A stretch of DNA of 64,000 bases from Thermincola carboxydiphila (GCA_016841045.1 JAENZX010000007.1:62001-126000), one strand, 5' to 3'; positions 1 through 64,000 are shown, counted from the first letter of the stretch. Numbers and translations: made by a program. The notes: generated from the sequence alone by a model not told the origin.

Positions 1-45
1 GCTGATATGCTTGGAAGGATGAAAGAAAATGAAAGACCTGTTTGA
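1..45 (+). CDS. Partial 3' end of upstream phage gene (probably portal protein)
   Basis: Frame 1 is open from the window edge to a TGA at 43-45 and encodes only the last 14 residues. It overlaps the next gene by 17 bases. In Mu-like phages the gene directly before the F-like head protein is the portal protein (DUF935), so this is probably its end. The piece is too short to recognise, and the identity rests on gene order alone. Confidence 0.3.
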   Translation, partial: ADMLGRMKENERPV

Positions 46-760
46 GCTATTAACTAAAGAGATTGTCTTTGAGGAAGCTGTAAACTATTTCAAAGAAAAG
101 ATTCCAATGAAGCCCTCTGAGTTTTACAAGTTGGCTGAGGAATACAAGGCCCTTGCATTTACTGTCTCGGGATATACAACGGCTCAGATACTCAACAAGT
201 TTTATGACGAGCTCCTGAAGGCAATCGAAGAAGGAACGACCATGAGGGACTTTAAAAACAATATGAATGAGTTCCTTGAAAAGAAAGGTTATAAGGGAAT
301 CACAAACTTTCAGGCTGATAACATATTCAGGATGAACATGCAAACAGCCTATCAAGTAGGACATTATAAGCAGATGACCTCCCCGGACGTTTTAAAGTAT
401 AGACCTTATTGGCAGTATGATGCAGTAAACGACAAGGGCACAAGACCCTCTCATTTGGCAATGGACGGCAGAGTCTTTAGAGCAGATGACCCTGTTTGGG
501 ATACATGGTATCCTCCGAACGGCTTCCGGTGCAGATGCGGAGTCAGGACATTGTCAGAAAGGCAGGTCAAGGAAAGAGGTCTTGTGGTTGAGTCAGAAGC
601 TCCAAGAGCTGCTGAGGTAGACGGACGGTTTGTGAACGTGATGCCTGACCCGGGCTTTTCAAATAATCCGGCAAAGGTTGCCTTTAAACCTGACCTGAAG
701 GACTACCCTGAGCCTATCAAAAAGGCATTTGAAAAGAGGGAATCATCCAAAGGCAAATAA
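29..760 (+). CDS. Mu F-like minor head protein (phage head morphogenesis family)
   Basis: This 243-residue protein matches the SPP1 gp7/Mu gpF minor head family. Its C-terminal half holds the family signature: RPSHLAMDG near residue 140, then a WYPPNGFRCRCGV block near 165-180. Family members sit inside the capsid near the portal and are needed for head assembly and DNA ejection. A GGAAGG ribosome site at 13-18 lies 10 bases before the ATG. It is shorter than Mu gpF, so the N-terminal region is reduced. Its place between the portal end and the protease agrees with the call. Confidence 0.88.
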   Translation: MKDLFELLTKEIVFEEAVNYFKEKIPMKPSEFYKLAEEYKALAFTVSGYTTAQILNKFYDELLKAIEEGTTMRDFKNNMNEFLEKKGYKGITNFQADNIFRMNMQTAYQVGHYKQMTSPDVLKYRPYWQYDAVNDKGTRPSHLAMDGRVFRADDPVWDTWYPPNGFRCRCGVRTLSERQVKERGLVVESEAPRAAEVDGRFVNVMPDPGFSNNPAKVAFKPDLKDYPEPIKKAFEKRESSKGK

Positions 761-832
761 GACGAATTTAAAAGCCTAATTTAATAGTTTTCCCATTAAG
801 TAAGGGGTTTATACCTAAATTCAAAAAAACAA

Positions 833-862
833 GCGTTATAACGCGTGCTAACGGCGTTAGCA
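833..862. promoter_or_regulatory. Adjacent palindrome and hairpin before the head-gene operon
   Basis: The 136-base gap between the F-like gene and the protease gene holds a perfect 12-base palindrome GCGTTATAACGC (833-844). It is followed at once by a 7-bp hairpin, TGCTAAC-GGC-GTTAGCA (846-862). No T-run follows, so it is not a standard terminator. It may be an operator, a processing site or a weak attenuator of the head genes. The structure is seen directly; the role is not known. Confidence 0.4.
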
Positions 863-896
863 GTGGAAACAAATTGAGACAAAGAGTGGTGAGTGC

Positions 897-1946
897 ATGG
901 CAAAGAAATTTATATTAAGTGTAAGCTCCTCCGAAATCCAAGGAGTTCCTGATGTGGTGAAGCTTTTACCTCTTGGAATGGTCAAGTCACAAAAGGGAGA
1001 CTTCATGGTTGACGAAGAGAGCTTTGCAAAAATCAAGGACACCTTCAAAGAAAGAGGCATTGACATTGTCATTGACTATGAACACCAAACTCTTGAGGAT
1101 GTTCAAGCTCCTGCCGGTGGATGGATAAAGGATTTATTCATTCAGGACGGAGCAATTGCAGCAAAGGTCGAATGGACTCCAAAGGCTCAGGAGTATTTGA
1201 AGAATAAGGAATACAAATACCTCTCTCCTGTTGTCCTTGTGAGGAAAAGTGACCAAAAGGCGGTTGTATTACATTCCGCAGCGTTAACAAACACGCCGGC
1301 AATAGACGGTATGTTTGCGATAGTAAACTCAATCAACATTGATGAATTTGAAGAAGGAGGAAACAACATGGATTTAAAACAGTTGGCGGCTCTTCTCGGT
1401 CTTCCTGAAGATGCGACAGAGGAGCAAATAATGCAGGCAATTAAAAATGCCGTTGGAGAAGTTGAGAAGCTAAAAGAGGAAATCAAGAAGCAAGGCGGCA
1501 ATGGTGGAGGCTCTGAAACTGAGACAGTTGCAAACAAAGTAATTTGCGGATTACTTGGAATCGACAGCAAAGAGGCAAAAACTGAGGACGTGGCTGCCGC
1601 TATCATGGCCCTGAAGAATCCTGCAAACTATGTACCGGTTACTGAGTTCAACAAGCTCAAGGAAAGGCTTGACAAAAAAGACAGTGAAGAGCTTGTGACC
1701 AAGGCGTTAAAGGCAGGAAAAATCTCAGCGGCTCAAAAAGAATGGGCTCAGGAGTATGCTTTGAAAGACCCTGAAGGCTTCAAGAAGTTTGTTGAGAAAG
1801 CTCCTCAAGCCGTGCCAATGGGAGAAATCGAAATTGAAGACTCCAAGTGTGATGACGGCAAGGTCACTGAGACAACAATGACAGTCTGCAAGATGCTCGG
1901 AGTTTCCAAAGAAGACCTTGAGAAATACGGAAAGGATGTGAGATAA
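897..1946 (+). CDS. Mu I-like prohead protease/scaffold precursor
   Basis: The 349-residue protein matches the Mu-like prophage I family. The N-terminal 150 residues are the protease part, with the IDYEHQTL motif near residue 60 and the conserved YLSPVVLV and LTNTPAIDGM blocks near residues 100 and 130. The C-terminal part is charged and helical (EEIMQAI, EVEKLKEEIKKQ), as expected for a scaffold. It acts inside the prohead: the scaffold organises the capsid protein and is then cleaved by the protease. The start is ATG 897 after GAGTGGTGAG. A second internal start is annotated separately. Confidence 0.9.
   Translation: MAKKFILSVSSSEIQGVPDVVKLLPLGMVKSQKGDFMVDEESFAKIKDTFKERGIDIVIDYEHQTLEDVQAPAGGWIKDLFIQDGAIAAKVEWTPKAQEYLKNKEYKYLSPVVLVRKSDQKAVVLHSAALTNTPAIDGMFAIVNSINIDEFEEGGNNMDLKQLAALLGLPEDATEEQIMQAIKNAVGEVEKLKEEIKKQGGNGGGSETETVANKVICGLLGIDSKEAKTEDVAAAIMALKNPANYVPVTEFNKLKERLDKKDSEELVTKALKAGKISAAQKEWAQEYALKDPEGFKKFVEKAPQAVPMGEIEIEDSKCDDGKVTETTMTVCKMLGVSKEDLEKYGKDVR
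1368..1946 (+). CDS. Nested in-frame scaffold protein (Mu Z-like)
   Basis: Inside the protease gene an in-frame ATG at 1368 is preceded by a perfect AAGGAGG (1354-1360) at 7 bases. Translation from here gives a 192-residue protein starting MDLKQLAALLGLPED, which is only the coiled, acidic scaffold half. Mu gene I likewise contains the nested scaffold gene Z, and lambda C/Nu3 is a parallel case. The ribosome site is stronger than that of the full-length gene, so more scaffold than protease is expected. The site is observed; expression is inferred. Confidence 0.75.
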   Translation: MDLKQLAALLGLPEDATEEQIMQAIKNAVGEVEKLKEEIKKQGGNGGGSETETVANKVICGLLGIDSKEAKTEDVAAAIMALKNPANYVPVTEFNKLKERLDKKDSEELVTKALKAGKISAAQKEWAQEYALKDPEGFKKFVEKAPQAVPMGEIEIEDSKCDDGKVTETTMTVCKMLGVSKEDLEKYGKDVR

Positions 1947-1947
1947 C

Positions 1948-2349
1948 ATGGCATTATCAGCAGGAAGAAACACCGTTGAAGTCAGAGACGGAAAAACTCT
2001 TGTATTGCCGGTGAAGGCAAATACAAAGATTTATGAAGGTTCATTTGTTGTCCTTGATGGAACGGGTAATGCAGCTCCGGGAAGTACGGCTGATACTTTA
2101 TTGGCTGCCGGAAGGGCTGAGGAATTCGTTGATAACACCGGAGGTGCTGATGGAGCTGTGACTGTAAAAGTCAGACGTGGTGTGTTCAAGTGGAACAATG
2201 ACGTTACCAATCCGGTGACAGCTCAGGACTTAATGAAAGACTGTTATATATTGGATGATGAAACAGTCACCATGTTAGCGGTTGGGACTTCCGTTGCCGG
2301 AAAGGTAATCGGACTCGAAAACGGCGAGGTAATCGTTGAAACACTTTAA
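1948..2349 (+). CDS. Putative capsid decoration protein
   Basis: This 133-residue protein lies between the protease/scaffold gene and the major capsid gene, starting 2 bases after the previous stop. It is rich in beta strand, Gly, Ala and Val, with a compact pattern (TLVLPVKANTKIYEG, GKVIGLENGEVIVETL) like DUF2190-type head decoration or cement proteins. No catalytic motif is visible. Decoration proteins trimerise on the capsid surface and stabilise it after DNA filling. The assignment is by position and fold impression, not by a specific motif. Confidence 0.55.
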   Translation: MALSAGRNTVEVRDGKTLVLPVKANTKIYEGSFVVLDGTGNAAPGSTADTLLAAGRAEEFVDNTGGADGAVTVKVRRGVFKWNNDVTNPVTAQDLMKDCYILDDETVTMLAVGTSVAGKVIGLENGEVIVETL

Positions 2350-2372
2350 TTCATGAAGGAGGATAAAACAAT

Positions 2373-3260
2373 ATGATAGTTAATCAACAGGCGTTACAAG
2401 GCATCACTACAGGCTTTAAAACCATATTCAACAAGGCTTTCAATGAGACAAAGACTCTTTGGGATAAGATTGCAACCAAAGTCCCAAGTGAGACCGGGGA
2501 AGAGTCATACAAATGGCTTGGAAAGATTCCTCGAATGAGGGAATGGATTGGAGACAGGGAGATTCAAAACCTCACAGGCTCTGACTACACCATCAAAAAC
2601 AAGGATTTTGAGCTGACAATCGGCGTTGACAGAAACGACATTGAGGATGACAAGATTGGAGTTTACAATCCGGTTATCCAAGACATAGCTCAAAGCACTG
2701 CAACCTTCCCGGACACACTTGTTTTTAAACTTCTTTTGGATGGTTTTACAAACAAGTGTTATGACAGGCAGCCATTCTTCTCGGATGCTCACAAAATAGG
2801 TAAAAAAACTATTTCAAACAAGAGCACAAAGGTTCTGACAACTACTTCATACGCTGAAGCAAGAAGTGCCATGATGTCCATTAAGGATGAGAACGGCGAG
2901 AGCCTGAGAATTATTCCTGACACATTGGTTGTCCCTCCTGCTCTTGAGGATGCGGGAAGAAAAATTCTAATGTCAGACCAGATTGACGGTTCAACCAACA
3001 TTTACAAGGATACTGCAAAGCTTCTTGTTGTTCCTGAGCTTGCTGGAAATGATACTGCATGGTATCTGCTTTGTACCACAAAGCCGCTCAAGCCTATCAT
3101 TTATCAGGAGAGAAAAGCTCCAAAGTTTAATGCTTTGATTGATGACAAGGACGAGAATGTGTTCATGAGAAAGCAGTATCTCTATGGAGTAGAAGCAAGA
3201 GCAAACGCCGGATATGGCTTTTGGCAGATGGCCTTTGGTAGCACTGGCGAAACTGCATAA
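2373..3260 (+). CDS. Major capsid protein, Mu gpT-like
   Basis: The 295-residue protein matches the Mu gpT-like major head subunit family: an N-terminal GITTGFKTIFNKAF, a YKWLGKIPRMREWIG block near residue 50, FELTIGVDRNDIEDD near 80, and the C-terminal YLYGVEARANAGYGFWQMAF. These proteins adopt the HK97 fold and build the icosahedral shell. It is preceded by AAGGAGG at 2356-2362. Its place after the scaffold and decoration genes is the usual one, and the length is close to Mu gpT (about 305). Confidence 0.92.
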   Translation: MIVNQQALQGITTGFKTIFNKAFNETKTLWDKIATKVPSETGEESYKWLGKIPRMREWIGDREIQNLTGSDYTIKNKDFELTIGVDRNDIEDDKIGVYNPVIQDIAQSTATFPDTLVFKLLLDGFTNKCYDRQPFFSDAHKIGKKTISNKSTKVLTTTSYAEARSAMMSIKDENGESLRIIPDTLVVPPALEDAGRKILMSDQIDGSTNIYKDTAKLLVVPELAGNDTAWYLLCTTKPLKPIIYQERKAPKFNALIDDKDENVFMRKQYLYGVEARANAGYGFWQMAFGSTGETA

Positions 3261-3274
3261 AGGAATGATGTGAA

Positions 3275-3724
3275 ATGAGTTACTGCACAGTTGAAGAAGT
3301 CAGAGGGATGATAAAATCTGATGCTCTTAATATGATAATCGGTGATGAATATATCGAAGACGAAGCTTTGAGAGAACAAGAAATCATCCCTATCATTGAG
3401 GAGGCCATTGGGGATGCAGACGGGGAGATTGACGGGTATCTTATAAAAAGGTATCCTGTCCCCCTCTCCCCTACTCCTAAAGTGATAAACAAGTTCAGCA
3501 AGGATATTGCAGTATATAACCTCTTTTCAAGAGCCGGAATTGATGAAGGAGAAAAAGAAAAGAACTACCTGAACAGATACAAGGCAGCCGTGAGGTTCTT
3601 GGAGAATGTGGCAAAGGGTATCATTGATATTGGCATCACCGACAGCACACAAAAGGCAAATACCGGATTCTCCATGACTTCTAATACAAGGCTATTTTCA
3701 AGAAACAGCATGAAAGGGATGTAA
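3275..3724 (+). CDS. Mu gp36-like head-tail connector (DUF1320)
   Basis: This 149-residue acidic helical protein begins YCTVEEVRGMI and contains a DGEIDGYLIKRYPVPLSPTPKVI block near residues 50-70, typical of the DUF1320/gp36 family. Family members are head-completion or connector proteins at the neck. It follows the capsid gene, as in Mu (gp34, gp35, gp36). An AATGATGTG stretch before the ATG gives a weak ribosome site, and translation is probably coupled to the capsid gene. Confidence 0.82.
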   Translation: MSYCTVEEVRGMIKSDALNMIIGDEYIEDEALREQEIIPIIEEAIGDADGEIDGYLIKRYPVPLSPTPKVINKFSKDIAVYNLFSRAGIDEGEKEKNYLNRYKAAVRFLENVAKGIIDIGITDSTQKANTGFSMTSNTRLFSRNSMKGM

Positions 3725-3726
3725 TC

Positions 3727-4227
3727 ATGTACAGTATTAGACTTGATGGAGATGTCAGGAGACTTATGAAGAAACTGAAGCACTTGGAAAATGTCGACGT
3801 TAGGGGGGCAAGCCTTACGTTGGCAGAAGCTCTCAGGACTTCAACGAGGGAAAGGTTCAAGGATGAAAAGAGTCCTGAAGGGAGACCTTGGACAAAATCA
3901 ATCAGAGCTATCCGTGAGAACGGGACAACGTTGACGGACAGTGCAGGCTTGAAAAACTCCATCAAGTCGACTGCTGATGGTTCAGGCTTTGCGGTAGGTA
4001 CAAATAAAATTTATGCAAGGACTCACCAATTTGGAGAAGATGGCAGAAAAATCACTATCAGGGCCAAGACATCAAAGGGACTTGTCTTCCAAGTCGGAGG
4101 CAGATGGATTCGCAAGAAACAAGTAACCGTCAATATAGATATCCCGGCACGTCCTTTCTTGGGTATCTCTGAAGAGGACATGAGAGAGATTAAAGGGACT
4201 CTTGAAGACATTATATCGGAGGATTAA
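3727..4227 (+). CDS. Virion morphogenesis protein, Mu gpG/P2 gpS-like
   Basis: The 166-residue protein matches the phage virion morphogenesis family (PF05069). It has an RERFKDEKSPEGRPW segment near residue 45, TDSAGLKNSI near 80, an ARTHQFG motif near 100 and a C-terminal IPARPFLGISEED. Members are tail-completion proteins that join tail and head. It starts 2 bases after the previous stop and ends 2 bases before the next start, so the neck genes form one coupled cluster. Confidence 0.88.
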   Translation: MYSIRLDGDVRRLMKKLKHLENVDVRGASLTLAEALRTSTRERFKDEKSPEGRPWTKSIRAIRENGTTLTDSAGLKNSIKSTADGSGFAVGTNKIYARTHQFGEDGRKITIRAKTSKGLVFQVGGRWIRKKQVTVNIDIPARPFLGISEEDMREIKGTLEDIISED

Positions 4228-4229
4228 AA

Positions 4230-4736
4230 ATGATTGGACAATGCAAAGACTATTTGATTCAAAAGCTCAAGGATGCAGGCATTAAGTCGAAGGTTCATAC
4301 AAGCATAAAAACGCTTGAGAAATCAAACGAAAGTCATGTCGGAGCGGTATTGTTTGAAGGTGACAGCTTTGCTCGAAGCGGCTCAAAAACCACTTACACA
4401 GACCAAGGGGGCGTCAAGCGAAAGAGAACAAAGATTTTTAACCGAAAAACAAGCTTTGTCGTGGTCATAGGAGAGTATGAAGAAAGCAAATGCGAAACCA
4501 TCTTTGAGAACTTCATTGCCCTACTGGACAGAGGGATTATAATTGACGACAACTTCACGGCAATTGAGGTTGAGGATGCTGATTGGGTGGATGAAAACGA
4601 CAGTGTTCTCAAGGCAAAGATAGCCGTTCAGGTTAAAATCACCTTTGATGGCGGCCTGTATAGAGATTCTACATTTGGCACAATGAGTGAGTTGGAGCAA
4701 ACACTTGAGGAAGTAAAGGAGGAAGACAATGGCTAA
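4230..4736 (+). CDS. Putative tail terminator/neck protein (Mu gp37-like position)
   Basis: This 168-residue protein sits where Mu-like phages encode gp37 (DUF1834), right after the gpG-like gene and before the sheath. It has alternating alpha/beta structure with FVVVIGEYEESKCETIFENFIALLDRG in the middle, a layout typical of tail-terminator proteins that end tail polymerisation. No diagnostic motif is recognised. Its last 8 bases overlap the next start, so translation is coupled. Confidence 0.5.
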   Translation: MIGQCKDYLIQKLKDAGIKSKVHTSIKTLEKSNESHVGAVLFEGDSFARSGSKTTYTDQGGVKRKRTKIFNRKTSFVVVIGEYEESKCETIFENFIALLDRGIIIDDNFTAIEVEDADWVDENDSVLKAKIAVQVKITFDGGLYRDSTFGTMSELEQTLEEVKEEDNG

Positions 4737-4953
4737 TAAAACAACAACCAATACTCCTCCTGAGCTTCTCAGTATTGAGGAGCTGAAGGAGAAGAATAAA
4801 ACGCCTGACAGAATATTTGAAGGCATAAAGGCTGCTGAAAACTGGAAGGCAGGGAAAGCAGTTACTCAAGAAGATTACGAGAAAGCATTGGAAGGATTCT
4901 TGAAGTCCCCAATGGGAGGAAAGAAGGTGAAGAAAGATGCTAAGGGACGTTAA
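4729..4953 (+). CDS. Small hypothetical phage protein
   Basis: A 74-residue, lysine-rich, hydrophilic protein without recognised domain. The ATG at 4729 overlaps the previous gene by 8 bases, and its end overlaps the sheath gene by 17 bases. AAAGGAGG at 4717-4724 is a strong ribosome site, so it is surely translated. Mu encodes a similarly short protein (gp38) before its sheath gene, so it may be a positional equivalent. Confidence 0.7.
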   Translation: MANKTTTNTPPELLSIEELKEKNKTPDRIFEGIKAAENWKAGKAVTQEDYEKALEGFLKSPMGGKKVKKDAKGR

Positions 4954-6358
4954 TACAATCATCACGGATGGCGGTCTTGGAGCTGATACCGTAAAGGGCG
5001 AAGGTGTTCATGTTAAGATTGGGGTCTCTCCTATCGTGTCAGATGTTCCAATTATCATCACCGGCAGCATGGATGCAAAGAAAATCAAGGAAAAACTTGG
5101 TCTCTCTCCTCTTGCTGATGCCTGCATGGACAGCGTTGAAAACGGGTCAAACATGATTTATTGCTTGCCTGTTGCAGCTTCAGTTCCCGGAACTGTCGGA
5201 GAGGTTACAAAGACCGGGACAGGTCTTGGGAGTTGCACGGTTGAAGGACAGCCGAACAATGCCTATGAAATCATTGTAAAGTTTACGGGTGCAGGAGGAT
5301 TCAATCAAGCGGTGCTCAGGTACTCGGTTGACGGAGGATATTCATTCTCTGAAGAAGTAACTCTTGCAATCAACGGAGAGCTCAGCATCCCTTCAACCGG
5401 ACTATTGTTCAAGTTTACTGAGGATGCGGTCACTCCGACAGATTCCTACAAGATTGGTGACACATACACGGTGAGCACGGAATCTCCCCAAATGACCAAT
5501 CAGGACGTACTCACGGCAATAGATAAGCTCAGAACTATGAATTATTCTTTTGAGTATGTTCATATCGTTGGGGAATCAACAGGGGCTCTTTGGGCGGCGG
5601 TATCCACGGAGGCAGAAAACTTCACAAGCCTATACAAGAAACCTCTGTTTTTCGTCCTTGAAGCAAGGAATATCACGGAAGGTGAAACTCTTGACGAGTA
5701 CGCTCAGTACTTAGTCAGCGAGAGAACGGGCCTTCAAAACTATGATGTTCAGATTGTAACAGCAAGGTCACTATATACAAGGATGGACGGCACTATAAAA
5801 GACATCAACAATGCAGGAATTGTGTGCGGACTGTACTCAAAGGCAAAGGTGCAGCAGTCCATTGGGGAAGTTAAAAGCTTCAGCATCCCTGAGAACAAAA
5901 TGCTTGAACTGCTTCCAAAAGGAATCGAGGACTATATTTCATTATTTGATGAAACAAAGTACCTCACATTCAGGAAATATGAAGGCATTGAGGGCTTTTA
6001 CGTAACAAACGCAAGGATGATGTGCCCAGACGGCTCTGACTATAGATATGCAGAAAATGTCAGGGTAAAAAACAAGATTATGAGAGAGACGAGAAAGCAA
6101 GCTCTTCAGGAGCTGCAAAGTGATATTGACATGACGGACGTTCAGGGAAGCCTTGAAACGATAGCTAAGTTCATCCAGTCTCCGCTTGACACAATGGTAA
6201 GAAACAAGGAAATCTCTTCAGTGAGAATTGTTGTTCCTGAAGACCAAGACATTCTTGCGACTGAAAAACTGAATGTCATTATCAGGTATATTCCTATCGG
6301 TCATGTGAGAGAAATTGAGATTGACCTTGGTATGGAGAATCCGTTCAGAACTCAGTAA
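4937..6358 (+). CDS. Tail sheath protein (DUF2586-like, Mu gpL equivalent)
   Basis: The 473-residue protein has the layout of the contractile sheath family DUF2586. An N-terminal strand and loop segment is followed by a hairpin-rich insertion near residues 85-195, then the conserved sheath core with YVHIVGESTGALWAAVS near 220, VSERTGLQ near 265, and a C-terminal IRYIPIGHVREIEIDLGMENPF. Sheath subunits polymerise round the tube and contract during infection. The gene starts inside the previous one, using GGAGG at 4917-4921. The tail is therefore of the myovirus type. Confidence 0.88.
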   Translation: MLRDVNTIITDGGLGADTVKGEGVHVKIGVSPIVSDVPIIITGSMDAKKIKEKLGLSPLADACMDSVENGSNMIYCLPVAASVPGTVGEVTKTGTGLGSCTVEGQPNNAYEIIVKFTGAGGFNQAVLRYSVDGGYSFSEEVTLAINGELSIPSTGLLFKFTEDAVTPTDSYKIGDTYTVSTESPQMTNQDVLTAIDKLRTMNYSFEYVHIVGESTGALWAAVSTEAENFTSLYKKPLFFVLEARNITEGETLDEYAQYLVSERTGLQNYDVQIVTARSLYTRMDGTIKDINNAGIVCGLYSKAKVQQSIGEVKSFSIPENKMLELLPKGIEDYISLFDETKYLTFRKYEGIEGFYVTNARMMCPDGSDYRYAENVRVKNKIMRETRKQALQELQSDIDMTDVQGSLETIAKFIQSPLDTMVRNKEISSVRIVVPEDQDILATEKLNVIIRYIPIGHVREIEIDLGMENPFRTQ

Positions 6359-6374
6359 TAAGGAGGGATAAAAG

Positions 6375-6809
6375 ATGGCGATAATTAACGGCAAAAGCTA
6401 TGATTGGTCAGACGTATCAGTCAAGCTTCCGGGTCTTGAGATTGAAGTTCAGGAAATCTCATATGATGACGAACTGGAAAAGGAAGTTGTCTATGGCAAA
6501 GGCAACAGACCAAGAGGTTACGGCACAGGAAATTATAAGTCAGAGGGAAAATTAAGTCTGCTCAAGGATGACTTTGACGACTTAGTTGCCTACTGCAAAA
6601 GAAAAGGTGTGTCGCTCTACAAGCTTGTTGTTCCTAAAATCATTGTGAGTTATGCCAATGAGACCCAAAAGACCAAGACTGATGAATTAAACACTGTCAC
6701 CTTTACAAAAACAAGTCAGAAAAATGCTCAAGGAGATAAGTCTTTGAAGGTGGATATGGACTTCATCATAGTGAATGGCATTGAAAGAGACGGATTGAGA
6801 CCCGTTTAA
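6375..6809 (+). CDS. Tail tube protein (Mu gpM-like)
   Basis: The 144-residue protein follows the sheath gene with a strong AAGGAGG at 6360-6366, as tube genes do. It is mostly beta strand. It begins MAIINGKSYDWSDVSVKLPG and contains a YDDELEKEVVYGKGNRPRGYGTGNY segment split over residues 36-60, similar to tube proteins of Firmicute Mu-like phages. It forms the inner tube through which DNA passes. The call rests on position, size and fold. Confidence 0.75.
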   Translation: MAIINGKSYDWSDVSVKLPGLEIEVQEISYDDELEKEVVYGKGNRPRGYGTGNYKSEGKLSLLKDDFDDLVAYCKRKGVSLYKLVVPKIIVSYANETQKTKTDELNTVTFTKTSQKNAQGDKSLKVDMDFIIVNGIERDGLRPV

Positions 6810-6851
6810 GCGTTAGTCTCAAAATAATTGACAAATTGGAGGATAAGAAAA

Positions 6852-7214
6852 ATGGAAGATAACAAAAAAGCGGTAGAAACCACAAAAGGCAAGGATACTC
6901 TTGAAACATACAAAGATAAATATGGGAAGCTATACCGTGTCAATGCAACTATTGAGCCGGATGATTCCACAACGGTTGAGCTTGAGTATCTGTTCCAAAA
7001 GCCGGCAACGGCATCCTATGACAGATATGTAAAGAGTACATCCCAAAGTCCGACAAAGGCACTCAAAGCTTTTGTGATGGACAATATCATTGAGGAGCAA
7101 GCCAATAAACTTGAGGCAGACCTTGAGGAATACCCTGCTCTTGCACTCAGTGTAGGAGAAAAACTACTGCATATGTTGGGGTTGTCTAAAGACATAAATT
7201 TAAAGCTGCTTTAG
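6852..7214 (+). CDS. Tail assembly chaperone, short (0-frame) product
   Basis: This 120-residue acidic protein lies between tube and tape-measure genes, the fixed place of tail assembly chaperones (lambda G, Mu gp41). The start is ATG 6852, 9 bases after GGAGG (6838-6842); an upstream in-frame codon at 6828 has no ribosome site. The C-terminus (LSKDINLKLL) is encoded across a slippery heptamer, so part of the ribosomes should continue in the -1 frame. The short form is expected to bind the tape measure or tube during tail assembly. Confidence 0.75.
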   Translation: MEDNKKAVETTKGKDTLETYKDKYGKLYRVNATIEPDDSTTVELEYLFQKPATASYDRYVKSTSQSPTKALKAFVMDNIIEEQANKLEADLEEYPALALSVGEKLLHMLGLSKDINLKLL

Positions 7215-7420
7215 AGGAGCAGCTCCGGGAGGTAAACAGTAATTTCATTGAAGCCGGTTCACTTGAAATATACAGATACTTGCCTCCTGCTCTTCTAAAG
7301 AAAACCGTTGGAGAGATGGATATTGAAGAGTTTCTGAGAGCTCTTGCTCAAGCAAGGTACATCCAACAGCTTGAAAAAAATGTAATGGCAAGAGCTATCT
7401 CGGAAGTCTTCTCAGAATGA
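6852..7420 (+). CDS. Tail assembly chaperone, -1 frameshift fusion product
   Basis: The stop of the short product at 7212-7214 is followed by an open -1 frame to TGA 7418-7420. Its translation AALEEQLREVNSNF, then LPPALLKKTVGEMDIEEFLRAL, looks like real protein. There is no good start for it. In the 0 frame the codons ATA AAT TTA hold the heptamer A AAT TTA (7196-7202), a canonical -1 site. Slippage there gives 117 plus 72 residues, a 189-residue G-T type fusion. This is the standard arrangement of tail chaperones; the fusion itself is inferred. Confidence 0.75.
7196..7202 (+). other. Programmed -1 frameshift slippery heptamer AAATTTA
   Basis: The sequence A AAT TTA is in the required X XXY YYZ phase with the chaperone reading frame. 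A 7-bp hairpin AGCTGCT/AGCAGCT (7204-7210 with 7218-7224, loop of 7) follows almost directly. That is closer than the usual 5-9 base spacer, so its contribution is uncertain. Confidence 0.75.
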
Positions 7421-7423
7421 AAA

Positions 7424-7449
7424 AACCGGCCTCTCTTAAAAGGTCGGTT
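7424..7449. terminator. Bidirectional terminator between tail chaperone and inverted gene
   Basis: A 9-bp stem, AACCGGCCT with AGGTCGGTT (one G-T pair, loop 7433-7440), is flanked by A-rich sequence upstream and TTTTC downstream. It can stop the plus-strand tail transcript after 7420 and the minus-strand gene that ends inside it at 7436. Confidence 0.7.
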
Positions 7450-7681
7450 CTTTTCTTGTAATCCAGCTTTTGTATAAGATTGTGGCGTTCCTTGCGGTTT
7501 TAAAAATGCCCTCTTTCTGCATTTTATCCTTGTGCTTTCCAATGGTGTGTTGATGCCCCACCCATAAGCAATACGGAATAGCGTAAATAGTCAAAGGAAC
7601 AAAGACAATGATTGATATTGCAGCTCCGGCACAAAGAGCAAAGACAACGAGTTTTAGAACAAATAAAATAGCTACTAACAT
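7436..7681 (-). CDS. Inverted small membrane protein (phage moron)
   Basis: This 81-residue protein is encoded against the late operon. It begins with a long hydrophobic stretch (residues 2-35, rich in V, L, I, F and A), enough for one or two membrane spans, then a basic tail with His, Lys and Arg. A perfect AAGGAGG lies 8 bases before the ATG on the minus strand, so it is a real gene. Self-contained genes of this kind in tail operons are often lysogenic-conversion or superinfection-exclusion genes expressed from the prophage. The function is not known. Confidence 0.75.
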   Translation of the reverse strand: MLVAILFVLKLVVFALCAGAAISIIVFVPLTIYAIPYCLWVGHQHTIGKHKDKMQKEGIFKTARNATILYKSWITRKEPTF

Positions 7682-7753
7682 AACGACAGCCTCCTTCGTT
7701 TTTCCTTCAGTATATCACAAATTAGAATTTTTTAACAGGGGGTGAAAAATGGT

Positions 7754-10246
7754 GTGAGCTTAGATACGATTTTTAAATTGAGTGTTATCGTTGGGATGAT
7801 TGACCATTTGTCAGGGCCAATGGCAAGGGTCAACTCCTCGGTTGATGGCTCGGTAAGTAAAATTGAAAAACTTAATCAAACCTTTGGAGATATGACCAAG
7901 ACCGGGGTTGCAATGACGGCGATAGGAAGTCAAATAACAAGTGCTATGCTTTCGCCGGTGGGAGCTACCTTTGAAACCAAAAGAGCTCTTGGAGAACTGT
8001 CTTCAGTCGGTGTCAAAGACCTTGAGACTCTTGAAAGTGCAGCAAAAGACTTCTCTGATACATGGGCCGGAACAACAAAGCCGGACTTCATCACGGCAGC
8101 CTATGACATCAAGTCCGGTATATCATCCCTGACGGATGAAGCCGTTGCAAAATATACGGAGCTTGCCGGTATAACGGCAAAGGGCACAAAGTCAAGTATT
8201 GCTGAAATGACAAGTCTCTTTGCTACCGGATACGGTATTTACAAGGGTTTTTATAAGGATTTGAATGACATGGAGTTTGGAGAAATGTTCTCTGCCGGGA
8301 TTGCAAAATCGGTGCAGCAATTCAAAACGAACGGCTCACAGATGGCCCAATCTATTCAGACCCTTGGGGCTTCAGCGACGTCCTCAAACGTTCCGCTCGA
8401 AGAGCAGCTCTCTATCCTCGGTATGTTGCAAGCAACAATGTCAGGAAGTGAAGCCGGCACAAAATACAAAGCTTTCTTGAGGTCGGCAGCAAAGGCAGGA
8501 GAAGAATTGGGACTCAGCTTCACAGATGCAAACAATCAGCTCTTGTCTATGCCGGAAATTCTTGAGCAGCTCCGGGGTAAATTCGGAGACACAATGGATG
8601 CTGCTGAAAAGATGGAGCTCCAAAAAGCCTTTGGAACGGATGAAGCGGTTGCTATGATTGACCTTCTTTACAACAAGACCGGAGACCTTCAAAGCAACAT
8701 CACCACTCTATATGGAGAGATGGGAAAAGGAATTGACGTGGCCCGGGGCATGGCAAATGCAATCAATGAGACTGAGGGTGAGAAATATATCCGGCTTCAG
8801 CAAAGAATCCGAAACGTCAAGGAGGAAATCGGAAACCAACTGCTTCCAACGGTCAACATGCTGCTGAGTAAAGGTGAAGTGGTTCTTGGGAAAATCAGTG
8901 ATTGGATTGAAAGGAATCAGCAGCTTACAAAAATTATTGCTCTTGTAGTTTTAACGATAGGAATTGTGTTGACTGTTTTAGGGTCGCTTATTGTGGTTGT
9001 TGGGGGCGTGGGCCTCATATTTACAAAAACTGCTAATATGGCATTCGGCTTTGGGAGAGCCCTTACTAAAATACTGGATATGCTAACCACTATTAGGATT
9101 CAGGCTATGTATGCCGGTGATGCAATAAAGGCAGGCTTTGGACATATGAAGAGCCTTGCATCAACGGCAGTGTCAGGAGTGAAAAGTGTCACGACATCCA
9201 TTATCAGTATGGGAAAAGCAGCCATTGTCAATGGGGCGACAGCAATCAAGAACTTTGTTATCAGCATGGCATCAATGGCAAGACAGGCAATCACAACGGC
9301 AGTCACAGCAATGCCGGGGCTTATTGCTTCAGTATGGTCATTCACGGCTGCACTCCTTGCTAATCCTATTACTTGGGTTGTTATTGGTATTGTGGCCCTG
9401 ATAGCAGCAATTATTCTCCTTTGGCAGAATTGGGACTCGGTGACTGCATGGATTCAAGGCGTTTGGAATGGATTTGTAAATGGCATTAAAGCTGGTTTTG
9501 ATTGGATAAGGAACTTGTTCTCAGGGATGCCTACATGGTTACAAATAGCAATTGCAGCATTTATGCCCTTTATAGGGATACCAATGCTGATAATAAACAA
9601 TTGGGACTCTATTGTTGCCTTCTTCAGTAACCTTTGGGTAAGAGTCAAGGGAACATTTACAAGCGGCATACAAGGGATAAAGGACTTTATAACCGGGACG
9701 TTTGCATGGTTCAGAGAGTCAGGCTCAAAGATACTAACAACCTTCACAGAAGGCATAAAGAGTGCGGTGTCAGCTCCTATTGAAGCAGTGAAAGGCGGCC
9801 TGTCAAAGATTAGAAAGCTTCTGCCCTTCTCTGATGCAAAGGAAGGCCCTCTCTCTACCCTTACACTATCAGGAAGAAGAATATTTGAGACCATAACAAG
9901 TGGAATGGTACAGACTCAAAACCTTCCTGCTGAGGTCACAGAGAATGCCTTTGCTGATGTTGGGTTGGCTGCTTCTTCAGATGGTTCAGAAGACGGCTTC
10001 TCAAATGCAAGCATCACGGCTCAGGATGAAATTAAAAAGGTTAACCTGAGAGAAATAACCAAGGAGAAATCAGAGAGCAAGCAGAGCTCCAAGGAAAAGG
10101 ATAACGCAACAATCATTGAAAAGCTTATTGTCCAAGTAGATATTAGCAAACTCAAAGACCTTCCAATGTTGTTTAAGCTACTGAAGGAAATCGAAGACTA
10201 TACAAACGGCAACGGAAGCGACTTGACACTGGTTGGGGAGGGATAA
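7754..10246 (+). CDS. Tail tape measure protein
   Basis: This 830-residue protein is the longest late gene. It shows the tape-measure pattern: an N-terminal TP901-like region (SLDTIFKLSVIVGMIDHLSG; ETKRALGELSSVGV near residue 75), a long helical middle, several hydrophobic segments (residues about 390-425, 540-565 and 595-625) and a charged C-terminus with coiled parts. It sets tail length and is ejected during infection. The start is chosen as GTG 7754, 8 bases after GGGGGTGA. The upstream GTG at 7742 lies within that ribosome site. Confidence 0.9.
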   Translation: MSLDTIFKLSVIVGMIDHLSGPMARVNSSVDGSVSKIEKLNQTFGDMTKTGVAMTAIGSQITSAMLSPVGATFETKRALGELSSVGVKDLETLESAAKDFSDTWAGTTKPDFITAAYDIKSGISSLTDEAVAKYTELAGITAKGTKSSIAEMTSLFATGYGIYKGFYKDLNDMEFGEMFSAGIAKSVQQFKTNGSQMAQSIQTLGASATSSNVPLEEQLSILGMLQATMSGSEAGTKYKAFLRSAAKAGEELGLSFTDANNQLLSMPEILEQLRGKFGDTMDAAEKMELQKAFGTDEAVAMIDLLYNKTGDLQSNITTLYGEMGKGIDVARGMANAINETEGEKYIRLQQRIRNVKEEIGNQLLPTVNMLLSKGEVVLGKISDWIERNQQLTKIIALVVLTIGIVLTVLGSLIVVVGGVGLIFTKTANMAFGFGRALTKILDMLTTIRIQAMYAGDAIKAGFGHMKSLASTAVSGVKSVTTSIISMGKAAIVNGATAIKNFVISMASMARQAITTAVTAMPGLIASVWSFTAALLANPITWVVIGIVALIAAIILLWQNWDSVTAWIQGVWNGFVNGIKAGFDWIRNLFSGMPTWLQIAIAAFMPFIGIPMLIINNWDSIVAFFSNLWVRVKGTFTSGIQGIKDFITGTFAWFRESGSKILTTFTEGIKSAVSAPIEAVKGGLSKIRKLLPFSDAKEGPLSTLTLSGRRIFETITSGMVQTQNLPAEVTENAFADVGLAASSDGSEDGFSNASITAQDEIKKVNLREITKEKSESKQSSKEKDNATIIEKLIVQVDISKLKDLPMLFKLLKEIEDYTNGNGSDLTLVGEG

Positions 10247-10248
10247 TC

Positions 10249-10854
10249 TTGATATATGTTGATGAAAGTACCATAAAAATTGGAGGGGTCATTCTCCCCG
10301 GCCTCTTCAAGAGTATTGAGATAAAAGGTGATGCTCTCATTGAGGAGCAGGAAGTTGAAGGCAGAAGCACAAAGCCAAAACAGGCAACGGGATATGAGGA
10401 TGCAAAGGTTAATTTGGAATTGGTTCTGCATGATGGCCCGGTTCTGACAAAACTGCAAAAGCTTGAAATGATTCAAAATTTGTTTAAAAAGCAGGGTCAA
10501 GCAAAGCCGACAGTTTATGAGATAGTCAACGAGCACACAGCAGCAAGAGGCATCACCAAGGTTCTTTTTAAGAATCTAACTACAAAGGAGCAAAGCAAAA
10601 AAGACGAGCTGTCAGTTACGATTGAGTTTTGGGAGTATATTGCTATGACTATTACTGCAACGAAAAGCACTGGAAGCACTTCCACGGCTCAGACGACAAG
10701 TGCAGCAACATCAAACTTGACCACGGAATATCAAAGCTATTTGAATAACCGTGGTGCAGCTCCTAAGCTAAAGGATAAGACCACAAAAACGGCAGCGATA
10801 GACAATGCAGACACACAGGAATACAGAGGCAGAATTGCTGCAATGCCTTATTAG
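10249..10854 (+). CDS. Putative tail/baseplate protein after tape measure
   Basis: A 201-residue protein starting with TTG 10249 (GGGGAGGG 6 bases before). The first 140 residues are mixed alpha/beta (DESTIKIGGVILPGLFKSIEI; ELVLHDGPVLTKLQKLEMIQ). The rest is a Ser/Thr/Ala-rich linker with TSTAQTTSAATS and a short tail with RGAAPKLKD. The position matches Mu gp43 or PBSX XkdP, which join tube and hub. No domain is firmly recognised. The preceding stop is 2 bases upstream, so it is co-translated with the tape measure. Confidence 0.6.
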   Translation: MIYVDESTIKIGGVILPGLFKSIEIKGDALIEEQEVEGRSTKPKQATGYEDAKVNLELVLHDGPVLTKLQKLEMIQNLFKKQGQAKPTVYEIVNEHTAARGITKVLFKNLTTKEQSKKDELSVTIEFWEYIAMTITATKSTGSTSTAQTTSAATSNLTTEYQSYLNNRGAAPKLKDKTTKTAAIDNADTQEYRGRIAAMPY

Positions 10855-10866
10855 TGAGGTGAGACA

Positions 10867-11622
10867 GTGGAAACAAATGAACTTTTTTATCCTGAAATCA
10901 ATGCTAAACTTGGGAGTTATACTTTTCAAAAGGGTGTTGAAATCGAAGTCTATTCCTCTAAGGATTCATACTTTGATTGGGCCAAAACAAGGTTCACTCA
11001 GCAGTTTAATGAGAAGATAACTCTCAATAAAAAAGACAAAGCTCTGATTGAGCTTGGATATGACGGAGTGTTTGATGAAGTCTTTCAGGGGTACGTGGTC
11101 AATCCAATGAGTGAAGGAAGTTATTCTAATGAGGTTGTCCTGAAGGATGACATGATACTTCTTGAGGAGACATACATCACTAATACTTTTTTAGAGGCAA
11201 CACCTCAAGAAATACTGAGGTTCTGCCTAAATAAAGCAGGAATAACAAACATGAAGATATCATCAAAGACATACCAAAGGAAAAAGGTTGTGCCTATATT
11301 CAAAAAGAATGTGATATCAGTCATTGAAGAGATTCATGCCATTTGGAAAATTAAAGAGGCATTTTACTTCTCGGGAGGCGTGTTCTATTGGGGAGAAAAG
11401 CCGGAGCAAAAGAAAGTATATGAGTTTGAGTATGGAATAAATATCATATCTCTTGAGAGGCCCGGTGGAGTTTGGGAGCTTGAGACAGTATCAACTCCCT
11501 TCATCAAGCACTCACAAAAAATTGTTGTAAGGCATCCAAAGGTATCAGGAGAATTTGAGACGAAAAAGGTTGTCTTTACAACCAATGAAACGGGGTTTAT
11601 AAGGACGTATATCTATTTTTAA
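10867..11622 (+). CDS. Baseplate hub protein, gpD/late control-like
   Basis: The 251-residue protein matches the contractile-tail hub family (Mu gp44, P2 gpD). It begins with a beta-rich region (YSSKDSYFDWAKTRFTQQF), has a TFLEATPQEILRFCLNKAGI segment near residue 110 and a region like QRKKVVPIFKKNVISVIEEI near 140. In related phages the hub carries the spike and closes the tail tube. The start is GTG 10867 after GAGGTGAG. It is shorter than P2 gpD (about 390), so the C-terminal domain is reduced. Confidence 0.75.
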   Translation: METNELFYPEINAKLGSYTFQKGVEIEVYSSKDSYFDWAKTRFTQQFNEKITLNKKDKALIELGYDGVFDEVFQGYVVNPMSEGSYSNEVVLKDDMILLEETYITNTFLEATPQEILRFCLNKAGITNMKISSKTYQRKKVVPIFKKNVISVIEEIHAIWKIKEAFYFSGGVFYWGEKPEQKKVYEFEYGINIISLERPGGVWELETVSTPFIKHSQKIVVRHPKVSGEFETKKVVFTTNETGFIRTYIYF

Positions 11623-11634
11623 GGAGGGAGAGAA

Positions 11635-11919
11635 ATGCTTGAGCAAATGATTCAAAATGTCATTGAAAAGCTTATAAAAGCAAGATATCAACACATAAAG
11701 CTCCCCTCTGCTGTATATGCAAAGGTTACAAAGGTTCAGGAATACGCGGACTATTCGGTTTACAATCTCAAAATACTTGACAAAAACAAGGAAATCAATT
11801 CTGAGTTTCCTGAGATTCCTGAAGTAAAATCAACAGTCAGGCTTGTAAATGGAGATATTGCAGCAGTGCTTCTCCTCTACGGTCAATTAAATGTTTATAT
11901 AGTTGGGAAGGTGGTTTGA
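11635..11919 (+). CDS. Short OB-fold baseplate/spike-like protein
   Basis: The 94-residue protein follows the hub gene with AAGGAGGG at 11622-11629. It has a short N-terminal helix (MLEQMIQNVIEKLIKARYQ) and then strands with YAKVTKVQEY and VRLVNGDIAAVLLLYGQLNVYIVGKVV, which resembles an OB fold. This is where Mu gp45 or PBSX XkdR-type (DUF2577-like) proteins lie. It is much shorter than Mu gp45, so it may be only the OB part, with the spike tip supplied by another protein. Confidence 0.6.
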   Translation: MLEQMIQNVIEKLIKARYQHIKLPSAVYAKVTKVQEYADYSVYNLKILDKNKEINSEFPEIPEVKSTVRLVNGDIAAVLLLYGQLNVYIVGKVV

Positions 11920-12332
11920 TGGCAGGGTTATATGATACAGATATAAAACTTGATGAAGATTGGCAATTGACTGCTGCTGCCAATGGTGATGCTCCCATCA
12001 CTTCAAACACCGATTGTCTTATTCAGGATATCAGGCTTGAGGCGTTGTCTCAAGAAGGTGAGCTCTTTTATAACGAGACTTGGGGATGGTCACTTATAGA
12101 CTTCATACAAATGCAGGATGATGACCTGACGAGATTGGAGATTGAACAAAGAATAAAAACAAAGCTCTCAAGGCGTGAAGAAATCGACAACGGAACGATT
12201 CAAACGGCTCTGAGTTTTGAAGATGACAAGATATCTGTCAAAGTGGCTTTCAAATTTATAAATGACTCAAGGCAGTACAATTTGAATATTGAACTGGACA
12301 GAGTCAGGGTTGAGGTGGTGATGGTGCAATGA
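11919..12332 (+). CDS. gp25-like baseplate wedge protein (Mu gp46/XkdS type)
   Basis: The 137-residue protein has the GPW/gp25 family layout: DIRLEALSQEGELFYNETWGWSL near residues 40-62 and LEIEQRIKTKLSRREEIDNGTI near 75-95. It forms the inner baseplate wedge that starts sheath assembly. The ATG at 11919 overlaps the stop of the preceding gene, and AAGGTGG is close upstream. It overlaps the baseplate J gene by 4 bases. Confidence 0.8.
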   Translation: MAGLYDTDIKLDEDWQLTAAANGDAPITSNTDCLIQDIRLEALSQEGELFYNETWGWSLIDFIQMQDDDLTRLEIEQRIKTKLSRREEIDNGTIQTALSFEDDKISVKVAFKFINDSRQYNLNIELDRVRVEVVMVQ

Positions 12333-13462
12333 TTGACGAAAAGATACTGGATGAAATCCTTCCAGTACCGGACAGAGAGGAACTTAAAAACTCAATAGAG
12401 CAGGAGCTCAAGGACGAGGGATTTGTTATAACCAACTTCAGCTCAGGAGGCGTGTTCTATACCATACTGATGATACTGATTCAGATACGAATTGAACTGG
12501 TAAAGCTCTTGAGAAAGGTCTTGAATAATATGTTTGTCTCCCATGCTGAAGATGTATGGCTTGAGCTGAAGGCAGCCGACTTCTCGAAGAAAAGGAAGCA
12601 GCCGACAAAAACTCAGGGATATGTAACTCTTGAGAGGGATGCTCCGGGGGATGCTGTGAAGGTTGCGAAGGGTGATGTCTTTAAGACTGAGCAGGACATC
12701 AACGGAGAAGAGCTCCGGTTCTTGGTTCTTGAGGATTCAATTCTGCAAAAGGATTCACTAAGTCAGAAGATTCTTGTTGAGGCTGAAAAGGAAGGCACAA
12801 AATACAATGTTCCTCCCGGACAGATAAAAAAATCACTCACTCACATTGAAGGTGTTGACAGGATATTGAATGATGCTGATTGGCTTGTTCAGGAAGGAAG
12901 TGACCTTGAGGATATTGAGAGCTTGAGAGGCAGGATATTAAACTCTTGGGCTGAGCTTTCGACCTTCCCTATTCGTGATAAATACAAGAATGTTTGTGAG
13001 GCGGTTGACGGCGTTCTGTTTGTTAGGGTTGACGACATGCATCCAAGGGGTCAGGGTACAGTTGATATTATTGTTACATCAACGGCAGGGGCTGCAACAC
13101 AAGGACTGCTTGACAAGGTTGCAGCAGAGGCAGACACAATCAAAGGGCCATATGATAACGTACTTGTGAAGTCTTCTGAGACTGTGCAGCAGGATATTCA
13201 AATTGTTGTTTACATTGCGGAGGATGCGAGTGACGAAGGTATTCAAGAGAAAGCTGAAGCAATCATCACGGATTTACTAAAAATCAGCAAAGACAGAGAG
13301 CTCAACAAGCTTTACAGGGATGACATTATATATGCTTTAAAGAAGGATATTCAGGTCTATAAGAAAGCAGATATTATCTCCCCTGCTACTGATGTAATCC
13401 TGAGTAATGACAAGGTGATTGTGCTTGGTCTGCTCAATATAACCGTTGAGAGGGTGCAGTGA
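12329..13462 (+). CDS. Baseplate J-like protein (Mu gp47)
   Basis: The 377-residue protein matches the baseplate J family: an N-terminal helical part, then beta-rich GYVTLERDAPGDAVKVAKGDVFKT-type sequence near residues 92-115, VPPGQIKKSLTHIEGVDRILN near 170, and LRGRILNSWAELSTFPIRDKYKNVCEAVDGV near 205-235. It builds the baseplate wedge round the hub. The start lies in the last bases of the gp25-like gene, with AGGTGGTGATGG upstream. Confidence 0.9.
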   Translation: MIDEKILDEILPVPDREELKNSIEQELKDEGFVITNFSSGGVFYTILMILIQIRIELVKLLRKVLNNMFVSHAEDVWLELKAADFSKKRKQPTKTQGYVTLERDAPGDAVKVAKGDVFKTEQDINGEELRFLVLEDSILQKDSLSQKILVEAEKEGTKYNVPPGQIKKSLTHIEGVDRILNDADWLVQEGSDLEDIESLRGRILNSWAELSTFPIRDKYKNVCEAVDGVLFVRVDDMHPRGQGTVDIIVTSTAGAATQGLLDKVAAEADTIKGPYDNVLVKSSETVQQDIQIVVYIAEDASDEGIQEKAEAIITDLLKISKDRELNKLYRDDIIYALKKDIQVYKKADIISPATDVILSNDKVIVLGLLNITVERVQ

Positions 13463-13463
13463 T

Positions 13464-14300
13464 ATGTTTGAAAAATTTCAGGATTATATGTATTACCTTC
13501 TTTATGGCCCTCTCAAGAAAATTACCAAGTTAAAGAATCAGTTTTATATACTGTTCAAGGTATTCGGTAAGGTATTTGACCAAACAAAGCAGGATATATT
13601 CAGGGTCAGAGAAGAGTCAATGATTATCAGTGCAAGTGAAAAGATGCTTGAGGAGCATGGTCGTGACAGGACTATGAAGAGGCTCAAGGGTGAAAGCGTT
13701 GAAAACTACAGGATGAGGCTTTCAATGAAAAATATTATTGCTGAGAAAGCCGGAACGAATGAAGGCATCCTCCTTGCACTCAAGGCTCTTGGATATGAAC
13801 AATCACGAATTGAGCCATTTTACATCCATGACCCTGACAGATGGGCTGAATTTACAATCTACCTTGCATCAAAACAACAAAGCGGAGTTAATGACATCAC
13901 CGTTATAGATAGCGAAGTTATGAAGGTGAAGCCTGCAAGTGGATTGCCTGCCTATGGGATTGAGGAATCTACTCAAATTGAAATCCGGTCAAGCTTCAAG
14001 AGTGGCTTTTCAAAATATCCTTTATGCAACAATCTTCTTTGTGGAGTGTGGCCTTATAATAATGACAATGTCGGATATCTGCTCAGCACGACTTTGAATG
14101 AGGAATCATCCCATAATGAAGGCAGCTTCTCCTATCCTCTGACCGGAGAGCTTGCTGCATCCGAAGAGCTATATCAGGAAATAGACTTTGTGCAGCTTGA
14201 GAAGGAAAGCTCAACAATGCAGACAGAGACAGAGTTTGAAGGTAATACAATCAGTTATCCGCTTTGTAATCAAATAAAAGCAGGACAATATCCGAATTAA
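13464..14300 (+). CDS. gp48-like tail tip protein (P2 gpI/Mu gp48 position)
   Basis: A 278-residue protein right after baseplate J, where Mu-like and P2-like phages encode gp48 or gpI. The N-terminal 100 residues are helical and charged, with ERLKGESVENYRMRLSMKN-like sequence and TNEGILLALKALGYE near residue 110; this region probably docks to gpJ. The C-terminal half has repeated short motifs, YPLCNNLLCGVWPYN and ISYPLCNQIKAGQYPN, about 90 residues apart. ATG 13464 is chosen because GAGAGGGTG precedes it; the upstream codon at 13446 does not. Confidence 0.7.
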   Translation: MFEKFQDYMYYLLYGPLKKITKLKNQFYILFKVFGKVFDQTKQDIFRVREESMIISASEKMLEEHGRDRTMKRLKGESVENYRMRLSMKNIIAEKAGTNEGILLALKALGYEQSRIEPFYIHDPDRWAEFTIYLASKQQSGVNDITVIDSEVMKVKPASGLPAYGIEESTQIEIRSSFKSGFSKYPLCNNLLCGVWPYNNDNVGYLLSTTLNEESSHNEGSFSYPLTGELAASEELYQEIDFVQLEKESSTMQTETEFEGNTISYPLCNQIKAGQYPN

Positions 14301-14314
14301 AGGAGGCTCGAAAC

Positions 14315-14626
14315 ATGAAAACATTAACTCAGACAGGAATTGACAAGCAGCTCTTGAGACTGCAAGATTCGTTGTCACATGCAACTTATCTGCTGAACGG
14401 ACAGCAAAAACAGGTTGATATCTTCAAGACGGAGATAGACCAAAACCTCATAAAAGTATTTGTGTACTTGGATGACACAGTCTCAGGAACGGTCAGTAAT
14501 ATCAGTTTAGTTGACAAGGACGGTGATGTGATAGCTCTTGCTGAAAGGGAATTTATAAAGCCTCAATCAAAAGGGCTGTACTCGGTCTTTGCATATAGGT
14601 TTGTAGAAGTGGAGGTGATTGCGTAA
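14315..14626 (+). CDS. Hypothetical tail-fibre-region protein
   Basis: A 103-residue protein with a helical first half (GIDKQLLRLQDSLSHATYLL) and a beta-rich second half (TVSGTVSNISLVDKDGDVIALAER). It has AAAGGAGG at 14299-14306. No family is recognised. It lies between the baseplate gp48-like gene and the DGR target, so it probably helps attach or build the tail fibre. Confidence 0.65.
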   Translation: MKTLTQTGIDKQLLRLQDSLSHATYLLNGQQKQVDIFKTEIDQNLIKVFVYLDDTVSGTVSNISLVDKDGDVIALAEREFIKPQSKGLYSVFAYRFVEVEVIA

Positions 14627-15073
14627 ATGAATCCTTATAACATGAAACAATGGAAAGACCATATTGTTGATGAAGCGACACAAGAAGTCATTCAGGAAGG
14701 GACTCCGGTTAGTGCATCAAACATGAATAACATGGAGACTGGGATTCTTGGAAATGACGGGCTTGCCTCAGTGCTAATTCAACAGTCAATGCAGTACAAA
14801 AGAAACATAGCTGACTTGGAAGGAGAACTGAGAGAAATTTCACTGACCAATACTCAGGAGTATCCTTTCAATAACTCAGAGATAACCGTTGCACTCCTGA
14901 AGGAAAGAGATACTTTAAATTATAGAGTGCTCACTGAGGTTGTCAGCTCCAACGGGATTGTCGGAGATATCGTTGTCTATGACAAAGCAAAGAACGGTTT
15001 TAAAATCAAGTACACCGGAAGTGCTGCAAGTGCAACGATTAAATGTTTTATTCAAGGAGGTATGTTTCAATAA
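14627..15073 (+). CDS. Tail fibre N-terminal-type protein
   Basis: The 148-residue protein begins YNMKQWKDHIVDEATQEVI, followed by QEGTPVSASNMNNMETGI. This conserved leader is found at the start of many Firmicute phage tail-fibre or baseplate-attached proteins. A short coiled stretch and a beta-rich C-terminal domain (residues 75-145) follow. It probably anchors the receptor-binding complex to the baseplate. It starts directly after the previous stop and its own stop overlaps the next ATG (TAATG). Confidence 0.65.
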   Translation: MNPYNMKQWKDHIVDEATQEVIQEGTPVSASNMNNMETGILGNDGLASVLIQQSMQYKRNIADLEGELREISLTNTQEYPFNNSEITVALLKERDTLNYRVLTEVVSSNGIVGDIVVYDKAKNGFKIKYTGSAASATIKCFIQGGMFQ

Positions 15074-15246
15074 TGGCGAATGTAATCATTAAAAGTAGTG
15101 AAAGGCAAAAAATGACAAACAAGGTCTTAAAGGACTTTGGACACAACAGCTCAAGTGCCGACAAGCAGACAAGAGAATATGCTGAGTGCGTGGCTCAAAA
15201 GAGTCATGAAGCAATTAAAAGAGCGGAGGGATTAAGAAAATGGTAA
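15073..15246 (+). CDS. Small helical phage protein
   Basis: A 57-residue basic protein (MANVIIKSSERQKM at the start) with AAGGAGG at 15054-15060 in front of the ATG at 15073. An earlier in-frame ATG at 15043 has no ribosome site. The middle is helical and rich in Ala, Glu and Lys. No family is recognised. It lies just before the fibre/DGR genes and overlaps the next gene by 7 bases. Confidence 0.6.
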   Translation: MANVIIKSSERQKMTNKVLKDFGHNSSSADKQTREYAECVAQKSHEAIKRAEGLRKW

Positions 15247-15572
15247 AAATCGTTGAGAAGAACGAAGGCGAAAAAATTAATATTGAGGTCGTTGATACTA
15301 AAATCACACTTGCAGGAGAAATGACACTTGACCTTGAGAAGTACGAAAGGGATTTTGACGTTCATATTGATATCTGTACCAATGAGTTTGGCTTCATGAT
15401 GTTTGGTATCAATGAAAGGTATGTTGCACAAATAGACATCCCTGCAAGAGCTTATGACACCATTATTGATGGTGAAGATGAGGACGGGAATCCAATGGAG
15501 AAGCAAGTTCCAATTCCTTTCAATATGGACAATGTAACAGTAACTTTATGGGCTAAAGGAGGAGCAAACTAA
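15240..15572 (+). CDS. Hypothetical protein preceding the DGR target
   Basis: A 110-residue acidic, beta-rich protein (VVDTKITLAGEMTLDLEKY; VHIDICTNEFGFMMFGINER). GGAGGG at 15226-15231 gives its ribosome site. Its stop codon overlaps the ATG of the DGR target (TAATG), so the two are made together in similar amounts. It could be the partner or chaperone that connects the variable protein to the fibre. No domain is recognised. Confidence 0.65.
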   Translation: MVKIVEKNEGEKINIEVVDTKITLAGEMTLDLEKYERDFDVHIDICTNEFGFMMFGINERYVAQIDIPARAYDTIIDGEDEDGNPMEKQVPIPFNMDNVTVTLWAKGGAN

Positions 15573-16642
15573 TGAGTAATTTTGATGATATGAAATTGGC
15601 GGTTGAGGCACTATCAGGAGGAAAAAACACAGTTAAATTTGACGATATGGGCCTCCCTTCTATCTTGGTTAGGATACCACTCTTTAAGAATGTAGATGTT
15701 ATTGCAGGCGGTGCGGATGCAGCACATCCAATGTTTATCGTGGACGGCGTTCAAATTCCGGAAGTGTTTATCTCTAAGTATCAAAACATTGTCATGAATG
15801 ACAGAGCATACAGTCTGCCATATAAAGACCCAAGAGCTTCCTTGACGTTTGACCAAGCGAAACTGTATTCAGAAAACAAGGGTGCAGGATGGCACTTGAT
15901 GACAAATGCTGAGTGGGCCGGAGTTGCTCTTTGGTGCAAGCAAAACGGATTTATGCCAAGAGGAAATAATAATTATGGCTCTGACTATTCTGCTCCTCAT
16001 GAGAAGGGAGTCGAAACATACGGTGGTGGAGACCCATACAAAACTTATAGAGTAGCGACTGGAAGTGGCCCTGCTTCTTGGGCTCATGACAATACGAATG
16101 AAGGCATCTTTGACCTTAACGGGAATGTCTATGAATGGGTTGGAGGCTTGAGGTTAAATAACGGGGAGATACAGATTATTCCTAATAACAACGCTGCAAA
16201 TATAGTTGACCAAACGGCAGCAAGTGCATTATGGAAAGCTATTTTGCCGGATGGAAGCTTGGTAGCTCCGGGAACAGCCGGAACGCTAAAATTTGATTAT
16301 ACGGCTGCTCCTACAGCAGGGACGGGCAATTTTCAAATATCTGACACAATAGATTATCCTCAAGCGGACGATACACCATACGGAGCAAAAACATTTGAAA
16401 CCTTGACAGCTAAAGCCGGAGTCGATATACCGGAAGTATTAAAAGCTTTAGGTATGTTCCCTCTTGATGCAAGTCACGGAGGAGATTCTATTTACTTCAG
16501 AAATAACGGAGAAAGGCTTCCGATTCGTGGCGGTTCTTGGTATATCACTTCCTCTGCCGGCGTGTTCAACGTCAACCTGAGCGACGTTCGCTCGAACTCG
16601 AGTACGAGGCTCGGCTTCCGCTCCGCTTTTGTCAATCTGTAA
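15572..16642 (+). CDS. DGR target: variable receptor-binding protein with C-type lectin/FGE fold
   Basis: The 356-residue protein has the formylglycine-generating-enzyme/C-type lectin fold used by DGR targets such as Mtd and TvpA. Visible signs are FISKYQNIVMND near residue 68, LTFDQAKLYSENKGAGWHLMTNAEW near 90-115, EGIFDLNGNVYEWVGG near 175 and the C-terminal LPIRGGSWY...VRSNS...LGFRSAF (315-353). The last part is the variable repeat, whose exposed positions 322, 325, 328, 337, 338, 344, 346 and 347 differ from the template. It is probably the phage receptor-binding tip. AAAGGAGG at 15557-15564 is its ribosome site. It has no export signal. Confidence 0.92.
   Translation: MSNFDDMKLAVEALSGGKNTVKFDDMGLPSILVRIPLFKNVDVIAGGADAAHPMFIVDGVQIPEVFISKYQNIVMNDRAYSLPYKDPRASLTFDQAKLYSENKGAGWHLMTNAEWAGVALWCKQNGFMPRGNNNYGSDYSAPHEKGVETYGGGDPYKTYRVATGSGPASWAHDNTNEGIFDLNGNVYEWVGGLRLNNGEIQIIPNNNAANIVDQTAASALWKAILPDGSLVAPGTAGTLKFDYTAAPTAGTGNFQISDTIDYPQADDTPYGAKTFETLTAKAGVDIPEVLKALGMFPLDASHGGDSIYFRNNGERLPIRGGSWYITSSAGVFNVNLSDVRSNSSTRLGFRSAFVNL
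16516..16627 (+). repeat. DGR variable repeat (VR)
   Basis: This 112-base block at the 3' end of the target gene matches the template at 17085-17196 with 11 mismatches. Ten mismatches are at template adenines: 16535, 16536, 16545, 16553, 16554, 16581, 16583, 16602, 16608 and 16610. One is at a template T (16609). The last 16 bases (16612-16627, CGGCTTCCGCTCCGCT) are identical, free of A and GC-rich, as expected for the initiation-of-mutagenic-homing (IMH) part. Confidence 0.95.
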
Positions 16643-16662
16643 TCTGTTTTCTGTTAGTCTGT

Positions 16663-16684
16663 AGGGAGAGTGATAACTCTCCCT
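16663..16684 (+). promoter_or_regulatory. Post-VR hairpin/cruciform of the DGR
   Basis: A perfect 9-bp stem AGGGAGAGT/ACTCTCCCT closes a GATA tetraloop (16672-16675), 21 bases after the target stop codon. DGRs of the BPP-1 type carry a GC-rich hairpin with a 4-base GRNA-type loop downstream of VR that aids target recognition. This element fits that description. Confidence 0.85.
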
Positions 16685-16711
16685 TAAATCTGCGACAAGC
16701 GAGGAAGATAA

Positions 16712-17053
16712 ATGGAAGAACTGAAGATATATCAAAAGGTTTATGACATGATAGTGTATGGAAATAACTGCTTATTGCAATTTCCAAGGTCTGAAAGATA
16801 TGCACTTGCAACAGAGATAAAAAAATCAATGTACACATTGCTGAAGTTGGTCATTTCTGCAAATAAGAAGTATTATAAAAAGACTACTCTTCAGGAAATA
16901 GATATTGAGCTTGAAACACTCAAGACTTTCATTAGAGTTGCAGCAGACCCGAAATTCAAATACTTGGGATTGAAGCAATATGAGAATTGGAGCAAGATGC
17001 TGAGTGAAATTGGACGTATGTTGGGCGGTTGGATGAAGGCAGTTAATAAATAA
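16712..17053 (+). CDS. avd: DGR accessory variability determinant (Avd)
   Basis: This 113-residue basic, all-helical protein lies between VR and TR, the usual place of Avd. Four helices are visible (about 4-24, 27-55, 60-78 and 88-108), with YALATEIKKSMYTLLKLVI and LGLKQYENWSKMLSEIGRMLGGW as typical segments of the Avd/23S-rRNA-intervening-sequence four-helix-bundle fold. Avd forms a pentamer that binds the reverse transcriptase and the template RNA and is required for mutagenic retrohoming. GAGGAAG precedes the ATG. Confidence 0.9.
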   Translation: MEELKIYQKVYDMIVYGNNCLLQFPRSERYALATEIKKSMYTLLKLVISANKKYYKKTTLQEIDIELETLKTFIRVAADPKFKYLGLKQYENWSKMLSEIGRMLGGWMKAVNK

Positions 17054-17368
17054 ATATAGAATCTATGGGGGATGAGTCTATTGAGCTTCCGATTCGTGGC
17101 GGTAATTGGTATAACACTTCCAATGCCGGCGTGTTCAACGTCAACCTGAACAACGTTCGCTCGAACTCGAATACGAATATCGGCTTCCGCTCCGCTCTGC
17201 TCTCATAGTCAATGGCTGTAACCTCAACGGGGTTACAGATAGTACAGAGAGGACAAAGGGGCTCATTTCCCTGCCGAAAGGCAAAATATTGAATTGCTAT
17301 AGAAGCATCAAGTAAAACATGAAAGATGTTACATATAGCGTAAAATAAAAAGCAAGGGGATGCTTGTA
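17054..17368 (+). ncRNA. DGR template RNA region (TR plus spacer)
   Basis: The 315 bases between avd and the RT start hold the template repeat (17085-17196) and a structured spacer of about 170 bases. In BPP-1 the RNA reaching from upstream of TR into the spacer is the RT template and primer. The exact ends here cannot be seen. One clear stem-loop in the spacer is at 17216-17238: CTGTAACC pairs with GGTTACAG around a 7-base loop. Confidence 0.7.
17085..17196 (+). repeat. DGR template repeat (TR)
   Basis: This is the invariant copy of the VR, offset by 569 bases. It contains 25 adenines, mostly as AAC and AAT codons in the phase of the target gene, so A mutagenesis gives many amino-acid choices and never a stop from AAY. 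The 3' 16 bases are identical to VR. The block lies in an in-frame remnant that starts MGDESIELPIRGG (ATG 17065) and stops at TAG 17206. Confidence 0.95.
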
Positions 17369-18490
17369 TTGTCTCAGAAAATAAAGGGTATATTCCCAAA
17401 AATCTATGACTTTGAAAATCTTTATATAGCAGCTCTCGAAGCAAAGAAGAGCAAACGCTTCAAGGATGAAGTGTTAAAATTTAATAGCAATCTTGAAGAA
17501 AACTTGATTATCATACAAAATGAACTCATTCATAAAACTTATAAAGTGGGCAAATACAGACAATTTTATATAAACGAGCCAAAAAAGAGATTGATTATGG
17601 CTCTTCCCTTCAAAGATAGGGTTATACAGTGGGCTATATACAGAAATTTATATCCAATCTATGACAAGCAGTTTATTTATGATAGTTATGGTTGCAGGGT
17701 CGGAAAAGGCACTCACAAGGCGGCAGATAGACTTCAATATTGGTTGCGGCAAGTAGACAGGAAACAACAGAAATACTATTATCTAAAGCTTGACATCTCG
17801 AAGTATTTCTATAGAGTAAATCATGCGATATTGCTTGATATTTTACGAAAAAAAATCGAAGATAAAGACTTGATGTGGCTGCTTGAAATCATTGTAAATA
17901 GTGAGGATGTTCCTTTTGGCCTTCCTGCCGGCATGGAGGCTGACCAATGCTCGGACGAAGAGAGGTTATTTGACACGGGGATGCCTATTGGAAACCTGAC
18001 CTCTCAATTGTTTGCCAATGTCTATCTGAATGAGCTTGACCAATATGCAAAACATAATTTAAGAATCCATTACTATATCCGGTATATGGATGATATAATA
18101 ATACTATCTGACAATAAAAAGTATCTGCATCAAGTAAAAGAGGAGATTGAGATATTCCTGAAGGAGAAGCTTGCTCTTGATTTGAATAAAAAGACGGCTA
18201 TTAGACCTATATCATGCGGTATTGAGTTTGTTGGCTTCAGGTTGTGGCCCACTCATAGGAAATTGAAGAAAAGCGGCATAAAGAAGATTAAGAAAAGGAT
18301 TAAAACGCTTCAAAAAGCCTACAGAAACGGCTCAATGACCTTTGAGAAGGTAAACGCTTCAATGCAGTCTTATTTTGGTATTATGAAGCATTTTAACAGC
18401 TATAACTTTAAAACAAAGCCCCTGAATGAAACGGCCTTCAAACGTGATGAAAAACCATCCAATCAGGAGCGTTATTCTCAAAATAAATGA
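17369..18490 (+). CDS. DGR reverse transcriptase
   Basis: The 373-residue protein carries the seven RT blocks. Examples are LIMALPFKDRVIQWAIYRNL near residue 75, KLDISKYFYRVNH near 140, the DGR-diagnostic MPIGNLTSQLFANVYL near 205 (IGxxxSQ instead of QGxxxSP), and the catalytic YMDD near 240. It copies the template RNA with adenine-specific misincorporation, and the cDNA replaces VR. TTG 17369 is preferred as start because AGGGG lies 9 bases upstream; an ATG at 17360 is only one base from that site. A basic C-terminus (KKSGIKKIKKRIKTL) fits RNA binding. Confidence 0.95.
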   Translation: MSQKIKGIFPKIYDFENLYIAALEAKKSKRFKDEVLKFNSNLEENLIIIQNELIHKTYKVGKYRQFYINEPKKRLIMALPFKDRVIQWAIYRNLYPIYDKQFIYDSYGCRVGKGTHKAADRLQYWLRQVDRKQQKYYYLKLDISKYFYRVNHAILLDILRKKIEDKDLMWLLEIIVNSEDVPFGLPAGMEADQCSDEERLFDTGMPIGNLTSQLFANVYLNELDQYAKHNLRIHYYIRYMDDIIILSDNKKYLHQVKEEIEIFLKEKLALDLNKKTAIRPISCGIEFVGFRLWPTHRKLKKSGIKKIKKRIKTLQKAYRNGSMTFEKVNASMQSYFGIMKHFNSYNFKTKPLNETAFKRDEKPSNQERYSQNK

Positions 18491-18541
18491 CAAAGGTTCA
18501 GGTCAATGAGTCTTGGAAGTGATTCAAAAAACCAGTATTAT

Positions 18542-18590
18542 TTTTGCCAAAAATCTTGAGAACTTTTGCCAAAAATTTTGAGCGGCTACA
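18542..18590. repeat. Right-end transposase-binding repeats of the Mu-like prophage
   Basis: Two 19-base direct repeats, TTTTGCCAAAAATCTTGAG (18542-18560) and TTTTGCCAAAAATTTTGAG (18564-18582), differ at one base and are spaced 22 bases apart, two DNA turns. The element then ends in GCGGCTACA with terminal CA at 18589-18590, so read inwards it starts 5'-TGTAG. Mu-type elements end in TG...CA with repeated transposase sites. The host gene resumes at 18591. Confidence 0.82.
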
Positions 18591-19980
18591 ATAGGCGTAG
18601 AAATGGATTTAGTGTAAAAAGCAGAAAATATCCTACTGACAGCGACGACGAATCATTGCCGATTGAAGTAATTCCACCACTAAGACTGGGTAAAAGCCAC
18701 CATCCTGAAATCATGAAGCTTATAACAAACAAAAACAAGGTCTTCGCAAATCTTTTAATATCGGTACCACCCAAGATCAGCACAAAAAATGAATAAATCG
18801 TCAATCCAGTCAAAAACAGTGCACCAACCATTGCATGAGAGATAATAACAAGATTAAGACTTATGACCAAACCTAACACCTTGGTTGTTTCACTTCTCGG
18901 GCTATCTAATATCTCCACAACAAAATAAATAAGCAGGGGCAAAAACACCGCTGCCATCACCCTTGGCAGGTTTCCTTCAGAAAATGCAACCCTTAAATTA
19001 TCTGGAACAACGGACCACATAACCGCTAAGGTCAACGCAGCTCCCAAACCGAGCCTTTTGTGAAAAACCAGCCAAAAAGCGCTGCCGGTAAACCCGATCA
19101 AAAACAGGAAAAGGTTTGCGGCTTTAAATACATCCCCTGTAAAATAAGTGATAAAGCTCAAAACATAATAAGACATCGGGGCGTAGTACCTAAACGGGTC
19201 AATCCCGTTATACCACCCTGCCAAATAGTGTGGAAATATGTTGCCATTTTGAATTGAATTAATCAGAAATTCGGTTTTAAATAAATGCCCCCATGTATCT
19301 GATCCCCATGGGAAGGGTGACGAACTAAACAAAACCGGGCTGTATAGCACTCCATTTAAGATAAAGACAATGAAAAGAGAGGCTAAAAGATGCCATTTCT
19401 TCGCTGCAGGCGTGTTTTTAGGCCCTGCATCGCTCTCACCCAACAATTCTGCTGCTGCAGCCACTTCTCCGGCAGTTATTTCATCAACCGCATTGCCGTT
19501 CACTCCAACGGCAGTGGCACCCCGGCTTGGCTTAATACTTTCTGACTTTAAATGGGCTAACTCTGGTTCACCGCTAAAGACCGGCGGGATTTCCTCAGAT
19601 ACCTGAGCATTTAAGTCAGTGATAAGAAAACCCTTTGTTGGAGATTCTTTAATTAATAGTTCTTCAAGGTGAAATTCCGAGGCAGATAAACGCTTCATTA
19701 ATCCCTGGGAAAAAAACAAGCCGAGATTTTCAGTGGATGGGTTTATCTGATGGAATGGTTTAAAATCATTCAGCAGCTTTCCTTCAAATGAGCTGAGATA
19801 TTCCCTTACAATTTTGTCTACTTCAGCAAAACCAATTTCTAGATCAGGATTTTCAAACGTTTCCCCACCAATTTTTAGCGCAAGCTCCCACATATGTGTA
19901 TGAGGTTTTCCTTTTACATTATTAATGACTACCCAGTGGTGGGCCGACAAAAAGAATGTCATAGTGAGATGTACTCTCAT
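18586..19980 (-). pseudogene. PTPS-like/membrane fusion protein gene truncated by the prophage
   Basis: The N-terminal part (residues 1 to about 120) resembles 6-pyruvoyltetrahydropterin synthase/QueD, with AHHWV near residue 11 and HTHMWEL near 25. A linker follows, then a polytopic membrane domain of the PTPS-related type with at least six hydrophobic segments, WGSDTWGHLFKTEFL near 230 and FRYYAPMSYYVLSF near 255. The start ATG 19980 has GGAGG just upstream; an earlier ATG at 20004 lies before that site. The reading frame runs into the phage end, and the stop TAG (18588-18586) is phage sequence, so the C-terminal part is lost. The missing 3' part should lie left of the prophage. Confidence 0.82.
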
Positions 19981-20246
19981 TAATTTCCTCCGGTTTACCC
20001 TCAAACTTTATTTGGCGGTTTAAAAATCATCTTATTAAGAATTTTTGAGAAGAAAGATAAAATTTGTCGATTTATGTAGATTATATTTATTTTACCATAA
20101 ATTGACCACTCATATATATACTAAGTTTCTGTTTATTTTTGATTTATTAATAATAGCTTACTTAAAAAATGTGGCAGTAGTAGTCAGCTTGAACTATAAT
20201 TGAAAATAAGATTAATTCTGTTGATATAAGAAAGGAGAACCCCCAG

Positions 20247-20900
20247 GTGACTGTTTACCCAAATTTCCCATCAGCCGAAGACTGGCACAATATTATTGCC
20301 GACTCACAGAACATAAAAAACCTAGCCTTTTTTGCATGCTCAGCAGAAGAGAACAATGCATTTTTAGATAGTATCGGCCATTTTAATGACAAACTGGAAA
20401 AACTGCGGATATCCTATTATTTTGTCCGCTATTATTACCAAACTCCCGATGCCGGTGACATGTTTGAATACTTTGTGGAAAATTTTTATATTAGACTCTT
20501 TTCTCTCTGGGATTTTGTTTACCATCTAATAAATGAGTTTTACAATTTTCTGATTGATTCCGACCAGGGGCGTGGTTTTAAGGGTGATGTCATAAGACAG
20601 TTGAATAAAACAGATCGAACTTTGGGTGAACGCCTAAGGGTTATTGAACGGGAAAATACTGACTTCAGACAAGCCCGGGAATACCGCAACAGTATTGTCC
20701 ACCAGGTTTTTCCCGGTGACCCGTCTATAGAACTGGTTAGGTCAAAATGGAGCGGTAAAATACGCACTGAAGTAAGGCCAGCTGTAGCCCCGCAGGAATT
20801 TATGAACAATATAACCTCAGTAATAACACTTATAGTCAAAACTCTGGACATGCTTCAGAGAGAGTTTGATGATGATAAATGCGATATATTTAAAAGGTGA
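20247..20900 (+). CDS. HEPN-type protein (Cthe_2314-like)
   Basis: A 217-residue helical protein with an aromatic segment (YYFVRYYYQTP, NFYIRLFSLWDFVYHLINEFYNFL near residues 50-100) and the motif YRNSIVHQ near residue 150. That motif fits the RNxxxH active site of HEPN domains. HEPN proteins are often RNases in toxin-antitoxin or defence loci, but many act alone. No MNT nucleotidyltransferase or antitoxin gene is next to it. The start is GTG 20247, 9 bases after AAAGGAG. A strong terminator overlaps its stop. Confidence 0.6.
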   Translation: MTVYPNFPSAEDWHNIIADSQNIKNLAFFACSAEENNAFLDSIGHFNDKLEKLRISYYFVRYYYQTPDAGDMFEYFVENFYIRLFSLWDFVYHLINEFYNFLIDSDQGRGFKGDVIRQLNKTDRTLGERLRVIERENTDFRQAREYRNSIVHQVFPGDPSIELVRSKWSGKIRTEVRPAVAPQEFMNNITSVITLIVKTLDMLQREFDDDKCDIFKR

Positions 20901-20924
20901 AGGTCTTTGGCCCTTCACCTTTTA
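20891..20924. terminator. Bidirectional terminator
   Basis: A perfect 13-bp stem TAAAAGGTGAAGG/CCTTCACCTTTTA with an 8-base loop overlaps the stop codon of the HEPN gene. It lies 16 bases past the end of the convergent kinase gene, so it can serve both. Confidence 0.85.
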
Positions 20925-20939
20925 ATCGTTATGGCAATA

Positions 20940-23171
20940 CTAAACTATTAAATCTTCAGCACCTTCACTGAACCTGACAAAAAAGGTTGTCCCTTCGTGA
21001 CTTGTTTCAAAGTCAATCCTCGCATTGTGACGGTCAGCAATACTATAAGTTACGGCAAGTCCTAATCCTGTACCGGATTCCTTAGTGGTAACAAAGGGAG
21101 TCCCTAGCTTTTTAATGATTTCCGGGTCTATTCCAGTTCCCTCATCCTTTACAGAAAGTACTGTAAACCCTGCCTCCTTGTACGTTCTTATGCTGACAAT
21201 GCCACCTGGCGCCATTGCTTCAAGTCCGTTTCTTACAAGGTTTATTATCAACTGACTTAACTCTTTTTCATCCAATGCTAAATCAGGTATGTCCTGAGTC
21301 TCCAGCTTTATATATTTATCTGAAACCATAGCATCTGCCTGCAAAAGAGGCAATAGGTTTTTAATTACAGCATTTAAACTATGTGGCTTGAGTTCTACCT
21401 TTTTATTTTTTGCCAGAGAAAGATATTCGGTAATGATAGAGTTGGCCCTGTCCAGTTCCTCAATCATAAGACTAAATTGTTCCCGTTTTCGGGGATTATC
21501 TTCATTAAATGACAGCAGCTGCATAAATCCCCTTACAGTAGTCATTGGGTTTCTTACTTCATGACCAATTCCTGCTGCCATCTCTCCAACCATGTGAAGC
21601 TGATCTAACCGTGCCAGCTCCTTCTCAAATTTTTGTATTTCAGTAAGGTCAATTCCCACACTAATAATACCTGTTGGGGTTCCATCAGATTTCTTTATTA
21701 ACGTTACTATCCGGTGAACAGGCACAACAACCCCGTCTTTTCTTACTACTTCACTACGACCTTCCCAATACCCTTTCGCCGTCAAACTGGCTTTTACAGC
21801 AGGGCTGCTAATCCTAGAACTCTCAGGCATCAAAGGTATTATAGAACAATCTTTACCTATTACTTCTTCTGCCTTCCACATGTATAACTTTTCAGCAAAA
21901 CTATTGCAGTGAGTTATCTTTCCTTCTAAATCAGTAGCAATTATTGCATTGCGTACATGCTTAAGGATATTAGCCTGAAAAACAATACGTTCATTGGCCT
22001 TCTTTCGTTCAGTTATATCCCAAAGGTATACTCCTAGACCTTCTTCCGACGGGTAAGCCATAATATCAAACCACCTGTCGGTTTTCTCAAAATATTTTTG
22101 AAAATGTACTGTCTTCTGCTCTTCCATTGCTTTACGCAGCTCACAAAATATGATTTCTCCATAGGGGTAAATTTCTCTTATATCTTTACCTATAAGTTCA
22201 TTTCTGTTCATTGAAATCTGGTATTCAGCTTCACTGTTGGCATAACTGATTTTCCACTTTTTATCCAGGGCATAATAAGCACCTGTCATGCGCTCAAGTA
22301 TTTTAGTCGCTTTTTCATTAGCGGCAAGCAATTCTGCTTCAACTGCCTCACGCATACTAACTTCCGCCCGAAGTTGGTCAATAACTGACTGAAGGTCGGT
22401 AGTCCTTTGATGGACCAAATCAATTACTGGGTTCAATTCCGGTAAAATTTGGGTTATTTCACCTGAATTAACTTGAGTAACAGCTACCGAAAGCATTTCT
22501 AATTCATTACGAAGCCTTCGGAGAAACCACCATGCCATCCGGCAGGCTACAATAGCAACTATTAAGACAGCTCCAATAATAATGGCTGTTTCTATCATTA
22601 TTTGTACATACAAATCCCGAATTCTTGTGTTGACAAATAAATGCCCGATTAGTTTATTATTCCTGTATATCGGAGCAGCAACCGCTAAGATTGGCTCATT
22701 GTTCCAGATTAAAGTACTGAAGGTCTTCTGCACAAGCGGTTTACCAGTCCTATAAACAGATAAATATGGAGAATTTGCGGGGATATCGACCAGTTTATCC
22801 GGTGTCAAATTGGGCCCTATAGCGACCCGGCTTTTAAGTTCACGTGAATAGAACCCGGCACCTATACCAGGATAAGCCGCTGTAATCGCATCAATTTCCG
22901 GCTGCAGGGCAGCATTAATTATTTCAATCTTTCTTTGCTTTGGCTGGTTTAAAGCATTCTCCCGCCTCAGTATGTCAGTAAAGGAGCCCTCAAGGTGCCT
23001 GTCCAACACCTTAGTCAATGCAAACAGGGTTTCCTGCCGCTCAGCCAATGAATATCTGTAATATTGATACTCTGTTATTAGTGTTATGATCGTTGCAGGA
23101 ACAATTATCAAAAGAAGGCTAAAAATATAAATACGTTTAGTAATCTGCAAAGGGAATAGGGTCCTCATCAT
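20940..23171 (-). CDS. Membrane PAS-domain sensor histidine kinase (copy 1)
   Basis: About 743 residues. A transmembrane helix near residues 10-30 and a second near 195-215 frame a Cache-like extracytoplasmic sensor (IPANSPYLSVYRTGKPLV). Two PAS domains follow (about 295-395 and 405-525), then HisKA with GHEVRNPMTTVRGFMQLL near 555 and HATPase with NLVRNGLEAM, DEGTGIDPE and GTGLGLA. The H-box is of the sporulation-kinase (KinA/KinE-like) type. No response regulator is adjacent, so it probably feeds a common phosphorelay such as Spo0F/Spo0A. ATG 23171 fits AGGTGA better than the upstream GTG 23180. It is a tandem paralogue of the next gene. Confidence 0.9.
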   Translation of the reverse strand: MMRTLFPLQITKRIYIFSLLLIIVPATIITLITEYQYYRYSLAERQETLFALTKVLDRHLEGSFTDILRRENALNQPKQRKIEIINAALQPEIDAITAAYPGIGAGFYSRELKSRVAIGPNLTPDKLVDIPANSPYLSVYRTGKPLVQKTFSTLIWNNEPILAVAAPIYRNNKLIGHLFVNTRIRDLYVQIMIETAIIIGAVLIVAIVACRMAWWFLRRLRNELEMLSVAVTQVNSGEITQILPELNPVIDLVHQRTTDLQSVIDQLRAEVSMREAVEAELLAANEKATKILERMTGAYYALDKKWKISYANSEAEYQISMNRNELIGKDIREIYPYGEIIFCELRKAMEEQKTVHFQKYFEKTDRWFDIMAYPSEEGLGVYLWDITERKKANERIVFQANILKHVRNAIIATDLEGKITHCNSFAEKLYMWKAEEVIGKDCSIIPLMPESSRISSPAVKASLTAKGYWEGRSEVVRKDGVVVPVHRIVTLIKKSDGTPTGIISVGIDLTEIQKFEKELARLDQLHMVGEMAAGIGHEVRNPMTTVRGFMQLLSFNEDNPRKREQFSLMIEELDRANSIITEYLSLAKNKKVELKPHSLNAVIKNLLPLLQADAMVSDKYIKLETQDIPDLALDEKELSQLIINLVRNGLEAMAPGGIVSIRTYKEAGFTVLSVKDEGTGIDPEIIKKLGTPFVTTKESGTGLGLAVTYSIADRHNARIDFETSHEGTTFFVRFSEGAEDLIV

Positions 23172-23218
23172 ACAGTTCACCTATCTTTTAGGATTTGTGA
23201 CAAAAAATTGATGGGATT

Positions 23219-25471
23219 TTAAACAGCATTATTTAAGTAAGCCTCTTGGGATACCGAAACCGTATCTCTGAACTTAACGAAAAAGGTTGTCCCTTCAGGA
23301 GTTGATTCAATATCTATTGCAGCATTATGCCTGCCGACAATACTGTAACTTACCGCAAGCCCAAGCCCAGTTCCGGTTTCCTTAGTGGTAACAAAAGGGG
23401 TTCCAAGACTATCCATTATTTGAGGGTCAATACCTGATCCCTCATCCTTAACTGCCAATAGTACAAATCCTGCATCCATGTATGTTTTTAAGATAACGGT
23501 CCCCCCGGGTTTCATAGCTTCAAGTCCATTCCTTACAAGGTTTAATAGTAACTGGGTAATTTCTTTTTCATCCAACAACAAATCAGGTATGTTTTCAAGT
23601 TCGGTTTGAATATACTTATCGGAAACCATAGCATCTGCCAACAGAAGAGGTAAGATATTTCTAATCAATGAATTCAGGCTTTGAGGTTTCAGCTCTACTT
23701 TTTTATTTTTTGCCAGAGATAGGTATTCAGTAATTATGGAGTTGGCACGGTCAAGTTCTTCAATCATAAGCTTGTATTTCTCCTGTTTAAGAGAATTTTC
23801 CTCTTTAGCAGCAAGCAGCTGCATAAAGCCTCTTACAGTAGTCATAGGGTTTCTCACTTCATGCCCTATGCCGGCCGCCATTTCCCCAACCATGTGCAGA
23901 CGGTCAAGCCTGACTAACTCTTTTTCAAGTTTTTTCCTCTCAGTAAGATCAATGCCTACACTAATAATCCCAGTCGAAATCCCTTCCGGATTTTTAATTA
24001 AGGTTACAATTCTGTGTATCGGAACAACAACCCCACCTTTTGTTACTACCTCTATGTCTCCTTCCCAATAGCCTTTAGTTGTCAGATAAGCTCGTACGAC
24101 ACGATCGGACATTCCAAGCCCTTCCGGTATTACCATAAACTCATCGATATTGCGTCCCACAAATTCATTTGTCTTCCACCCGTATAAAGTTTCGGCAAAA
24201 CTGTTACAATAGGTAACTTTGCCTTCCAAATCAGTTGTAAACACTGCATTCCTTACGTGATTTAGGAGATTAGCCTGAAACCTAATTCTCTCTTCAGCAT
24301 TTTTCCGTTCCGTTATATCCCGGAAGTACACCCCCAGACTTTCTTTTGAAGAGTAAGAGGTAATCTCAAACCACTTGCCAATTGATTTCGCATAGATTTG
24401 AATATGACCGCTCTGCTGCACCGAGAATGCTGTTGTAAGGCAGTCAGTAAATGTGTCACCGTCGGGAAACACTTCCCATAGTGCCTTTCCTATAACATCG
24501 TCCCTTTTTGCTGATATCTGTTGTTCTGCCGCAAGGTTGATATATGTAATATGCCAGTCTTTATCCAAGGCGAAAAAGGCATCTGTAACACTCTCAACAA
24601 TGCTTGTTATCTTCTCATTTGCTTCAATAAGTTCTTCTTCAACTTTTTCACGCTTTGTAATTTCCGTTACCAACTGTTTAACTAATAATTCCAGTTCTCT
24701 GGTATGTTTTCCCACATGGTCAATAATAGGGGTTAACTCCGGGAGTATTCGATGTACATCTCTGGAATCCCCCCGTATAACTGCACCTGCAAACAGTTCT
24801 AGTTCAACCTTGAGTTTCTTCAAAAAACTCCATGATAGAGTCAGTGTCAGTATCACTACTGATATTCCGATTAAGAATACAATAATAATATCTTTGAATA
24901 TCAGGACATAAAAGTGCGTTAATCTGGCATTAGCAAAAACATGTCCAATTATTTTACCGTTTCTGTAAATAGGATAAATAAGTGATAAAACAGATTGCCC
25001 ATTCCACATCGATGAACTAACGGTTTTATGCAAAAATGGTCTGCCATCTTGATACACCTTCAGACGCGGGGAATCTTTTGGCAGCGGTGTTAATGAGTTA
25101 ATATTGAAATTAGGGCCGAAAGCAACTCTGCTGTTTAGTTCTTTCGAATAATAACCCATGCCGATTTCAGGATATGCTGTTAATAGGCGGTCGATTTTTG
25201 ATTGCAGCGCTTGATTAAGAATAAGAACCTGCTCCCGCGTGGACTTATTGTCGGCCTTTTTTTCTTTCAATATTGTGGAGAAATCCTTATCTATTTCCTT
25301 GTCCAATACCCTTGCAACCGAATATAAAGTATTGGTTTTTTCATTCACTTCGCTGTAGTAATATTGTAATTGGGTAACCAAAGTAATAACTAACACCGGG
25401 ACAATTATAATTAAGCTGCCGAAAAGGGATATCCGTTTGGTAATTTCAAACGGAAACAAGTTCCTACACAT
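23219..25471 (-). CDS. Membrane PAS-domain sensor histidine kinase (copy 2)
   Basis: About 750 residues with the same plan as copy 1: TM helix, Cache-like sensor (LPKDSPRLKVYQDGRPFL), TM helix, two PAS domains, HisKA with GHEVRNPMTTVRGFMQLL and HATPase with DEGSGIDPQ and GTGLGLA. The kinase halves are nearly superimposable with copy 1 while the sensor halves diverge, which points to tandem duplication followed by a change of ligand. ATG 25471 is used because AAGGTG lies 6 bases upstream. The 38-48 bases between the two genes suggest one transcript. A TGTCGAA Spo0A-like box is in the upstream region. Confidence 0.9.
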   Translation of the reverse strand: MCRNLFPFEITKRISLFGSLIIIVPVLVITLVTQLQYYYSEVNEKTNTLYSVARVLDKEIDKDFSTILKEKKADNKSTREQVLILNQALQSKIDRLLTAYPEIGMGYYSKELNSRVAFGPNFNINSLTPLPKDSPRLKVYQDGRPFLHKTVSSSMWNGQSVLSLIYPIYRNGKIIGHVFANARLTHFYVLIFKDIIIVFLIGISVVILTLTLSWSFLKKLKVELELFAGAVIRGDSRDVHRILPELTPIIDHVGKHTRELELLVKQLVTEITKREKVEEELIEANEKITSIVESVTDAFFALDKDWHITYINLAAEQQISAKRDDVIGKALWEVFPDGDTFTDCLTTAFSVQQSGHIQIYAKSIGKWFEITSYSSKESLGVYFRDITERKNAEERIRFQANLLNHVRNAVFTTDLEGKVTYCNSFAETLYGWKTNEFVGRNIDEFMVIPEGLGMSDRVVRAYLTTKGYWEGDIEVVTKGGVVVPIHRIVTLIKNPEGISTGIISVGIDLTERKKLEKELVRLDRLHMVGEMAAGIGHEVRNPMTTVRGFMQLLAAKEENSLKQEKYKLMIEELDRANSIITEYLSLAKNKKVELKPQSLNSLIRNILPLLLADAMVSDKYIQTELENIPDLLLDEKEITQLLLNLVRNGLEAMKPGGTVILKTYMDAGFVLLAVKDEGSGIDPQIMDSLGTPFVTTKETGTGLGLAVSYSIVGRHNAAIDIESTPEGTTFFVKFRDTVSVSQEAYLNNAV

Positions 25472-25594
25472 GAACCGCACCTTTCTTTCAACATGACGTT
25501 ATTCGACGCTATTGGACAACATTAACAAGAAATGATAAAACTAATTATAATATCAATTAATGTCAAAAGTCGAGTGAAAAAGGTCGAACTATTC

Positions 25595-25601
25595 TGTCGA
25601 A
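25595..25601 (+). promoter_or_regulatory. Candidate Spo0A box (TGTCGAA) upstream of kinase pair
   Basis: A perfect TGTCGAA core lies 124 bases upstream of the copy-2 kinase start, with further GTCGA-containing near matches at 25569, 25583 and, on the other strand, 25503. Clustered 0A-box-like sites upstream of a phosphorelay-type kinase suggest feedback control by Spo0A. Short boxes occur by chance, so this is tentative. Confidence 0.4.
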
Positions 25602-25645
25602 GATTGTCAAAAAAACGATTATCCCTGTTATCTACACATCAAAAA

Positions 25646-25668
25646 CTGCCCCAGAAATAATGGGGCAG
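25646..25668 (-). terminator. Terminator of the 25.7-26.0 kb gene
   Basis: Stem CTGCCCCA/TGGGGCAG (8 bp, 7-base loop). Read on the minus strand it is followed by TTTTTG, 11 bases after the stop codon of the small membrane protein gene. Confidence 0.85.
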
Positions 25669-25678
25669 GCGTTTTACT

Positions 25679-26002
25679 CTATTTAGAGTCCTGCAGCAGC
25701 AGGATCAGAATCAAAAATACAAAAATAAAGGAACCTAAAGCAAAAGGCTGGCCCTTTTGAGAATTGATACCAATACCATTCATAAACTTTCCAACCACCT
25801 GCATTATATCATCCTTGGATTTGGGTACCACACCAGCCATAAAATTAAGCATAGAGTCCAGTCCCTCTTTAGAAGAGTTGTCATTAAGAAGCTGTGTTAC
25901 CCTAAGCAGCCTGTCTGCAAACGCCTGACCCTTCTTATCCAAATGAGGAATCAGTCCATTCAATAACTGAACGTGTTCAGGCAAAATCTTCAGATTACCC
26001 AT
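25679..26002 (-). CDS. Small protein with C-terminal membrane anchor
   Basis: A 107-residue protein with a helical cytosolic part (LLNGLIPHLDKKGQAFADRLL; GLDSMLNFMAGVVPKSKDDIM) and one C-terminal hydrophobic helix (FALGSFIFVFLILILLLQ), so it is tail-anchored. The start ATG 26002 has AGGAGG 8 bases upstream. Its own terminator makes it monocistronic. No family is recognised; similar small proteins of spore-formers are sometimes spore- or envelope-associated, but nothing here shows it. Confidence 0.75.
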   Translation of the reverse strand: MGNLKILPEHVQLLNGLIPHLDKKGQAFADRLLRVTQLLNDNSSKEGLDSMLNFMAGVVPKSKDDIMQVVGKFMNGIGINSQKGQPFALGSFIFVFLILILLLQDSK

Positions 26003-26160
26003 CAATTAACCTCCTCTTGTTTTCTAATAAGTTAATACATAATATGAAAACTGGCGATAGGAGTGACTTGACAGGTGAATTAATCTGTAAAGTCTGAAAA
26101 TAATATAATTATATTTATAAAATTATATCATCTAAAAAAATTTAGGACTGAGGTGCACAA

Positions 26161-27111
26161 GTGCGGGTACGGTTGGGTTATGTAGCAATGTCACTGGTTT
26201 TAGAAAAGTGTTCACCTTCTAAAACCATAACAGTTAAAAATCTAGAAAAAATACAAGATCAAGAAGCTAGGATAAACAGGCTTAGACGCATTACGGCAGA
26301 GAATCTACAAAACTGCCTGCGTCTGCTATATCATAATAAAGCCCATCATGTTCGTGTTTTTCGCATAACATCCAGGCTTGTCCCTCTGGCTACTCATCCT
26401 ATAACAACAGGATGGGATTATACTGCCGACCTTAAGGCTGAGTTTGTAAAATTAGGTACATTTGTTCGGGAAAACAATATGCGCTTGAGCAGTCACCCCG
26501 ACCACTTTACTTTAATTAACAGCCCAAAACCGGAAGTATTAAAAGCATCACTTAGGGATTTGGAATACCATCAAAAAGTATTTGATTCAATGGGACTGAA
26601 TGACGCTGAGATGGTAATTCACGTAGGGGGCTTATACGGTTCACGTGATACGTCAATACAACGTTTTAAAGATAACTTCCCCACTTTAACCCCTTCTGTT
26701 AGGCAGCGTATTGTCCTTGAAAATGATGATAAGTCATTTTCTGCTGCGGACGTGTTGGATATTTGTACGGACCTGGATATACCCATGGTGCTGGATGTGC
26801 ACCATCACCAGTGTCTTAACCACGGAGAGAATATATGTACCCTTTTAGAAAAAGTTTTTGATACATGGCATCAGAAAATACCAAAAATACATTTTTCCAG
26901 CCCGAAAAGTGAGAAAAACTGCAGAGCACATGCTGACGACATTGACCCAGTTGAATTTTATGAATTTTTATTGAAAGCAAAAGAGGTAAATAAGGATTTT
27001 GATGTTATGATAGAAGCTAAAAATAAAGATGTCGCCCTGTTTAACCTTATGAAAAATCTCGAGGGTTTAACAGGCATTAGTGTTGTGGATGAGGCTGAAA
27101 TAGTTATATAA
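26161..27111 (+). CDS. uvsE: UV damage endonuclease (UVDE)
   Basis: The 316-residue protein matches the UvsE/UVDE TIM-barrel family: RVRLGYVAMSL at the start, VRVFRITSRLVPLATHP near residue 65, RLSSHPDHFTLINSP near 110, VIHVGGLYGS near 155, LENDDKSF near 190, LDVHHHQCLNHG near 215 and PKIHFSSPK near 245. The His, Glu and Asp residues bind the metal cluster. It nicks DNA 5' of UV photoproducts and starts an alternative excision repair. GTG 26161 is preceded by GAGGTG. DNA repair from UV damage suits a spore-former. Confidence 0.93.
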   Translation: MRVRLGYVAMSLVLEKCSPSKTITVKNLEKIQDQEARINRLRRITAENLQNCLRLLYHNKAHHVRVFRITSRLVPLATHPITTGWDYTADLKAEFVKLGTFVRENNMRLSSHPDHFTLINSPKPEVLKASLRDLEYHQKVFDSMGLNDAEMVIHVGGLYGSRDTSIQRFKDNFPTLTPSVRQRIVLENDDKSFSAADVLDICTDLDIPMVLDVHHHQCLNHGENICTLLEKVFDTWHQKIPKIHFSSPKSEKNCRAHADDIDPVEFYEFLLKAKEVNKDFDVMIEAKNKDVALFNLMKNLEGLTGISVVDEAEIVI

Positions 27112-27182
27112 ATACAGACCCTTTGCTTTTTCAAACCGGTTTTTATATAATAGGTCTTATAAGCATTTTAAAGGAGAATACT

Positions 27183-28559
27183 ATGAAGCTTCCAGAAAAT
27201 TTCACTATTAGGATGGAGCAGATGCTCGGTCCGGAATATGAGGATTTTATTGCCTCTTATGAAGAGCCCCGAAACTATGGGATACGTATTAATACGCTTA
27301 AGCTCTCAACTGAAGAATTCCTGAAAATATCACCTTTTAAGCTAAAGCCGGTTCCCTGGGCCCACGAGGGTTTCTACATAGGTGAAGAAGACAGGCCGGC
27401 TAAACATCCTTATTACCATGCAGGCCTTTACTATATCCAGGAACCCAGCGCCATGACCACTATATCTGTCCTTCAGCCTAAACCAGGTGACAGAGTGTTG
27501 GATCTCTGTGCAGCCCCAGGCGGTAAATCAACCCAAATTGCAGCCCGTCTTGCAAACAAGGGCGTCCTTGTAACCAACGATGTAAACAGTCAGAGAATAA
27601 TAGCCCTTGTCCGCAACCTGGAAATGATGGGGGCTAAAAATTATGTCATTCTAAATGAACTTCCGGGCAAAATCGCAGCACACTTCCCCAACTATTTTGA
27701 CAAAATCGTTATTGATGCCCCCTGCTCCGGGGAGGGAATGTTCCGCAAAGATCCTTTTGCCGTTAAGAGCTGGGGAGAGTTTTCAGTTGAAAAATGTGTA
27801 TCAATGCAAAAGAGCATATTAAAGCATATCTCATCAATGCTTAGACCAGGCGGGTACGTCGTCTACTCTACCTGTACCTTTGCACCGGAAGAAAACGAAG
27901 AAAGAATATCTGAGCTGCTAAAAAAACACCCTGAATTAGAACTTGCCGACATTATACCTTATCCTGGGTTTGAAAACGGCAAGCCCGAGTGGGGAGGTGG
28001 ATTACAGGAGTTACGTAAAACAGTACGGCTCTGGCCCCATAAGCTTCAAGGCGAAGGGCACTTTGTTGCTTTACTTAGAAAAAGGGATGGCGAAGATTGT
28101 GAACTGAAGGAATATGTTCCTCCAACACCCTCCCCGGAAGCGGTAGTTGACTTCTGTAATTTTGTAAAGGATACACTTCATCTTTCCCCTGACTCTTTTT
28201 TTGAACAGGGCCTATTTCAGAGCTACAGCAGACTTTACGTCTCTCCCCAAGGATTACCTTCCCTTAATGGCCTTAAAGTCATCAGGCCAGGGTGGTATTT
28301 AGGGGAACTTAAGAAAAACCGGTTTAAACCTGTGACCACCATGGCTCTTGCCCTGAAAAAAAAGGACGCGGCACGTGTTTTAGACTTCTCATCTAAATCT
28401 GATGAAGTTATCAGGTATTTGAAAGGTGAAACACTAAGCATCAGCGGCGAACGGGGATGGAACCTTGTTTGCGTGGATGGCTATCCTCTCGGCTGGGCCA
28501 AACAGCTCCAGGATATGCTTAATAATTACTATCCTTCAGGATGGAGATGGCTTGATTGA
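27183..28559 (+). CDS. rRNA cytosine-C5 methyltransferase (RsmF/YebU-like, NOL1/NOP2/sun family)
   Basis: The 458-residue protein has the SAM-binding LDLCAAPGGKSTQIAARL near residue 110, the DAPCSGEGMFRK catalytic loop near 180 and STCTFAPEENEER near 235, including both family cysteines (PCSG and TCTF). The C-terminal 170 residues match the RsmF-type RNA-binding extension. It methylates cytosine in rRNA. ATG 27183 is preceded by AAAGGAG; an in-frame ATG at 27123 lacks a ribosome site. It precedes a pseudouridine synthase gene by 35 bases, so the pair is an rRNA-modification operon. Confidence 0.9.
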   Translation: MKLPENFTIRMEQMLGPEYEDFIASYEEPRNYGIRINTLKLSTEEFLKISPFKLKPVPWAHEGFYIGEEDRPAKHPYYHAGLYYIQEPSAMTTISVLQPKPGDRVLDLCAAPGGKSTQIAARLANKGVLVTNDVNSQRIIALVRNLEMMGAKNYVILNELPGKIAAHFPNYFDKIVIDAPCSGEGMFRKDPFAVKSWGEFSVEKCVSMQKSILKHISSMLRPGGYVVYSTCTFAPEENEERISELLKKHPELELADIIPYPGFENGKPEWGGGLQELRKTVRLWPHKLQGEGHFVALLRKRDGEDCELKEYVPPTPSPEAVVDFCNFVKDTLHLSPDSFFEQGLFQSYSRLYVSPQGLPSLNGLKVIRPGWYLGELKKNRFKPVTTMALALKKKDAARVLDFSSKSDEVIRYLKGETLSISGERGWNLVCVDGYPLGWAKQLQDMLNNYYPSGWRWLD

Positions 28560-28594
28560 GATATCATGAAATTGAATTATTAAGGGTGAGTTAA

Positions 28595-29311
28595 GTGAAG
28601 GATGCTATTCGTTTAGATAAGATTCTGGCTAATTCGGGCTTTGGCTCAAGAAAAGACATAAAAAAACTTGTGCGTACGGGAGTCGTTGCTGTTAATGACC
28701 AAGCGGCCAAAGACAGCTCAATCCACGTATCGCCGATTAAAGATATTATAACCGTTAACGGTGTTCAGGTAATTTATAAAGAATTTGTGTATCTAATGCT
28801 CAATAAACCAGAAGGTTATATTTCGGCAACAGAGGACCTCCGGGAGCCTACTGTAATTGAGCTTGTTCCTGAAGAATTTTCACATTATGACCTTTTCCCT
28901 GTCGGGAGGCTTGACAAGGATACCGTCGGCTTACTGCTGCTCACCAATGACGGAAAACTGGCACACAATTTACTTGCACCTAAAAAGCACGTACCCAAAA
29001 AATACTTCGCCAAAATAGACGGCACTGTAACTGAAAACCATGTAAGACTTTTCTCCGAAGGTGTCACAATAGATGACGGGTATAAGACAAAGCCTGCAGA
29101 GCTTAAAATCGTATCCGCAGGAGATATAAGCGAAGTGGAACTGGTGATTACCGAAGGAAAATTTCATCAAGTAAAACGGATGTTTCAGGCATTTAACATG
29201 GAAGTAACATTTTTAAAGAGAACAGAATTTGGCCCCCTGCTTCTGGACGAGAATCTGGAGCCCGGTGAGATGAGGGAACTAACTGAGCAGGAAATTTCAC
29301 TGTTAAAATAA
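28595..29311 (+). CDS. 16S rRNA pseudouridine synthase, RsuA family
   Basis: The 238-residue protein starts with an S4 RNA-binding domain (RLDKILANSGFGSRKDIKKLV), followed by the catalytic domain with PVGRLDKDTVGLLLLTNDG near residue 105 (catalytic Asp in GRLDKDT) and KFHQVKRMFQAF near 190. It converts a uridine of 16S rRNA to pseudouridine. The start is GTG 28595. The length agrees with RsuA (231). It is probably co-transcribed with the methyltransferase upstream. Confidence 0.92.
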   Translation: MKDAIRLDKILANSGFGSRKDIKKLVRTGVVAVNDQAAKDSSIHVSPIKDIITVNGVQVIYKEFVYLMLNKPEGYISATEDLREPTVIELVPEEFSHYDLFPVGRLDKDTVGLLLLTNDGKLAHNLLAPKKHVPKKYFAKIDGTVTENHVRLFSEGVTIDDGYKTKPAELKIVSAGDISEVELVITEGKFHQVKRMFQAFNMEVTFLKRTEFGPLLLDENLEPGEMRELTEQEISLLK

Positions 29312-29335
29312 GGAGAGCAGTAATAACTGCCCTCC
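29312..29335. terminator. Terminator between rsuA-like gene and thrC
   Basis: Stem GGAGAGCAGT/ACTGCCCTCC with one A-C mismatch and an AATA loop, followed by CTTTT on the plus strand. It begins right after the plus-strand stop codon and may also act for the convergent thrC. Confidence 0.7.
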
Positions 29336-29362
29336 CTTTTGTTTGTCTAAGGTTGAAACATC

Positions 29363-30862
29363 CTATAATCCCAATACTTCCTTGACTACATCGGTAATTT
29401 GTTCTTTTTCCACAACTTTATCGTACTTGACAGGTTTAGTATCCAGATTCTTTAATCCCGGGTGTATATCTGTCCCGCTCACCCGGCTTAATTCATCAAG
29501 AATAGAAAACTCGTCTTTACCTTCCACTGAATCCGGGCCTTCCAGAGCCTCCAGGACAGCAGTGTTAAACTTATAGGGACTAGCCGTAGAATCAATAACA
29601 GTAACCGTTTTATCACCTGTTTTTGCTGCATAATCCTTATAAACCTTTATTCCTACAGCAGTATGGGTATCAACTGTATACCCTGATTTGTCAAATACTT
29701 CATTTATTGTTTCAAGGGTCTCATCTTGATTAGCATAGCCAGCAGATAGAATCTCGTTTATTCTTTCACGGACTCCTGAATCAACTGTAAAGCTTCCTTT
29801 TGTGGAAAGCTCATACAGCCAGTCACTTATTTTTTTGCCATCATGACCAGTCAATTCAAACAAGAAACGCTCGAGGTTACTGGAAATAAGGATGTCCATT
29901 GAAGGACTGTTAGTCCTAATAAACTCCCTGTTCCGGTCATATTCCCCTGTTTCGAAAAACTCTGTAAGGACCTTATTTTCATTTGAAGCACAAATCAATT
30001 TATTGATAGGCAGTCCCATTCTGTATGCATAGTATCCAGCCAAAATATTACCGAAATTACCGGTGGGCACAACAAAGTTAATCTTATCTCCAAACCCTAC
30101 AGAGCCTTTGGCTGTAAGGTCAAGGTAAGCATAAAAGTAATAAATAATCTGTGGAAGAAGTCGACCCCAGTTAATAGAATTGGCCGAAGAAAGCTCGTAA
30201 CCGTTTTGTACAAGGTACTCGTTAAAGCGGCGGTCACCAAATATTTCTTTGACTGCATTCTGGCAGTCATCAAAATTCCCCTTGACAGCAGCAACATAGG
30301 TATTATTTCCATCAGTCGTGGTCATTTGCAGTTCCTGCACTTTACTTACACCGCCGTGAGGATAAAAAACAATTATCTTTATACCGGGGATGTTTTTAAA
30401 TCCTTCAAGAGCGGCCTTTCCCGTATCACCTGACGTTGCCACCAGAATAACAATCTCGTTGTCTGAACCAACTTTGGTTATTGCCTTCGAAAGAAAGTGC
30501 GGCATTATCTGCAGCGCCATGTCCTTAAAAGCGGCCGTAGGCCCATGCCATAATTCCATAATATAAGCAGAATCATTAAGTTTATAAAGAGGAGCCATAG
30601 ATGGATCGTCAAAGTTCTTTTCATTATAAGCCCCATCGATACACTGTCGGATTTCTTCTTCTGTATAGTCGGTCAGGTAGACCTTTAGTATCTCAAAGGC
30701 CACCTCACAGTAACTTTTCCCAATCAATGACCTGATGGCCTCTTCGGAAAATGCAGGTACTTCTTCTGGAATAAAAAGGCCTCCCGAAGGCACCATACCA
30801 AGTTTGATTGCTTCGGCAGAATCAATTTTGCCAAAATTTCCTCTTGTGCTGATGTACTTCAT
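29363..30862 (-). CDS. thrC: Threonine synthase
   Basis: The 499-residue protein is the long, E. coli/yeast-type threonine synthase. It has ISTRGNFGKIDSAEAI at the start, the PLP-lysine motif HGPTAAFKDMALQ near residue 108, VATSGDTGKAALEGF near 150, and VPTGNFGNILAGYYAYRMGLP near 270. It makes threonine from O-phosphohomoserine in the cytoplasm. It stands alone, without hom or thrB in the window. The start ATG 30862 is preceded by a weak AAGGAG site. Confidence 0.95.
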   Translation of the reverse strand: MKYISTRGNFGKIDSAEAIKLGMVPSGGLFIPEEVPAFSEEAIRSLIGKSYCEVAFEILKVYLTDYTEEEIRQCIDGAYNEKNFDDPSMAPLYKLNDSAYIMELWHGPTAAFKDMALQIMPHFLSKAITKVGSDNEIVILVATSGDTGKAALEGFKNIPGIKIIVFYPHGGVSKVQELQMTTTDGNNTYVAAVKGNFDDCQNAVKEIFGDRRFNEYLVQNGYELSSANSINWGRLLPQIIYYFYAYLDLTAKGSVGFGDKINFVVPTGNFGNILAGYYAYRMGLPINKLICASNENKVLTEFFETGEYDRNREFIRTNSPSMDILISSNLERFLFELTGHDGKKISDWLYELSTKGSFTVDSGVRERINEILSAGYANQDETLETINEVFDKSGYTVDTHTAVGIKVYKDYAAKTGDKTVTVIDSTASPYKFNTAVLEALEGPDSVEGKDEFSILDELSRVSGTDIHPGLKNLDTKPVKYDKVVEKEQITDVVKEVLGL

Positions 30863-30927
30863 TAATTAATACTCCTTTGTTTGTGATATCCCTAATTATA
30901 TCCAAACAGAACGAGTCTTTCAAGTAA

Positions 30928-30956
30928 AAAGGTCAAATGGAGGGCATTTGACCTTT
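30928..30956 (-). terminator. Terminator after flavodiiron gene
   Basis: A perfect 12-bp stem AAAGGTCAAATG/CATTTGACCTTT with a 5-base loop. Read on the minus strand it runs into TTTTTACTT, 9 bases after the stop codon of the flavodiiron gene. Confidence 0.88.
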
Positions 30957-30964
30957 CTTAGGGT

Positions 30965-32149
30965 TTATATTCGCTGGGCTATCATTCTTCCGGCAGAAAA
31001 ACAGTGGTCTAATTCTTCTGGTGTGGGAACCCACTTGACAGTCAGGGACTCATCAAGAATCTCTAACCCGGCTGCTCTTAGTTTTTCCTCAATGGTTTTT
31101 ACAGCGCCTCCGCCCCAACCGAAAGAGCCAAAAGCCATGCCAATTTTGTTTTTGGGCTTTAGTCCCTTAAGGTCGTCTAACAATGGAGCAACATTAGGTA
31201 AAATGTCGTTATTTATAGTTGGTGACCCTACTATTACAGCTTTTGCATTTATCATTTCTTTTATAATGTCATTTCTATCAGACGCTGATAATTTAAAAAG
31301 TTTTGCGGTAACACCTTCGGCTGTAATTCCGTCAACAACAGCCTTAGCCATTTTTTCGGTACTTTCCCACATAGTATCATAAATTACTAAGGCTTTACGT
31401 TCAGCTTCACCCGAAGCCCACTTAACATAAGCATTTATTATTTTTGAAGGGTCTTTCCGCCAGATAATACCATGGCTTGGCCCAATCATTTTTATATCAA
31501 TACCCATTTTCGTAACTTCGTCCAGCTTTTTCAGGACCAGCAAGCTAAACGGAAGCAGTATGTTAGCATAATACTTGGCTGCCTCATCCATAACTTCATT
31601 AACATCAACTTCGTCATCAAACCGGAAATTGGTGGCAATGTGCTGGCCAAAAGCATCATTAGGCAGCAGGACGGCATCTTCTTTTACATATGTGAACATA
31701 CTGTCAGGCCAGTGCAGCATCGGGGCTTCTACAAAAGCAAAGGTTTTCTTGCCGGTGTTCAGCTCATCCCCGGTTTTAACTACATTATAGTCCCAACCAC
31801 CAAAGTAATGTTTCTCCAGGCCCTCTTTACCCCTCTGGGTACAGAATATCTTTGCATTTGGCGCCAATTCCATTATAAGCGGTAGAGAACCCGAATGGTC
31901 AGTCTCAACGTGATTTATAATAACATTATTTATTTTGGACGGATCAACAATCTCACTGATATGACGGATTAATTCACCTGAAAAAGGCCTGTAAACAGTA
32001 TCAACAAGGGTTATCTGGTCGTCAATGACTAGATACGCATTATAAGTAGTACCCCGGTGAGTGGAATAGGCCGGGCCGTGAAAATACCTTATGTTCCAAT
32101 CGACGGCTCCTACCCAGTACAGATTATCGGTAAGTTTTACATTAGGCAT
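30965..32149 (-). CDS. Flavodiiron protein (A-type flavoprotein, O2/NO reductase)
   Basis: The 394-residue protein has an N-terminal metallo-beta-lactamase domain with the diiron motif HVETDHSGS near residue 80 and a further ligand region HWPDSMFTY near 145. A C-terminal flavodoxin domain follows, with IYDTMWESTEKMA near 258 for FMN phosphate and SPTINNDILP near 308. It reduces O2 to water or NO to N2O in anaerobes with electrons from rubredoxin or F420-type donors. No rubredoxin domain is fused. It is monocistronic, between its own promoter region and a strong terminator. Confidence 0.95.
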   Translation of the reverse strand: MPNVKLTDNLYWVGAVDWNIRYFHGPAYSTHRGTTYNAYLVIDDQITLVDTVYRPFSGELIRHISEIVDPSKINNVIINHVETDHSGSLPLIMELAPNAKIFCTQRGKEGLEKHYFGGWDYNVVKTGDELNTGKKTFAFVEAPMLHWPDSMFTYVKEDAVLLPNDAFGQHIATNFRFDDEVDVNEVMDEAAKYYANILLPFSLLVLKKLDEVTKMGIDIKMIGPSHGIIWRKDPSKIINAYVKWASGEAERKALVIYDTMWESTEKMAKAVVDGITAEGVTAKLFKLSASDRNDIIKEMINAKAVIVGSPTINNDILPNVAPLLDDLKGLKPKNKIGMAFGSFGWGGGAVKTIEEKLRAAGLEILDESLTVKWVPTPEELDHCFSAGRMIAQRI

Positions 32150-32336
32150 TAAATCACTCCTTTTTAGCTATTCGTAGTATTGTCAAAAAAATTCAAATTA
32201 TCCTTTACAAGTACATCATAATTAATTATTTATGTGTTATCCATTAATAAAGCATTAAACAAGGATTAAATCCTTTTATGTAGAAATAATTCTAAAACTA
32301 AAAATCTACTGTAAATATTAATCAGGAGGGGTTAAC

Positions 32337-33002
32337 TTGCCTTTTACCAAGCTATTTAGAATTCTAAGCATTACATTGCTTATAGCCTTTTCTTTTGTCC
32401 TTTATTCAAACCTCGCTGTGAAGTCAAAAGGTTATAAAGGAATGTATTCAGTTGAGGGTAACGTTTCAGGAGATGCAGCTGTTATATTAGGAGCCAAGAT
32501 TCTCAAAAACGGTTTTCCTTCTCAGGTTCTGGCTGACCGTCTTGATGCAGGAATAGAACTCTACAAGTCTGGAAAAGTTAAAAAGCTTCTAATGACCGGC
32601 GACCACGGACAGGTTACTTATGATGAAGTTAACGGTATGCGTCGTTATGCCATCAGCAAAGGAGTACCGGAGCAGGACATATTCATGGACCATGCCGGTT
32701 TTAGCACTTATGACAGTATGTACAGGGCACGGGATATCTTTCTAATAAAAAAAGCCGTTATCGTTACCCAGGAATTCCACCTTCCCAGAGCCTTGTATAT
32801 TGCAAGAAGTCTTGGACTGGAGGTTGACGGAGTTATTGCTGACAAGAGAGAATATGTTGGTGAAAGCTACCTTAATTTCAGGGAGGTGTTTGCTCGGACT
32901 AAAGCAGTAGCCCAAGTGGCAATCAGTATGAAACCCAAATACCTTGGTCCGGCGATCTCTATTTCCGGAGACGGGCGGTCTACAAATGATTCAAAAATAT
33001 AA
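32337..33002 (+). CDS. SanA/YdcF-like DUF218 membrane protein
   Basis: The 221-residue protein has one N-terminal membrane helix (residues 7-27) and a DUF218 domain: AAVILGAKILKNGFPSQVLADRLDAGIELY in two parts near 48-78, LLMTGDHG near 85, ISKGVPEQDIFMDHAGFSTYDSM near 105-130 and VTQEFHLPRALYIARSLGLEVDG near 145-168. SanA proteins affect envelope permeability and vancomycin tolerance; the reaction is unknown. The start is TTG 32337, 6 bases after AGGAGGG. Confidence 0.88.
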   Translation: MPFTKLFRILSITLLIAFSFVLYSNLAVKSKGYKGMYSVEGNVSGDAAVILGAKILKNGFPSQVLADRLDAGIELYKSGKVKKLLMTGDHGQVTYDEVNGMRRYAISKGVPEQDIFMDHAGFSTYDSMYRARDIFLIKKAVIVTQEFHLPRALYIARSLGLEVDGVIADKREYVGESYLNFREVFARTKAVAQVAISMKPKYLGPAISISGDGRSTNDSKI

Positions 33003-33005
33003 GTT

Positions 33006-33025
33006 GGGGGCCCCATGGGACCCCC
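33006..33025 (+). terminator. GC-rich terminator after DUF218 gene
   Basis: GGGGG (33006-33010) pairs with CCCCC (33021-33025), with two inner G-C pairs and a mismatch. It begins 3 bases after the stop codon, and a T-run follows at 33035-33041, somewhat distant. Confidence 0.6.
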
Positions 33026-33040
33026 TTCGTTACGGTTTTT

Positions 33041-33292
33041 TTACTTTTTGAAGACACCGTCTGCATTTATGTTCCCTGAACCTTTAGGAACAAAGGTTTT
33101 ACAGCAGCTATCCATACAGGTGCTAACCGGTGTTGCCTGTATTTGATTCGCCTTAGGAGCATCGATTTTATCAGGTAATTGATCTGCGATAGTATCAGAG
33201 GTTACCATAATCTCATTGGCATTGCACATATTCCCCTGAGCCCAGTAGTGGCAGTTATTAACACTGCAGTGAATGTGTTGTTGATTAGGCAT
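33041..33292 (-). CDS. DUF1540 cysteine-rich protein (two-part)
   Basis: An 83-residue protein with the DUF1540 pattern HCSVNNCHYWAQGNMCNA near the N-terminus and CMDSCC near residue 60, six cysteines in all. DUF1540 proteins are small, probably metal-binding proteins common in spore-forming Clostridia and Bacilli, of unknown role. AGGAGGAATT lies upstream of the ATG. A second DUF1540 gene is 2.9 kb away at 36187 and shares the NC-x4-CKYW/CHYW motif. Confidence 0.85.
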   Translation of the reverse strand: MPNQQHIHCSVNNCHYWAQGNMCNANEIMVTSDTIADQLPDKIDAPKANQIQATPVSTCMDSCCKTFVPKGSGNINADGVFKK

Positions 33293-33410
33293 ATTAGAAT
33301 TCCTCCTACATCGAATTTTAAACTACGAAATTTATTCTCTCCAATTGTCGTTCTCTTATTCCAGTAATTCGATAGAAGTACCTGCAACTTTATTCAAATT
33401 ATAACTTACT

Positions 33411-34229
33411 CTACTTCTGACATGTACTACAATAGTACGTCCACCTGCCGCTCAGCTTCATTTCCGTTACAGTTGTCCCACATACTTTACAAGGTTGTCC
33501 TCCCCTGTCATACACCAAAAACTGACTGTTTTGACCACCGGTTAAGTTATCCCAGCTTGCAAACTGTTCCTCTATATATCCTCCATGCTCAATCCCTTTT
33601 CTGAGCACCCTCGGGATTACTTCATATAAGGTTCTTATTTCACCCTCCTGCAGCGTAGGCATTTTTCTACCCGGCAGTATACCGGCAGCAAATAGTATCT
33701 CATTGGAGTATGCGTTGCCGATTCCGCAAATAAGCTTTTGATCCATCAATAAGGGCTTAATAAGTCCCCTTCTTCCTTTTAGTGTCCCAGTAAAATTGTC
33801 AAAGTTAAATTCGTCTGACAAAGGCTCGATTCCCAGGTCACTAAAAGTATCATTTAAGCCTTCGCGGGTAACCAAATGAAGAAACCCCAGCCTCAAATCA
33901 CAGAAAAACAAACTGTTTCCATCGGTAAAATCAATAATCACTTCCGGTTTGCCCGGCAGCCCTTCACTTTGCCCTGTAATGCCATAAAAGATTCGACCGT
34001 CGAGCATCATATGGGTCAGAAGAAAAAAGCCTCCATAAAGATGTAAAACAACATACTTGGCACGGCGGGAAACACCTTCAATAACTCTTGCCGTTGCAGA
34101 TGAGACAAACTCATCTATATCTAAATTAATGCTTCGTTGTCTTAAAACTGTTACATCTTTAATCTGTTTACCCAGCACAGTCTCCGTCAGCAGCTGCCTG
34201 TATCGTTCCATTTCAGGGATTTCCGGCAT
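33411..34229 (-). CDS. Formamidopyrimidine-DNA glycosylase family protein (MutM/Nei-like)
   Basis: The 272-residue protein begins PEIPEMERY, the Fpg/Nei N-terminus with catalytic Pro2 and Glu3. It has an H2TH region (LLMDQKLICGIGNAYSNEIL, residues 158-177) and a C-terminal zinc finger CKVCGTTV...RWTYYCSTC. It excises oxidised purines or pyrimidines and cuts the abasic site. PEIPEME instead of PELPEVE and the Leu-Ile-Cys-Gly loop make the exact subfamily (Fpg or Nei) unsure. AGGTGA is just upstream. It follows a lipoprotein hydrolase gene by 31 bases in the same direction. Confidence 0.88.
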   Translation of the reverse strand: MPEIPEMERYRQLLTETVLGKQIKDVTVLRQRSINLDIDEFVSSATARVIEGVSRRAKYVVLHLYGGFFLLTHMMLDGRIFYGITGQSEGLPGKPEVIIDFTDGNSLFFCDLRLGFLHLVTREGLNDTFSDLGIEPLSDEFNFDNFTGTLKGRRGLIKPLLMDQKLICGIGNAYSNEILFAAGILPGRKMPTLQEGEIRTLYEVIPRVLRKGIEHGGYIEEQFASWDNLTGGQNSQFLVYDRGGQPCKVCGTTVTEMKLSGRWTYYCSTCQK

Positions 34230-34260
34230 TGCTTCACCTCATCTCTTCCGATCAAAAACT

Positions 34261-34983
34261 TCAATCAATTTCTTTCAGGTAAGGATTTGTTGATTTTTCA
34301 TCCCACAAGGTAGTAAAGTCCCCGTGACCGGGGTATACTGTCAAATCACCTGGTAGGGACACAATTTTTTTGAGTGATTCAGCCAACTCCTTGCTGCTGC
34401 TTCCCGGAAAGTCAGTCCTGCCTATTGACCCTCTAAACAAGGTATCGCCGGTAAAAAGGCTGCTTTCTGTTAGAAGGATTATACTGCCTTGTGTATGCCC
34501 CGGTGTTTCAATAACCTTAATTTCAGTATTACCAATTTTAATAATGTTTTTCTCTGTCACAGAAGAACTTTTTACCAATGCTTTAACTGGAGTGCCAAAC
34601 TGATAAGAAAGGTTTTTCTCTGGATCTGAAAGTTTATCAGCGTCTAAAGCATGAATCAATACCTTTGCATTAGGAAAGCGTTTGACTAATGAGCTGAGTC
34701 CCAAAATATGGTCAAAGTGCCCGTGAGTAAGAATAATAAATCTAGGCTTTAGACCCTTTTGTGTCAATATCTTAATAATCGCTTCCGGATCCGAGGGGTC
34801 AATTACTACAGCCTCTCCTTTGTCTGCGGCAATATAAGAATTAGCAGCACTGTTATTAAAAACAGGGTAAACCGTGAGGCCTGTTGTGTAACTATTATTA
34901 CAGCCTGTAATGCTAATGACCGAAAAGAAGAAAGCAATTATTAATAGCAACTTTAATCTTAATCTGTTTACTGGTTTGATCAT
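34261..34983 (-). CDS. Lipoprotein MBL-fold hydrolase (glyoxalase II-like)
   Basis: The 240-residue protein has a basic start, a hydrophobic signal and a lipobox ISITGC near residue 28, so it should be a membrane-anchored lipoprotein. The rest is a metallo-beta-lactamase domain with ILTHGHFDHILG near 85, ETPGHTQGS near 160, SLFTGDTLFRGSIGR near 175 and VYPGHGD near 218, all metal ligands present. Such enzymes hydrolyse thioesters or similar bonds, but an exported form is unusual for glyoxalase II. It is likely co-transcribed with the mutM-like gene. Confidence 0.85.
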   Translation of the reverse strand: MIKPVNRLRLKLLLIIAFFFSVISITGCNNSYTTGLTVYPVFNNSAANSYIAADKGEAVVIDPSDPEAIIKILTQKGLKPRFIILTHGHFDHILGLSSLVKRFPNAKVLIHALDADKLSDPEKNLSYQFGTPVKALVKSSSVTEKNIIKIGNTEIKVIETPGHTQGSIILLTESSLFTGDTLFRGSIGRTDFPGSSSKELAESLKKIVSLPGDLTVYPGHGDFTTLWDEKSTNPYLKEID

Positions 34984-35108
34984 AATATCACCTTCATTAA
35001 CTTTTATCTAAAAGGATAGCAGATTTCAATCGGTTTGTACATGAATCAAACTTCATATTCACAATTGCTCCCGCTTCAGAATATTTCTTAATAAGGGGGA
35101 GATGTTTG

Positions 35109-36101
35109 ATGAAATATAAGCGACATATTTTCTTAATGTACTGTGGACGAAACGCCGACGGAAATGAATACAGGAAATGGGACGCTGAAGAAACTAAAGC
35201 AGCGACAGTTTATTCTAATGACCAAGCTGCGGAAACTTTTTTTCCTGGTTTCCTGTTGCTGGGCATAAAATCTGGTCTGGGCGGTTCCCTTATTAACGGC
35301 TTTGGAAATCCCGGTTACAAAAAAGATTGGCTTAGATGGCTTGATGATATTTTTTTACCCGGGTTTAATCTTGATGCTATTGCCGCCAATATAGAGAAAT
35401 ATAAACTGCCGCCGGTTGATATATGGATTTCGATTCCTTATCCTGATATGGAACAAAAAGACTTTGGACAAGTTTATAGGCAATCATTAAATTTTGCTCA
35501 CAACAAAGACCGTGAAATTGCTGTTAAATGGTGGCTGAATCGCTTTATATCCAAATGGGAAGAAGCTGTTAAAAATCGTGGAAAAGATCGTTTCCTAAAA
35601 TTGAGAGGATTTTACTGGGCACGTGAAAGTATGACTTTGAAAGACCGTCTGGTCCTTCCTAACATAATATCTTACTGTCGCTCTCTGGGCTTCGGGACTA
35701 TTTGGATACCGTATTATACTGTTACACCATTTCTTAACCTTCAGAATCCAGGGTTTGATATTACTATTATACAGCCCGGCTATTTACAAAATCAGAGGGT
35801 CGGGTGGAAAAGACTTTCTGCTGCCTATAACAGGGCAAATAAACACAGTGCAGGGATTGAGATTGAGCTTGATACAGCCGCTTTATATCAAAACTCAGCT
35901 GGGTTTAATAATGCTCTCGATTACCTTAACCGAGGCCTACCACAATTTGAAGGCTATATGTTTGATATGTACATAGCATACTATACAGGGTACAAAACAA
36001 TTGTTGCCCTACAGCAAAACAAAAACCCGCTTTATGATTATCTTTTCAGCTTTGTGCGGGGTTCTCTGCAAAAAGTCGATTATCCGGGAATCCGGTACTA
36101 A
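35109..36101 (+). CDS. DUF4855 protein
   Basis: A 330-residue soluble protein matching DUF4855: HIFLMYCGR at the start, VDIWISIPYPDMEQKDFG near 113, FYWARESMTLKDRLVLPNIISYCRSLGFGTIWIPYY in two blocks near 178-212, and GIEIELDTA near 258. The repeated strand-helix pattern suggests a TIM barrel of glycoside-hydrolase type, and ARE plus EIELD could provide acids. No signal peptide is visible. Members occur in spore-formers; the substrate is not known. ATG 35109 has AGGGGGAG upstream. Confidence 0.8.
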   Translation: MKYKRHIFLMYCGRNADGNEYRKWDAEETKAATVYSNDQAAETFFPGFLLLGIKSGLGGSLINGFGNPGYKKDWLRWLDDIFLPGFNLDAIAANIEKYKLPPVDIWISIPYPDMEQKDFGQVYRQSLNFAHNKDREIAVKWWLNRFISKWEEAVKNRGKDRFLKLRGFYWARESMTLKDRLVLPNIISYCRSLGFGTIWIPYYTVTPFLNLQNPGFDITIIQPGYLQNQRVGWKRLSAAYNRANKHSAGIEIELDTAALYQNSAGFNNALDYLNRGLPQFEGYMFDMYIAYYTGYKTIVALQQNKNPLYDYLFSFVRGSLQKVDYPGIRY

Positions 36102-36186
36102 TTCACATAAATTTCCACGCATAGGATTGGAGCTTTAAATTAAACTATAAAAATGAAATGAAATACTATATAAAGGAGATGTTACT

Positions 36187-36381
36187 ATGCCAGATGTAAA
36201 CTGTACCGTAAATGACTGCAAGTACTGGACAAACAAAAACCTTTGTACTGCTCAGCAAATTGTAGTGCAAAGTGACGAAGCAGGTGGTTTCTCCCCTAAT
36301 ACTCAGTTAAGCCAGTTGTCGGCAACCCCTGCAAAAACCAAAGATGGCACCTGCTGCCAAACTTATCAGTCACAACAGTAG
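36187..36381 (+). CDS. DUF1540 cysteine-rich protein (short)
   Basis: A 64-residue protein with NCTVNDCKYWTNKNLCTA near the start and TCCQTY near the end, the DUF1540 pattern with five cysteines. AAAGGAGATG precedes the ATG. It is a relative of the 83-residue protein at 33041. It is followed by an exceptional 23-bp hairpin terminator that begins at its stop codon, so the mRNA is short and probably stable. Confidence 0.85.
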   Translation: MPDVNCTVNDCKYWTNKNLCTAQQIVVQSDEAGGFSPNTQLSQLSATPAKTKDGTCCQTYQSQQ

Positions 36382-36426
36382 TAAACTAGAAAACTCCTGC
36401 CTCGCAGGAGTTTTCTAGTTTACTAC
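36378..36426 (+). terminator. 23-bp perfect inverted repeat, terminator of DUF1540 gene
   Basis: Arms 36378-36400 and 36404-36426 are perfectly complementary (GTAGTAAACT...CTCCTGC / GCAGGAG...AGTTTACTAC) around a CTC loop. It includes the TAG stop and contains a TTTT run in the second arm. It may terminate in both directions. Confidence 0.8.
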
Positions 36427-36431
36427 AGACG

Positions 36432-36542
36432 CTATTTTTCTACAGGCCGCTCAGGTGACTTCTTCTGAGAACCCTCGACAATCTCTTCAATCAGGTTTTC
36501 AGTGAGCTGAACACCAGCAGGGACGATAAAATTCCCTGATTT
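36432..36542 (-). pseudogene. Gene remnant on minus strand
   Basis: Reading the minus strand, a frame ends with TAG at 36434-36432 and encodes NFIVPAGVQLTENLIEEI, then VEGSQKKSPERPVEK. This is protein-like in composition (amphipathic helix followed by a charged tail). A stop codon lies only 36 codons upstream and there is no start codon. It looks like the last 3' piece of a lost gene. The family is not recognised. Confidence 0.35.
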
Positions 36543-36662
36543 TTATCTTTACCAAATAATAAAAATACTTGCATGGACTAATATCATTTAGTTTAAATAG
36601 CCAGCTATCTTTGATATTATAGTGTTAAAATATTTCTGATGATGTTAAAGGAGACTTTGAAA

Positions 36663-37031
36663 ATGACCATAATGTTTAGAACTCTATCAATTATATGGAT
36701 GGTTGCTATCTTCTTCCTTTCTTCCCTAACGCAAACAGACCTAAAACAATTGCCTAATGTCAGCGATATTCTTGCTCACGGTGCCGTTTACGGAATTCTT
36801 GGGGTACTGCTATATTTTTCTTTTAAAAACCGCCGTATTTTGAAGGCTGTTCTAATTTCGTTACTGTATGGAATAAGTGATGAAATTCATCAATCTTTTG
36901 TTCCCGGCAGAACACCCGAAGTCAAGGACTTGATAGTAGATACTGCTGCTGCACTACTTGCGGTTACATTTATACGTGTATTCTGCAGCCTAACATCAGG
37001 AAGTATTACCGGCGATAAGACAAATCATTAG
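36663..37031 (+). CDS. VanZ-like membrane protein
   Basis: The 122-residue protein has four hydrophobic segments (about 3-20, 35-52, 58-75 and 90-110) and the VanZ signatures LPNVSDILAHGAVYGILGVLLYF and SDEIHQSFVPGRTPEVKDLIVDT. VanZ-like proteins are small envelope proteins linked to teicoplanin tolerance; the function is unknown. ATG 36663 has AAAGGAG 9 bases upstream; an earlier in-frame ATG at 36639 lacks this. Its 3' end overlaps the convergent GGDEF-EAL gene by 4 bases. Confidence 0.88.
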   Translation: MTIMFRTLSIIWMVAIFFLSSLTQTDLKQLPNVSDILAHGAVYGILGVLLYFSFKNRRILKAVLISLLYGISDEIHQSFVPGRTPEVKDLIVDTAAALLAVTFIRVFCSLTSGSITGDKTNH

Positions 37032-40000
37032 GTCAGCCAGTTCTTTTGAAGCAGTATTTCAAGTTCAGCAGGAGGGACAGGCTTACTGAAATAGTAACCC
37101 TGCATTTTTTCACATTCTTTTTCAAGTAGGAACCTGAGCTGTTCAGAGGTTTCTACACCTTCAGCAATTACATTGAGATTTAAATTCTTCGCCATTGCTA
37201 TGATTGTGGTTACAATGGCCGCATCCTCAGAATTAATAAGAACATCCTTGATAAATGATTGATCTATTTTCAGAGTATTAATTGGAAAACATTTAAGATA
37301 ATTTAGCGAGGAATAACCCGTACCAAAGTCATCTAAGGCAATCCTCACTCCCATATTTCTTAAATCTCCGAGAACCTGAACCGTATAATCTGCATCGTTC
37401 ATAGTTACGCTTTCAGTGATTTCAACCTCCAGCAAATCAGGTCTCAATCCTGTCTCTTCCAGTACCTGAGAGACTAAATTCGTAAGGTCTTTCCTTCTGA
37501 ACTGGTATGGACAAATATTAACACTAACTTTTATAGAAGGGAAACCGGCATCGTGCCAAGTTTTGATCTGGGAACAGGCTGTCCTGAGAACCCATTCACT
37601 AATAGGTACTATTAGCCCCGAATCTTCCGCCAGATGTATAAATTCTTCAGGCAATATAATTCCATGTTCCGGATGGTTCCATCGAATCAGGGCTTCCACA
37701 CCTTCAATTCGCCCTGTAGCAATGTTAACCTGGGGCTGGTAATATAAAATAAAATCCATTTTGTCCAGAGACTTTCGCAGCGAGTGTTCTAGCGCCAGAC
37801 GTTCAACAATCTTGTTATTTAATTCGGCTGTAAAAAATCTATAACTATTCAAATCCTGTTCCTTAGCCTGATACATAGCCATATCGGCATGCTTCATGAG
37901 GGATTCGGCATCTTGGCCATCCTGAGGAAACACAGCAATCCCTATACTGGCTGAAACATGGAATTGATGACCGTTGACACTAAACGGCATCTGTATCGCA
38001 TCAAGAATTTTTTTGGCGATTTTAGCGGCATCTTTAGGATCATTAATCCTTGGTACTATTACTGTAAATTCATCTCCACCAAGTCGGGCAATAGTATCAC
38101 TTTGCCGTATGCATTTTGATAATCTGACTGCAACATCCTTTAGAAGGCTGTCACCCATCACATGACCCATCATATCGTTAACCAGCTTGAATCTGTCCAG
38201 ATCAAGAAACATAACTGCAAGCACTTCACCGTTGCGCTGAGCCTTGGCCAGCGCAACGTTTAACCGATCAAGAAAGAGTATCCTGTTGGGAAGTTGTGTT
38301 AAGGGGTCATAGTAGGCAAGCTGTGTTAACTGGTTCACCATCTGTCTCTTTTCTGAAACGTCATGGAATACGAGAATCACACCAACAATCCTACCGTCCT
38401 TACTTCTTATAGGAGCAGCAGAATCTTCTATGGCAAACCTTTGACCATGACGATGGATCAAAACAGTGTGATTGGCTAAGCCAACAATATTGCCTTTACT
38501 TAAACATTTATCAACAGGATTTTCTGCCGGGAGGCCTGTGTCCTCATTAACGATTTTAAATACCTCCATAAGTGGCAGGCCAATGGCTTCGTGGCTTTCC
38601 CATCCCGTCAGACCCTCAGCCACAGGGTTTAAATAGACTACTCTTCCCTCAGCATCAGTCGTGATTACAGCATCACCTATAGAGTGCAGAGTTACCTGGG
38701 CTCTCTCCTTCTCTTCCCAAATGGTATTTAAATAGTTAAGTTTCTGCATTGCAATCTCAACCTGCTTGGCCACAGCGCTGACAAACTGGAGTTCTTCACC
38801 GTTCCAGTCCCTGCGTTCTATAATTTGGTTAAAAGCGAGGATGTAATATCCCTCGTCATGAAACAAAAATGGATACCAAATGAGACTTTTAATACCTACC
38901 TCATCATGCATAAAAGTAGCTATTCCATCTTCCTCCATACTGCAAGCCACTTTGTCGTGGTGACTCTCCAGCCAGGTTTGATATTTCAGTAGATATTCAT
39001 TACTTTTAGTAAATTTGTTCAAATCCAGCTTTTCCCAGGGGCGCCGTTTTGTATTACGCTGATGGTACCATTCACTCAAAATCTGAATCTGGCCTCTTCT
39101 TAGATTAATTTCAAATATCTTTGAAACATCAACATCAAGGGCCTCACCTACTATACTATTTGCCTTTTCGAGTATTGTCTTTGTATCATCACCAGAAGCA
39201 ATAGCTCCGGCGACCCTATTTAGAGCATTAGAAAAGTGATATTGATTTTGCAGCTCCTTAAAATTCTGCTGTAAGATATCAGTCATTGACAAAAAACTAT
39301 TTTTAAGGGAGCGGACCTCCAAAATATTATTCTGGGATATACAAATTTCAGTTTTTTCTAAGTTTAATCTTTCGGGTAGATTAGTAGCAAAAGAAGCCAG
39401 TTGAGAGAGTGGCCTGGTCATCCGACGACTGAAAACAGCTGAAAACCAGACAGACATAATAACAAGCACAAGCATCAAAGTAAGGCCTTTTATGCTAACA
39501 GTCATAAGCTTATTCTGGCTTGGAGCGACAGGAACCTCGACAATCAATGTCCATGGCACACCCTCAACCTTCTTTTCACTAACATAAAAAGAGTTTCCCC
39601 ATTGGGTTGCTTTGTGTTTTCTATGATTATCTCCTGGGAACCATTGATATATTTGGGTGTTATATTTTCGTCTCTGGCCCTTTCTTTCCCTGTAAAAGTC
39701 TGTCATCTTCCCAACATCTTTCCGGGTACTGCTGATAACCATCCCGTTACTGTCCACCACTGTGGCATGAAAGCCTTTTTCGTAAGTGTTGATACTCAGA
39801 ACTTTATCTATGTAACTTAAATCAAGAGCCCCTGAAACAATTCCATTGAACCTGCCGTTCGTAATAATCGGCATTGTCATAGTAACAAGGGGCTGTATAA
39901 CTGCAGCCTTGCCCTTAAATACCGGTGTAACATATGGTTTTAAGGAGCTGCTGACTTTCTTAAAATAATCCCTATCAGAAAAGTCATAACCTATAGCCGA

Positions 40001-40876
40001 CTTCCCATCAGGTTGAGTTTCCGGATATATGGCTATGCTTCTACCGTTCTTATCACACACAGATATTCCAACAAACTGGGGAAAAGATTTATTTAGGCTC
40101 ACTACATAATGTTGAAGCTCCTGCGTGGGCTCCATCTTATTATTAGAAGCATAATCGGCCAGCTCATTTAAAGGATTCCTATGTTGCTGCTGCCAAAAGG
40201 CCAGTTGGCTTTCAAACTCAATAGTCTGATGCTTAATATTAAATTCCAAATTCTCTTCCAGCTCAGCAAATTCGTGCTGGCTCTGAATTAAGAGAACCAT
40301 CAGAGAAGGAATCAATACAAGACCTACAAAAACACCAAATAAAGTATTATAATACGATACCAATGTTTCGGACTTTTGTTCCTTAAGCTTCTTGAAAAAC
40401 GGCAAATACGTTAGTATTAGGCTGGCAATCAAACTGTTGAGTACACCGTTAACAACTAATTTTAGAAGTATAAGTGCAACTAATTGTACCTGTATTCCCA
40501 GTATTACCTTATTAATTAGAAAACCCAGAGGGATACCGCAAAATAGCCAGAAGATACCGTCAACAAAGAGCAGATCAAAATTCCTCCGCTTTAGTACTAA
40601 ACCAACAAATAATGCCTCCAGAGTAAACAACACTATACTAAAGGGTTGATATGCAAAGTAAGTATATAAAGTTCCAATAAGAGCTACAGCCATTCCCCAC
40701 ATAGGACCGTAAAGTCGGACTGCAATTAAGACACCGATGCTCCCGAAAATAAAGTAAACTCCAGGAATTAGCGTAATGCTAAAATAATTCCCGACAATTG
40801 CGGCAATCATGAGAATAAAAACTACCAGGAACGATTTTAACGATTTCAGGGGACTCTCAGGGGTTAAAAAGTACAT
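37028..40876 (-). CDS. Large membrane Cache-GAF-PAS-GGDEF-EAL signalling protein
   Basis: About 1282 residues. Order: five to six membrane helices (residues 10-165), Cache-type extracytoplasmic sensor with a long helix (about 195-465), TM and HAMP (about 470-530), GAF (about 555-700), PAS (about 715-835), GGDEF (intact ARLGGDEFTVIV near 945) and EAL (EALIRW near 1070, LDDFGTGYSSL near 1175, QGYYFSKP near 1260). Both catalytic motifs are intact, so it could make or degrade cyclic di-GMP. ATG 40876 lies 5 bases after GGAGG; an upstream ATG at 40903 does not fit. Confidence 0.92.
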   Translation of the reverse strand: MYFLTPESPLKSLKSFLVVFILMIAAIVGNYFSITLIPGVYFIFGSIGVLIAVRLYGPMWGMAVALIGTLYTYFAYQPFSIVLFTLEALFVGLVLKRRNFDLLFVDGIFWLFCGIPLGFLINKVILGIQVQLVALILLKLVVNGVLNSLIASLILTYLPFFKKLKEQKSETLVSYYNTLFGVFVGLVLIPSLMVLLIQSQHEFAELEENLEFNIKHQTIEFESQLAFWQQQHRNPLNELADYASNNKMEPTQELQHYVVSLNKSFPQFVGISVCDKNGRSIAIYPETQPDGKSAIGYDFSDRDYFKKVSSSLKPYVTPVFKGKAAVIQPLVTMTMPIITNGRFNGIVSGALDLSYIDKVLSINTYEKGFHATVVDSNGMVISSTRKDVGKMTDFYRERKGQRRKYNTQIYQWFPGDNHRKHKATQWGNSFYVSEKKVEGVPWTLIVEVPVAPSQNKLMTVSIKGLTLMLVLVIMSVWFSAVFSRRMTRPLSQLASFATNLPERLNLEKTEICISQNNILEVRSLKNSFLSMTDILQQNFKELQNQYHFSNALNRVAGAIASGDDTKTILEKANSIVGEALDVDVSKIFEINLRRGQIQILSEWYHQRNTKRRPWEKLDLNKFTKSNEYLLKYQTWLESHHDKVACSMEEDGIATFMHDEVGIKSLIWYPFLFHDEGYYILAFNQIIERRDWNGEELQFVSAVAKQVEIAMQKLNYLNTIWEEKERAQVTLHSIGDAVITTDAEGRVVYLNPVAEGLTGWESHEAIGLPLMEVFKIVNEDTGLPAENPVDKCLSKGNIVGLANHTVLIHRHGQRFAIEDSAAPIRSKDGRIVGVILVFHDVSEKRQMVNQLTQLAYYDPLTQLPNRILFLDRLNVALAKAQRNGEVLAVMFLDLDRFKLVNDMMGHVMGDSLLKDVAVRLSKCIRQSDTIARLGGDEFTVIVPRINDPKDAAKIAKKILDAIQMPFSVNGHQFHVSASIGIAVFPQDGQDAESLMKHADMAMYQAKEQDLNSYRFFTAELNNKIVERLALEHSLRKSLDKMDFILYYQPQVNIATGRIEGVEALIRWNHPEHGIILPEEFIHLAEDSGLIVPISEWVLRTACSQIKTWHDAGFPSIKVSVNICPYQFRRKDLTNLVSQVLEETGLRPDLLEVEITESVTMNDADYTVQVLGDLRNMGVRIALDDFGTGYSSLNYLKCFPINTLKIDQSFIKDVLINSEDAAIVTTIIAMAKNLNLNVIAEGVETSEQLRFLLEKECEKMQGYYFSKPVPPAELEILLQKNWLT

Positions 40877-41010
40877 ACGAACCTCCATAATACCAAAAAC
40901 CATTATTAAGAGTTTATCACTTATTAGCTGATTATTTCTCTGCTTTTCTTATTCAATTCGACAATTTGCAGGTTTTCCCTTCGCAAACAACAAATTTCCA
41001 CAACAAAAAA

Positions 41011-41040
41011 ATTCAGGAAGTTCAAAAGAACTCCCTGAAT
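41011..41040 (-). terminator. Terminator after cis-prenyltransferase gene
   Basis: Stem ATTCAGGAAGTTC/GAACTCCCTGAAT with one wobble pair and an AAAA loop (41024-41027). On the minus strand it runs into TTTTTTTG, 13 bases after the stop. Confidence 0.88.
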
Positions 41041-41052
41041 CCATCTTAAAGT

Positions 41053-41721
41053 TTATCCACCTAATGTAACGTCCTGACTTTCATACCACTTCAGTGCCTC
41101 AAAAAAGTGTTCAGCTTTAAAGTCAGGCCAGTAATCTTCGACTATGTAAAAATCAGAATATATCGACTGTACAGGTAGGAAACCGCTTAACCTTCTGCGT
41201 CCGCCCCATCGAATTATCAGGTCAATCCGCGAAACATCTGATGACGCAATAGCCATTTGTATGGCCCGCTTCCCGCTCCTGTTATCGGTTTTTGACATCC
41301 CATGCCTTAAATCCCACTGCCAGCCGTAATTTACTAGGAAATTTATTTTAATAAGACCTCTACCGAACTTTATCCTTTTAGTATAGGGTAAAAGTTCCGG
41401 AGGGAAGGATGATGACGCTGCATCGCCAATAACCCTTAGTGATGCATCATGCCCGGCGAGACTTCTAACAGCGTCAATACATGCTTTTTTAAAGGCATCC
41501 TTCTGGGGTTCAGGCCTCTTGGTGTTATCCTGAGTAAAACCGTAAAAGGTCAATTCCTTGACACCTAATGCAAGGCAAAGGTGGTATAATTGCATGCCAG
41601 GAGCTATTCCAAACTCATAGCCACGGTCACGGGTCATACCTTTTCCCTCAGCCCACCTTCTGTTTCCATCTGGAATAATTCCTATATGTTCAGGAACACG
41701 TTTAAAATGCGGCAGATTCAA
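41053..41721 (-). CDS. Divergent cis-prenyltransferase (UppS family)
   Basis: The 222-residue protein has the family start HIGIIPDGNRRWAEGKGM with the catalytic Asp, TFYGFTQDNTKRP near residue 68 and a C-terminal GGRRRLSGFLPVQSIYSDFYIVEDYWPDF region (185-212). Normal UppS has RxSNFLxWQxAYxE here and is about 250 residues. In this protein the metal-binding Glu is Asp, the EQR motif is RRR and the protein is short, so substrate or product length may differ from undecaprenyl diphosphate. The start is TTG 41721 with GGGAGAG 7 bases upstream. Confidence 0.8.
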   Translation of the reverse strand: MNLPHFKRVPEHIGIIPDGNRRWAEGKGMTRDRGYEFGIAPGMQLYHLCLALGVKELTFYGFTQDNTKRPEPQKDAFKKACIDAVRSLAGHDASLRVIGDAASSSFPPELLPYTKRIKFGRGLIKINFLVNYGWQWDLRHGMSKTDNRSGKRAIQMAIASSDVSRIDLIIRWGGRRRLSGFLPVQSIYSDFYIVEDYWPDFKAEHFFEALKWYESQDVTLGG

Positions 41722-41825
41722 AGTGATACTCTCCCATTCTGGTTATTGTACGATTAGTATTTATCAAATATATAAAACTTATACTAATCTACTGCCGCAT
41801 AGGTCACTTTATTTTGTTTAATGTC

Positions 41826-42593
41826 TTAACTTCCCAGTACTATGAGTATCATGACCAGGGCAATTATTTCAGCCATCTCAGTCATAGCCCCGTATGTATC
41901 CCCGGTTAAGCCTCCTATTTTACGGGCAATGTAACGTCCTATTAAGATAATCGCCGCCAGAGTACCCAGAATAACATTCAGCCACTCCAAAATACTTAAT
42001 CCTGGAGAACTATTAAAGCCCACTGAAGCAGCAGTTACGGTACCCAAAACGGTAGCCGATGCCCAAAACAACTCCCGCCGACCGACTTTGTCTGCAAAGC
42101 CTCCAGTTCCTCCCTCTTTGCGTGCATAAGGATAAACTGCAGCTCCAAATACCTGAGCCCACCGCCCCAAAACCGGGATTAGTATTAAAGTGACTATTTT
42201 AACTGATTCAGGCAATTGCATAAGCATTACAAATCTTGCCAGAATGTCAAATACCCCTGCAGCGACACCATGAGAACCTACCCGGCTGTCCTTCATGATA
42301 TCCAGTATTTTCTCCCTGGGCCTTCCGCTGAAGATTCCGTCTACAGTATCCATCAAACCATCACCATGCATATTACCCGTAACCATTACCATAAAAAGAA
42401 CAATAAATAAATCACATACAGGTCGAGGAAGAACCATAGAAATAATTGAATAAATCAACGCAGCTAATACCCCAAGAATAAGACCGACTAAGGGAAACCA
42501 TGCCATAGATCGCGCAAGATTTAATTCATCAACTTTACCGCGAACAGTTATTGGTATCATTGTTAAAAATTGAACAGCCAATAAAAATTCCAA
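41826..42593 (-). CDS. cobS: Adenosylcobinamide-GDP ribazoletransferase (cobalamin synthase)
   Basis: The 255-residue integral membrane protein has TGNMHGDGLMDTVDG near residue 70 and GRPREKILDIMKDSRVGSHG near 87, the CobS signatures, plus TGDTYGAMTEMAEIIAL near the end. Six to eight membrane segments are visible. It joins adenosylcobinamide-GDP to alpha-ribazole in the last step of cobalamin assembly. TTG 42593 is the likely start because GGAGGTG lies 6 bases upstream; a longer frame to 42683 has no such site. The other nucleotide-loop genes are not in the window. Confidence 0.92.
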   Translation of the reverse strand: MEFLLAVQFLTMIPITVRGKVDELNLARSMAWFPLVGLILGVLAALIYSIISMVLPRPVCDLFIVLFMVMVTGNMHGDGLMDTVDGIFSGRPREKILDIMKDSRVGSHGVAAGVFDILARFVMLMQLPESVKIVTLILIPVLGRWAQVFGAAVYPYARKEGGTGGFADKVGRRELFWASATVLGTVTAASVGFNSSPGLSILEWLNVILGTLAAIILIGRYIARKIGGLTGDTYGAMTEMAEIIALVMILIVLGS

Positions 42594-42639
42594 AAGGTAC
42601 ACCTCCGCTGATTTATTGTATTGAAATATTTTAGGGTTG

Positions 42640-43041
42640 TCAACCTGCGACGGAAATAACAACAGACGGTCCAGGGAAAGCATTTGTTTGGGTAGAAGTA
42701 TTCAAGCCATATACCCTGTACATACCAGGTTGAACCCTGCTTCCTTCCGAATTTTCCTGGGGCCACGTTTCCACATAAGAACGTGACTGGCCGGGATACA
42801 GAGTAATGGTGTCCACTACGGGAACAAAAACCCTGTCTGCAGACCATCTCCAAACTTCTCCTGAGAAATCGGTAACAATAAAATCGTATCGTTGTGAAGT
42901 AGGATATGTAAAAGTTATGGGAGATGGAGATATATTAAGTTTAAACAGTGATATGCGAACAGGTTCCCCCCTGCTATAAAAACTTTTATCTGTGCTTAAT
43001 ACTGTTAGTAAACCTCCTCTTTGTATAAACGCAAATGCCAT
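42640..43041 (-). CDS. BsuPI-like (intracellular proteinase inhibitor domain) protein
   Basis: About 133 residues of beta-sandwich character: LLTVLSTDKSFYSRGEPVRISL near the N-terminus, TFTYPTSQRYDFIVTDFSGEVWRWS in the middle and YPGQSRSYVETWPQ plus PGMYRVYGL near the C-terminus. These are the BsuPI-domain motifs. No signal peptide is visible. Such domains occur in protease inhibitors and stress proteins. ATG 43041 is 10 bases after GGGGGG; a nearer ATG at 43050 is only one base from it. It precedes cobS by 46 bases, possibly by chance. Confidence 0.75.
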   Translation of the reverse strand: MAFAFIQRGGLLTVLSTDKSFYSRGEPVRISLFKLNISPSPITFTYPTSQRYDFIVTDFSGEVWRWSADRVFVPVVDTITLYPGQSRSYVETWPQENSEGSRVQPGMYRVYGLNTSTQTNAFPGPSVVISVAG

Positions 43042-43111
43042 TGTATTCATTCCCCCCAACACTCTTTTTATTATAATATGTGTTCCGGGACAATGATGAC
43101 ATAGAAAAAGC

Positions 43112-43135
43112 AGGGGCACTATGGTCCTTGCCCCT
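43112..43135 (-). terminator. Terminator after MerR-TipAS gene
   Basis: AGGGGC (43112-43117) pairs with GCCCCT (43130-43135) around a 12-base loop. On the minus strand it is followed by GCTTTTTC. Confidence 0.75.
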
Positions 43136-43164
43136 ACTCAAATATACAAACCTAAACAATAAAC

Positions 43165-43932
43165 TTATTTAGTTCTAGTTCCGGTATAGATGAGAATAGC
43201 TTCTCTTAAAAATGCTGCTGTGCCAGGTTGTTTTTCGTCATAGTAGGCTGTGAATCTCTCATCATCTACATACATCTGAGCAACACCTGCATGCGCTTCT
43301 TTGGTATAACTATCCCAAAAATAGCACAGCCACTGACGATGTAAATCTGCAGCTTTTTGTGCCAATTCACCGGCAGGTTCACCGGTTTTGAAGGCCTCAT
43401 GCAGCGTTTCCTTAATCTTGGCAGCAAGCCTCGTAACCTCGTCATATTGTTCCTGCGACATACCCATAACTTTTTCATTGGATTTATTAACAGCCTCTTC
43501 TCCATATTTTCCCCTAACTTCCCGGCCATATTTTCTTTCATTATCATCAACTAGCTTTTGTTTAAAACCTTCGAACTTTTCTTTATCAGTCATTGTAGTT
43601 CTCCTCTCTTTAAACGCTATGGTTTTATTAACATTAGCAATTAACCTGTCTAATTGATCTCTTTTTTCAAGAAGATTTTCGCGATGATTCCTCAATGCAC
43701 TAATGACATCAAAAGACGGCGCAGTTATAATCTCCTTTATTTTTTCCAGACTCACGCCCAACTCCCTATAAAAAAGTATTTGCTGTAACATGTCAACCTC
43801 TGATTGGCCATAAATACGATATCCTGAAGGATTGATTCTGGCTGGCTTGAGAATCCCGATTTCATCATAATATCTCAGCGTTCTGCTACTTATACCGGCA
43901 ATTTTACTAAGTTTTTGCACTGTATATTCCAT
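43165..43932 (-). CDS. MerR-family regulator with TipAS effector domain
   Basis: The 255-residue protein begins with a MerR helix-turn-helix (YTVQKLSKIAGISSRTLRYYDEIGILKPARINPSGYRIYG), then a coiled dimerisation helix (HRENLLEKRDQLDRLI near 80) and a TipAS-like domain (MSQEQYDEVTRLAAKIKETL near 155, DLHRQWLCYFWDSYTKEAHAGVAQMYVDDERFTAYYD split over 190-230). TipAS proteins sense peptide antibiotics and activate multidrug genes. GAGGAGGTACACCT precedes the ATG. It has no obvious target gene next to it. Confidence 0.92.
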   Translation of the reverse strand: MEYTVQKLSKIAGISSRTLRYYDEIGILKPARINPSGYRIYGQSEVDMLQQILFYRELGVSLEKIKEIITAPSFDVISALRNHRENLLEKRDQLDRLIANVNKTIAFKERRTTMTDKEKFEGFKQKLVDDNERKYGREVRGKYGEEAVNKSNEKVMGMSQEQYDEVTRLAAKIKETLHEAFKTGEPAGELAQKAADLHRQWLCYFWDSYTKEAHAGVAQMYVDDERFTAYYDEKQPGTAAFLREAILIYTGTRTK

Positions 43933-44118
43933 AGGTGTACCTCCTCATGAGATTACTATAAACCTTTACGCTGCGTAATAGTCAATAGATTTATAAGATT
44001 TTTTCTCATGCAAACTTGTCTAGATTGCCCATTTTTCTGTAAGAGTTGTATAATACAATTAACACTCCCGCTATTATGCAATTAAACCAGAGGCAGATAT
44101 TCGGTTAGGAGGATGATT

Positions 44119-44574
44119 ATGAAAGCTCATGAAATTATGATCAGCCAAGTGTATAAAGTTAATGAAAATGACACAGTTCGTTCTGTTATCAAAGAATTTA
44201 TTGACCATCGTATAAGCGGACTTCCTGTTGTCAACGAAAAAAACCAAGTTGTTGCTTATGTTAGCGACGGGGATATAATGCGGTATATCGGAAAGCACGA
44301 AAACATAGTAGTTGATTCTTTCTACTTCCTTACCGTTATAAAAGGTGATGATGATGAATTTGAGGAAAGAGCACGAGGATTGCTGGGTTTAAACGTTATG
44401 GATATAGCGAAAAGAAAAGTCACTAAAGTTCCGTGGGACGAAGAAATTGAGAATATTGCTGCCCTTTTAGGCAAAAGGCAAATAAAAAAATTACCGGTTG
44501 AGCGCAACGGGACTCTTGTTGGAATAATTAGTCGCGGAGATGTCATCAGGCATTCCTTCAAAGCGATACTGTAA
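44119..44574 (+). CDS. CBS-domain pair protein
   Basis: A 151-residue protein of two CBS domains: KAHEIMISQVYKVNENDTVRSVI to VAYVSDGDIMRYIG (residues 1-60) and LNVMDIAKRKVTKV to GIISRGDVIRHSF (95-150). CBS pairs bind adenosine nucleotides and regulate partners; here there is no fused effector. ATG 44119 follows AGGAGG at 6 bases. It lies 92 bases before a YeiH-type exporter gene on the same strand. Confidence 0.9.
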   Translation: MKAHEIMISQVYKVNENDTVRSVIKEFIDHRISGLPVVNEKNQVVAYVSDGDIMRYIGKHENIVVDSFYFLTVIKGDDDEFEERARGLLGLNVMDIAKRKVTKVPWDEEIENIAALLGKRQIKKLPVERNGTLVGIISRGDVIRHSFKAIL

Positions 44575-44665
44575 ACTGATACTGCAAAGTGATAGTTAAC
44601 CGCCGCTAAGAAGATAAATCAAGCAATAAAAGAGAAATATCCAAAACTAAGGGGATAACAACATA

Positions 44666-45679
44666 ATGGTACAAATTAAAAAGATAGCTCCCGGAATAAT
44701 TCTTTGCCTTCTATTAGCGGCTTTAGCATGGCTGTTAGGAAATATCTTTCCAATTGTTGGAGGCCCGATTTTCGGGATATTACTCGGAATGATTTTAAAC
44801 AACCTGATTAGAATACCTTCACCGTTTAATAATGGAATACATTATACCTCAAAAAAAATACTGCAATATTCAATTATACTGCTTGGTTTTGAAATGAATT
44901 TGTTTAATGTTATCAAAGTTGGCGGTCAGTCACTGTTTGTGATGCTGTTTACTCTATCAGCTTCATTTCTGACAGCATTTTTCGTAGGAAAGGCCTTGAG
45001 GCTTCGCGGGAAAATGGTGACATTGATTGGAGTTGGCACCTCCATTTGCGGAGGTTCGGCAATAGCTGCGACAGCACCTGTAATACAAGCAGAAGACGAA
45101 GATGTTGCCCATGCTATTTCAACCATTTTTGTATTTAACATTTTAGCTGTATTTATTTTTCCGGCTTTAGGCCATATTTTCGGAATGAGTGATATAGGCT
45201 TTGGAATTTGGGCAGGAACAGCAATAAATGATACCTCATCAGTTGTTGCAGCAGGTGCCTCATGGAGTTCAGCCGCTGGAAACAATACTGCCCTCACTTT
45301 TGCGACAATTGTCAAACTTACAAGAACCTTGATGATTGTGCCTATTACCCTCGTCCTGGCAGTATATACTGCCAGGAACAGTAACAAGACGAGCACCGGA
45401 ACTAATTTCAGGTTTTCAAAGGTATTCCCATGGTTTGTAATGGGATTTATTATAGTAGCAATAATCAACACTTTTATTTATATTCCTGCACCATTTCCGT
45501 TCATATTAGTTGCAATTGGAAAGTTTATGATTATTATGGCTATGGCAGCTATAGGTATGAATACCCATCTTAAAAAGCTTATAGCCAATGGCTCTAAACC
45601 CATTTTTCTAGGACTATGCTGCTGGTTTGCAGTAGCAGGCATGTCTCTGTTGGTTCAGGCAATTATGAAATCTTGGTAA
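44666..45679 (+). CDS. YeiH-family (UPF0324) putative sulfate/anion exporter
   Basis: The 337-residue protein has ten to eleven hydrophobic segments and the family motifs GPIFGILLGMILNN near residue 35, SIILLGFEMNLFNV near 70, GVGTSICGGSAIAATAPVI near 122 and GTAINDTSSVVAAG near 180. It is an integral membrane protein of the Cons_hypoth698 family, thought to export sulfate or related acids. The CBS-domain gene upstream may encode a regulator. A long hairpin terminator follows. Confidence 0.88.
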   Translation: MVQIKKIAPGIILCLLLAALAWLLGNIFPIVGGPIFGILLGMILNNLIRIPSPFNNGIHYTSKKILQYSIILLGFEMNLFNVIKVGGQSLFVMLFTLSASFLTAFFVGKALRLRGKMVTLIGVGTSICGGSAIAATAPVIQAEDEDVAHAISTIFVFNILAVFIFPALGHIFGMSDIGFGIWAGTAINDTSSVVAAGASWSSAAGNNTALTFATIVKLTRTLMIVPITLVLAVYTARNSNKTSTGTNFRFSKVFPWFVMGFIIVAIINTFIYIPAPFPFILVAIGKFMIIMAMAAIGMNTHLKKLIANGSKPIFLGLCCWFAVAGMSLLVQAIMKSW

Positions 45680-45704
45680 AGGGAAAACGGCATAAGTAAT
45701 TAAA

Positions 45705-45745
45705 AAAGCGAACAAGACTACCTTTCAGTAGTGACTGTTCGCTTT
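45705..45745. terminator. Terminator between yeiH-like gene and convergent small gene
   Basis: Outer stem AAAGCGAACA/TGTTCGCTTT (10 bp) with an inner ACTAC/GTAGT stem. It is followed by ATTTATTGG on the plus strand and preceded by TAAAAA, so it can work for the convergent gene too. Confidence 0.82.
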
Positions 45746-45754
45746 ATTTATTGG

Positions 45755-46015
45755 TTATTTAACTTTTGTGTCCAAAACATCCAAGGCAGCCTCTAAAGCT
45801 TGCTGGTATTGTGGCGGCAGGTCATGAACAGTTTCTTTGATTTCTCTATAAGCCTTGCGGTGCGCCTCCAAGGCCTCTCCGTCATTGGGAAAACAGGAGT
45901 CAACTAAATGACCTAAAGCCCGGGCCTCTTCAAGATGCCCATTCTGGCTGAGATAATCATGAAGTGGTAGGGCAAATTTGTAAACATGATCATGGTTTGT
46001 AATGTTAAATGCCAT
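45755..46015 (-). CDS. Small hypothetical helical protein
   Basis: An 86-residue acidic helical protein starting MAFNITNHDHVYKFALPL, with helices ARALGHLVDSCF and YREIKETVHDLPPQYQQALEAALDVL. ATG 46015 has GGAGG 7 bases upstream; the longer frame to 46072 has none. No family is recognised. It stands between the yeiH-like gene and htpG with its own ribosome site. Confidence 0.7.
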   Translation of the reverse strand: MAFNITNHDHVYKFALPLHDYLSQNGHLEEARALGHLVDSCFPNDGEALEAHRKAYREIKETVHDLPPQYQQALEAALDVLDTKVK

Positions 46016-46117
46016 TGGGTAACCTCCATTTCCGATATAATTATTTACATAACTAGTATTAGCAAATATCACGGAGTTATTATGGCATCAGGGCTGAAAA
46101 CAAACTTTTTTCAAACC

Positions 46118-47995
46118 TTATATCATCATTTTACAAATGTTATTTGTAAATTCCACTGGATCACTAACTTGTAATCCTTCTATTAGCAGTGCCTGGTTAT
46201 ACAGTAAATCTGTATATAGCTTAAGCTTATCTTTGTCTTTATCATAGGCTTCTTTCAGAGATTTAAACACATCGTGATTTATGTTAATTTCCAAAACCTT
46301 ATCTGCTTTTATGTTCTGATTATTAGGTAGACTATTTAATATTTTCTCCATCTCTATTGAGACTTCACCTTCGTTGGACAGACAAACAGGATGATTCTTT
46401 AACCTTTTTGAGGCCTTAACATCCTTTACTTTTTCTGACAAGATACTCTTCATATATTCAAACAATTCTTTATTGTCTTCATCTGTACCTGAAGAATCTT
46501 TGTTATCTTCTGTCTCTATCCCCAGATCACCGCTGGATACAGATTTAAATTCCTTGTCTTTATAGGTCCTTATCATTTTTACAGCGAATTCATCAACATC
46601 ATCAGTAAAGTATAGTATTTCATATCCCTTATCTGCTACCAGTTCCGTCTGGGGCATTTTTTCAATTCTTTCAATAGATTCTCCGGAAGCATAGTAAATA
46701 TATTTTTGTTCCTCAGGCATTCTGGAAACGTACTCATCTAGAGTTACCATCTTCTTCTCTTTTGATGAATTAAACATTAATAGATCCTGTAAAACCTCCT
46801 TGTGAGTCCCAAAGTCACTGTAAATACCATATTTCAGCTGTCTTCCGAAGGATTCATAAAATGCTTCGTACTTATCTCGTTCATTTTTCAGCAGGTTTTC
46901 CAATTCATTTTTTATTTTGGTTTTTATATTCTTGGCGATAAATTTTAGCTGTCTGTCATGCTGAAGCAGCTCTCTGGATATGTTAAGAGACAAATCTTCT
47001 GAATCTACCATACCTTTCACGAAACTAAAATAGTCAGGCAAGAGATCAGCACACTTATTCATAATTAAAACGCCATTTGAATACAGTTCCAGGCCTTTTT
47101 CATATTCTTTTGTATAGAAATCAAAGGGCGTTTTTTCCGGAATAAATAAAATAGCCTTATAACTCACTGTTCCTTCGGCACTAATGTGGATATGCTTTAT
47201 CGGTTTGTCAAAGCCGTAGTGCTTTTCAGAATAAAAGTTTTCGTAATCCTCCTGAGTAAGCTCGTTTTTATTTTTTTTCCAGATAGGAACCATACTGTTG
47301 ACAGTCTGCTCTTCGGTGTATTCCTCGTATTCTTTTTCGCTGCCTTCCTTAAGCCTTGTCCTTGTAACATTCATTTTTATGGGGTATCTAATAAAATCGG
47401 AATATTTTTTGATAATGGATTGTAATCTAAATTCCTCTAAGTACTCGTCAAACTTTTCATCTTCCGTATTCTCTTTAATTTTTAGGATAATATCTGTACC
47501 TACCGTATCTTTTTCATATGGCTCAATATTATAACCATCAGCACCATGGGACTCCCACTTAAAAGCCTCCGAGCTCCCCAAGGCCCTGCTGATTACTGTA
47601 ACGACTTCAGCTACCATAAAGGCAGAATAAAACCCAACTCCGAATTGTCCGATTATATCATAGCCGTCCTTTAGTTCGGTTTCTTTTTTGAATGCCAGTG
47701 ACCCACTTTTTGCAATAACTCCCAGGTTATCTTCCAATTCTTCTTTTGTCATTCCAATTCCTGTATCGGAAATTTTCAATAATCTATTTTCTTTATCAGC
47801 GGTTAATTTTATGTAATAATTGCTTTTATCAAAGCTAAGAGTGTCATCTGTTAAGGCTCTATAGTAGATTTTATCAATTGCATCACTGGCATTGGAAATA
47901 AGCTCCCTTAAAAAAATCTCCTTGTGAGTATAAATTGAGTTAATCATCAGATCCAGTAGCCTCTTTGATTCTGCTTTAAATTGTTTTTTTGCCAA
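46118..47995 (-). CDS. htpG: Molecular chaperone HtpG (Hsp90)
   Basis: The 625-residue protein has the GHKL ATPase signatures [15 protein letters not shown] near residue 27, [15 protein letters not shown] near 75, SGSLAFKKE near 100 and [15 protein letters not shown] near 115. The middle domain with [13 protein letters not shown] near 335 follows, then the C-terminal dimerisation region. It is a cytosolic ATP-dependent chaperone. TTG 47995 is the start, 6 bases after GGGGAG; the frame continues to a GTG at 48013 without a ribosome site. A CIRCE operator lies 40 bases upstream, so HrcA should control it. Confidence 0.95.
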
Positions 47996-48034
47996 TTTAA
48001 ACTCCCCTTCCACTAAAAACTCAAAGTCTTGTTG

Positions 48035-48061
48035 TTAGCACTCTCCTTCTTTGAGTGCTAA
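48035..48061 (-). promoter_or_regulatory. CIRCE operator (HrcA binding site) of htpG
   Basis: A perfect TTAGCACTC - 9 bases - GAGTGCTAA inverted repeat (48035-48043 and 48053-48061), identical to the CIRCE consensus. It lies upstream of htpG and implies heat-shock control by HrcA. In B. subtilis htpG is not under CIRCE control. Confidence 0.95.
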
Positions 48062-48185
48062 TTCATATTTTTTATATACCATAATTTTAGGTTTAATGTC
48101 AATATATAGTGTGATGAACTTCACAGTTTTTATTCTAAATCCAGTTTATAATTTATTTAAATTAATTAAATAGGAGGTAAGGAAA

Positions 48186-48893
48186 ATGAATAGAAAGATT
48201 GTAGAGATAAACGAAGAAAGATGTAATGGATGTGGTCTTTGCATTAATGCCTGCCACGAAGGTGCCTTAGAGCTGGTCAACGGTAAAGCTCGTCTGGTAT
48301 CTGACTCATACTGTGATGGTCTGGGAGACTGCCTCCCCGAATGCCCGGTAGATGCTATAAGTATTATTGAAAGAGAAGCGGCAGCCTTTGATGAAGAAGC
48401 AGTGAAAAAACGCATGGAGGCTAACAAAAGCGGACCTGAAACACTGGAGTGCGGCTGCCCGGGGAGTTCAGTCATGGCTTTGGAAAAATCTCAAGACTGT
48501 TCATGCCACACGGGAGTTGAAGTAAAATCACAGCTTGGCCAGTGGCCCTGCCAGATTAAGCTGGTCCCTGTCAATGCCCCTTTTCTGGATGATGCTGACC
48601 TTCTAATCGCTGCTGACTGCACAGCCTATGCATATGCCAATTTCCATCAGGATTTTATGAAAGACCGTGTTACTCTCATTGGCTGCCCTAAACTGGACAA
48701 TGTGGATTATTCGGAAAAACTCACAGAGATGTTTAAACTAAACCAAATAAAAAGTATCAACATAGTGAGAATGTCAGTGCCCTGCTGTGGCAGCTTGGTA
48801 AACAAAGTCAGGCAGGCTATACAAAACAGCGGTAAGGATATTACGGTAAATGCAACCACCCTGGACACCAGTGGTAAAATATTAGCAGACTGA
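48186..48893 (+). CDS. 4Fe-4S ferredoxin-type protein
   Basis: The 235-residue protein has two ferredoxin-like clusters: CNGCGLCINACHEGAL near residue 13 (CxxCxxCxxxC) and YCDGLGDCLPECPVDA near 43. Further cysteine motifs follow (CGCPGSS, CSCHTG near 100-118; GCPKLDN near 180; PCCGSL near 198). It occurs in strict anaerobes, often near the hybrid cluster protein gene, and probably handles electrons. AGGAGGTAAGG precedes the ATG. No hcp gene is near here. Confidence 0.88.
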   Translation: MNRKIVEINEERCNGCGLCINACHEGALELVNGKARLVSDSYCDGLGDCLPECPVDAISIIEREAAAFDEEAVKKRMEANKSGPETLECGCPGSSVMALEKSQDCSCHTGVEVKSQLGQWPCQIKLVPVNAPFLDDADLLIAADCTAYAYANFHQDFMKDRVTLIGCPKLDNVDYSEKLTEMFKLNQIKSINIVRMSVPCCGSLVNKVRQAIQNSGKDITVNATTLDTSGKILAD

Positions 48894-48929
48894 GACTGCG
48901 CGGCAGTTAGACCTGATGTTTGAGCAGAC

Positions 48930-48974
48930 AAAAAATCTGTCCCTTGGCCAATTTACGCAAGGGGCAGATTTTTT
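48930..48974. terminator. Terminator after ferredoxin-type gene
   Basis: A 17-bp stem with one wobble (ATCTGTCCCTTG/CAAGGGGCAGAT core) and an 11-base loop, flanked by A-run and T-run, so it can act in both directions between the convergent genes. Confidence 0.88.
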
Positions 48975-49025
48975 TCTATTTCTATTATAGAGTAAGCTGC
49001 CAGGAGACACCGAATGAGACTCTTA

Positions 49026-49376
49026 TCATTTTTTATAGAACTCCATATTTCCCTTCACCAGTTTCTCTTCCCAAATCATTTGCAGCAAAGCCAAATCTTC
49101 CGTATAGTCTGTTTTTGTTTCATCCTTGTCATATTCCAGGGTCTCAAGTATCTTAATTTTAAAATGGGCCTCTCCATGCTCTTTCCAATCCTTTTGTAAT
49201 TCCCGGTTAGGATGACCCCCAGCATTCAATTTAAACCTAGTACCATTTATTTTGCTCCGTAAATCCTTTGTGCTTTCAATATAACACTTATTACGTAAGG
49301 CATTACGAACAACAAATACTCCCATTTGCGGTTTCATTCGCCGGTACTGTTCCTTAAGTTCTTTTTTCCGGTCCAT
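49026..49376 (-). CDS. GIY-YIG-like nuclease domain protein
   Basis: The 116-residue protein contains MGVFVVRNALRNKCYIESTKDLRSKINGTRF and the downstream LNAGGHPNRELQKDWKEHG, matching the compact GIY-YIG family of Firmicutes. The signature itself is degenerate (GVF...CYI), while Arg and Glu-like residues further on remain. Function is unknown; it could be an inactive or altered nuclease. The start lies 4 bases after the stop of the upstream gene, so the pair is translated together. Confidence 0.75.
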   Translation of the reverse strand: MDRKKELKEQYRRMKPQMGVFVVRNALRNKCYIESTKDLRSKINGTRFKLNAGGHPNRELQKDWKEHGEAHFKIKILETLEYDKDETKTDYTEDLALLQMIWEEKLVKGNMEFYKK

Positions 49377-49379
49377 CGT

Positions 49380-49859
49380 TCAATACCCCATATCTTTTAA
49401 TATACTTGATAAGACACGTAACCGTTCACCAAGAAGTTCATCGTCATCACTGAGAGCCTGAGTGAACAGTTTTATATCCTCGTCAATCTTTTCATTTTCT
49501 ACACAAACAGCTACATTCATAGCATCACCCTGCAAACCAACTCTGTCTATAACAGGCTTTTCAGTATCGTATAATTTCTCGTACCGATAGGCCTCCCGAA
49601 AGTGCAGTTTCGTTCTGCAAACGAGAATTGCCAGGTCGAGTACTCGATGAAGGGGTAACTCCTCAGACTGCCTGGACCATTTTTCTCCAGTATATCTCCA
49701 TACTTTTGCTGAGATATCTACCTTGCCACGGTCATTCCACTGGGCCAAACCTAAAGAAAGACCCTTTGCATCTGTTTTATAAGCATATCTACCGTCAACA
49801 TTTTCATAATTGTCGGAAACGATAACCGGTTTGTGCTTTAAAGTAGTTGGTATTTTCAT
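49380..49859 (-). CDS. Conserved hypothetical protein (DUF6530-like)
   Basis: A 159-residue protein: HKPVIVSDNYENVDGRYAYKTDAKGLSLGLAQWND in two parts near the N-terminus, WSRQSEELPLHRVLDLAILV near 68 and a helical C-terminus. This resembles the DUF6530 family by memory. No catalytic motif is evident. It is paired with the GIY-YIG-like gene at 4 bases distance. A tandem palindromic operator lies 37 bases upstream of its start and could control it, the divergent MFS gene, or both. Confidence 0.6.
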   Translation of the reverse strand: MKIPTTLKHKPVIVSDNYENVDGRYAYKTDAKGLSLGLAQWNDRGKVDISAKVWRYTGEKWSRQSEELPLHRVLDLAILVCRTKLHFREAYRYEKLYDTEKPVIDRVGLQGDAMNVAVCVENEKIDEDIKLFTQALSDDDELLGERLRVLSSILKDMGY

Positions 49860-49895
49860 TCTATATTACCTCCAATATTTTTGTTCGGTCTCTCC

Positions 49896-49930
49896 ATTTA
49901 CTAAATTAGTAATTTACTAAACTAGTAAAT
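49896..49930. promoter_or_regulatory. Tandem 16-bp palindromic operator
   Basis: Two head-to-tail 16-base inverted repeats, TTTACTAAATTAGTAA (49897-49912) and TTTACTAAACTAGTAA (49913-49928), lie in the divergent promoter region. The second extends to a perfect ATTTACTA-AAC-TAGTAAAT. Such TTACTAN(3)TAGTAA palindromes fit a MarR/YodB-type dimer binding site. No such regulator gene is next to it. Confidence 0.65.
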
Positions 49931-50017
49931 TAATTATAATCCTGATATCAGGCTATGTCAATGTCATAACTTTTTTCTCATGACCTTTTTTCAGGAATAT
50001 TTATGAACACCTGCTGC

Positions 50018-50046
50018 TTGACAATTTTTTACGAAAGGAATATGGT
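50018..50046 (+). promoter_or_regulatory. Putative sigma-A promoter of the MFS gene
   Basis: TTGACA (50018-50023), a 17-base spacer, then TATGGT (50041-50046), which matches TATAAT at four of six positions. It lies 59 bases before the MFS start. Confidence 0.5.
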
Positions 50047-50104
50047 TATCTAAGATGCTTAAAACTTTACCTCAGGACAAATTGATCAAACAGGTGATAT
50101 AAAA

Positions 50105-51295
50105 ATGTCTAAACCCCGATTGTGGACAAAGGATTTCTTGATTGATTCAATGACCAACCTTATTCTTTATCTGGTGTATTATTTACTGATAGTTACAATT
50201 GCAATATATGCATCAGATAATTTAGGAGCTTCGCCCAGCGAAGCCGGACTTGCTGCCGGTATTTTTATTTTAGGTACGCTTGTGGCCCGTGTCTTTGCCG
50301 GAAGAGCAATAGACCGGGTAGGACGAAAAAAAACTCTTTATATTGGTTTATTTTTTTTCTTGATTACAACCCTGCTGTACTATGGGGTCAATAATTTAAT
50401 GCTGCTTTTTATTATTCGTTTTCTACATGGGGCAGGCTTCGGCATTGCCGGAACAGCCACGGGAACCATCATTGCTAGTATTATTCCAAATGAGCGGCGG
50501 GGCGAAGGTACCAGTTATTATGCAATGAGCGCCACTATAGCATCTGCTATAGGCCCCTTTTTAGGAATGTTCCTTAATAGCCGGGGAAGTTTCAGTTTAA
50601 TATTAGTTATTGCTGTTATTCTGCTGGTAGTTAGTTTTATAACTGTATTCTTTTTGAAGGTTCCTGAAGCAGAACTAAATGAAGAACAGCTAATCAAGCT
50701 TAAGGGCTTTAAGGCAGAGAATTTCTTTGAAGCTAAAGCAGTACCAATTTCTATCATCGGAGTATTTATAGGTCTGACCTTTTCAGGTATTCTGAGCTTT
50801 CTTACTTCCTATACCAGGGAAATTCACTTAGTCCATGCCGGCAGCTTTTTCTTTATTATTTACGCTGCTTCCATACTAGTTTCCAGACCTTTTACCGGAA
50901 GTTGGTTTGACCAAAAGGGGGAAAATTTTGTAATGTATCCCTCCTTCATATTGTACTCAATCGGGCTATTCCTACTCAGTCAAGCTCATCAGGGCTTTTT
51001 CCTCTTATTAGCCGCAGTTGTCATAGGCCTTGGCTATGGAACCTTCCTGTCCAGCGCTCAGGCTATTGCAATTAAAGTATCTCCGCGCCATAGAATGGGC
51101 TTAGCTACATCTACCTTCTTCATCTTCATTGACGGCGGGGTGGGAATCGGTCCTTACTTATTGGGCTTTCTAATTCCGGTCATAGGATTGCGCGGAATGT
51201 TTACAAGTTTGGCCATTGTAGTATTTGCCTGCGGCTTTTTATATTTTTTCTTATACGGAAGAAAAAAACAGCAACAGGAACAGCTTGCTGCATAG
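50105..51295 (+). CDS. MFS transporter
   Basis: The 396-residue protein has twelve hydrophobic segments and the MFS signature GRAIDRVGRKKTLYIG near residue 65 between helices 2 and 3. It also has RFLHGAGFGIAGTATGTIIASIIPNERRGEGTS in two parts near 105-135. It resembles drug/arabinose-type exporters (YfcJ-like). The substrate is not predictable. A palindromic tandem operator and a TTGACA promoter upstream indicate regulated expression; a strong terminator follows. Confidence 0.9.
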   Translation: MSKPRLWTKDFLIDSMTNLILYLVYYLLIVTIAIYASDNLGASPSEAGLAAGIFILGTLVARVFAGRAIDRVGRKKTLYIGLFFFLITTLLYYGVNNLMLLFIIRFLHGAGFGIAGTATGTIIASIIPNERRGEGTSYYAMSATIASAIGPFLGMFLNSRGSFSLILVIAVILLVVSFITVFFLKVPEAELNEEQLIKLKGFKAENFFEAKAVPISIIGVFIGLTFSGILSFLTSYTREIHLVHAGSFFFIIYAASILVSRPFTGSWFDQKGENFVMYPSFILYSIGLFLLSQAHQGFFLLLAAVVIGLGYGTFLSSAQAIAIKVSPRHRMGLATSTFFIFIDGGVGIGPYLLGFLIPVIGLRGMFTSLAIVVFACGFLYFFLYGRKKQQQEQLAA

Positions 51296-51301
51296 ATAGT
51301 T

Positions 51302-51341
51302 AAAGGCGCGTGCATCTTAACTTTAAGATACACGCGCCTTT
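51302..51341. terminator. Terminator between MFS gene and nspC
   Basis: AAAGGCGCGTG (51302-51312) pairs with CACGCGCCTTT (51331-51341), with one mismatch and an inner ATCTTA/TAAGAT stem. A and T runs on both sides allow bidirectional action. Confidence 0.85.
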
Positions 51342-51395
51342 GTTATCCAAAATTCTTTGAGAAAAGAAATACCAATACTATCTTTTCTCCATATA

Positions 51396-52538
51396 TCATG
51401 ATAAACGAGTTGCAAAATCTTCATAGCCAAACTGTCTGATGATTTTGATGCCTTCGGCTTCACTGTATGTTGCGATAGAAGGCAGGTTAATTCCATTAAA
51501 CGTATTATTTTTAACCATAGTGTAGTGGGCCATATCACAAAACACAAGCCTGTCACCGGGTTTTAAAGGCTGTTTGAAAGAATAGTCACTAATAACATCA
51601 CCAGCGAGACAAGTTACACCGCCGAGCCTGTAAGTAAATGGATATTCTCCCGGGTCTCCGGCATCTATAATATTTGGTCTGTAGGGCATTTCGAGTACAT
51701 CAGGCATGTGGCATGCTGCTGAAGTATCCAAAATCGCAATTTCCATACCATTCTCAACAATGTCAAGAACCTTGGCTACAAGAAAACCTGTATTAAGGGC
51801 AATTGCTTCACCTGGTTCCAAATATATATCAATTGAATACTTCTCCTTCAAAAATAAGATGGAACGGACAAGGGTTTCGATATCATAATCAGGTCTGGTG
51901 ATATGATGTCCTCCACCTAAGTTGAGCCACTTCATTTTACTAATGAAATCTCCAAATTTCTCATCTACTACTTTAATAGTACGTTCAAGGGTATCGGAAT
52001 TTTGTTCACACATTGTATGAAAATGCAGTCCATGTATTCCGTCCAGTTCTTCAGGTCTAAAATTAGACAATGTTACTCCCAGTCTAGAATACTTGAAACA
52101 GGGATTATAAATATCAGTCCTGATTTCAGAGTACTCAGGGTTTATGCGAATGCCATACTCTATATTTTTTGATTTCACGTTCTTAACTTTGTCTTTGAAT
52201 CTGTTCCATTGGTCAAAAGAATTAAAAACAATATGGTCACAGTAAGTAAGCAGCTCATCAAAATCCTCTTCCACATAAGCAGGGGCATAAGCGTGAACTT
52301 CCTTACCCATTTTTTCAAAACCTAGTCTGGCCTCAAATAGTGAGCTTGCCGTAATACCTTTTAGATATTTGCCCACCAAAGGAAAAACTGAATGCATCGA
52401 AAAGCCCTTTAGGGCAAGAAGAATCTTACATCCTGTTCGCTCCTGAACAGAGTTTAGGATTTTGAGATTCTTTTCAAGGAGTCTTTCATCAACAATATAA
52501 CAGGGTGTCGGTAGTCCACCGAAATTTATTTTCATCAT
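51396..52538 (-). CDS. nspC: Carboxynorspermidine decarboxylase
   Basis: The 380-residue protein matches NspC of the alanine-racemase-fold PLP decarboxylases: TPCYIVDERLLEKNL at the start, the PLP-lysine LLALKGFSMHSVFP near residue 40, HFHTMCEQNSDTLE near 170, WLNLGGGHHITRPDYD near 205, YLEPGEAIALNTG near 240 and LAGDVISDY near 310. It removes the carboxyl group of carboxynorspermidine or carboxyspermidine. It lies 7 bases after the carboxynorspermidine synthase gene, completing a two-gene polyamine operon. Confidence 0.94.
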   Translation of the reverse strand: MMKINFGGLPTPCYIVDERLLEKNLKILNSVQERTGCKILLALKGFSMHSVFPLVGKYLKGITASSLFEARLGFEKMGKEVHAYAPAYVEEDFDELLTYCDHIVFNSFDQWNRFKDKVKNVKSKNIEYGIRINPEYSEIRTDIYNPCFKYSRLGVTLSNFRPEELDGIHGLHFHTMCEQNSDTLERTIKVVDEKFGDFISKMKWLNLGGGHHITRPDYDIETLVRSILFLKEKYSIDIYLEPGEAIALNTGFLVAKVLDIVENGMEIAILDTSAACHMPDVLEMPYRPNIIDAGDPGEYPFTYRLGGVTCLAGDVISDYSFKQPLKPGDRLVFCDMAHYTMVKNNTFNGINLPSIATYSEAEGIKIIRQFGYEDFATRLS

Positions 52539-52545
52539 TTATACC

Positions 52546-53745
52546 TCAATCGATTAGAGTTGGCGAAAATTCCTCGTGCCAGGGCAGTCCATATTCTTTT
52601 AAGGCTTCCATAAACGGATCCGGGTCAAATTCTTCAACATTAAATACACCGGGTTTTTGCCAGATGCCCTTCATAATTAACATAGCTCCTATCATGGCCG
52701 GCACCCCTGTAGTATAGGAAACTGCCTGTGAACCGACTTCGGCGAAACACTCTTCATGATCACAGACATTGTAAATATAATAGGTCCTTGGCTTGCCATC
52801 TTTAATACCCTGGATAATGCAACCTATATTTGTCTTGCCTTTTGTCCTGGAGCCAAGAGAAGCAGGGTCAGGTAGAATCGCCTTCAAAAATTGCAAAGGA
52901 ATTATCTTTTGCCCTTCATACTCTATTGGCTCGATTGAAGTCATCCCAACGTTCTCAAGCACACGTAAATGGTTAAGATAGTTATCCGAAAAAGTCATCC
53001 AGAATCTTATCCGCTTAATACCTTTGATATTTATAGCCAAAGATTCAAGTTCTTCGTGATACATGAGATACACGTTTTTGGGGCCGATCTGCGGCAGGTC
53101 ATATACTTTTTTCAGGGAAAGGGGGTCGGTTTCTATCCACTCGCCTTCCTCCCAGTAACGACCCTTAGCTGATACTTCACGAATATTAATTTCAGGATTG
53201 AAATTGGTGGCAAAAGGATATCCGTGATCGCCAGCATTGGCATCAACTATATCAATATAATGAATTTCATCAAAATAATGCTTTTGAGCATATGCACAAA
53301 AGACGGAGGTCACACCAGGGTCAAAACCACTTCCCAACAGTGCTGTTATGCCAGCCCCCTCAAACTTTTCCCGGTATGCCCACTGCCATTTATATTCAAA
53401 TTTAGCCGTATCAGGCGGTTCATAATTGGCAGTATCAAGATAATTAACACCGGTTGCAAGACAGGCATCCATGATTGTCAAGTCTTGATAAGGAAGAGCT
53501 ACATTAATCACGATATCCGGCTCAAAGTCCTCAATAAGAGCAATAACCTGGTCTGTATTATCAGCATCCAGCTGAGCAATCCGGATTTTTGTCTGAACTC
53601 CGAATAATTTATTTTTAATAGCCTGACACTTTTCAACGGTCCTGCTTGCTATACAAATTTCCTCAAAAACATCAGGGTTCTGGCAGCATTTATGTACCAC
53701 AACATTAGAAACTCCACCGGCACCAATAATCAGAGCTTTTCCCAC
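52546..53745 (-). CDS. Carboxynorspermidine synthase (saccharopine dehydrogenase family)
   Basis: The 399-residue protein starts with a Rossmann motif KALIIGAGGVSNVVVHKC, followed by DIVINVALPYQDLTIMDACLATGVNYLDTANYE in two blocks near 80-110, LLGSGFDPGVTSVFCAYAQKHYFDEIHYIDIV near 140-170 and ACSG-like YTTGVPAMIGAMLI near 360. It condenses an aspartate semialdehyde-derived aldehyde with a diamine, using NADPH. GTG 53745 is the start, 8 bases after GGAGG; the frame extends to 53760 inside that site. It pairs with nspC. Confidence 0.92.
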   Translation of the reverse strand: MGKALIIGAGGVSNVVVHKCCQNPDVFEEICIASRTVEKCQAIKNKLFGVQTKIRIAQLDADNTDQVIALIEDFEPDIVINVALPYQDLTIMDACLATGVNYLDTANYEPPDTAKFEYKWQWAYREKFEGAGITALLGSGFDPGVTSVFCAYAQKHYFDEIHYIDIVDANAGDHGYPFATNFNPEINIREVSAKGRYWEEGEWIETDPLSLKKVYDLPQIGPKNVYLMYHEELESLAINIKGIKRIRFWMTFSDNYLNHLRVLENVGMTSIEPIEYEGQKIIPLQFLKAILPDPASLGSRTKGKTNIGCIIQGIKDGKPRTYYIYNVCDHEECFAEVGSQAVSYTTGVPAMIGAMLIMKGIWQKPGVFNVEEFDPDPFMEALKEYGLPWHEEFSPTLID

Positions 53746-53900
53746 TTCACAAACCTCCAATTTCCTTATGTAAATTCACCAAAAATGATTATACATAAAA
53801 AGCAGGAAATAATCAATGAATTTGTCAAAAAACAAGCCCATTTTCGCAAAAAAGTCATTTAAATGGGAAAAGCTAGTTAAATTGGCGTATTTGCTCTTGA

Positions 53901-54872
53901 TTAAACCAATGGTTTAGGTAATCTGAAAAATTGCTTACCTTCTTTCTCAGACAACTGTATTTCCCCTTTATTACATAAAAACATTAAATGAGCATAAACC
54001 TCGCCTATTGCCAATCCCAGGTTTATCATATCTAATTTATCACCGTAAATTTGCAGCACTAACTTATATACCGTTGTCTCTTCTACTACAAAGGATTTTA
54101 TTAAATCTAATTTTTCCTTGTGTGTTTCTTCCAAAACAGAAATGCGTTCTGCCAAGTTAGAGAATGGTTCTCCATGGGCAGGTAAAACCAGATTACAATA
54201 AAGGTCACGGCATAATTCAAGAGATTCCAGGTAATCATTTAAAGGATTCGGTCTGCTCCAAGGCCACAAACTAATATTTGGAGAAATCTCTGGCAGTATA
54301 TTATCACCTGAAAAGAGGATGCCCAATTTTGCATTGTAAAAACATAAATGTCCATCTGCATGTCCAGGCGTCAGCATTACCGAATACTCTAAATCGCCCA
54401 GTAAAACCTTGTCTCCATGGCCAATAATGAGTAAGACAGGCATTTCCTGTTCGGGAATTAAGTCTTCACCCCAAACCTCCTCCAATTTTGATATCAACAC
54501 CAGAGGTACATCGTTTTTTAATAGTAACTCCGAAAATTGACCGCTTCTGCTTACATTCCGAAACCGCTCTTGAGATTCGGCCTCTAAGGCGCTCATATAA
54601 ACCTGCGCTCCCGTTAGCTGCTGTAACCTGGCAGCCAGCTCACAATGGTCTATATGTGAGTGAGTCAGGTAAATTCCATTAATATCCCGAGGCGCTATGC
54701 CGTTGACCTTCATAAATTCCTGCCACAGCACAAAAGATGGTTCATCATTTAATCCGCAGTCAACCAGTGACCAGCCATTCTTCCCTTTAATTGCATAACA
54801 GTTAATATGATCTAGTTCAAAGGGCATTGGCAGTTTAACTCTGTAAATCTTCGCCTGCTCATGAATTAACAT
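53901..54872 (-). CDS. MBL-fold metallohydrolase
   Basis: The 323-residue protein has the MBL ligands THSHIDHCELAARL near residue 66, MLTPGHADGHLCFY near 168, GILFSGDNILPE near 185 and LVLPAHGEPF near 235. A C-terminal winged-helix-like region follows (KLVLQIYGDKLDMINLGLAIGEVYAHLMFL), as in LACTB2-like hydrolases. It is soluble with all metal ligands. The substrate is unknown, possibly a thioester or lactone. AGGGGTATT precedes the ATG. Confidence 0.88.
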   Translation of the reverse strand: MLIHEQAKIYRVKLPMPFELDHINCYAIKGKNGWSLVDCGLNDEPSFVLWQEFMKVNGIAPRDINGIYLTHSHIDHCELAARLQQLTGAQVYMSALEAESQERFRNVSRSGQFSELLLKNDVPLVLISKLEEVWGEDLIPEQEMPVLLIIGHGDKVLLGDLEYSVMLTPGHADGHLCFYNAKLGILFSGDNILPEISPNISLWPWSRPNPLNDYLESLELCRDLYCNLVLPAHGEPFSNLAERISVLEETHKEKLDLIKSFVVEETTVYKLVLQIYGDKLDMINLGLAIGEVYAHLMFLCNKGEIQLSEKEGKQFFRLPKPLV

Positions 54873-55016
54873 TATTTAATACCCCTCTTCTTCACTGACT
54901 TTTACCATAAAAGAAAGTATAGCACTAATTTCAGTAGAAATAAAATATTTTATGATAAAAGTCCTTTCAGCTTTAAAAAAGTTGAAGGTTTGCTTACGCA
55001 AACAAACTTAATTAAC

Positions 55017-55442
55017 CTACTTAACAATTAGTACAGGAACTAAAGAATTTTGAACAACTGTGTGACTTACGCTCCCAAGAAATTCCTTAATTCCGCTCAG
55101 CCCTCTGCTCCCCATAATGATTAAATCGCAGTTGTGGTCTTTAGCGTAATTCAGTATCACATGGGCTGGAGGCCCTTCTTCTTGACAATATTGGGTCTTA
55201 TTTGGCAAAGACATTAGTATCGACTCCGTACTTCTTAGAAGATCTTTTCCATACTGGCGCACCTGGTCGTAAAGTCCCTGATATGCGTCAAGTGCGACAA
55301 ATTCCGGAGCAGGAGTTTTCATTACATGTAGTACAATAATCTCTATTGAAGGCTCAGTTTTAGCGATTTCAACTGCTTTCTCCAGAGATTTCTTAGACAT
55401 TTCCGACTCATCGTAAGCAACTAGAATTTTTCTGCATAACAT
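55017..55442 (-). CDS. Universal stress protein (UspA family)
   Basis: A 141-residue single Usp domain: RKILVAYDESEMSKKSLEKAVEIA at the N-terminus and LIIMGSRGLSGIKEFLGSVSHTVVQNSLVPVLIVK split over residues 110-141, which contains the ATP-binding GSxGxxxxxxxxGSVS motif. AGGTGA precedes the ATG. It may bind ATP and help under stress. A degenerate Usp-like fragment lies at 62.5 kb. Confidence 0.93.
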   Translation of the reverse strand: MLCRKILVAYDESEMSKKSLEKAVEIAKTEPSIEIIVLHVMKTPAPEFVALDAYQGLYDQVRQYGKDLLRSTESILMSLPNKTQYCQEEGPPAHVILNYAKDHNCDLIIMGSRGLSGIKEFLGSVSHTVVQNSLVPVLIVK

Positions 55443-55577
55443 TAAAAATCACCTGACTTTCCTTTTATTTAACTAATTCTAATTCTTTAATTTTTCAATT
55501 ATTCTTCATAATTACAATAGCAGAATTGAACTGGGTTTGCAGTATTTTTTTAAATTATTTCACAACAAACAGAGAAA

Positions 55578-55611
55578 GAGTACCCATAAGTTTTTCAACT
55601 TTGGGATACTC
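55578..55611 (-). terminator. Terminator of the ABC importer/acyl-CoA ligase operon
   Basis: GAGTA-CCCA pairs with TGGG-A-TACTC (bulged A) with an inner AAGTT/AACTT stem; minus-strand flank TTTCTC. It lies 56 bases after the stop of the ligase gene, the last of the operon. Confidence 0.65.
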
Positions 55612-55666
55612 CCTCAAGACGGCGCTGCAAAGTCTCATATTGGTATTTCGATAGATATGAAATATT

Positions 55667-57307
55667 TTATTGTGCCTGACGCCGTCGTTCTTCCTCGCGG
55701 ATTTCCCGCCTCAGTAGTTTACCGACTTTAGACTTTGGCAGCATGTCGCGGAATTCAATATACTGAGGGACTTTGTAGGCAGCCATTCGTTCCTTACAGA
55801 AGGAAATGAGTTCATTGGCCCCTACGCCCCGAGCGTCTTTCTTCAGAACCACCATTGCCTTAATGCGTTCCCCTACCTTCGCATCAGAGACACCCACTGC
55901 ACATGCTTCCAGTACGGCTTCATGGTCCTGAAGTACAGCTTCAATTTCAGAAGCTGAAACCCGGAAGGCCTTATGTTTAATAATATCTGCCCTTCGATCA
56001 ACATAATGAAGTTCACCATTGTGGTCTAACCTGACAAAATCACCCATCTTATACCACCGTTTTCCCTCCATTGTTACAAAAGAATGGGCTGTTTCCTCCG
56101 GTTTGTTCCAATATTCCATCAGAAACTCCGATGTAACAAAGAGTTCACCGGCTTCACCTGTCGGAACTTCTTCCATTGTATCTGGATCAACCACTTTGAC
56201 CTCTCTTGAGGAAAAGGGTATTCCCAGGCTTTTGGGTGATGGCTCAGCTTCCATAGGGCTCAGGCTTAAGTGCCCGACCTCTGTAGATCCATATACCTGA
56301 TAGATGGAACACCCCGTCAGATTCTTAAATCGTTTAAAGGTCTCTACCGGCAGAACATCACCACCACTCCAGCAAAACTTTAGGGAAGAGAGATCATACA
56401 TATCCAAACGGTCGTTCTCCAGTATCATTCGGTACAAAGCCGGAACTCCCAGGAAAGTTGTTACCTTATATCGTTGAATTGATTCGAGCACCGCATCAGT
56501 AACCGGTGCAGGCATTAAAACGGTTGGGTTACCCAGAGTCAGAGCAACTCCCATAAACATTCCCTTGGCCATAATATGGAATAAAGGGTTAATTAGTAAG
56601 AAGCAGTCATTCCCTTCTGATACATGTCCTTCGATAACACTATAATAATCTTTTATATATGAAACCATTCCGCTATGGGTTCCCGGGACTCCCTTCGGGG
56701 TTCCGGTAGTACCTCCGGTGTATAGAATATATGCCAGGTGTTCCCGGGGGTTTATCTCAATACGGGGAGGTTCTGCCGGGTATTTCTTTATTAGTTCTTT
56801 GAAAAAATAAACTCCTTCCCCTTTTTCTACATGGCCTCGCGGAATTCTGTCAAAAGCCCAGCCAATGAACTTTTTCCAGTCGGGCAGCATATCTACAAGA
56901 TTTGTCACAATGACCCTCTTTAAAGGGGTCCTGGAAAAAACCTCACTGACATAACCAATATTGGTATCGTGACATATGATAGTTTCTGCCTGACAGTCAT
57001 TTAGCTGGTAACCTATTTCATAGGGAGTATAGATTGGTGAGGTAGGCACAGGTACTCCTCCGGCCTTCTGAATGGCAAAATACGCAATTATCCACTGGGG
57101 GCAATTACCAAGGTAAATCATTACCTTGTCATTCTTTTTAACACCAAGGTCAGAAAGAGCTGCGGCAAACCGGTTAATTAGCTCCTGCACGCGTCGGTAG
57201 CTAAACTTTTCTCCCAAATAGTAAAGAGCTGTTGCATCCGGACTGTATTCTGTTATCCTATCAAACCCTCTGAAGACTTCCTCGTCAATTGATTGCACAC
57301 CTTTCAT
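55667..57307 (-). CDS. Acyl-CoA synthetase (AMP-dependent ligase)
   Basis: The 546-residue protein has the ANL motifs ILYTGGTTGTPKGVPG near residue 210 (ATP), IYQVYGSTEVGHLSLSP near 335, YKMGDFVRLDHNGELHYVDRRADIIKHK near 425-455 and the final catalytic lysine in LPKSKVGKLLRRE near 532. It makes an acyl-AMP and then an acyl-CoA in the cytoplasm. It is the last gene of the livKHMGF-like operon, 55 bases after livF. This suggests that the imported acid is activated to its CoA form, perhaps an aromatic or short fatty acid. The substrate is inferred, not seen. Confidence 0.92.
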   Translation of the reverse strand: MKGVQSIDEEVFRGFDRITEYSPDATALYYLGEKFSYRRVQELINRFAAALSDLGVKKNDKVMIYLGNCPQWIIAYFAIQKAGGVPVPTSPIYTPYEIGYQLNDCQAETIICHDTNIGYVSEVFSRTPLKRVIVTNLVDMLPDWKKFIGWAFDRIPRGHVEKGEGVYFFKELIKKYPAEPPRIEINPREHLAYILYTGGTTGTPKGVPGTHSGMVSYIKDYYSVIEGHVSEGNDCFLLINPLFHIMAKGMFMGVALTLGNPTVLMPAPVTDAVLESIQRYKVTTFLGVPALYRMILENDRLDMYDLSSLKFCWSGGDVLPVETFKRFKNLTGCSIYQVYGSTEVGHLSLSPMEAEPSPKSLGIPFSSREVKVVDPDTMEEVPTGEAGELFVTSEFLMEYWNKPEETAHSFVTMEGKRWYKMGDFVRLDHNGELHYVDRRADIIKHKAFRVSASEIEAVLQDHEAVLEACAVGVSDAKVGERIKAMVVLKKDARGVGANELISFCKERMAAYKVPQYIEFRDMLPKSKVGKLLRREIREEERRRQAQ

Positions 57308-57362
57308 TTTTCCACCTCACAATTTGGAACACCCGGGCCAAGGCTTAATTCCTGCCTTTCCC

Positions 57363-58133
57363 CTAAATACCAAAATACGCCCCGATAACATCCGGGTTAT
57401 CCATTAGTTCTTTAGAAGTGCCTTCCATTACAACACCGCCGTTTTCCAGCAGATAACCATAATCAATAATCGGGAAAAGGGGCCTTGCATACTGCTCACT
57501 GATTATTATTGTAATACCTGTATGTTTGTTGATGTCCTGAATGGCCCGTGACAGCCTTTGTTCCACACTAGGTGCCAAACCCAATAATGGCTCATCCAGC
57601 AGCAAAAGTTTAGGCTGAGCCATTAAAGCCCGTCCTGTGGCCAGCATCTGCTGTTCACCACCGCTTAAGAAACCGGCTTCCCGGTTCTTGAGTTTTACCA
57701 GTTCCGGAAAAAGCTCAAAAACAAAATCCAAGGTCTCTTTGGTTTGAGATGAATTAGCTAAATAACTTCCTATCATTAGGTTTTCCAGGACACTGCTCTC
57801 CGAAAAAATCTGGCGTCGTTCCGGACAAAGTACAATCCCCAGCCTGGCTCGTTTATGAGGAGGCAGATTTATGATATCTTCACCTTTAAACAACATTTCA
57901 CCGAACCAGGTAATCCTTTCTCCACCCTTCATTTTTTCCTTCTTTGCCATATCCAGGATAATTCCCGATATGGTATGCATCAGGGAAGATTTGCCTGCAC
58001 TATTGGCCCCGAAAACACCGGTAATTTTGCCTTCTTCAATCTTCAGGGAGATGTTGTTGATGGCCAGTGCATTTTCATAAAAAAGCATTAAGTTATTGAT
58101 CAGAAGCGAATAATCCGTTGTCTTCACTGACAT
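57363..58133 (-). CDS. livF: ABC transporter ATP-binding protein, LivF-like
   Basis: The 256-residue ATPase has Walker A GANSAGKSSLMHTISG near residue 36, the signature FLSGGEQQMLATGRALM near 157 and Walker B KLLLLDEPLLGL near 177. The canonical signature LSGGEQ is kept and Walker A is GANSAGKSS rather than GxNGAGKT. The start overlaps livG by 41 bases; GGAGGTGAGG precedes it. Together with livG it drives import through livH/livM. Confidence 0.93.
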   Translation of the reverse strand: MSVKTTDYSLLINNLMLFYENALAINNISLKIEEGKITGVFGANSAGKSSLMHTISGIILDMAKKEKMKGGERITWFGEMLFKGEDIINLPPHKRARLGIVLCPERRQIFSESSVLENLMIGSYLANSSQTKETLDFVFELFPELVKLKNREAGFLSGGEQQMLATGRALMAQPKLLLLDEPLLGLAPSVEQRLSRAIQDINKHTGITIIISEQYARPLFPIIDYGYLLENGGVVMEGTSKELMDNPDVIGAYFGI

Positions 58134-58887
58134 AGGTTACCTCACCTCCAAAGTAAGCCTGGTGAACTTTTTCATTTGAAAAAATATGTTTTGGTTCATC
58201 TTCAGCAATTTTTTCACCAAAATTAAGTACAATAACCTTGTTAGCAATACGGAATAACTCACGCAGCCGGTGCTCTACCATAATCAGAGTAATACCATGA
58301 TCACGCAGTTTTTCCATTAATGGCAGCATGCTGGCAATCTCCGAAGCGCTAAGTCCTGAAAATATTTCATCACATACGATGAGCTCCGGCCTGAGGGCCA
58401 GGCAGCGGCATAACTCTAAACGCTTTAGGTATCCTAAAGGCAGGGATCCAGCCAGTTTATAAGGTACCTGGGCATCTCGCTCAAAACCAACCTCTTCTAA
58501 AAGGTCTATGGCTCTTGCCTTCCGATCTCCCTGCTTTCCACCGACACTTCGTCTTGCCCGGGCAGAATAAAGGGGTGGTATCAGATTTTTATAAACAGGC
58601 AAAGTTGGGTAAGGTCTCATTACTTGAAAAGTCCGGGTCAAGCCCGCATCGGCAATTTTATGCTCCGGCCAATTAGTAATATCTGTACCATTGAACCATA
58701 CTTTACCTCCATCTTTCTTTATGAATCCGGTAATCAAATTATTCAGTGTTGTTTTTCCGGAACCATTAGGTCCAATAACACCCATAATTTCCCCGCGGTT
58801 AAGTTCAAAACTGACACCGCTTACGGCTTTAATTCCGCCAAAGGACTTACTTACGTTTTCAACCCGTAAAATAATTTTATTATTCAT
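58093..58887 (-). CDS. livG: ABC transporter ATP-binding protein, LivG-like
   Basis: The 264-residue ATPase has Walker A GPNGSGKTTLNNLITG near residue 38, a LivG insertion with TRTFQVMRPYPTLPVYKNL near 85, signature PLGYLKRLELCRCLALRPELIVCDE near 152-180 and the H-loop VEHRL near 205. The ABC signature is LPLGYLKR instead of LSxGxxR, which is degenerate. It ends in a 40-base overlap with livF. It is the second ATPase of the branched-chain-type importer. Confidence 0.93.
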   Translation of the reverse strand: MNNKIILRVENVSKSFGGIKAVSGVSFELNRGEIMGVIGPNGSGKTTLNNLITGFIKKDGGKVWFNGTDITNWPEHKIADAGLTRTFQVMRPYPTLPVYKNLIPPLYSARARRSVGGKQGDRKARAIDLLEEVGFERDAQVPYKLAGSLPLGYLKRLELCRCLALRPELIVCDEIFSGLSASEIASMLPLMEKLRDHGITLIMVEHRLRELFRIANKVIVLNFGEKIAEDEPKHIFSNEKVHQAYFGGEVTYVSEDNGLFASDQ

Positions 58888-58889
58888 AT

Positions 58890-59897
58890 CTACACCCTCA
58901 CCCAGCGTTCGAATTGTTCATACTTTCTTTTTATGTAGATTAATAAACCTTCGGTCCAGAATACTACAAAAAAGACCATCGCCACTGAATAAAAGACAAT
59001 GCGCAGGGTTCCAAAATCACGCAGCGCTTCTGAAATGGGAACCAGTAAAAGGGTTCCCACCAAGGGCCCATATATGGTGCTGGTGCCACCCACCACCGTT
59101 GCGGCCAAAGGAAGAATTGAAAAATCAGTAGCCATCAGAGACATTCCAACCCAACCATAAAGGTGAGCCAGCCAGGCCCCGGCAAAGCTGCCTATCAAAG
59201 CGCCGATGAACACAGCCACTGCTTTGTACATAGTCAGATTCAAACCAGAAGCTTTGATTGCCTGTTCATTATCTTTAACCCCTCGAAAGATTAGCCCAAT
59301 GTCTTCCGCACTAACCAGGCGTGACACACCAAAGGTAACCAGTAAGAGAGTAACAATAATGAAATACTGAGAACCATACCCACTGCCAATCATATCTAAA
59401 CCCGCAATACCGTCAGTACCACCAAAAGCACCTGTAGCCGATATTATCCGTACTGCAGCCAATGGGTAAACAAAACTTACTATGGCAAAGTAAATGCCTC
59501 TTAAGGGCAGGCAGGGCAGCAGTACCAGTGTGCAAAACAAAGCACCTAACAATGTAGCTGCTGGTATACTAATATAAAGCGGTAAGCCATAAGCTGAATT
59601 TAATAGCCCTGAGATGTAGCCGCCTACACCAACAAATAAAGCTCCTCCCAGGTTAACTAACCCGACGTAACTGGATAAAAAACCAAAACTAACTGCAAGT
59701 AAAGCATAAACAGCAGTAATTGAAACAACTTTCTGCCAATATATTGGCAGGACCAGAGGCAGTGCCAATAAAAACAAAACCAGTCCCATTCTTGGTCCTA
59801 TTAGGTACATAATTTCTTTCATGGACGAAATTGCATAAATGGTATCTGAACGAACCTTGACTCCCCGATCAATCCTTTCTTTACGTTTATCCTGCAT
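58890..59897 (-). CDS. livM: ABC transporter permease, LivM-like
   Basis: The 335-residue membrane protein has about ten hydrophobic segments and the LivM motifs YALLAVSFGFLSSYVGLVNLGGALFVGVGGY (residues 63-95, in two segments), IVSFVYPLAAVRI near 138, GLDMIGSG near 160 and the cytoplasmic coupling loop KDNEQAIKASGLNLTMYKAVAV near 205. It forms the channel together with livH. The start ATG is 5 bases after the livH stop, so they are coupled. Confidence 0.93.
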   Translation of the reverse strand: MQDKRKERIDRGVKVRSDTIYAISSMKEIMYLIGPRMGLVLFLLALPLVLPIYWQKVVSITAVYALLAVSFGFLSSYVGLVNLGGALFVGVGGYISGLLNSAYGLPLYISIPAATLLGALFCTLVLLPCLPLRGIYFAIVSFVYPLAAVRIISATGAFGGTDGIAGLDMIGSGYGSQYFIIVTLLLVTFGVSRLVSAEDIGLIFRGVKDNEQAIKASGLNLTMYKAVAVFIGALIGSFAGAWLAHLYGWVGMSLMATDFSILPLAATVVGGTSTIYGPLVGTLLLVPISEALRDFGTLRIVFYSVAMVFFVVFWTEGLLIYIKRKYEQFERWVRV

Positions 59898-59902
59898 TAT
59901 GA

Positions 59903-60769
59903 TTACACCCTCTCTTCGAGTTCCTTTTGTCTGCCAAAAAGGCCTGACGGCTTAAGAATAAGGATTATTACGATGGTCAGAAGCGCTACAACAAAGTGGT
60001 AGTGTGAAGCAATGTAGGTTACCGTGATAATCTGGGCAAATCCTATCAGGAAGGATGCTAATATAGCGCCGCCCCAGCTTCCTAAGCCTCCACAGACACT
60101 GACAGCGATGGCAAAAATCAGCACCTCATAACCCGACTGAACAGTTATGTTGCCCAGTGGAAACATTAACACCCCAGCAAGACCTGCCAAGGCCGACCCA
60201 AAGCCTAGAGCAACTGTAGCAGCTTTATCTGAGTCGATTCCCAAGGTCAATGCGGCCCGCTCATTTTGGGCAATCCCACGTAAAGACAGTCCTGTCTTGG
60301 TGTAGTGGGTAAATACCCACAAAAACCCGACCACGGCAGCTCCGGCAATTAAAATTATGATCCGCTGATAATCGACAGGCACAGCAGCTACGTCAATTGA
60401 TCCTCTGATAAAAGGCGGGAGCATATAGGTTCCTCCACGCAATCCTGCCCAGCGAAGCATTTCCAAAATGGCCATCCCAATACCAAACGAAGCAATAATC
60501 TCAGAAATAGGCATCCCCCTGACCCTAATCAAAATATAGCGATAAAGAATGCTTCCAACTAAGCCTGCGATGGCTAAAGAAAGAAGGATGGCAAATATGT
60601 AAGGCATTTTATACTGATTTAGAAACAACCAAGTCATATATCCGGTTAAGACATATAAGGACCCGTGCGCAAAATTAGGAACACGGCTAACACCGTAGGC
60701 GAGAGCAAAGCCAATGGAACTCAGGACCAGGCTGACACTGTTTATTAGTCCGTAAATAATTAAATCCAC
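59903..60769 (-). CDS. livH: ABC transporter permease, LivH-like
   Basis: The 288-residue membrane protein has about eight segments and the LivH motifs LINSVSLVLSSIGFALAYGVSRVPNFAHG (8-36, two segments), GLSLRGIAQNERAALTLGIDSDKA near 168 and ITVQSGYEVLIFAIAVSVCGGLGSWGGAILASFLIG near 210-245. The usual first motif is GLAL; here it is GFAL. GTG 60769 has AGGGGAG upstream. A hairpin and a 16-bp palindrome separate it from livK. Confidence 0.93.
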   Translation of the reverse strand: MDLIIYGLINSVSLVLSSIGFALAYGVSRVPNFAHGSLYVLTGYMTWLFLNQYKMPYIFAILLSLAIAGLVGSILYRYILIRVRGMPISEIIASFGIGMAILEMLRWAGLRGGTYMLPPFIRGSIDVAAVPVDYQRIIILIAGAAVVGFLWVFTHYTKTGLSLRGIAQNERAALTLGIDSDKAATVALGFGSALAGLAGVLMFPLGNITVQSGYEVLIFAIAVSVCGGLGSWGGAILASFLIGFAQIITVTYIASHYHFVVALLTIVIILILKPSGLFGRQKELEERV

Positions 60770-60807
60770 TAATGTCTCCCCTTTCTCCCAAAGAATAAGG
60801 TTTGAAA

Positions 60808-60858
60808 TATTACCGCGGTAATAATATAGGCGGTCAGGCCGAATTTCTCCGGCCGACC
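60808..60858 (-). promoter_or_regulatory. Intercistronic palindrome and hairpin between livK and livH
   Basis: Directly after livK come a GC-rich hairpin (GGTC-A-GGCCG 60832-60841 with CGGCC-GACC 60850-60858) and a perfect 16-bp palindrome TATTACCGCGGTAATA (60808-60823). No T-run follows, so it is more likely to limit readthrough or protect the livK mRNA 3' end, giving more binding protein than permease. Confidence 0.55.
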
Positions 60859-60881
60859 ACCCGTCATCAATGGTACTTCGG

Positions 60882-62171
60882 TTATTTCATCCAGGGCGGA
60901 AGCTGCAGAGCCGAAGTAGCAATCTTATCAGGGAACACGGTTACCCGCTTGCCTTTCTGCCACTGAATAACTTGGGGTACTGCACCTTCAGCAGGGTCCA
61001 TACTGGCAATTACCTGGTGTTGTTTGTTGAATTTGATTTTTCCGTATACACCTTCGAGATCAGTTTGTTCCATAGCTTTAATGACCGCTTCTGTGTCGGT
61101 AGTACCGGCACGTTGAATAGCATCAACCAGAGTATATACTGCCTGGTAACTTGAAGATGTACCGTAACCTTCGGGTTCAATATTCCAGCGTTTCTTATAA
61201 GCATCCACAAATTGCATAGTTAAAGGAGTAACCTCTGCCGGAGCATTGCCGGCATTTACCAGGTGAACCATGGTATATTCACCTTTGCCCTGTGTTGCAT
61301 CAAAGAACCCTGGCTGTTCAGCCGCCTCAATAAAACCATACGGAAGGGCCGGCAGCTGCATATCCTTATATTGTTTTAACAGAATAGAACTTTCAGGCAT
61401 ATCCATCCAAATAAAGATCACTTGTGCACCAAATTCCTTCGCTTTTAACAGTCCTGAAGAATAATCTCCGGTACCGGTGGGATAAATCTGCATATCCATG
61501 ACGTCCCATCCTTTAGCCTTAAGCTGTTTAGCCATAATCTCGCCCCCTGCACGGGCATGAGCAACGTCCTGAACCATTACCGCAGCTTTCTTGAAGCCAT
61601 GCTGTTGTTGTAAATAAGCAAATGTAGCCAGCATTTCACCAACCATTGTCTTGGAGGTGCCTGTTATACGGAAGCTGGTCTTGTATTTTTCGTAATTTTT
61701 GCCCAATTGTTCTTCAAATTTCGGAGAAAGAAAACCTGTGGTAGCAATAAAAACTTTTTTATGATTTGATACCAGATCCATGGCTGCCAGGGCAGCTTCG
61801 GAACGGGCCGGACCACCGACGATGAAATCAGCCTTCTTCTCTAAAATAAGTTTCTCTACCCCCAACAGCGCATCACTGACGGGTACAGAGGGCTCCAGGT
61901 CACGTGTATCCACTACTTCAAGTTTAAGTGGACGCTTTTCGCCGCCTACATTAACCCCACCCTTGGCATTTATTTCTTCAACGGCAAGGGTCATTGCCCT
62001 TTCAGCATCCCAGCCATACAGGAAACCTGTAGGCAGTGGAGCACCGATAACAATGGGGTTACCCCCTGAGGTATCAGTTTTCGCGCCACCACCGCAGCCA
62101 GCGAGAACGAAAACCATAATCACACCTAATAGAGCCACCAGATACTTGTTTAACAGTGATCTTCTCTTCAT
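60882..62171 (-). CDS. livK: ABC transporter substrate-binding lipoprotein, LivK-like
   Basis: The 429-residue protein has a signal peptide with lipobox FVLAGC at residues 20-26, so it is anchored outside the membrane. It then has the Leu/Ile/Val-binding fold (IVIGAPLPTGFLYGWDAERAMTLAVEEINAKGGV in two parts near 40-75; LGVEKLILEKKADFIVGGPARSEAALAAMDL near 105-135; GYGTSSSYQAVYTLVDAIQRAG near 348). The ligand is not visible; the ligase in the operon suggests an organic acid. AAAGGTGG precedes the ATG. It is first in the operon. Confidence 0.93.
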   Translation of the reverse strand: MKRRSLLNKYLVALLGVIMVFVLAGCGGGAKTDTSGGNPIVIGAPLPTGFLYGWDAERAMTLAVEEINAKGGVNVGGEKRPLKLEVVDTRDLEPSVPVSDALLGVEKLILEKKADFIVGGPARSEAALAAMDLVSNHKKVFIATTGFLSPKFEEQLGKNYEKYKTSFRITGTSKTMVGEMLATFAYLQQQHGFKKAAVMVQDVAHARAGGEIMAKQLKAKGWDVMDMQIYPTGTGDYSSGLLKAKEFGAQVIFIWMDMPESSILLKQYKDMQLPALPYGFIEAAEQPGFFDATQGKGEYTMVHLVNAGNAPAEVTPLTMQFVDAYKKRWNIEPEGYGTSSSYQAVYTLVDAIQRAGTTDTEAVIKAMEQTDLEGVYGKIKFNKQHQVIASMDPAEGAVPQVIQWQKGKRVTVFPDKIATSALQLPPWMK

Positions 62172-62553
62172 TTAGACAAACGCCACCTTTCTAAATTTTG
62201 TTTGATGATTACAAAGATCCTTGCTTTTATATAATTGTAGGTATAACAAAAACTTATAGACACGTATTTTCCGTTAATAAACAAAACTGTAGGCTCTTTG
62301 GATAAATATGGTTTCGAATGTTTTTATCTCTTCATCTTAGGTTGAATTGACCCGTGAGTTCTTCCTAATCGGTAATTAAATTTTATTTAATGACCAGTGA
62401 ACCGTCACTCACCAATATCTAAACCGCTAGATTCCAATACTAAAAAAAATAATCCTGCAGCTTAAGCTACAGGATTTACGTAATCCACTTTTCGCCCACT
62501 TACCAGGTCAGAATTATCATAAGCAACCAGAATTTTATCATTCGGTAATTTCT
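62172..62553. other. 382-base intergenic stretch upstream of livK
   Basis: This stretch holds the livK leader with AT-rich promoter-like sequence between 62200 and 62300, a terminator at 62453-62479 and a Usp-like remnant at 62462-62557. No further gene is visible. A firm promoter cannot be named. Confidence 0.5.
62453..62479 (-). terminator. Terminator after UPF0316 gene
   Basis: ATCCTG(C)AGCTT pairs with AAGCT(A)CAGGAT. On the minus strand the stem is followed by TATTTTTTTT. It ends the UPF0316 transcript 75 bases after its stop. Confidence 0.75.
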
Positions 62554-62557
62554 TTAT
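62462..62557 (-). pseudogene. Usp-like gene remnant
   Basis: On the minus strand a frame reading KKLPNDKILVAYDNSDLVSG ends at TAA 62464-62462. KILVAYDNSD matches the start of the universal stress protein at 55442 (KILVAYDESE), but the frame has no start codon and stops 15 residues later. It is probably a decayed 5' piece of a Usp gene. Confidence 0.4.
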
Positions 62558-63081
62558 TCTCTGATCATATTGATACCGCCTACTTTTCCGTAGGCCTTGG
62601 TTATAGACTTTACGGACATATTCACTTTGCCATACTGCTCCATTAACCCATGAAAATCAGTAAATTGTTTGCGGGGCAGGATAATTTTTAGAATCAGTCG
62701 TTCCTTACCCTCTACCCCATAGCCAACCGTGGTGGTTACAGAGTATCCCTGATCCCGTAAATTGTCTGCCAAAATCTTGCCTGCACCGGGATGTTTGTAA
62801 ACATCTATTTCAACCAGGCCTAATGCCAGTTTCTTTTCAATTTTATTTGCTAAAAAGACTCCAAATATTTTGCCCAAAGCAAAGGACAATATATATCCGT
62901 ATCCGGAAGAACTGGTAATCAGCTTAAAAGCATAAACAAATACAATGGCATCTATAAAAGTAGTTACATAAACAGGCTTAATTGCCTTCTGCGCTAAGAA
63001 AGCCGTTTTTAGATTTCCCAGACAAGTGCTAAAGACATTTAATGAGAAGATGATTAATAAATCGGTAATAGTATTTAACAT
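62554..63081 (-). CDS. UPF0316 (DUF5698/DUF2179) membrane protein
   Basis: The 175-residue protein has three N-terminal membrane segments (LIIFSLNVFSTCLGNLKTAFLAQK; VYVTTFIDAIVFVYAFKLI; YILSFALGKIFGVFLANKIE) and a C-terminal DUF2179 domain (VEIDVYKHPGAGKILADNLRDQGYSVTTTVGYG in two parts, ILPRKQFTDFHGLM). DUF2179 domains may bind small ligands; function is unknown. AAAGGAGGAAAC precedes the ATG. Confidence 0.88.
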   Translation of the reverse strand: MLNTITDLLIIFSLNVFSTCLGNLKTAFLAQKAIKPVYVTTFIDAIVFVYAFKLITSSSGYGYILSFALGKIFGVFLANKIEKKLALGLVEIDVYKHPGAGKILADNLRDQGYSVTTTVGYGVEGKERLILKIILPRKQFTDFHGLMEQYGKVNMSVKSITKAYGKVGGINMIRE

Positions 63082-63106
63082 GTTTCCTCCTTTCCAAAAA
63101 AAATAA

Positions 63107-63135
63107 AATGCCCCCGTCTGAGCAACAGGAGCATT
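63107..63135 (-). terminator. Terminator downstream of the iron alcohol dehydrogenase gene
   Basis: AATGC (63107-63111) pairs with GCATT (63131-63135), with inner CC/GG and CTG/CAG pairs, followed on the minus strand by TTTTATTTTTTTT. It lies about 180 bases after the dehydrogenase stop. The 181 bases between hold no visible gene. Confidence 0.55.
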
Positions 63136-63316
63136 AATTTATTTCCTCATTGATTGTAGCGACTGTTTTATTATGGCAGTTTTTTCTGTTTTTGTCAATA
63201 CATACCCTATGGCCAATACATCCATTGTTGTTTGAACGGACAAATATGATTAATCCTGATCATGGCACTTCTTACTCGCCTTCATTCAGCCACTCGGATC
63301 AAGCTTTGTCCCGAAT

Positions 63317-64000
63317 CTACAGAGACGCATTAAATATATTTAAAATATCTTCGGAATCAAGCGGCATAAAATTTCCCACTTTACCATTTCGGGTTGCCTG
63401 TTTCGCCATAATTTCAAGTTTATCTTCATTTATCCCGACTTCCCTTAATGTCGCAGGGAGCCCAAGAGAAGCAAAATATTCTTTTGTTTTTTGGATTGCC
63501 TGACGAGCTATTTGGTATTTGTCTTCAGTGTCACCAATACCCCAAACATTGACCCCATACTGTACAAAATTATCTACGGTAGTATCATTAAGAACATATT
63601 CCATCCAATGAGGTGTCAGAATGGCAAGCCCAACCCCGTGGATAATGTCATAGAATGCACTTAATTCGTGTTCCATCGGATGAACACTCCAGACGGATTT
63701 TTTCCCGTACCCCAACAAGCCGTTAATGGCCAGACTTGAGGCCCACATTAAGTTTGCCCTCGCTTCATAATTTTCGGGTTCTTCTATTGCTATTTTTCCG
63801 TACTTAATGCAGGTTTTTAAGAGCGCCTCGGCCATTCGGTTTTGTAGATAAGCACCTTCAGTTTTTTCAAAATATACTTCGAATATATGACTCATTATAT
63901 CAACTGTACCGGCTGCGGTATGAATTGCTGGTACCGAAAATGAATATGTAGGATCTAAAATCGAAAATTTAGGATTAAAATCAGGATGACCTGTTCCTAG
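63317..64000 (-). CDS. Iron-containing alcohol dehydrogenase, 3' part (runs off window)
   Basis: The frame is open from the window edge, so the N-terminal NAD-binding part is missing and 227 residues are seen. It has KFSILDPTYSFSVPAIHTAAGTVDIMSHIFE (in two parts), the metal-ligand region WSVHPMEHELSAFYDIIHGVGLAILTP, and a helical C-terminus. The Asp/His/His/His metal ligands of the class III Fe-alcohol dehydrogenases are present, closest to the butanol dehydrogenase (BdhA/YugJ) group. The internal ATG at 63895 is not the start, since coding similarity continues upstream. Confidence 0.92.
   Translation of the reverse strand, partial: LGTGHPDFNPKFSILDPTYSFSVPAIHTAAGTVDIMSHIFEVYFEKTEGAYLQNRMAEALLKTCIKYGKIAIEEPENYEARANLMWASSLAINGLLGYGKKSVWSVHPMEHELSAFYDIIHGVGLAILTPHWMEYVLNDTTVDNFVQYGVNVWGIGDTEDKYQIARQAIQKTKEYFASLGLPATLREVGINEDKLEIMAKQATRNGKVGNFMPLDSEDILNIFNASL

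Follow-up and report, generated by a model that had tools for sequence, protein, structure and literature searches.

Many phage diversity-generating retroelements (DGRs) occur in Firmicutes (Roux et al. 2021, PMC8144416). The Mu-like Faecalibacterium phage Mushu makes a 5-bp duplication and carries a DGR with Avd, for which variability of the variable repeat (VR) has been evidenced in virions; its target is a Hoc-like capsid protein (PMC5883640). Faecalibacterium phage Lagaffe also carries a DGR with Avd, and its target is of the FGE type (PMC5883640). In Thermus aquaticus, a prophage bearing Mu-like annotations has a DGR near its end (PMC4605624), and TaqVP (PDB 5vf4) is the DGR variable protein of a T. 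aquaticus prophage (PMC6328139). At the right end of Bacillus phage BalMu-1 (NC_030945), a Mu-like phage of Bacillus alcalophilus, a SUMF1/FGE-type target, Avd, template repeat (TR), RT-14 RNA and reverse transcriptase (RT) follow one another. The corresponding cassette of Bordetella phage BPP-1 is arranged as mtd-avd-TR-brt.

We analysed a 64,000-nt window of Thermincola carboxydiphila DNA (contig C49:62001-126000 of a 4.16-Mb genome, whose neighbourhood the analysis named as Bacillota). DGR parts span positions 15572-18490 in the order of BPP-1: target gene with 3' VR, GATA-loop hairpin, avd, TR and a DGR-type RT. The original prediction had described this canonical arrangement, and every part was found at or very near the coordinates it gave. 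In window coordinates, the features are:

1-14300, plus strand: rest of the prophage late region (Mu F-like, protease, major head protein, sheath, tape measure, baseplate J)
15572-16642, plus strand: DGR target gene, 356 aa, FGE-type C-type-lectin fold, TaqVP homologue (phmmer, AlphaFold2, PHROG)
16516-16627, plus strand: VR at the 3' end of the target gene (alignment to TR)
16613-16627, plus strand: probable IMH, GGCTTCCGCTCCGCT (VR/TR alignment; role by analogy with BPP-1)
16663-16684, plus strand: hairpin/cruciform downstream of the VR, AGGGAGAGT-GATA-ACTCTCCCT (DNA fold)
16712-17053, plus strand: avd, accessory variability determinant, 113 aa (PF22296, DivGenRetAVD, PHROG 3206)
17085-17196, plus strand: TR (repeat pair with VR)
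17195-17338, plus strand: structured RNA between TR and RT, Rfam RT-14, RF02921 (covariance model)
17360-18490, plus strand: DGR reverse transcriptase, 376 aa (motifs, RVT_1, PHROG 1423)
18543-18590, plus strand: prophage right end, with two TTTTGCCAAAAAT...TTGAG motifs and terminal ...GGCTACA

We saw no frameshift or internal stop in the ORFs of the cassette, RT and avd included, and no part was broken, which bears out the earlier statement that all parts look intact. Further VR or TR copies were not found in the same genome, nor were further close RTs; one other RT match was weak (28% over part of the RT).

The cassette closely resembled that of BalMu-1, which has the same right-end order and whose RT, Avd and target are 56%, 55% and 47% identical to ours, respectively; in BalMu-1, however, the RT is followed by holin and endolysin genes, whereas here the RT is the last gene. 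Mushu likewise combines a DGR with Avd in a Clostridia Mu-like phage, although with its Hoc-like target. The Lagaffe RT is 54% identical to ours, but that phage has an IS30-type transposase and so is not Mu-like by transposase, whereas this prophage has a MuA-type enzyme. The DGR of the T. aquaticus Y51MC23 prophage has the same part order, and its target and ours are homologous along their entire length (E 2e-66; TM 0.93); it differs in host phylum and TR sequence, with about 40% identity between the target proteins. BPP-1 shares the gene order, Avd, a GRNA-loop hairpin and a structured RNA between TR and RT, yet its RT (Brt) and Avd are only 32% and 28% identical, respectively, and Mtd cannot be aligned by sequence and has extra domains. 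In principle, then, nothing here is new: DGRs of Mu-like Clostridia phages have already been published, and the BalMu-1 right end is nearly the same. The earlier remark that such an element is less commonly described was overstated, with Mushu and BalMu-1 on record and 42 TR/VR-bearing relatives, nearly all from Bacillota, in one genome scan.

VR and TR are 90% identical over 112 nt. Ten of their 11 mismatches fall on TR adenines, which make up 25 of the 112 TR bases (hypergeometric p = 5.5e-7). The lone exception, T>G at 16609 (VR)/17178 (TR), lies within a changed run, AATA to AGGC; because the TRs of relatives carry T or C at the position equivalent to 17178, the probable cause is an error by the RT or a point mutation in the VR. 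Read in the VR frame, the TR has 10 AAY codons, no change of an adenine can create a stop codon, and the TR adenines allow about 6e14 theoretical protein variants. Both repeats end in the 15-nt GGCTTCCGCTCCGCT and then diverge (TTTGTC after the VR, CTGCTC after the TR), as expected of a probable IMH and IMH* by analogy with BPP-1. The hairpin, 35 bp after the VR, has a 9-bp stem and a GATA loop; the DNA fold of its 36-nt stretch gave z = -5.4, and no shuffle was as good. Phage DGR hairpins have 7-10 bp stems and 4-nt GRNA loops and lie 4-34 bp after the VR (Guo et al. 2011, PMC3240598); ours has the same design, at a distance one beyond that range. Most relatives keep the GRNA loop and its position, 33-41 bp from the VR.

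Avd, RT, hairpin and RNA are all members of named families. Avd matched bAvd (PF22296, E 3e-35), PHROG 3206 and the NCBIfam model DivGenRetAVD (128 bits against a cut-off of 80); a sequence search of the PDB with Avd returned no match. The RT contains the motifs IGNLTSQ and YMDD and matched RVT_1 (E 2e-25), PHROG 1423 'Reverse transcriptase' (E 7e-143) and the solved RT 8ub7 (E 5e-50). We rejected its identification as a group II intron or antiviral RT, for which scores were far under cut-off.

A phmmer search of the PDB with the target gave full-length homology to 5vf4 (E 2e-66). The AlphaFold2 model of the target, built on 54 relatives (pLDDT 95.7), superposed on 5vf4 with a TM of 0.93 and an rmsd of 2.2 Å at 40% identity; the next structural matches, with much lower scores, were Treponema TvpA, formylglycine-generating enzymes and Mtd. 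Because the TaqVP superposition was by far the best in the PDB comparison, the target as modelled is a single FGE-type C-type-lectin-fold domain with its variable residues at the C-terminus. The protein also matched PHROG 2889 (E 8e-139), and its C-terminus matched the PHROG tail family phrog_5302 (E 4e-12). We infer that this protein most likely serves the phage in receptor binding.

The prophage itself is complete. It is 33,254 bp long, has TGT...ACA ends and is flanked on both sides by the 5-bp target duplication ATAGG. Its left end lies left of the window at C49:47337 (TGTTGATTAACAG...), and host sequence resumes at 18591, its first bases being the duplicated ATAGG. No prophage gene follows the RT, whose stop is 100 bp from the right end at 18590; the earlier placement of a whole DGR at the right-hand end of this Mu-like prophage was thus confirmed, and the prophage proved complete as well, its ends being exact and a 5-bp duplication present. 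Head and contractile-tail genes of Mu type were identified (protease, major head protein, sheath, tape measure and baseplate J), as were a MuA-type transposase (PHROG 310, E 2e-93) and a MuB-type DNA transposition protein (PHROG 296, E 3e-68), both within C49:49923-53008, to the left of the window. The neighbouring genes had been described as tail-fibre genes: baseplate genes do lie just upstream, whereas the small ORFs at 14315-15572 belong to PHROG families of unknown function. The insertion splits a host gene for a PTPS-related membrane protein (window 18591-20004 and C49:44870-47336); joining the flanks with a single ATAGG restores an in-frame ORF of 1,292 codons. Farther into the host sequence (window 20940-25480, minus strand) are two adjacent, similar PAS-domain sensor histidine kinase genes, probably a tandem duplication.

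Between TR and RT, Rfam RT-14 (RF02921) matched over its full length at 17195-17338 (62.8 bits against a gathering threshold of 48.1), and it was present at the equivalent place in 14 out of 25 other loci tested and in BalMu-1; BPP-1 has Rfam Phage_DGR (RF03022) instead between TR and brt. The fold of this region across 20 relatives comprised six helices and showed strong covariation, with changes on both sides in 26 of 34 pairs, and 92.6% of cells were paired, against 36-55% when the partners were slid. The outermost helix joins the TR 3' end (CUCCGCU) to AAAGGGG in the spacer. Because the TR 3' part is nearly invariant, covariation backs only the inner half of this helix. The spacer RNA seems to base-pair with the 3' end of the TR, and RT-14 is a probable counterpart of the BPP-1 spacer RNA; in our reading, it would form the template-RNA scaffold of this Firmicutes-phage DGR clade. 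The fuller proposal, that RT-14 fills the role of the BPP-1 spacer RNA and that the outermost helix with the TR holds the IMH-like end as the cDNA start site, seems to us evenly balanced between true and false. None of the papers searched tied RT-14 to DGRs.

In the reading of the whole cassette that we favour, the region from the TR through the spacer RNA would be transcribed, and Avd and RT would act on the transcript, in which the folded spacer would also pair with the 3' terminus of the TR. By analogy with BPP-1, cDNA would be made with random bases opposite TR adenines and would replace the VR, with the GC-rich 3' end common to both repeats (IMH) and the hairpin beyond the VR directing the exchange. 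Altered residues would fall in the C-terminal ligand site of the C-type-lectin-fold target, most likely a receptor-binding protein, and through such changes the phage may try out new receptors.

We collected relatives, mostly from Bacillota, in one genome scan (46 loci) and one viral scan (best 80 of 116). TR/VR pairs were obtained for 112 relatives, 42 genome loci and 70 viral or phage loci; a locus with the pair in the other orientation (L054) was excluded from the counts. Mismatches fell on TR adenines in 513 of 532 cases in the genome loci and in 857 of 892 cases in the viral or phage loci, about 96% together, percentages that are somewhat inflated by the partial selection of pairs for adenine bias. 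Four loci (L029, L115, L116 and L142) have an identical TR and an identical 300-nt upstream flank; between their VRs, 14-19 of 24 adenine positions differ, and no other position does. Between two loci of the phage's own genus (L008 and L074), whose flanks are 12% diverged, the VR differs at 14 of 23 adenine positions and nowhere else. Because the VRs of near-identical relatives differ at adenines only, the DGR clade is, judging from these sequences, active in nature. The expectation that related strains would carry different VRs therefore held for near-identical relatives; a second sequence of the same prophage with another VR allele was not found in the genome contigs or among the IMG/VR matches listed, the nearest having 80-85% RT identity.

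Those nearest relatives are four siblings, from Bacillota MAG Ch109 (L007), Desulforamulus putei (L008) and IMG/VR (L073 and L074). They share 80-85% RT and 90-92% Avd identity, the same terminal repeats and the DGR as last module, but carry other VR alleles and, after the same end, four other flanking sequences, as random Mu-type insertion predicts. The Ch109 genome also encodes a MuA homologue (79% identity) about 29 kb from the RT, as in this prophage (spacing by arithmetic). When 17 genomes were searched for MuA, three of those with related RTs proved to hold strong relatives (at least 62% identical); the DGR lineage therefore extends beyond phages that carry this transposase.

Anaerovorax sp. 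IOR16 has three DGR copies, of which one (L009, 4749-7199) has lost avd and one repeat, and its target runs directly into the TR flank through a hybrid VR/TR. This is as expected from VR-TR recombination, which would be a natural route of DGR inactivation. At another locus (L035; VR and TR at 346-461 and 961-1076), the A mismatches run both ways, seven in each direction, which suggests that the TR itself may have been changed or overwritten.

Several other readings of the locus can be weighed against this evidence. That there is no DGR at all, and that a chance repeat happens to lie beside a group II intron-like RT, draws on the fact that the best NCBIfam model for the RT is a group II intron RT, yet that model scored 143 bits against a cut-off of 300. 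The adenine bias (p 5.5e-7), an Avd score above cut-off, an order conserved across relatives and a target homologous to TaqVP refute this reading, to which we give a negligible chance. A different question is what the DGR diversifies. It could act on a virion decoration or adhesion protein that binds mucus, biofilm or surfaces, rather than on a tail receptor-binding protein; a lone C-type-lectin domain like TaqVP, lacking the beta-prism and trimerisation domains of Mtd, would fit such a role. We nevertheless consider this unlikely, given the phrog_5302 match of the C-terminus (E 4e-12) and the position of the target, which closes the tail/baseplate block (Baseplate_J at 12329, tail protein at 13446). 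Mu-like phages keep their tail fibres at this position, and no other tail-fibre candidate lies downstream. Phage Mu has an invertible tail-fibre segment in the corresponding region.

The cassette could also be complete in anatomy but recently frozen, its expression or activity lost in this lysogen. VR and TR differ by only 11 changes, the single T>G suggests a possible ordinary point mutation since the last homing event, and decayed copies do exist, such as the one in Anaerovorax sp. IOR16 (L009), in which avd was lost through VR/TR recombination. Against this stand the intact ORFs, RNA structure, IMH, hairpin, prophage ends and target duplication, and we regard a frozen element as very unlikely. 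With the cassette intact, activity of this copy is likely. We hold with high confidence that the cassette is a functional BPP-1-type DGR and the last module of a complete Mu-like prophage.

To the DGRs already known from Mu-like Firmicutes phages, this locus adds a clean, complete and well-preserved member whose prophage ends are exact, and its sibling prophages show that the cassette is retained as a terminal module adjoining the tail genes. The RT-14 observation connects DGR function with an RNA family whose name reflects nothing more than its RT neighbourhood. If true, a helix between the TR end and RT-14 that holds the cDNA start site would explain the near-invariance of that part of the TR, and the RT-14 fold offers a testable template-RNA structure for a DGR clade other than that of BPP-1.
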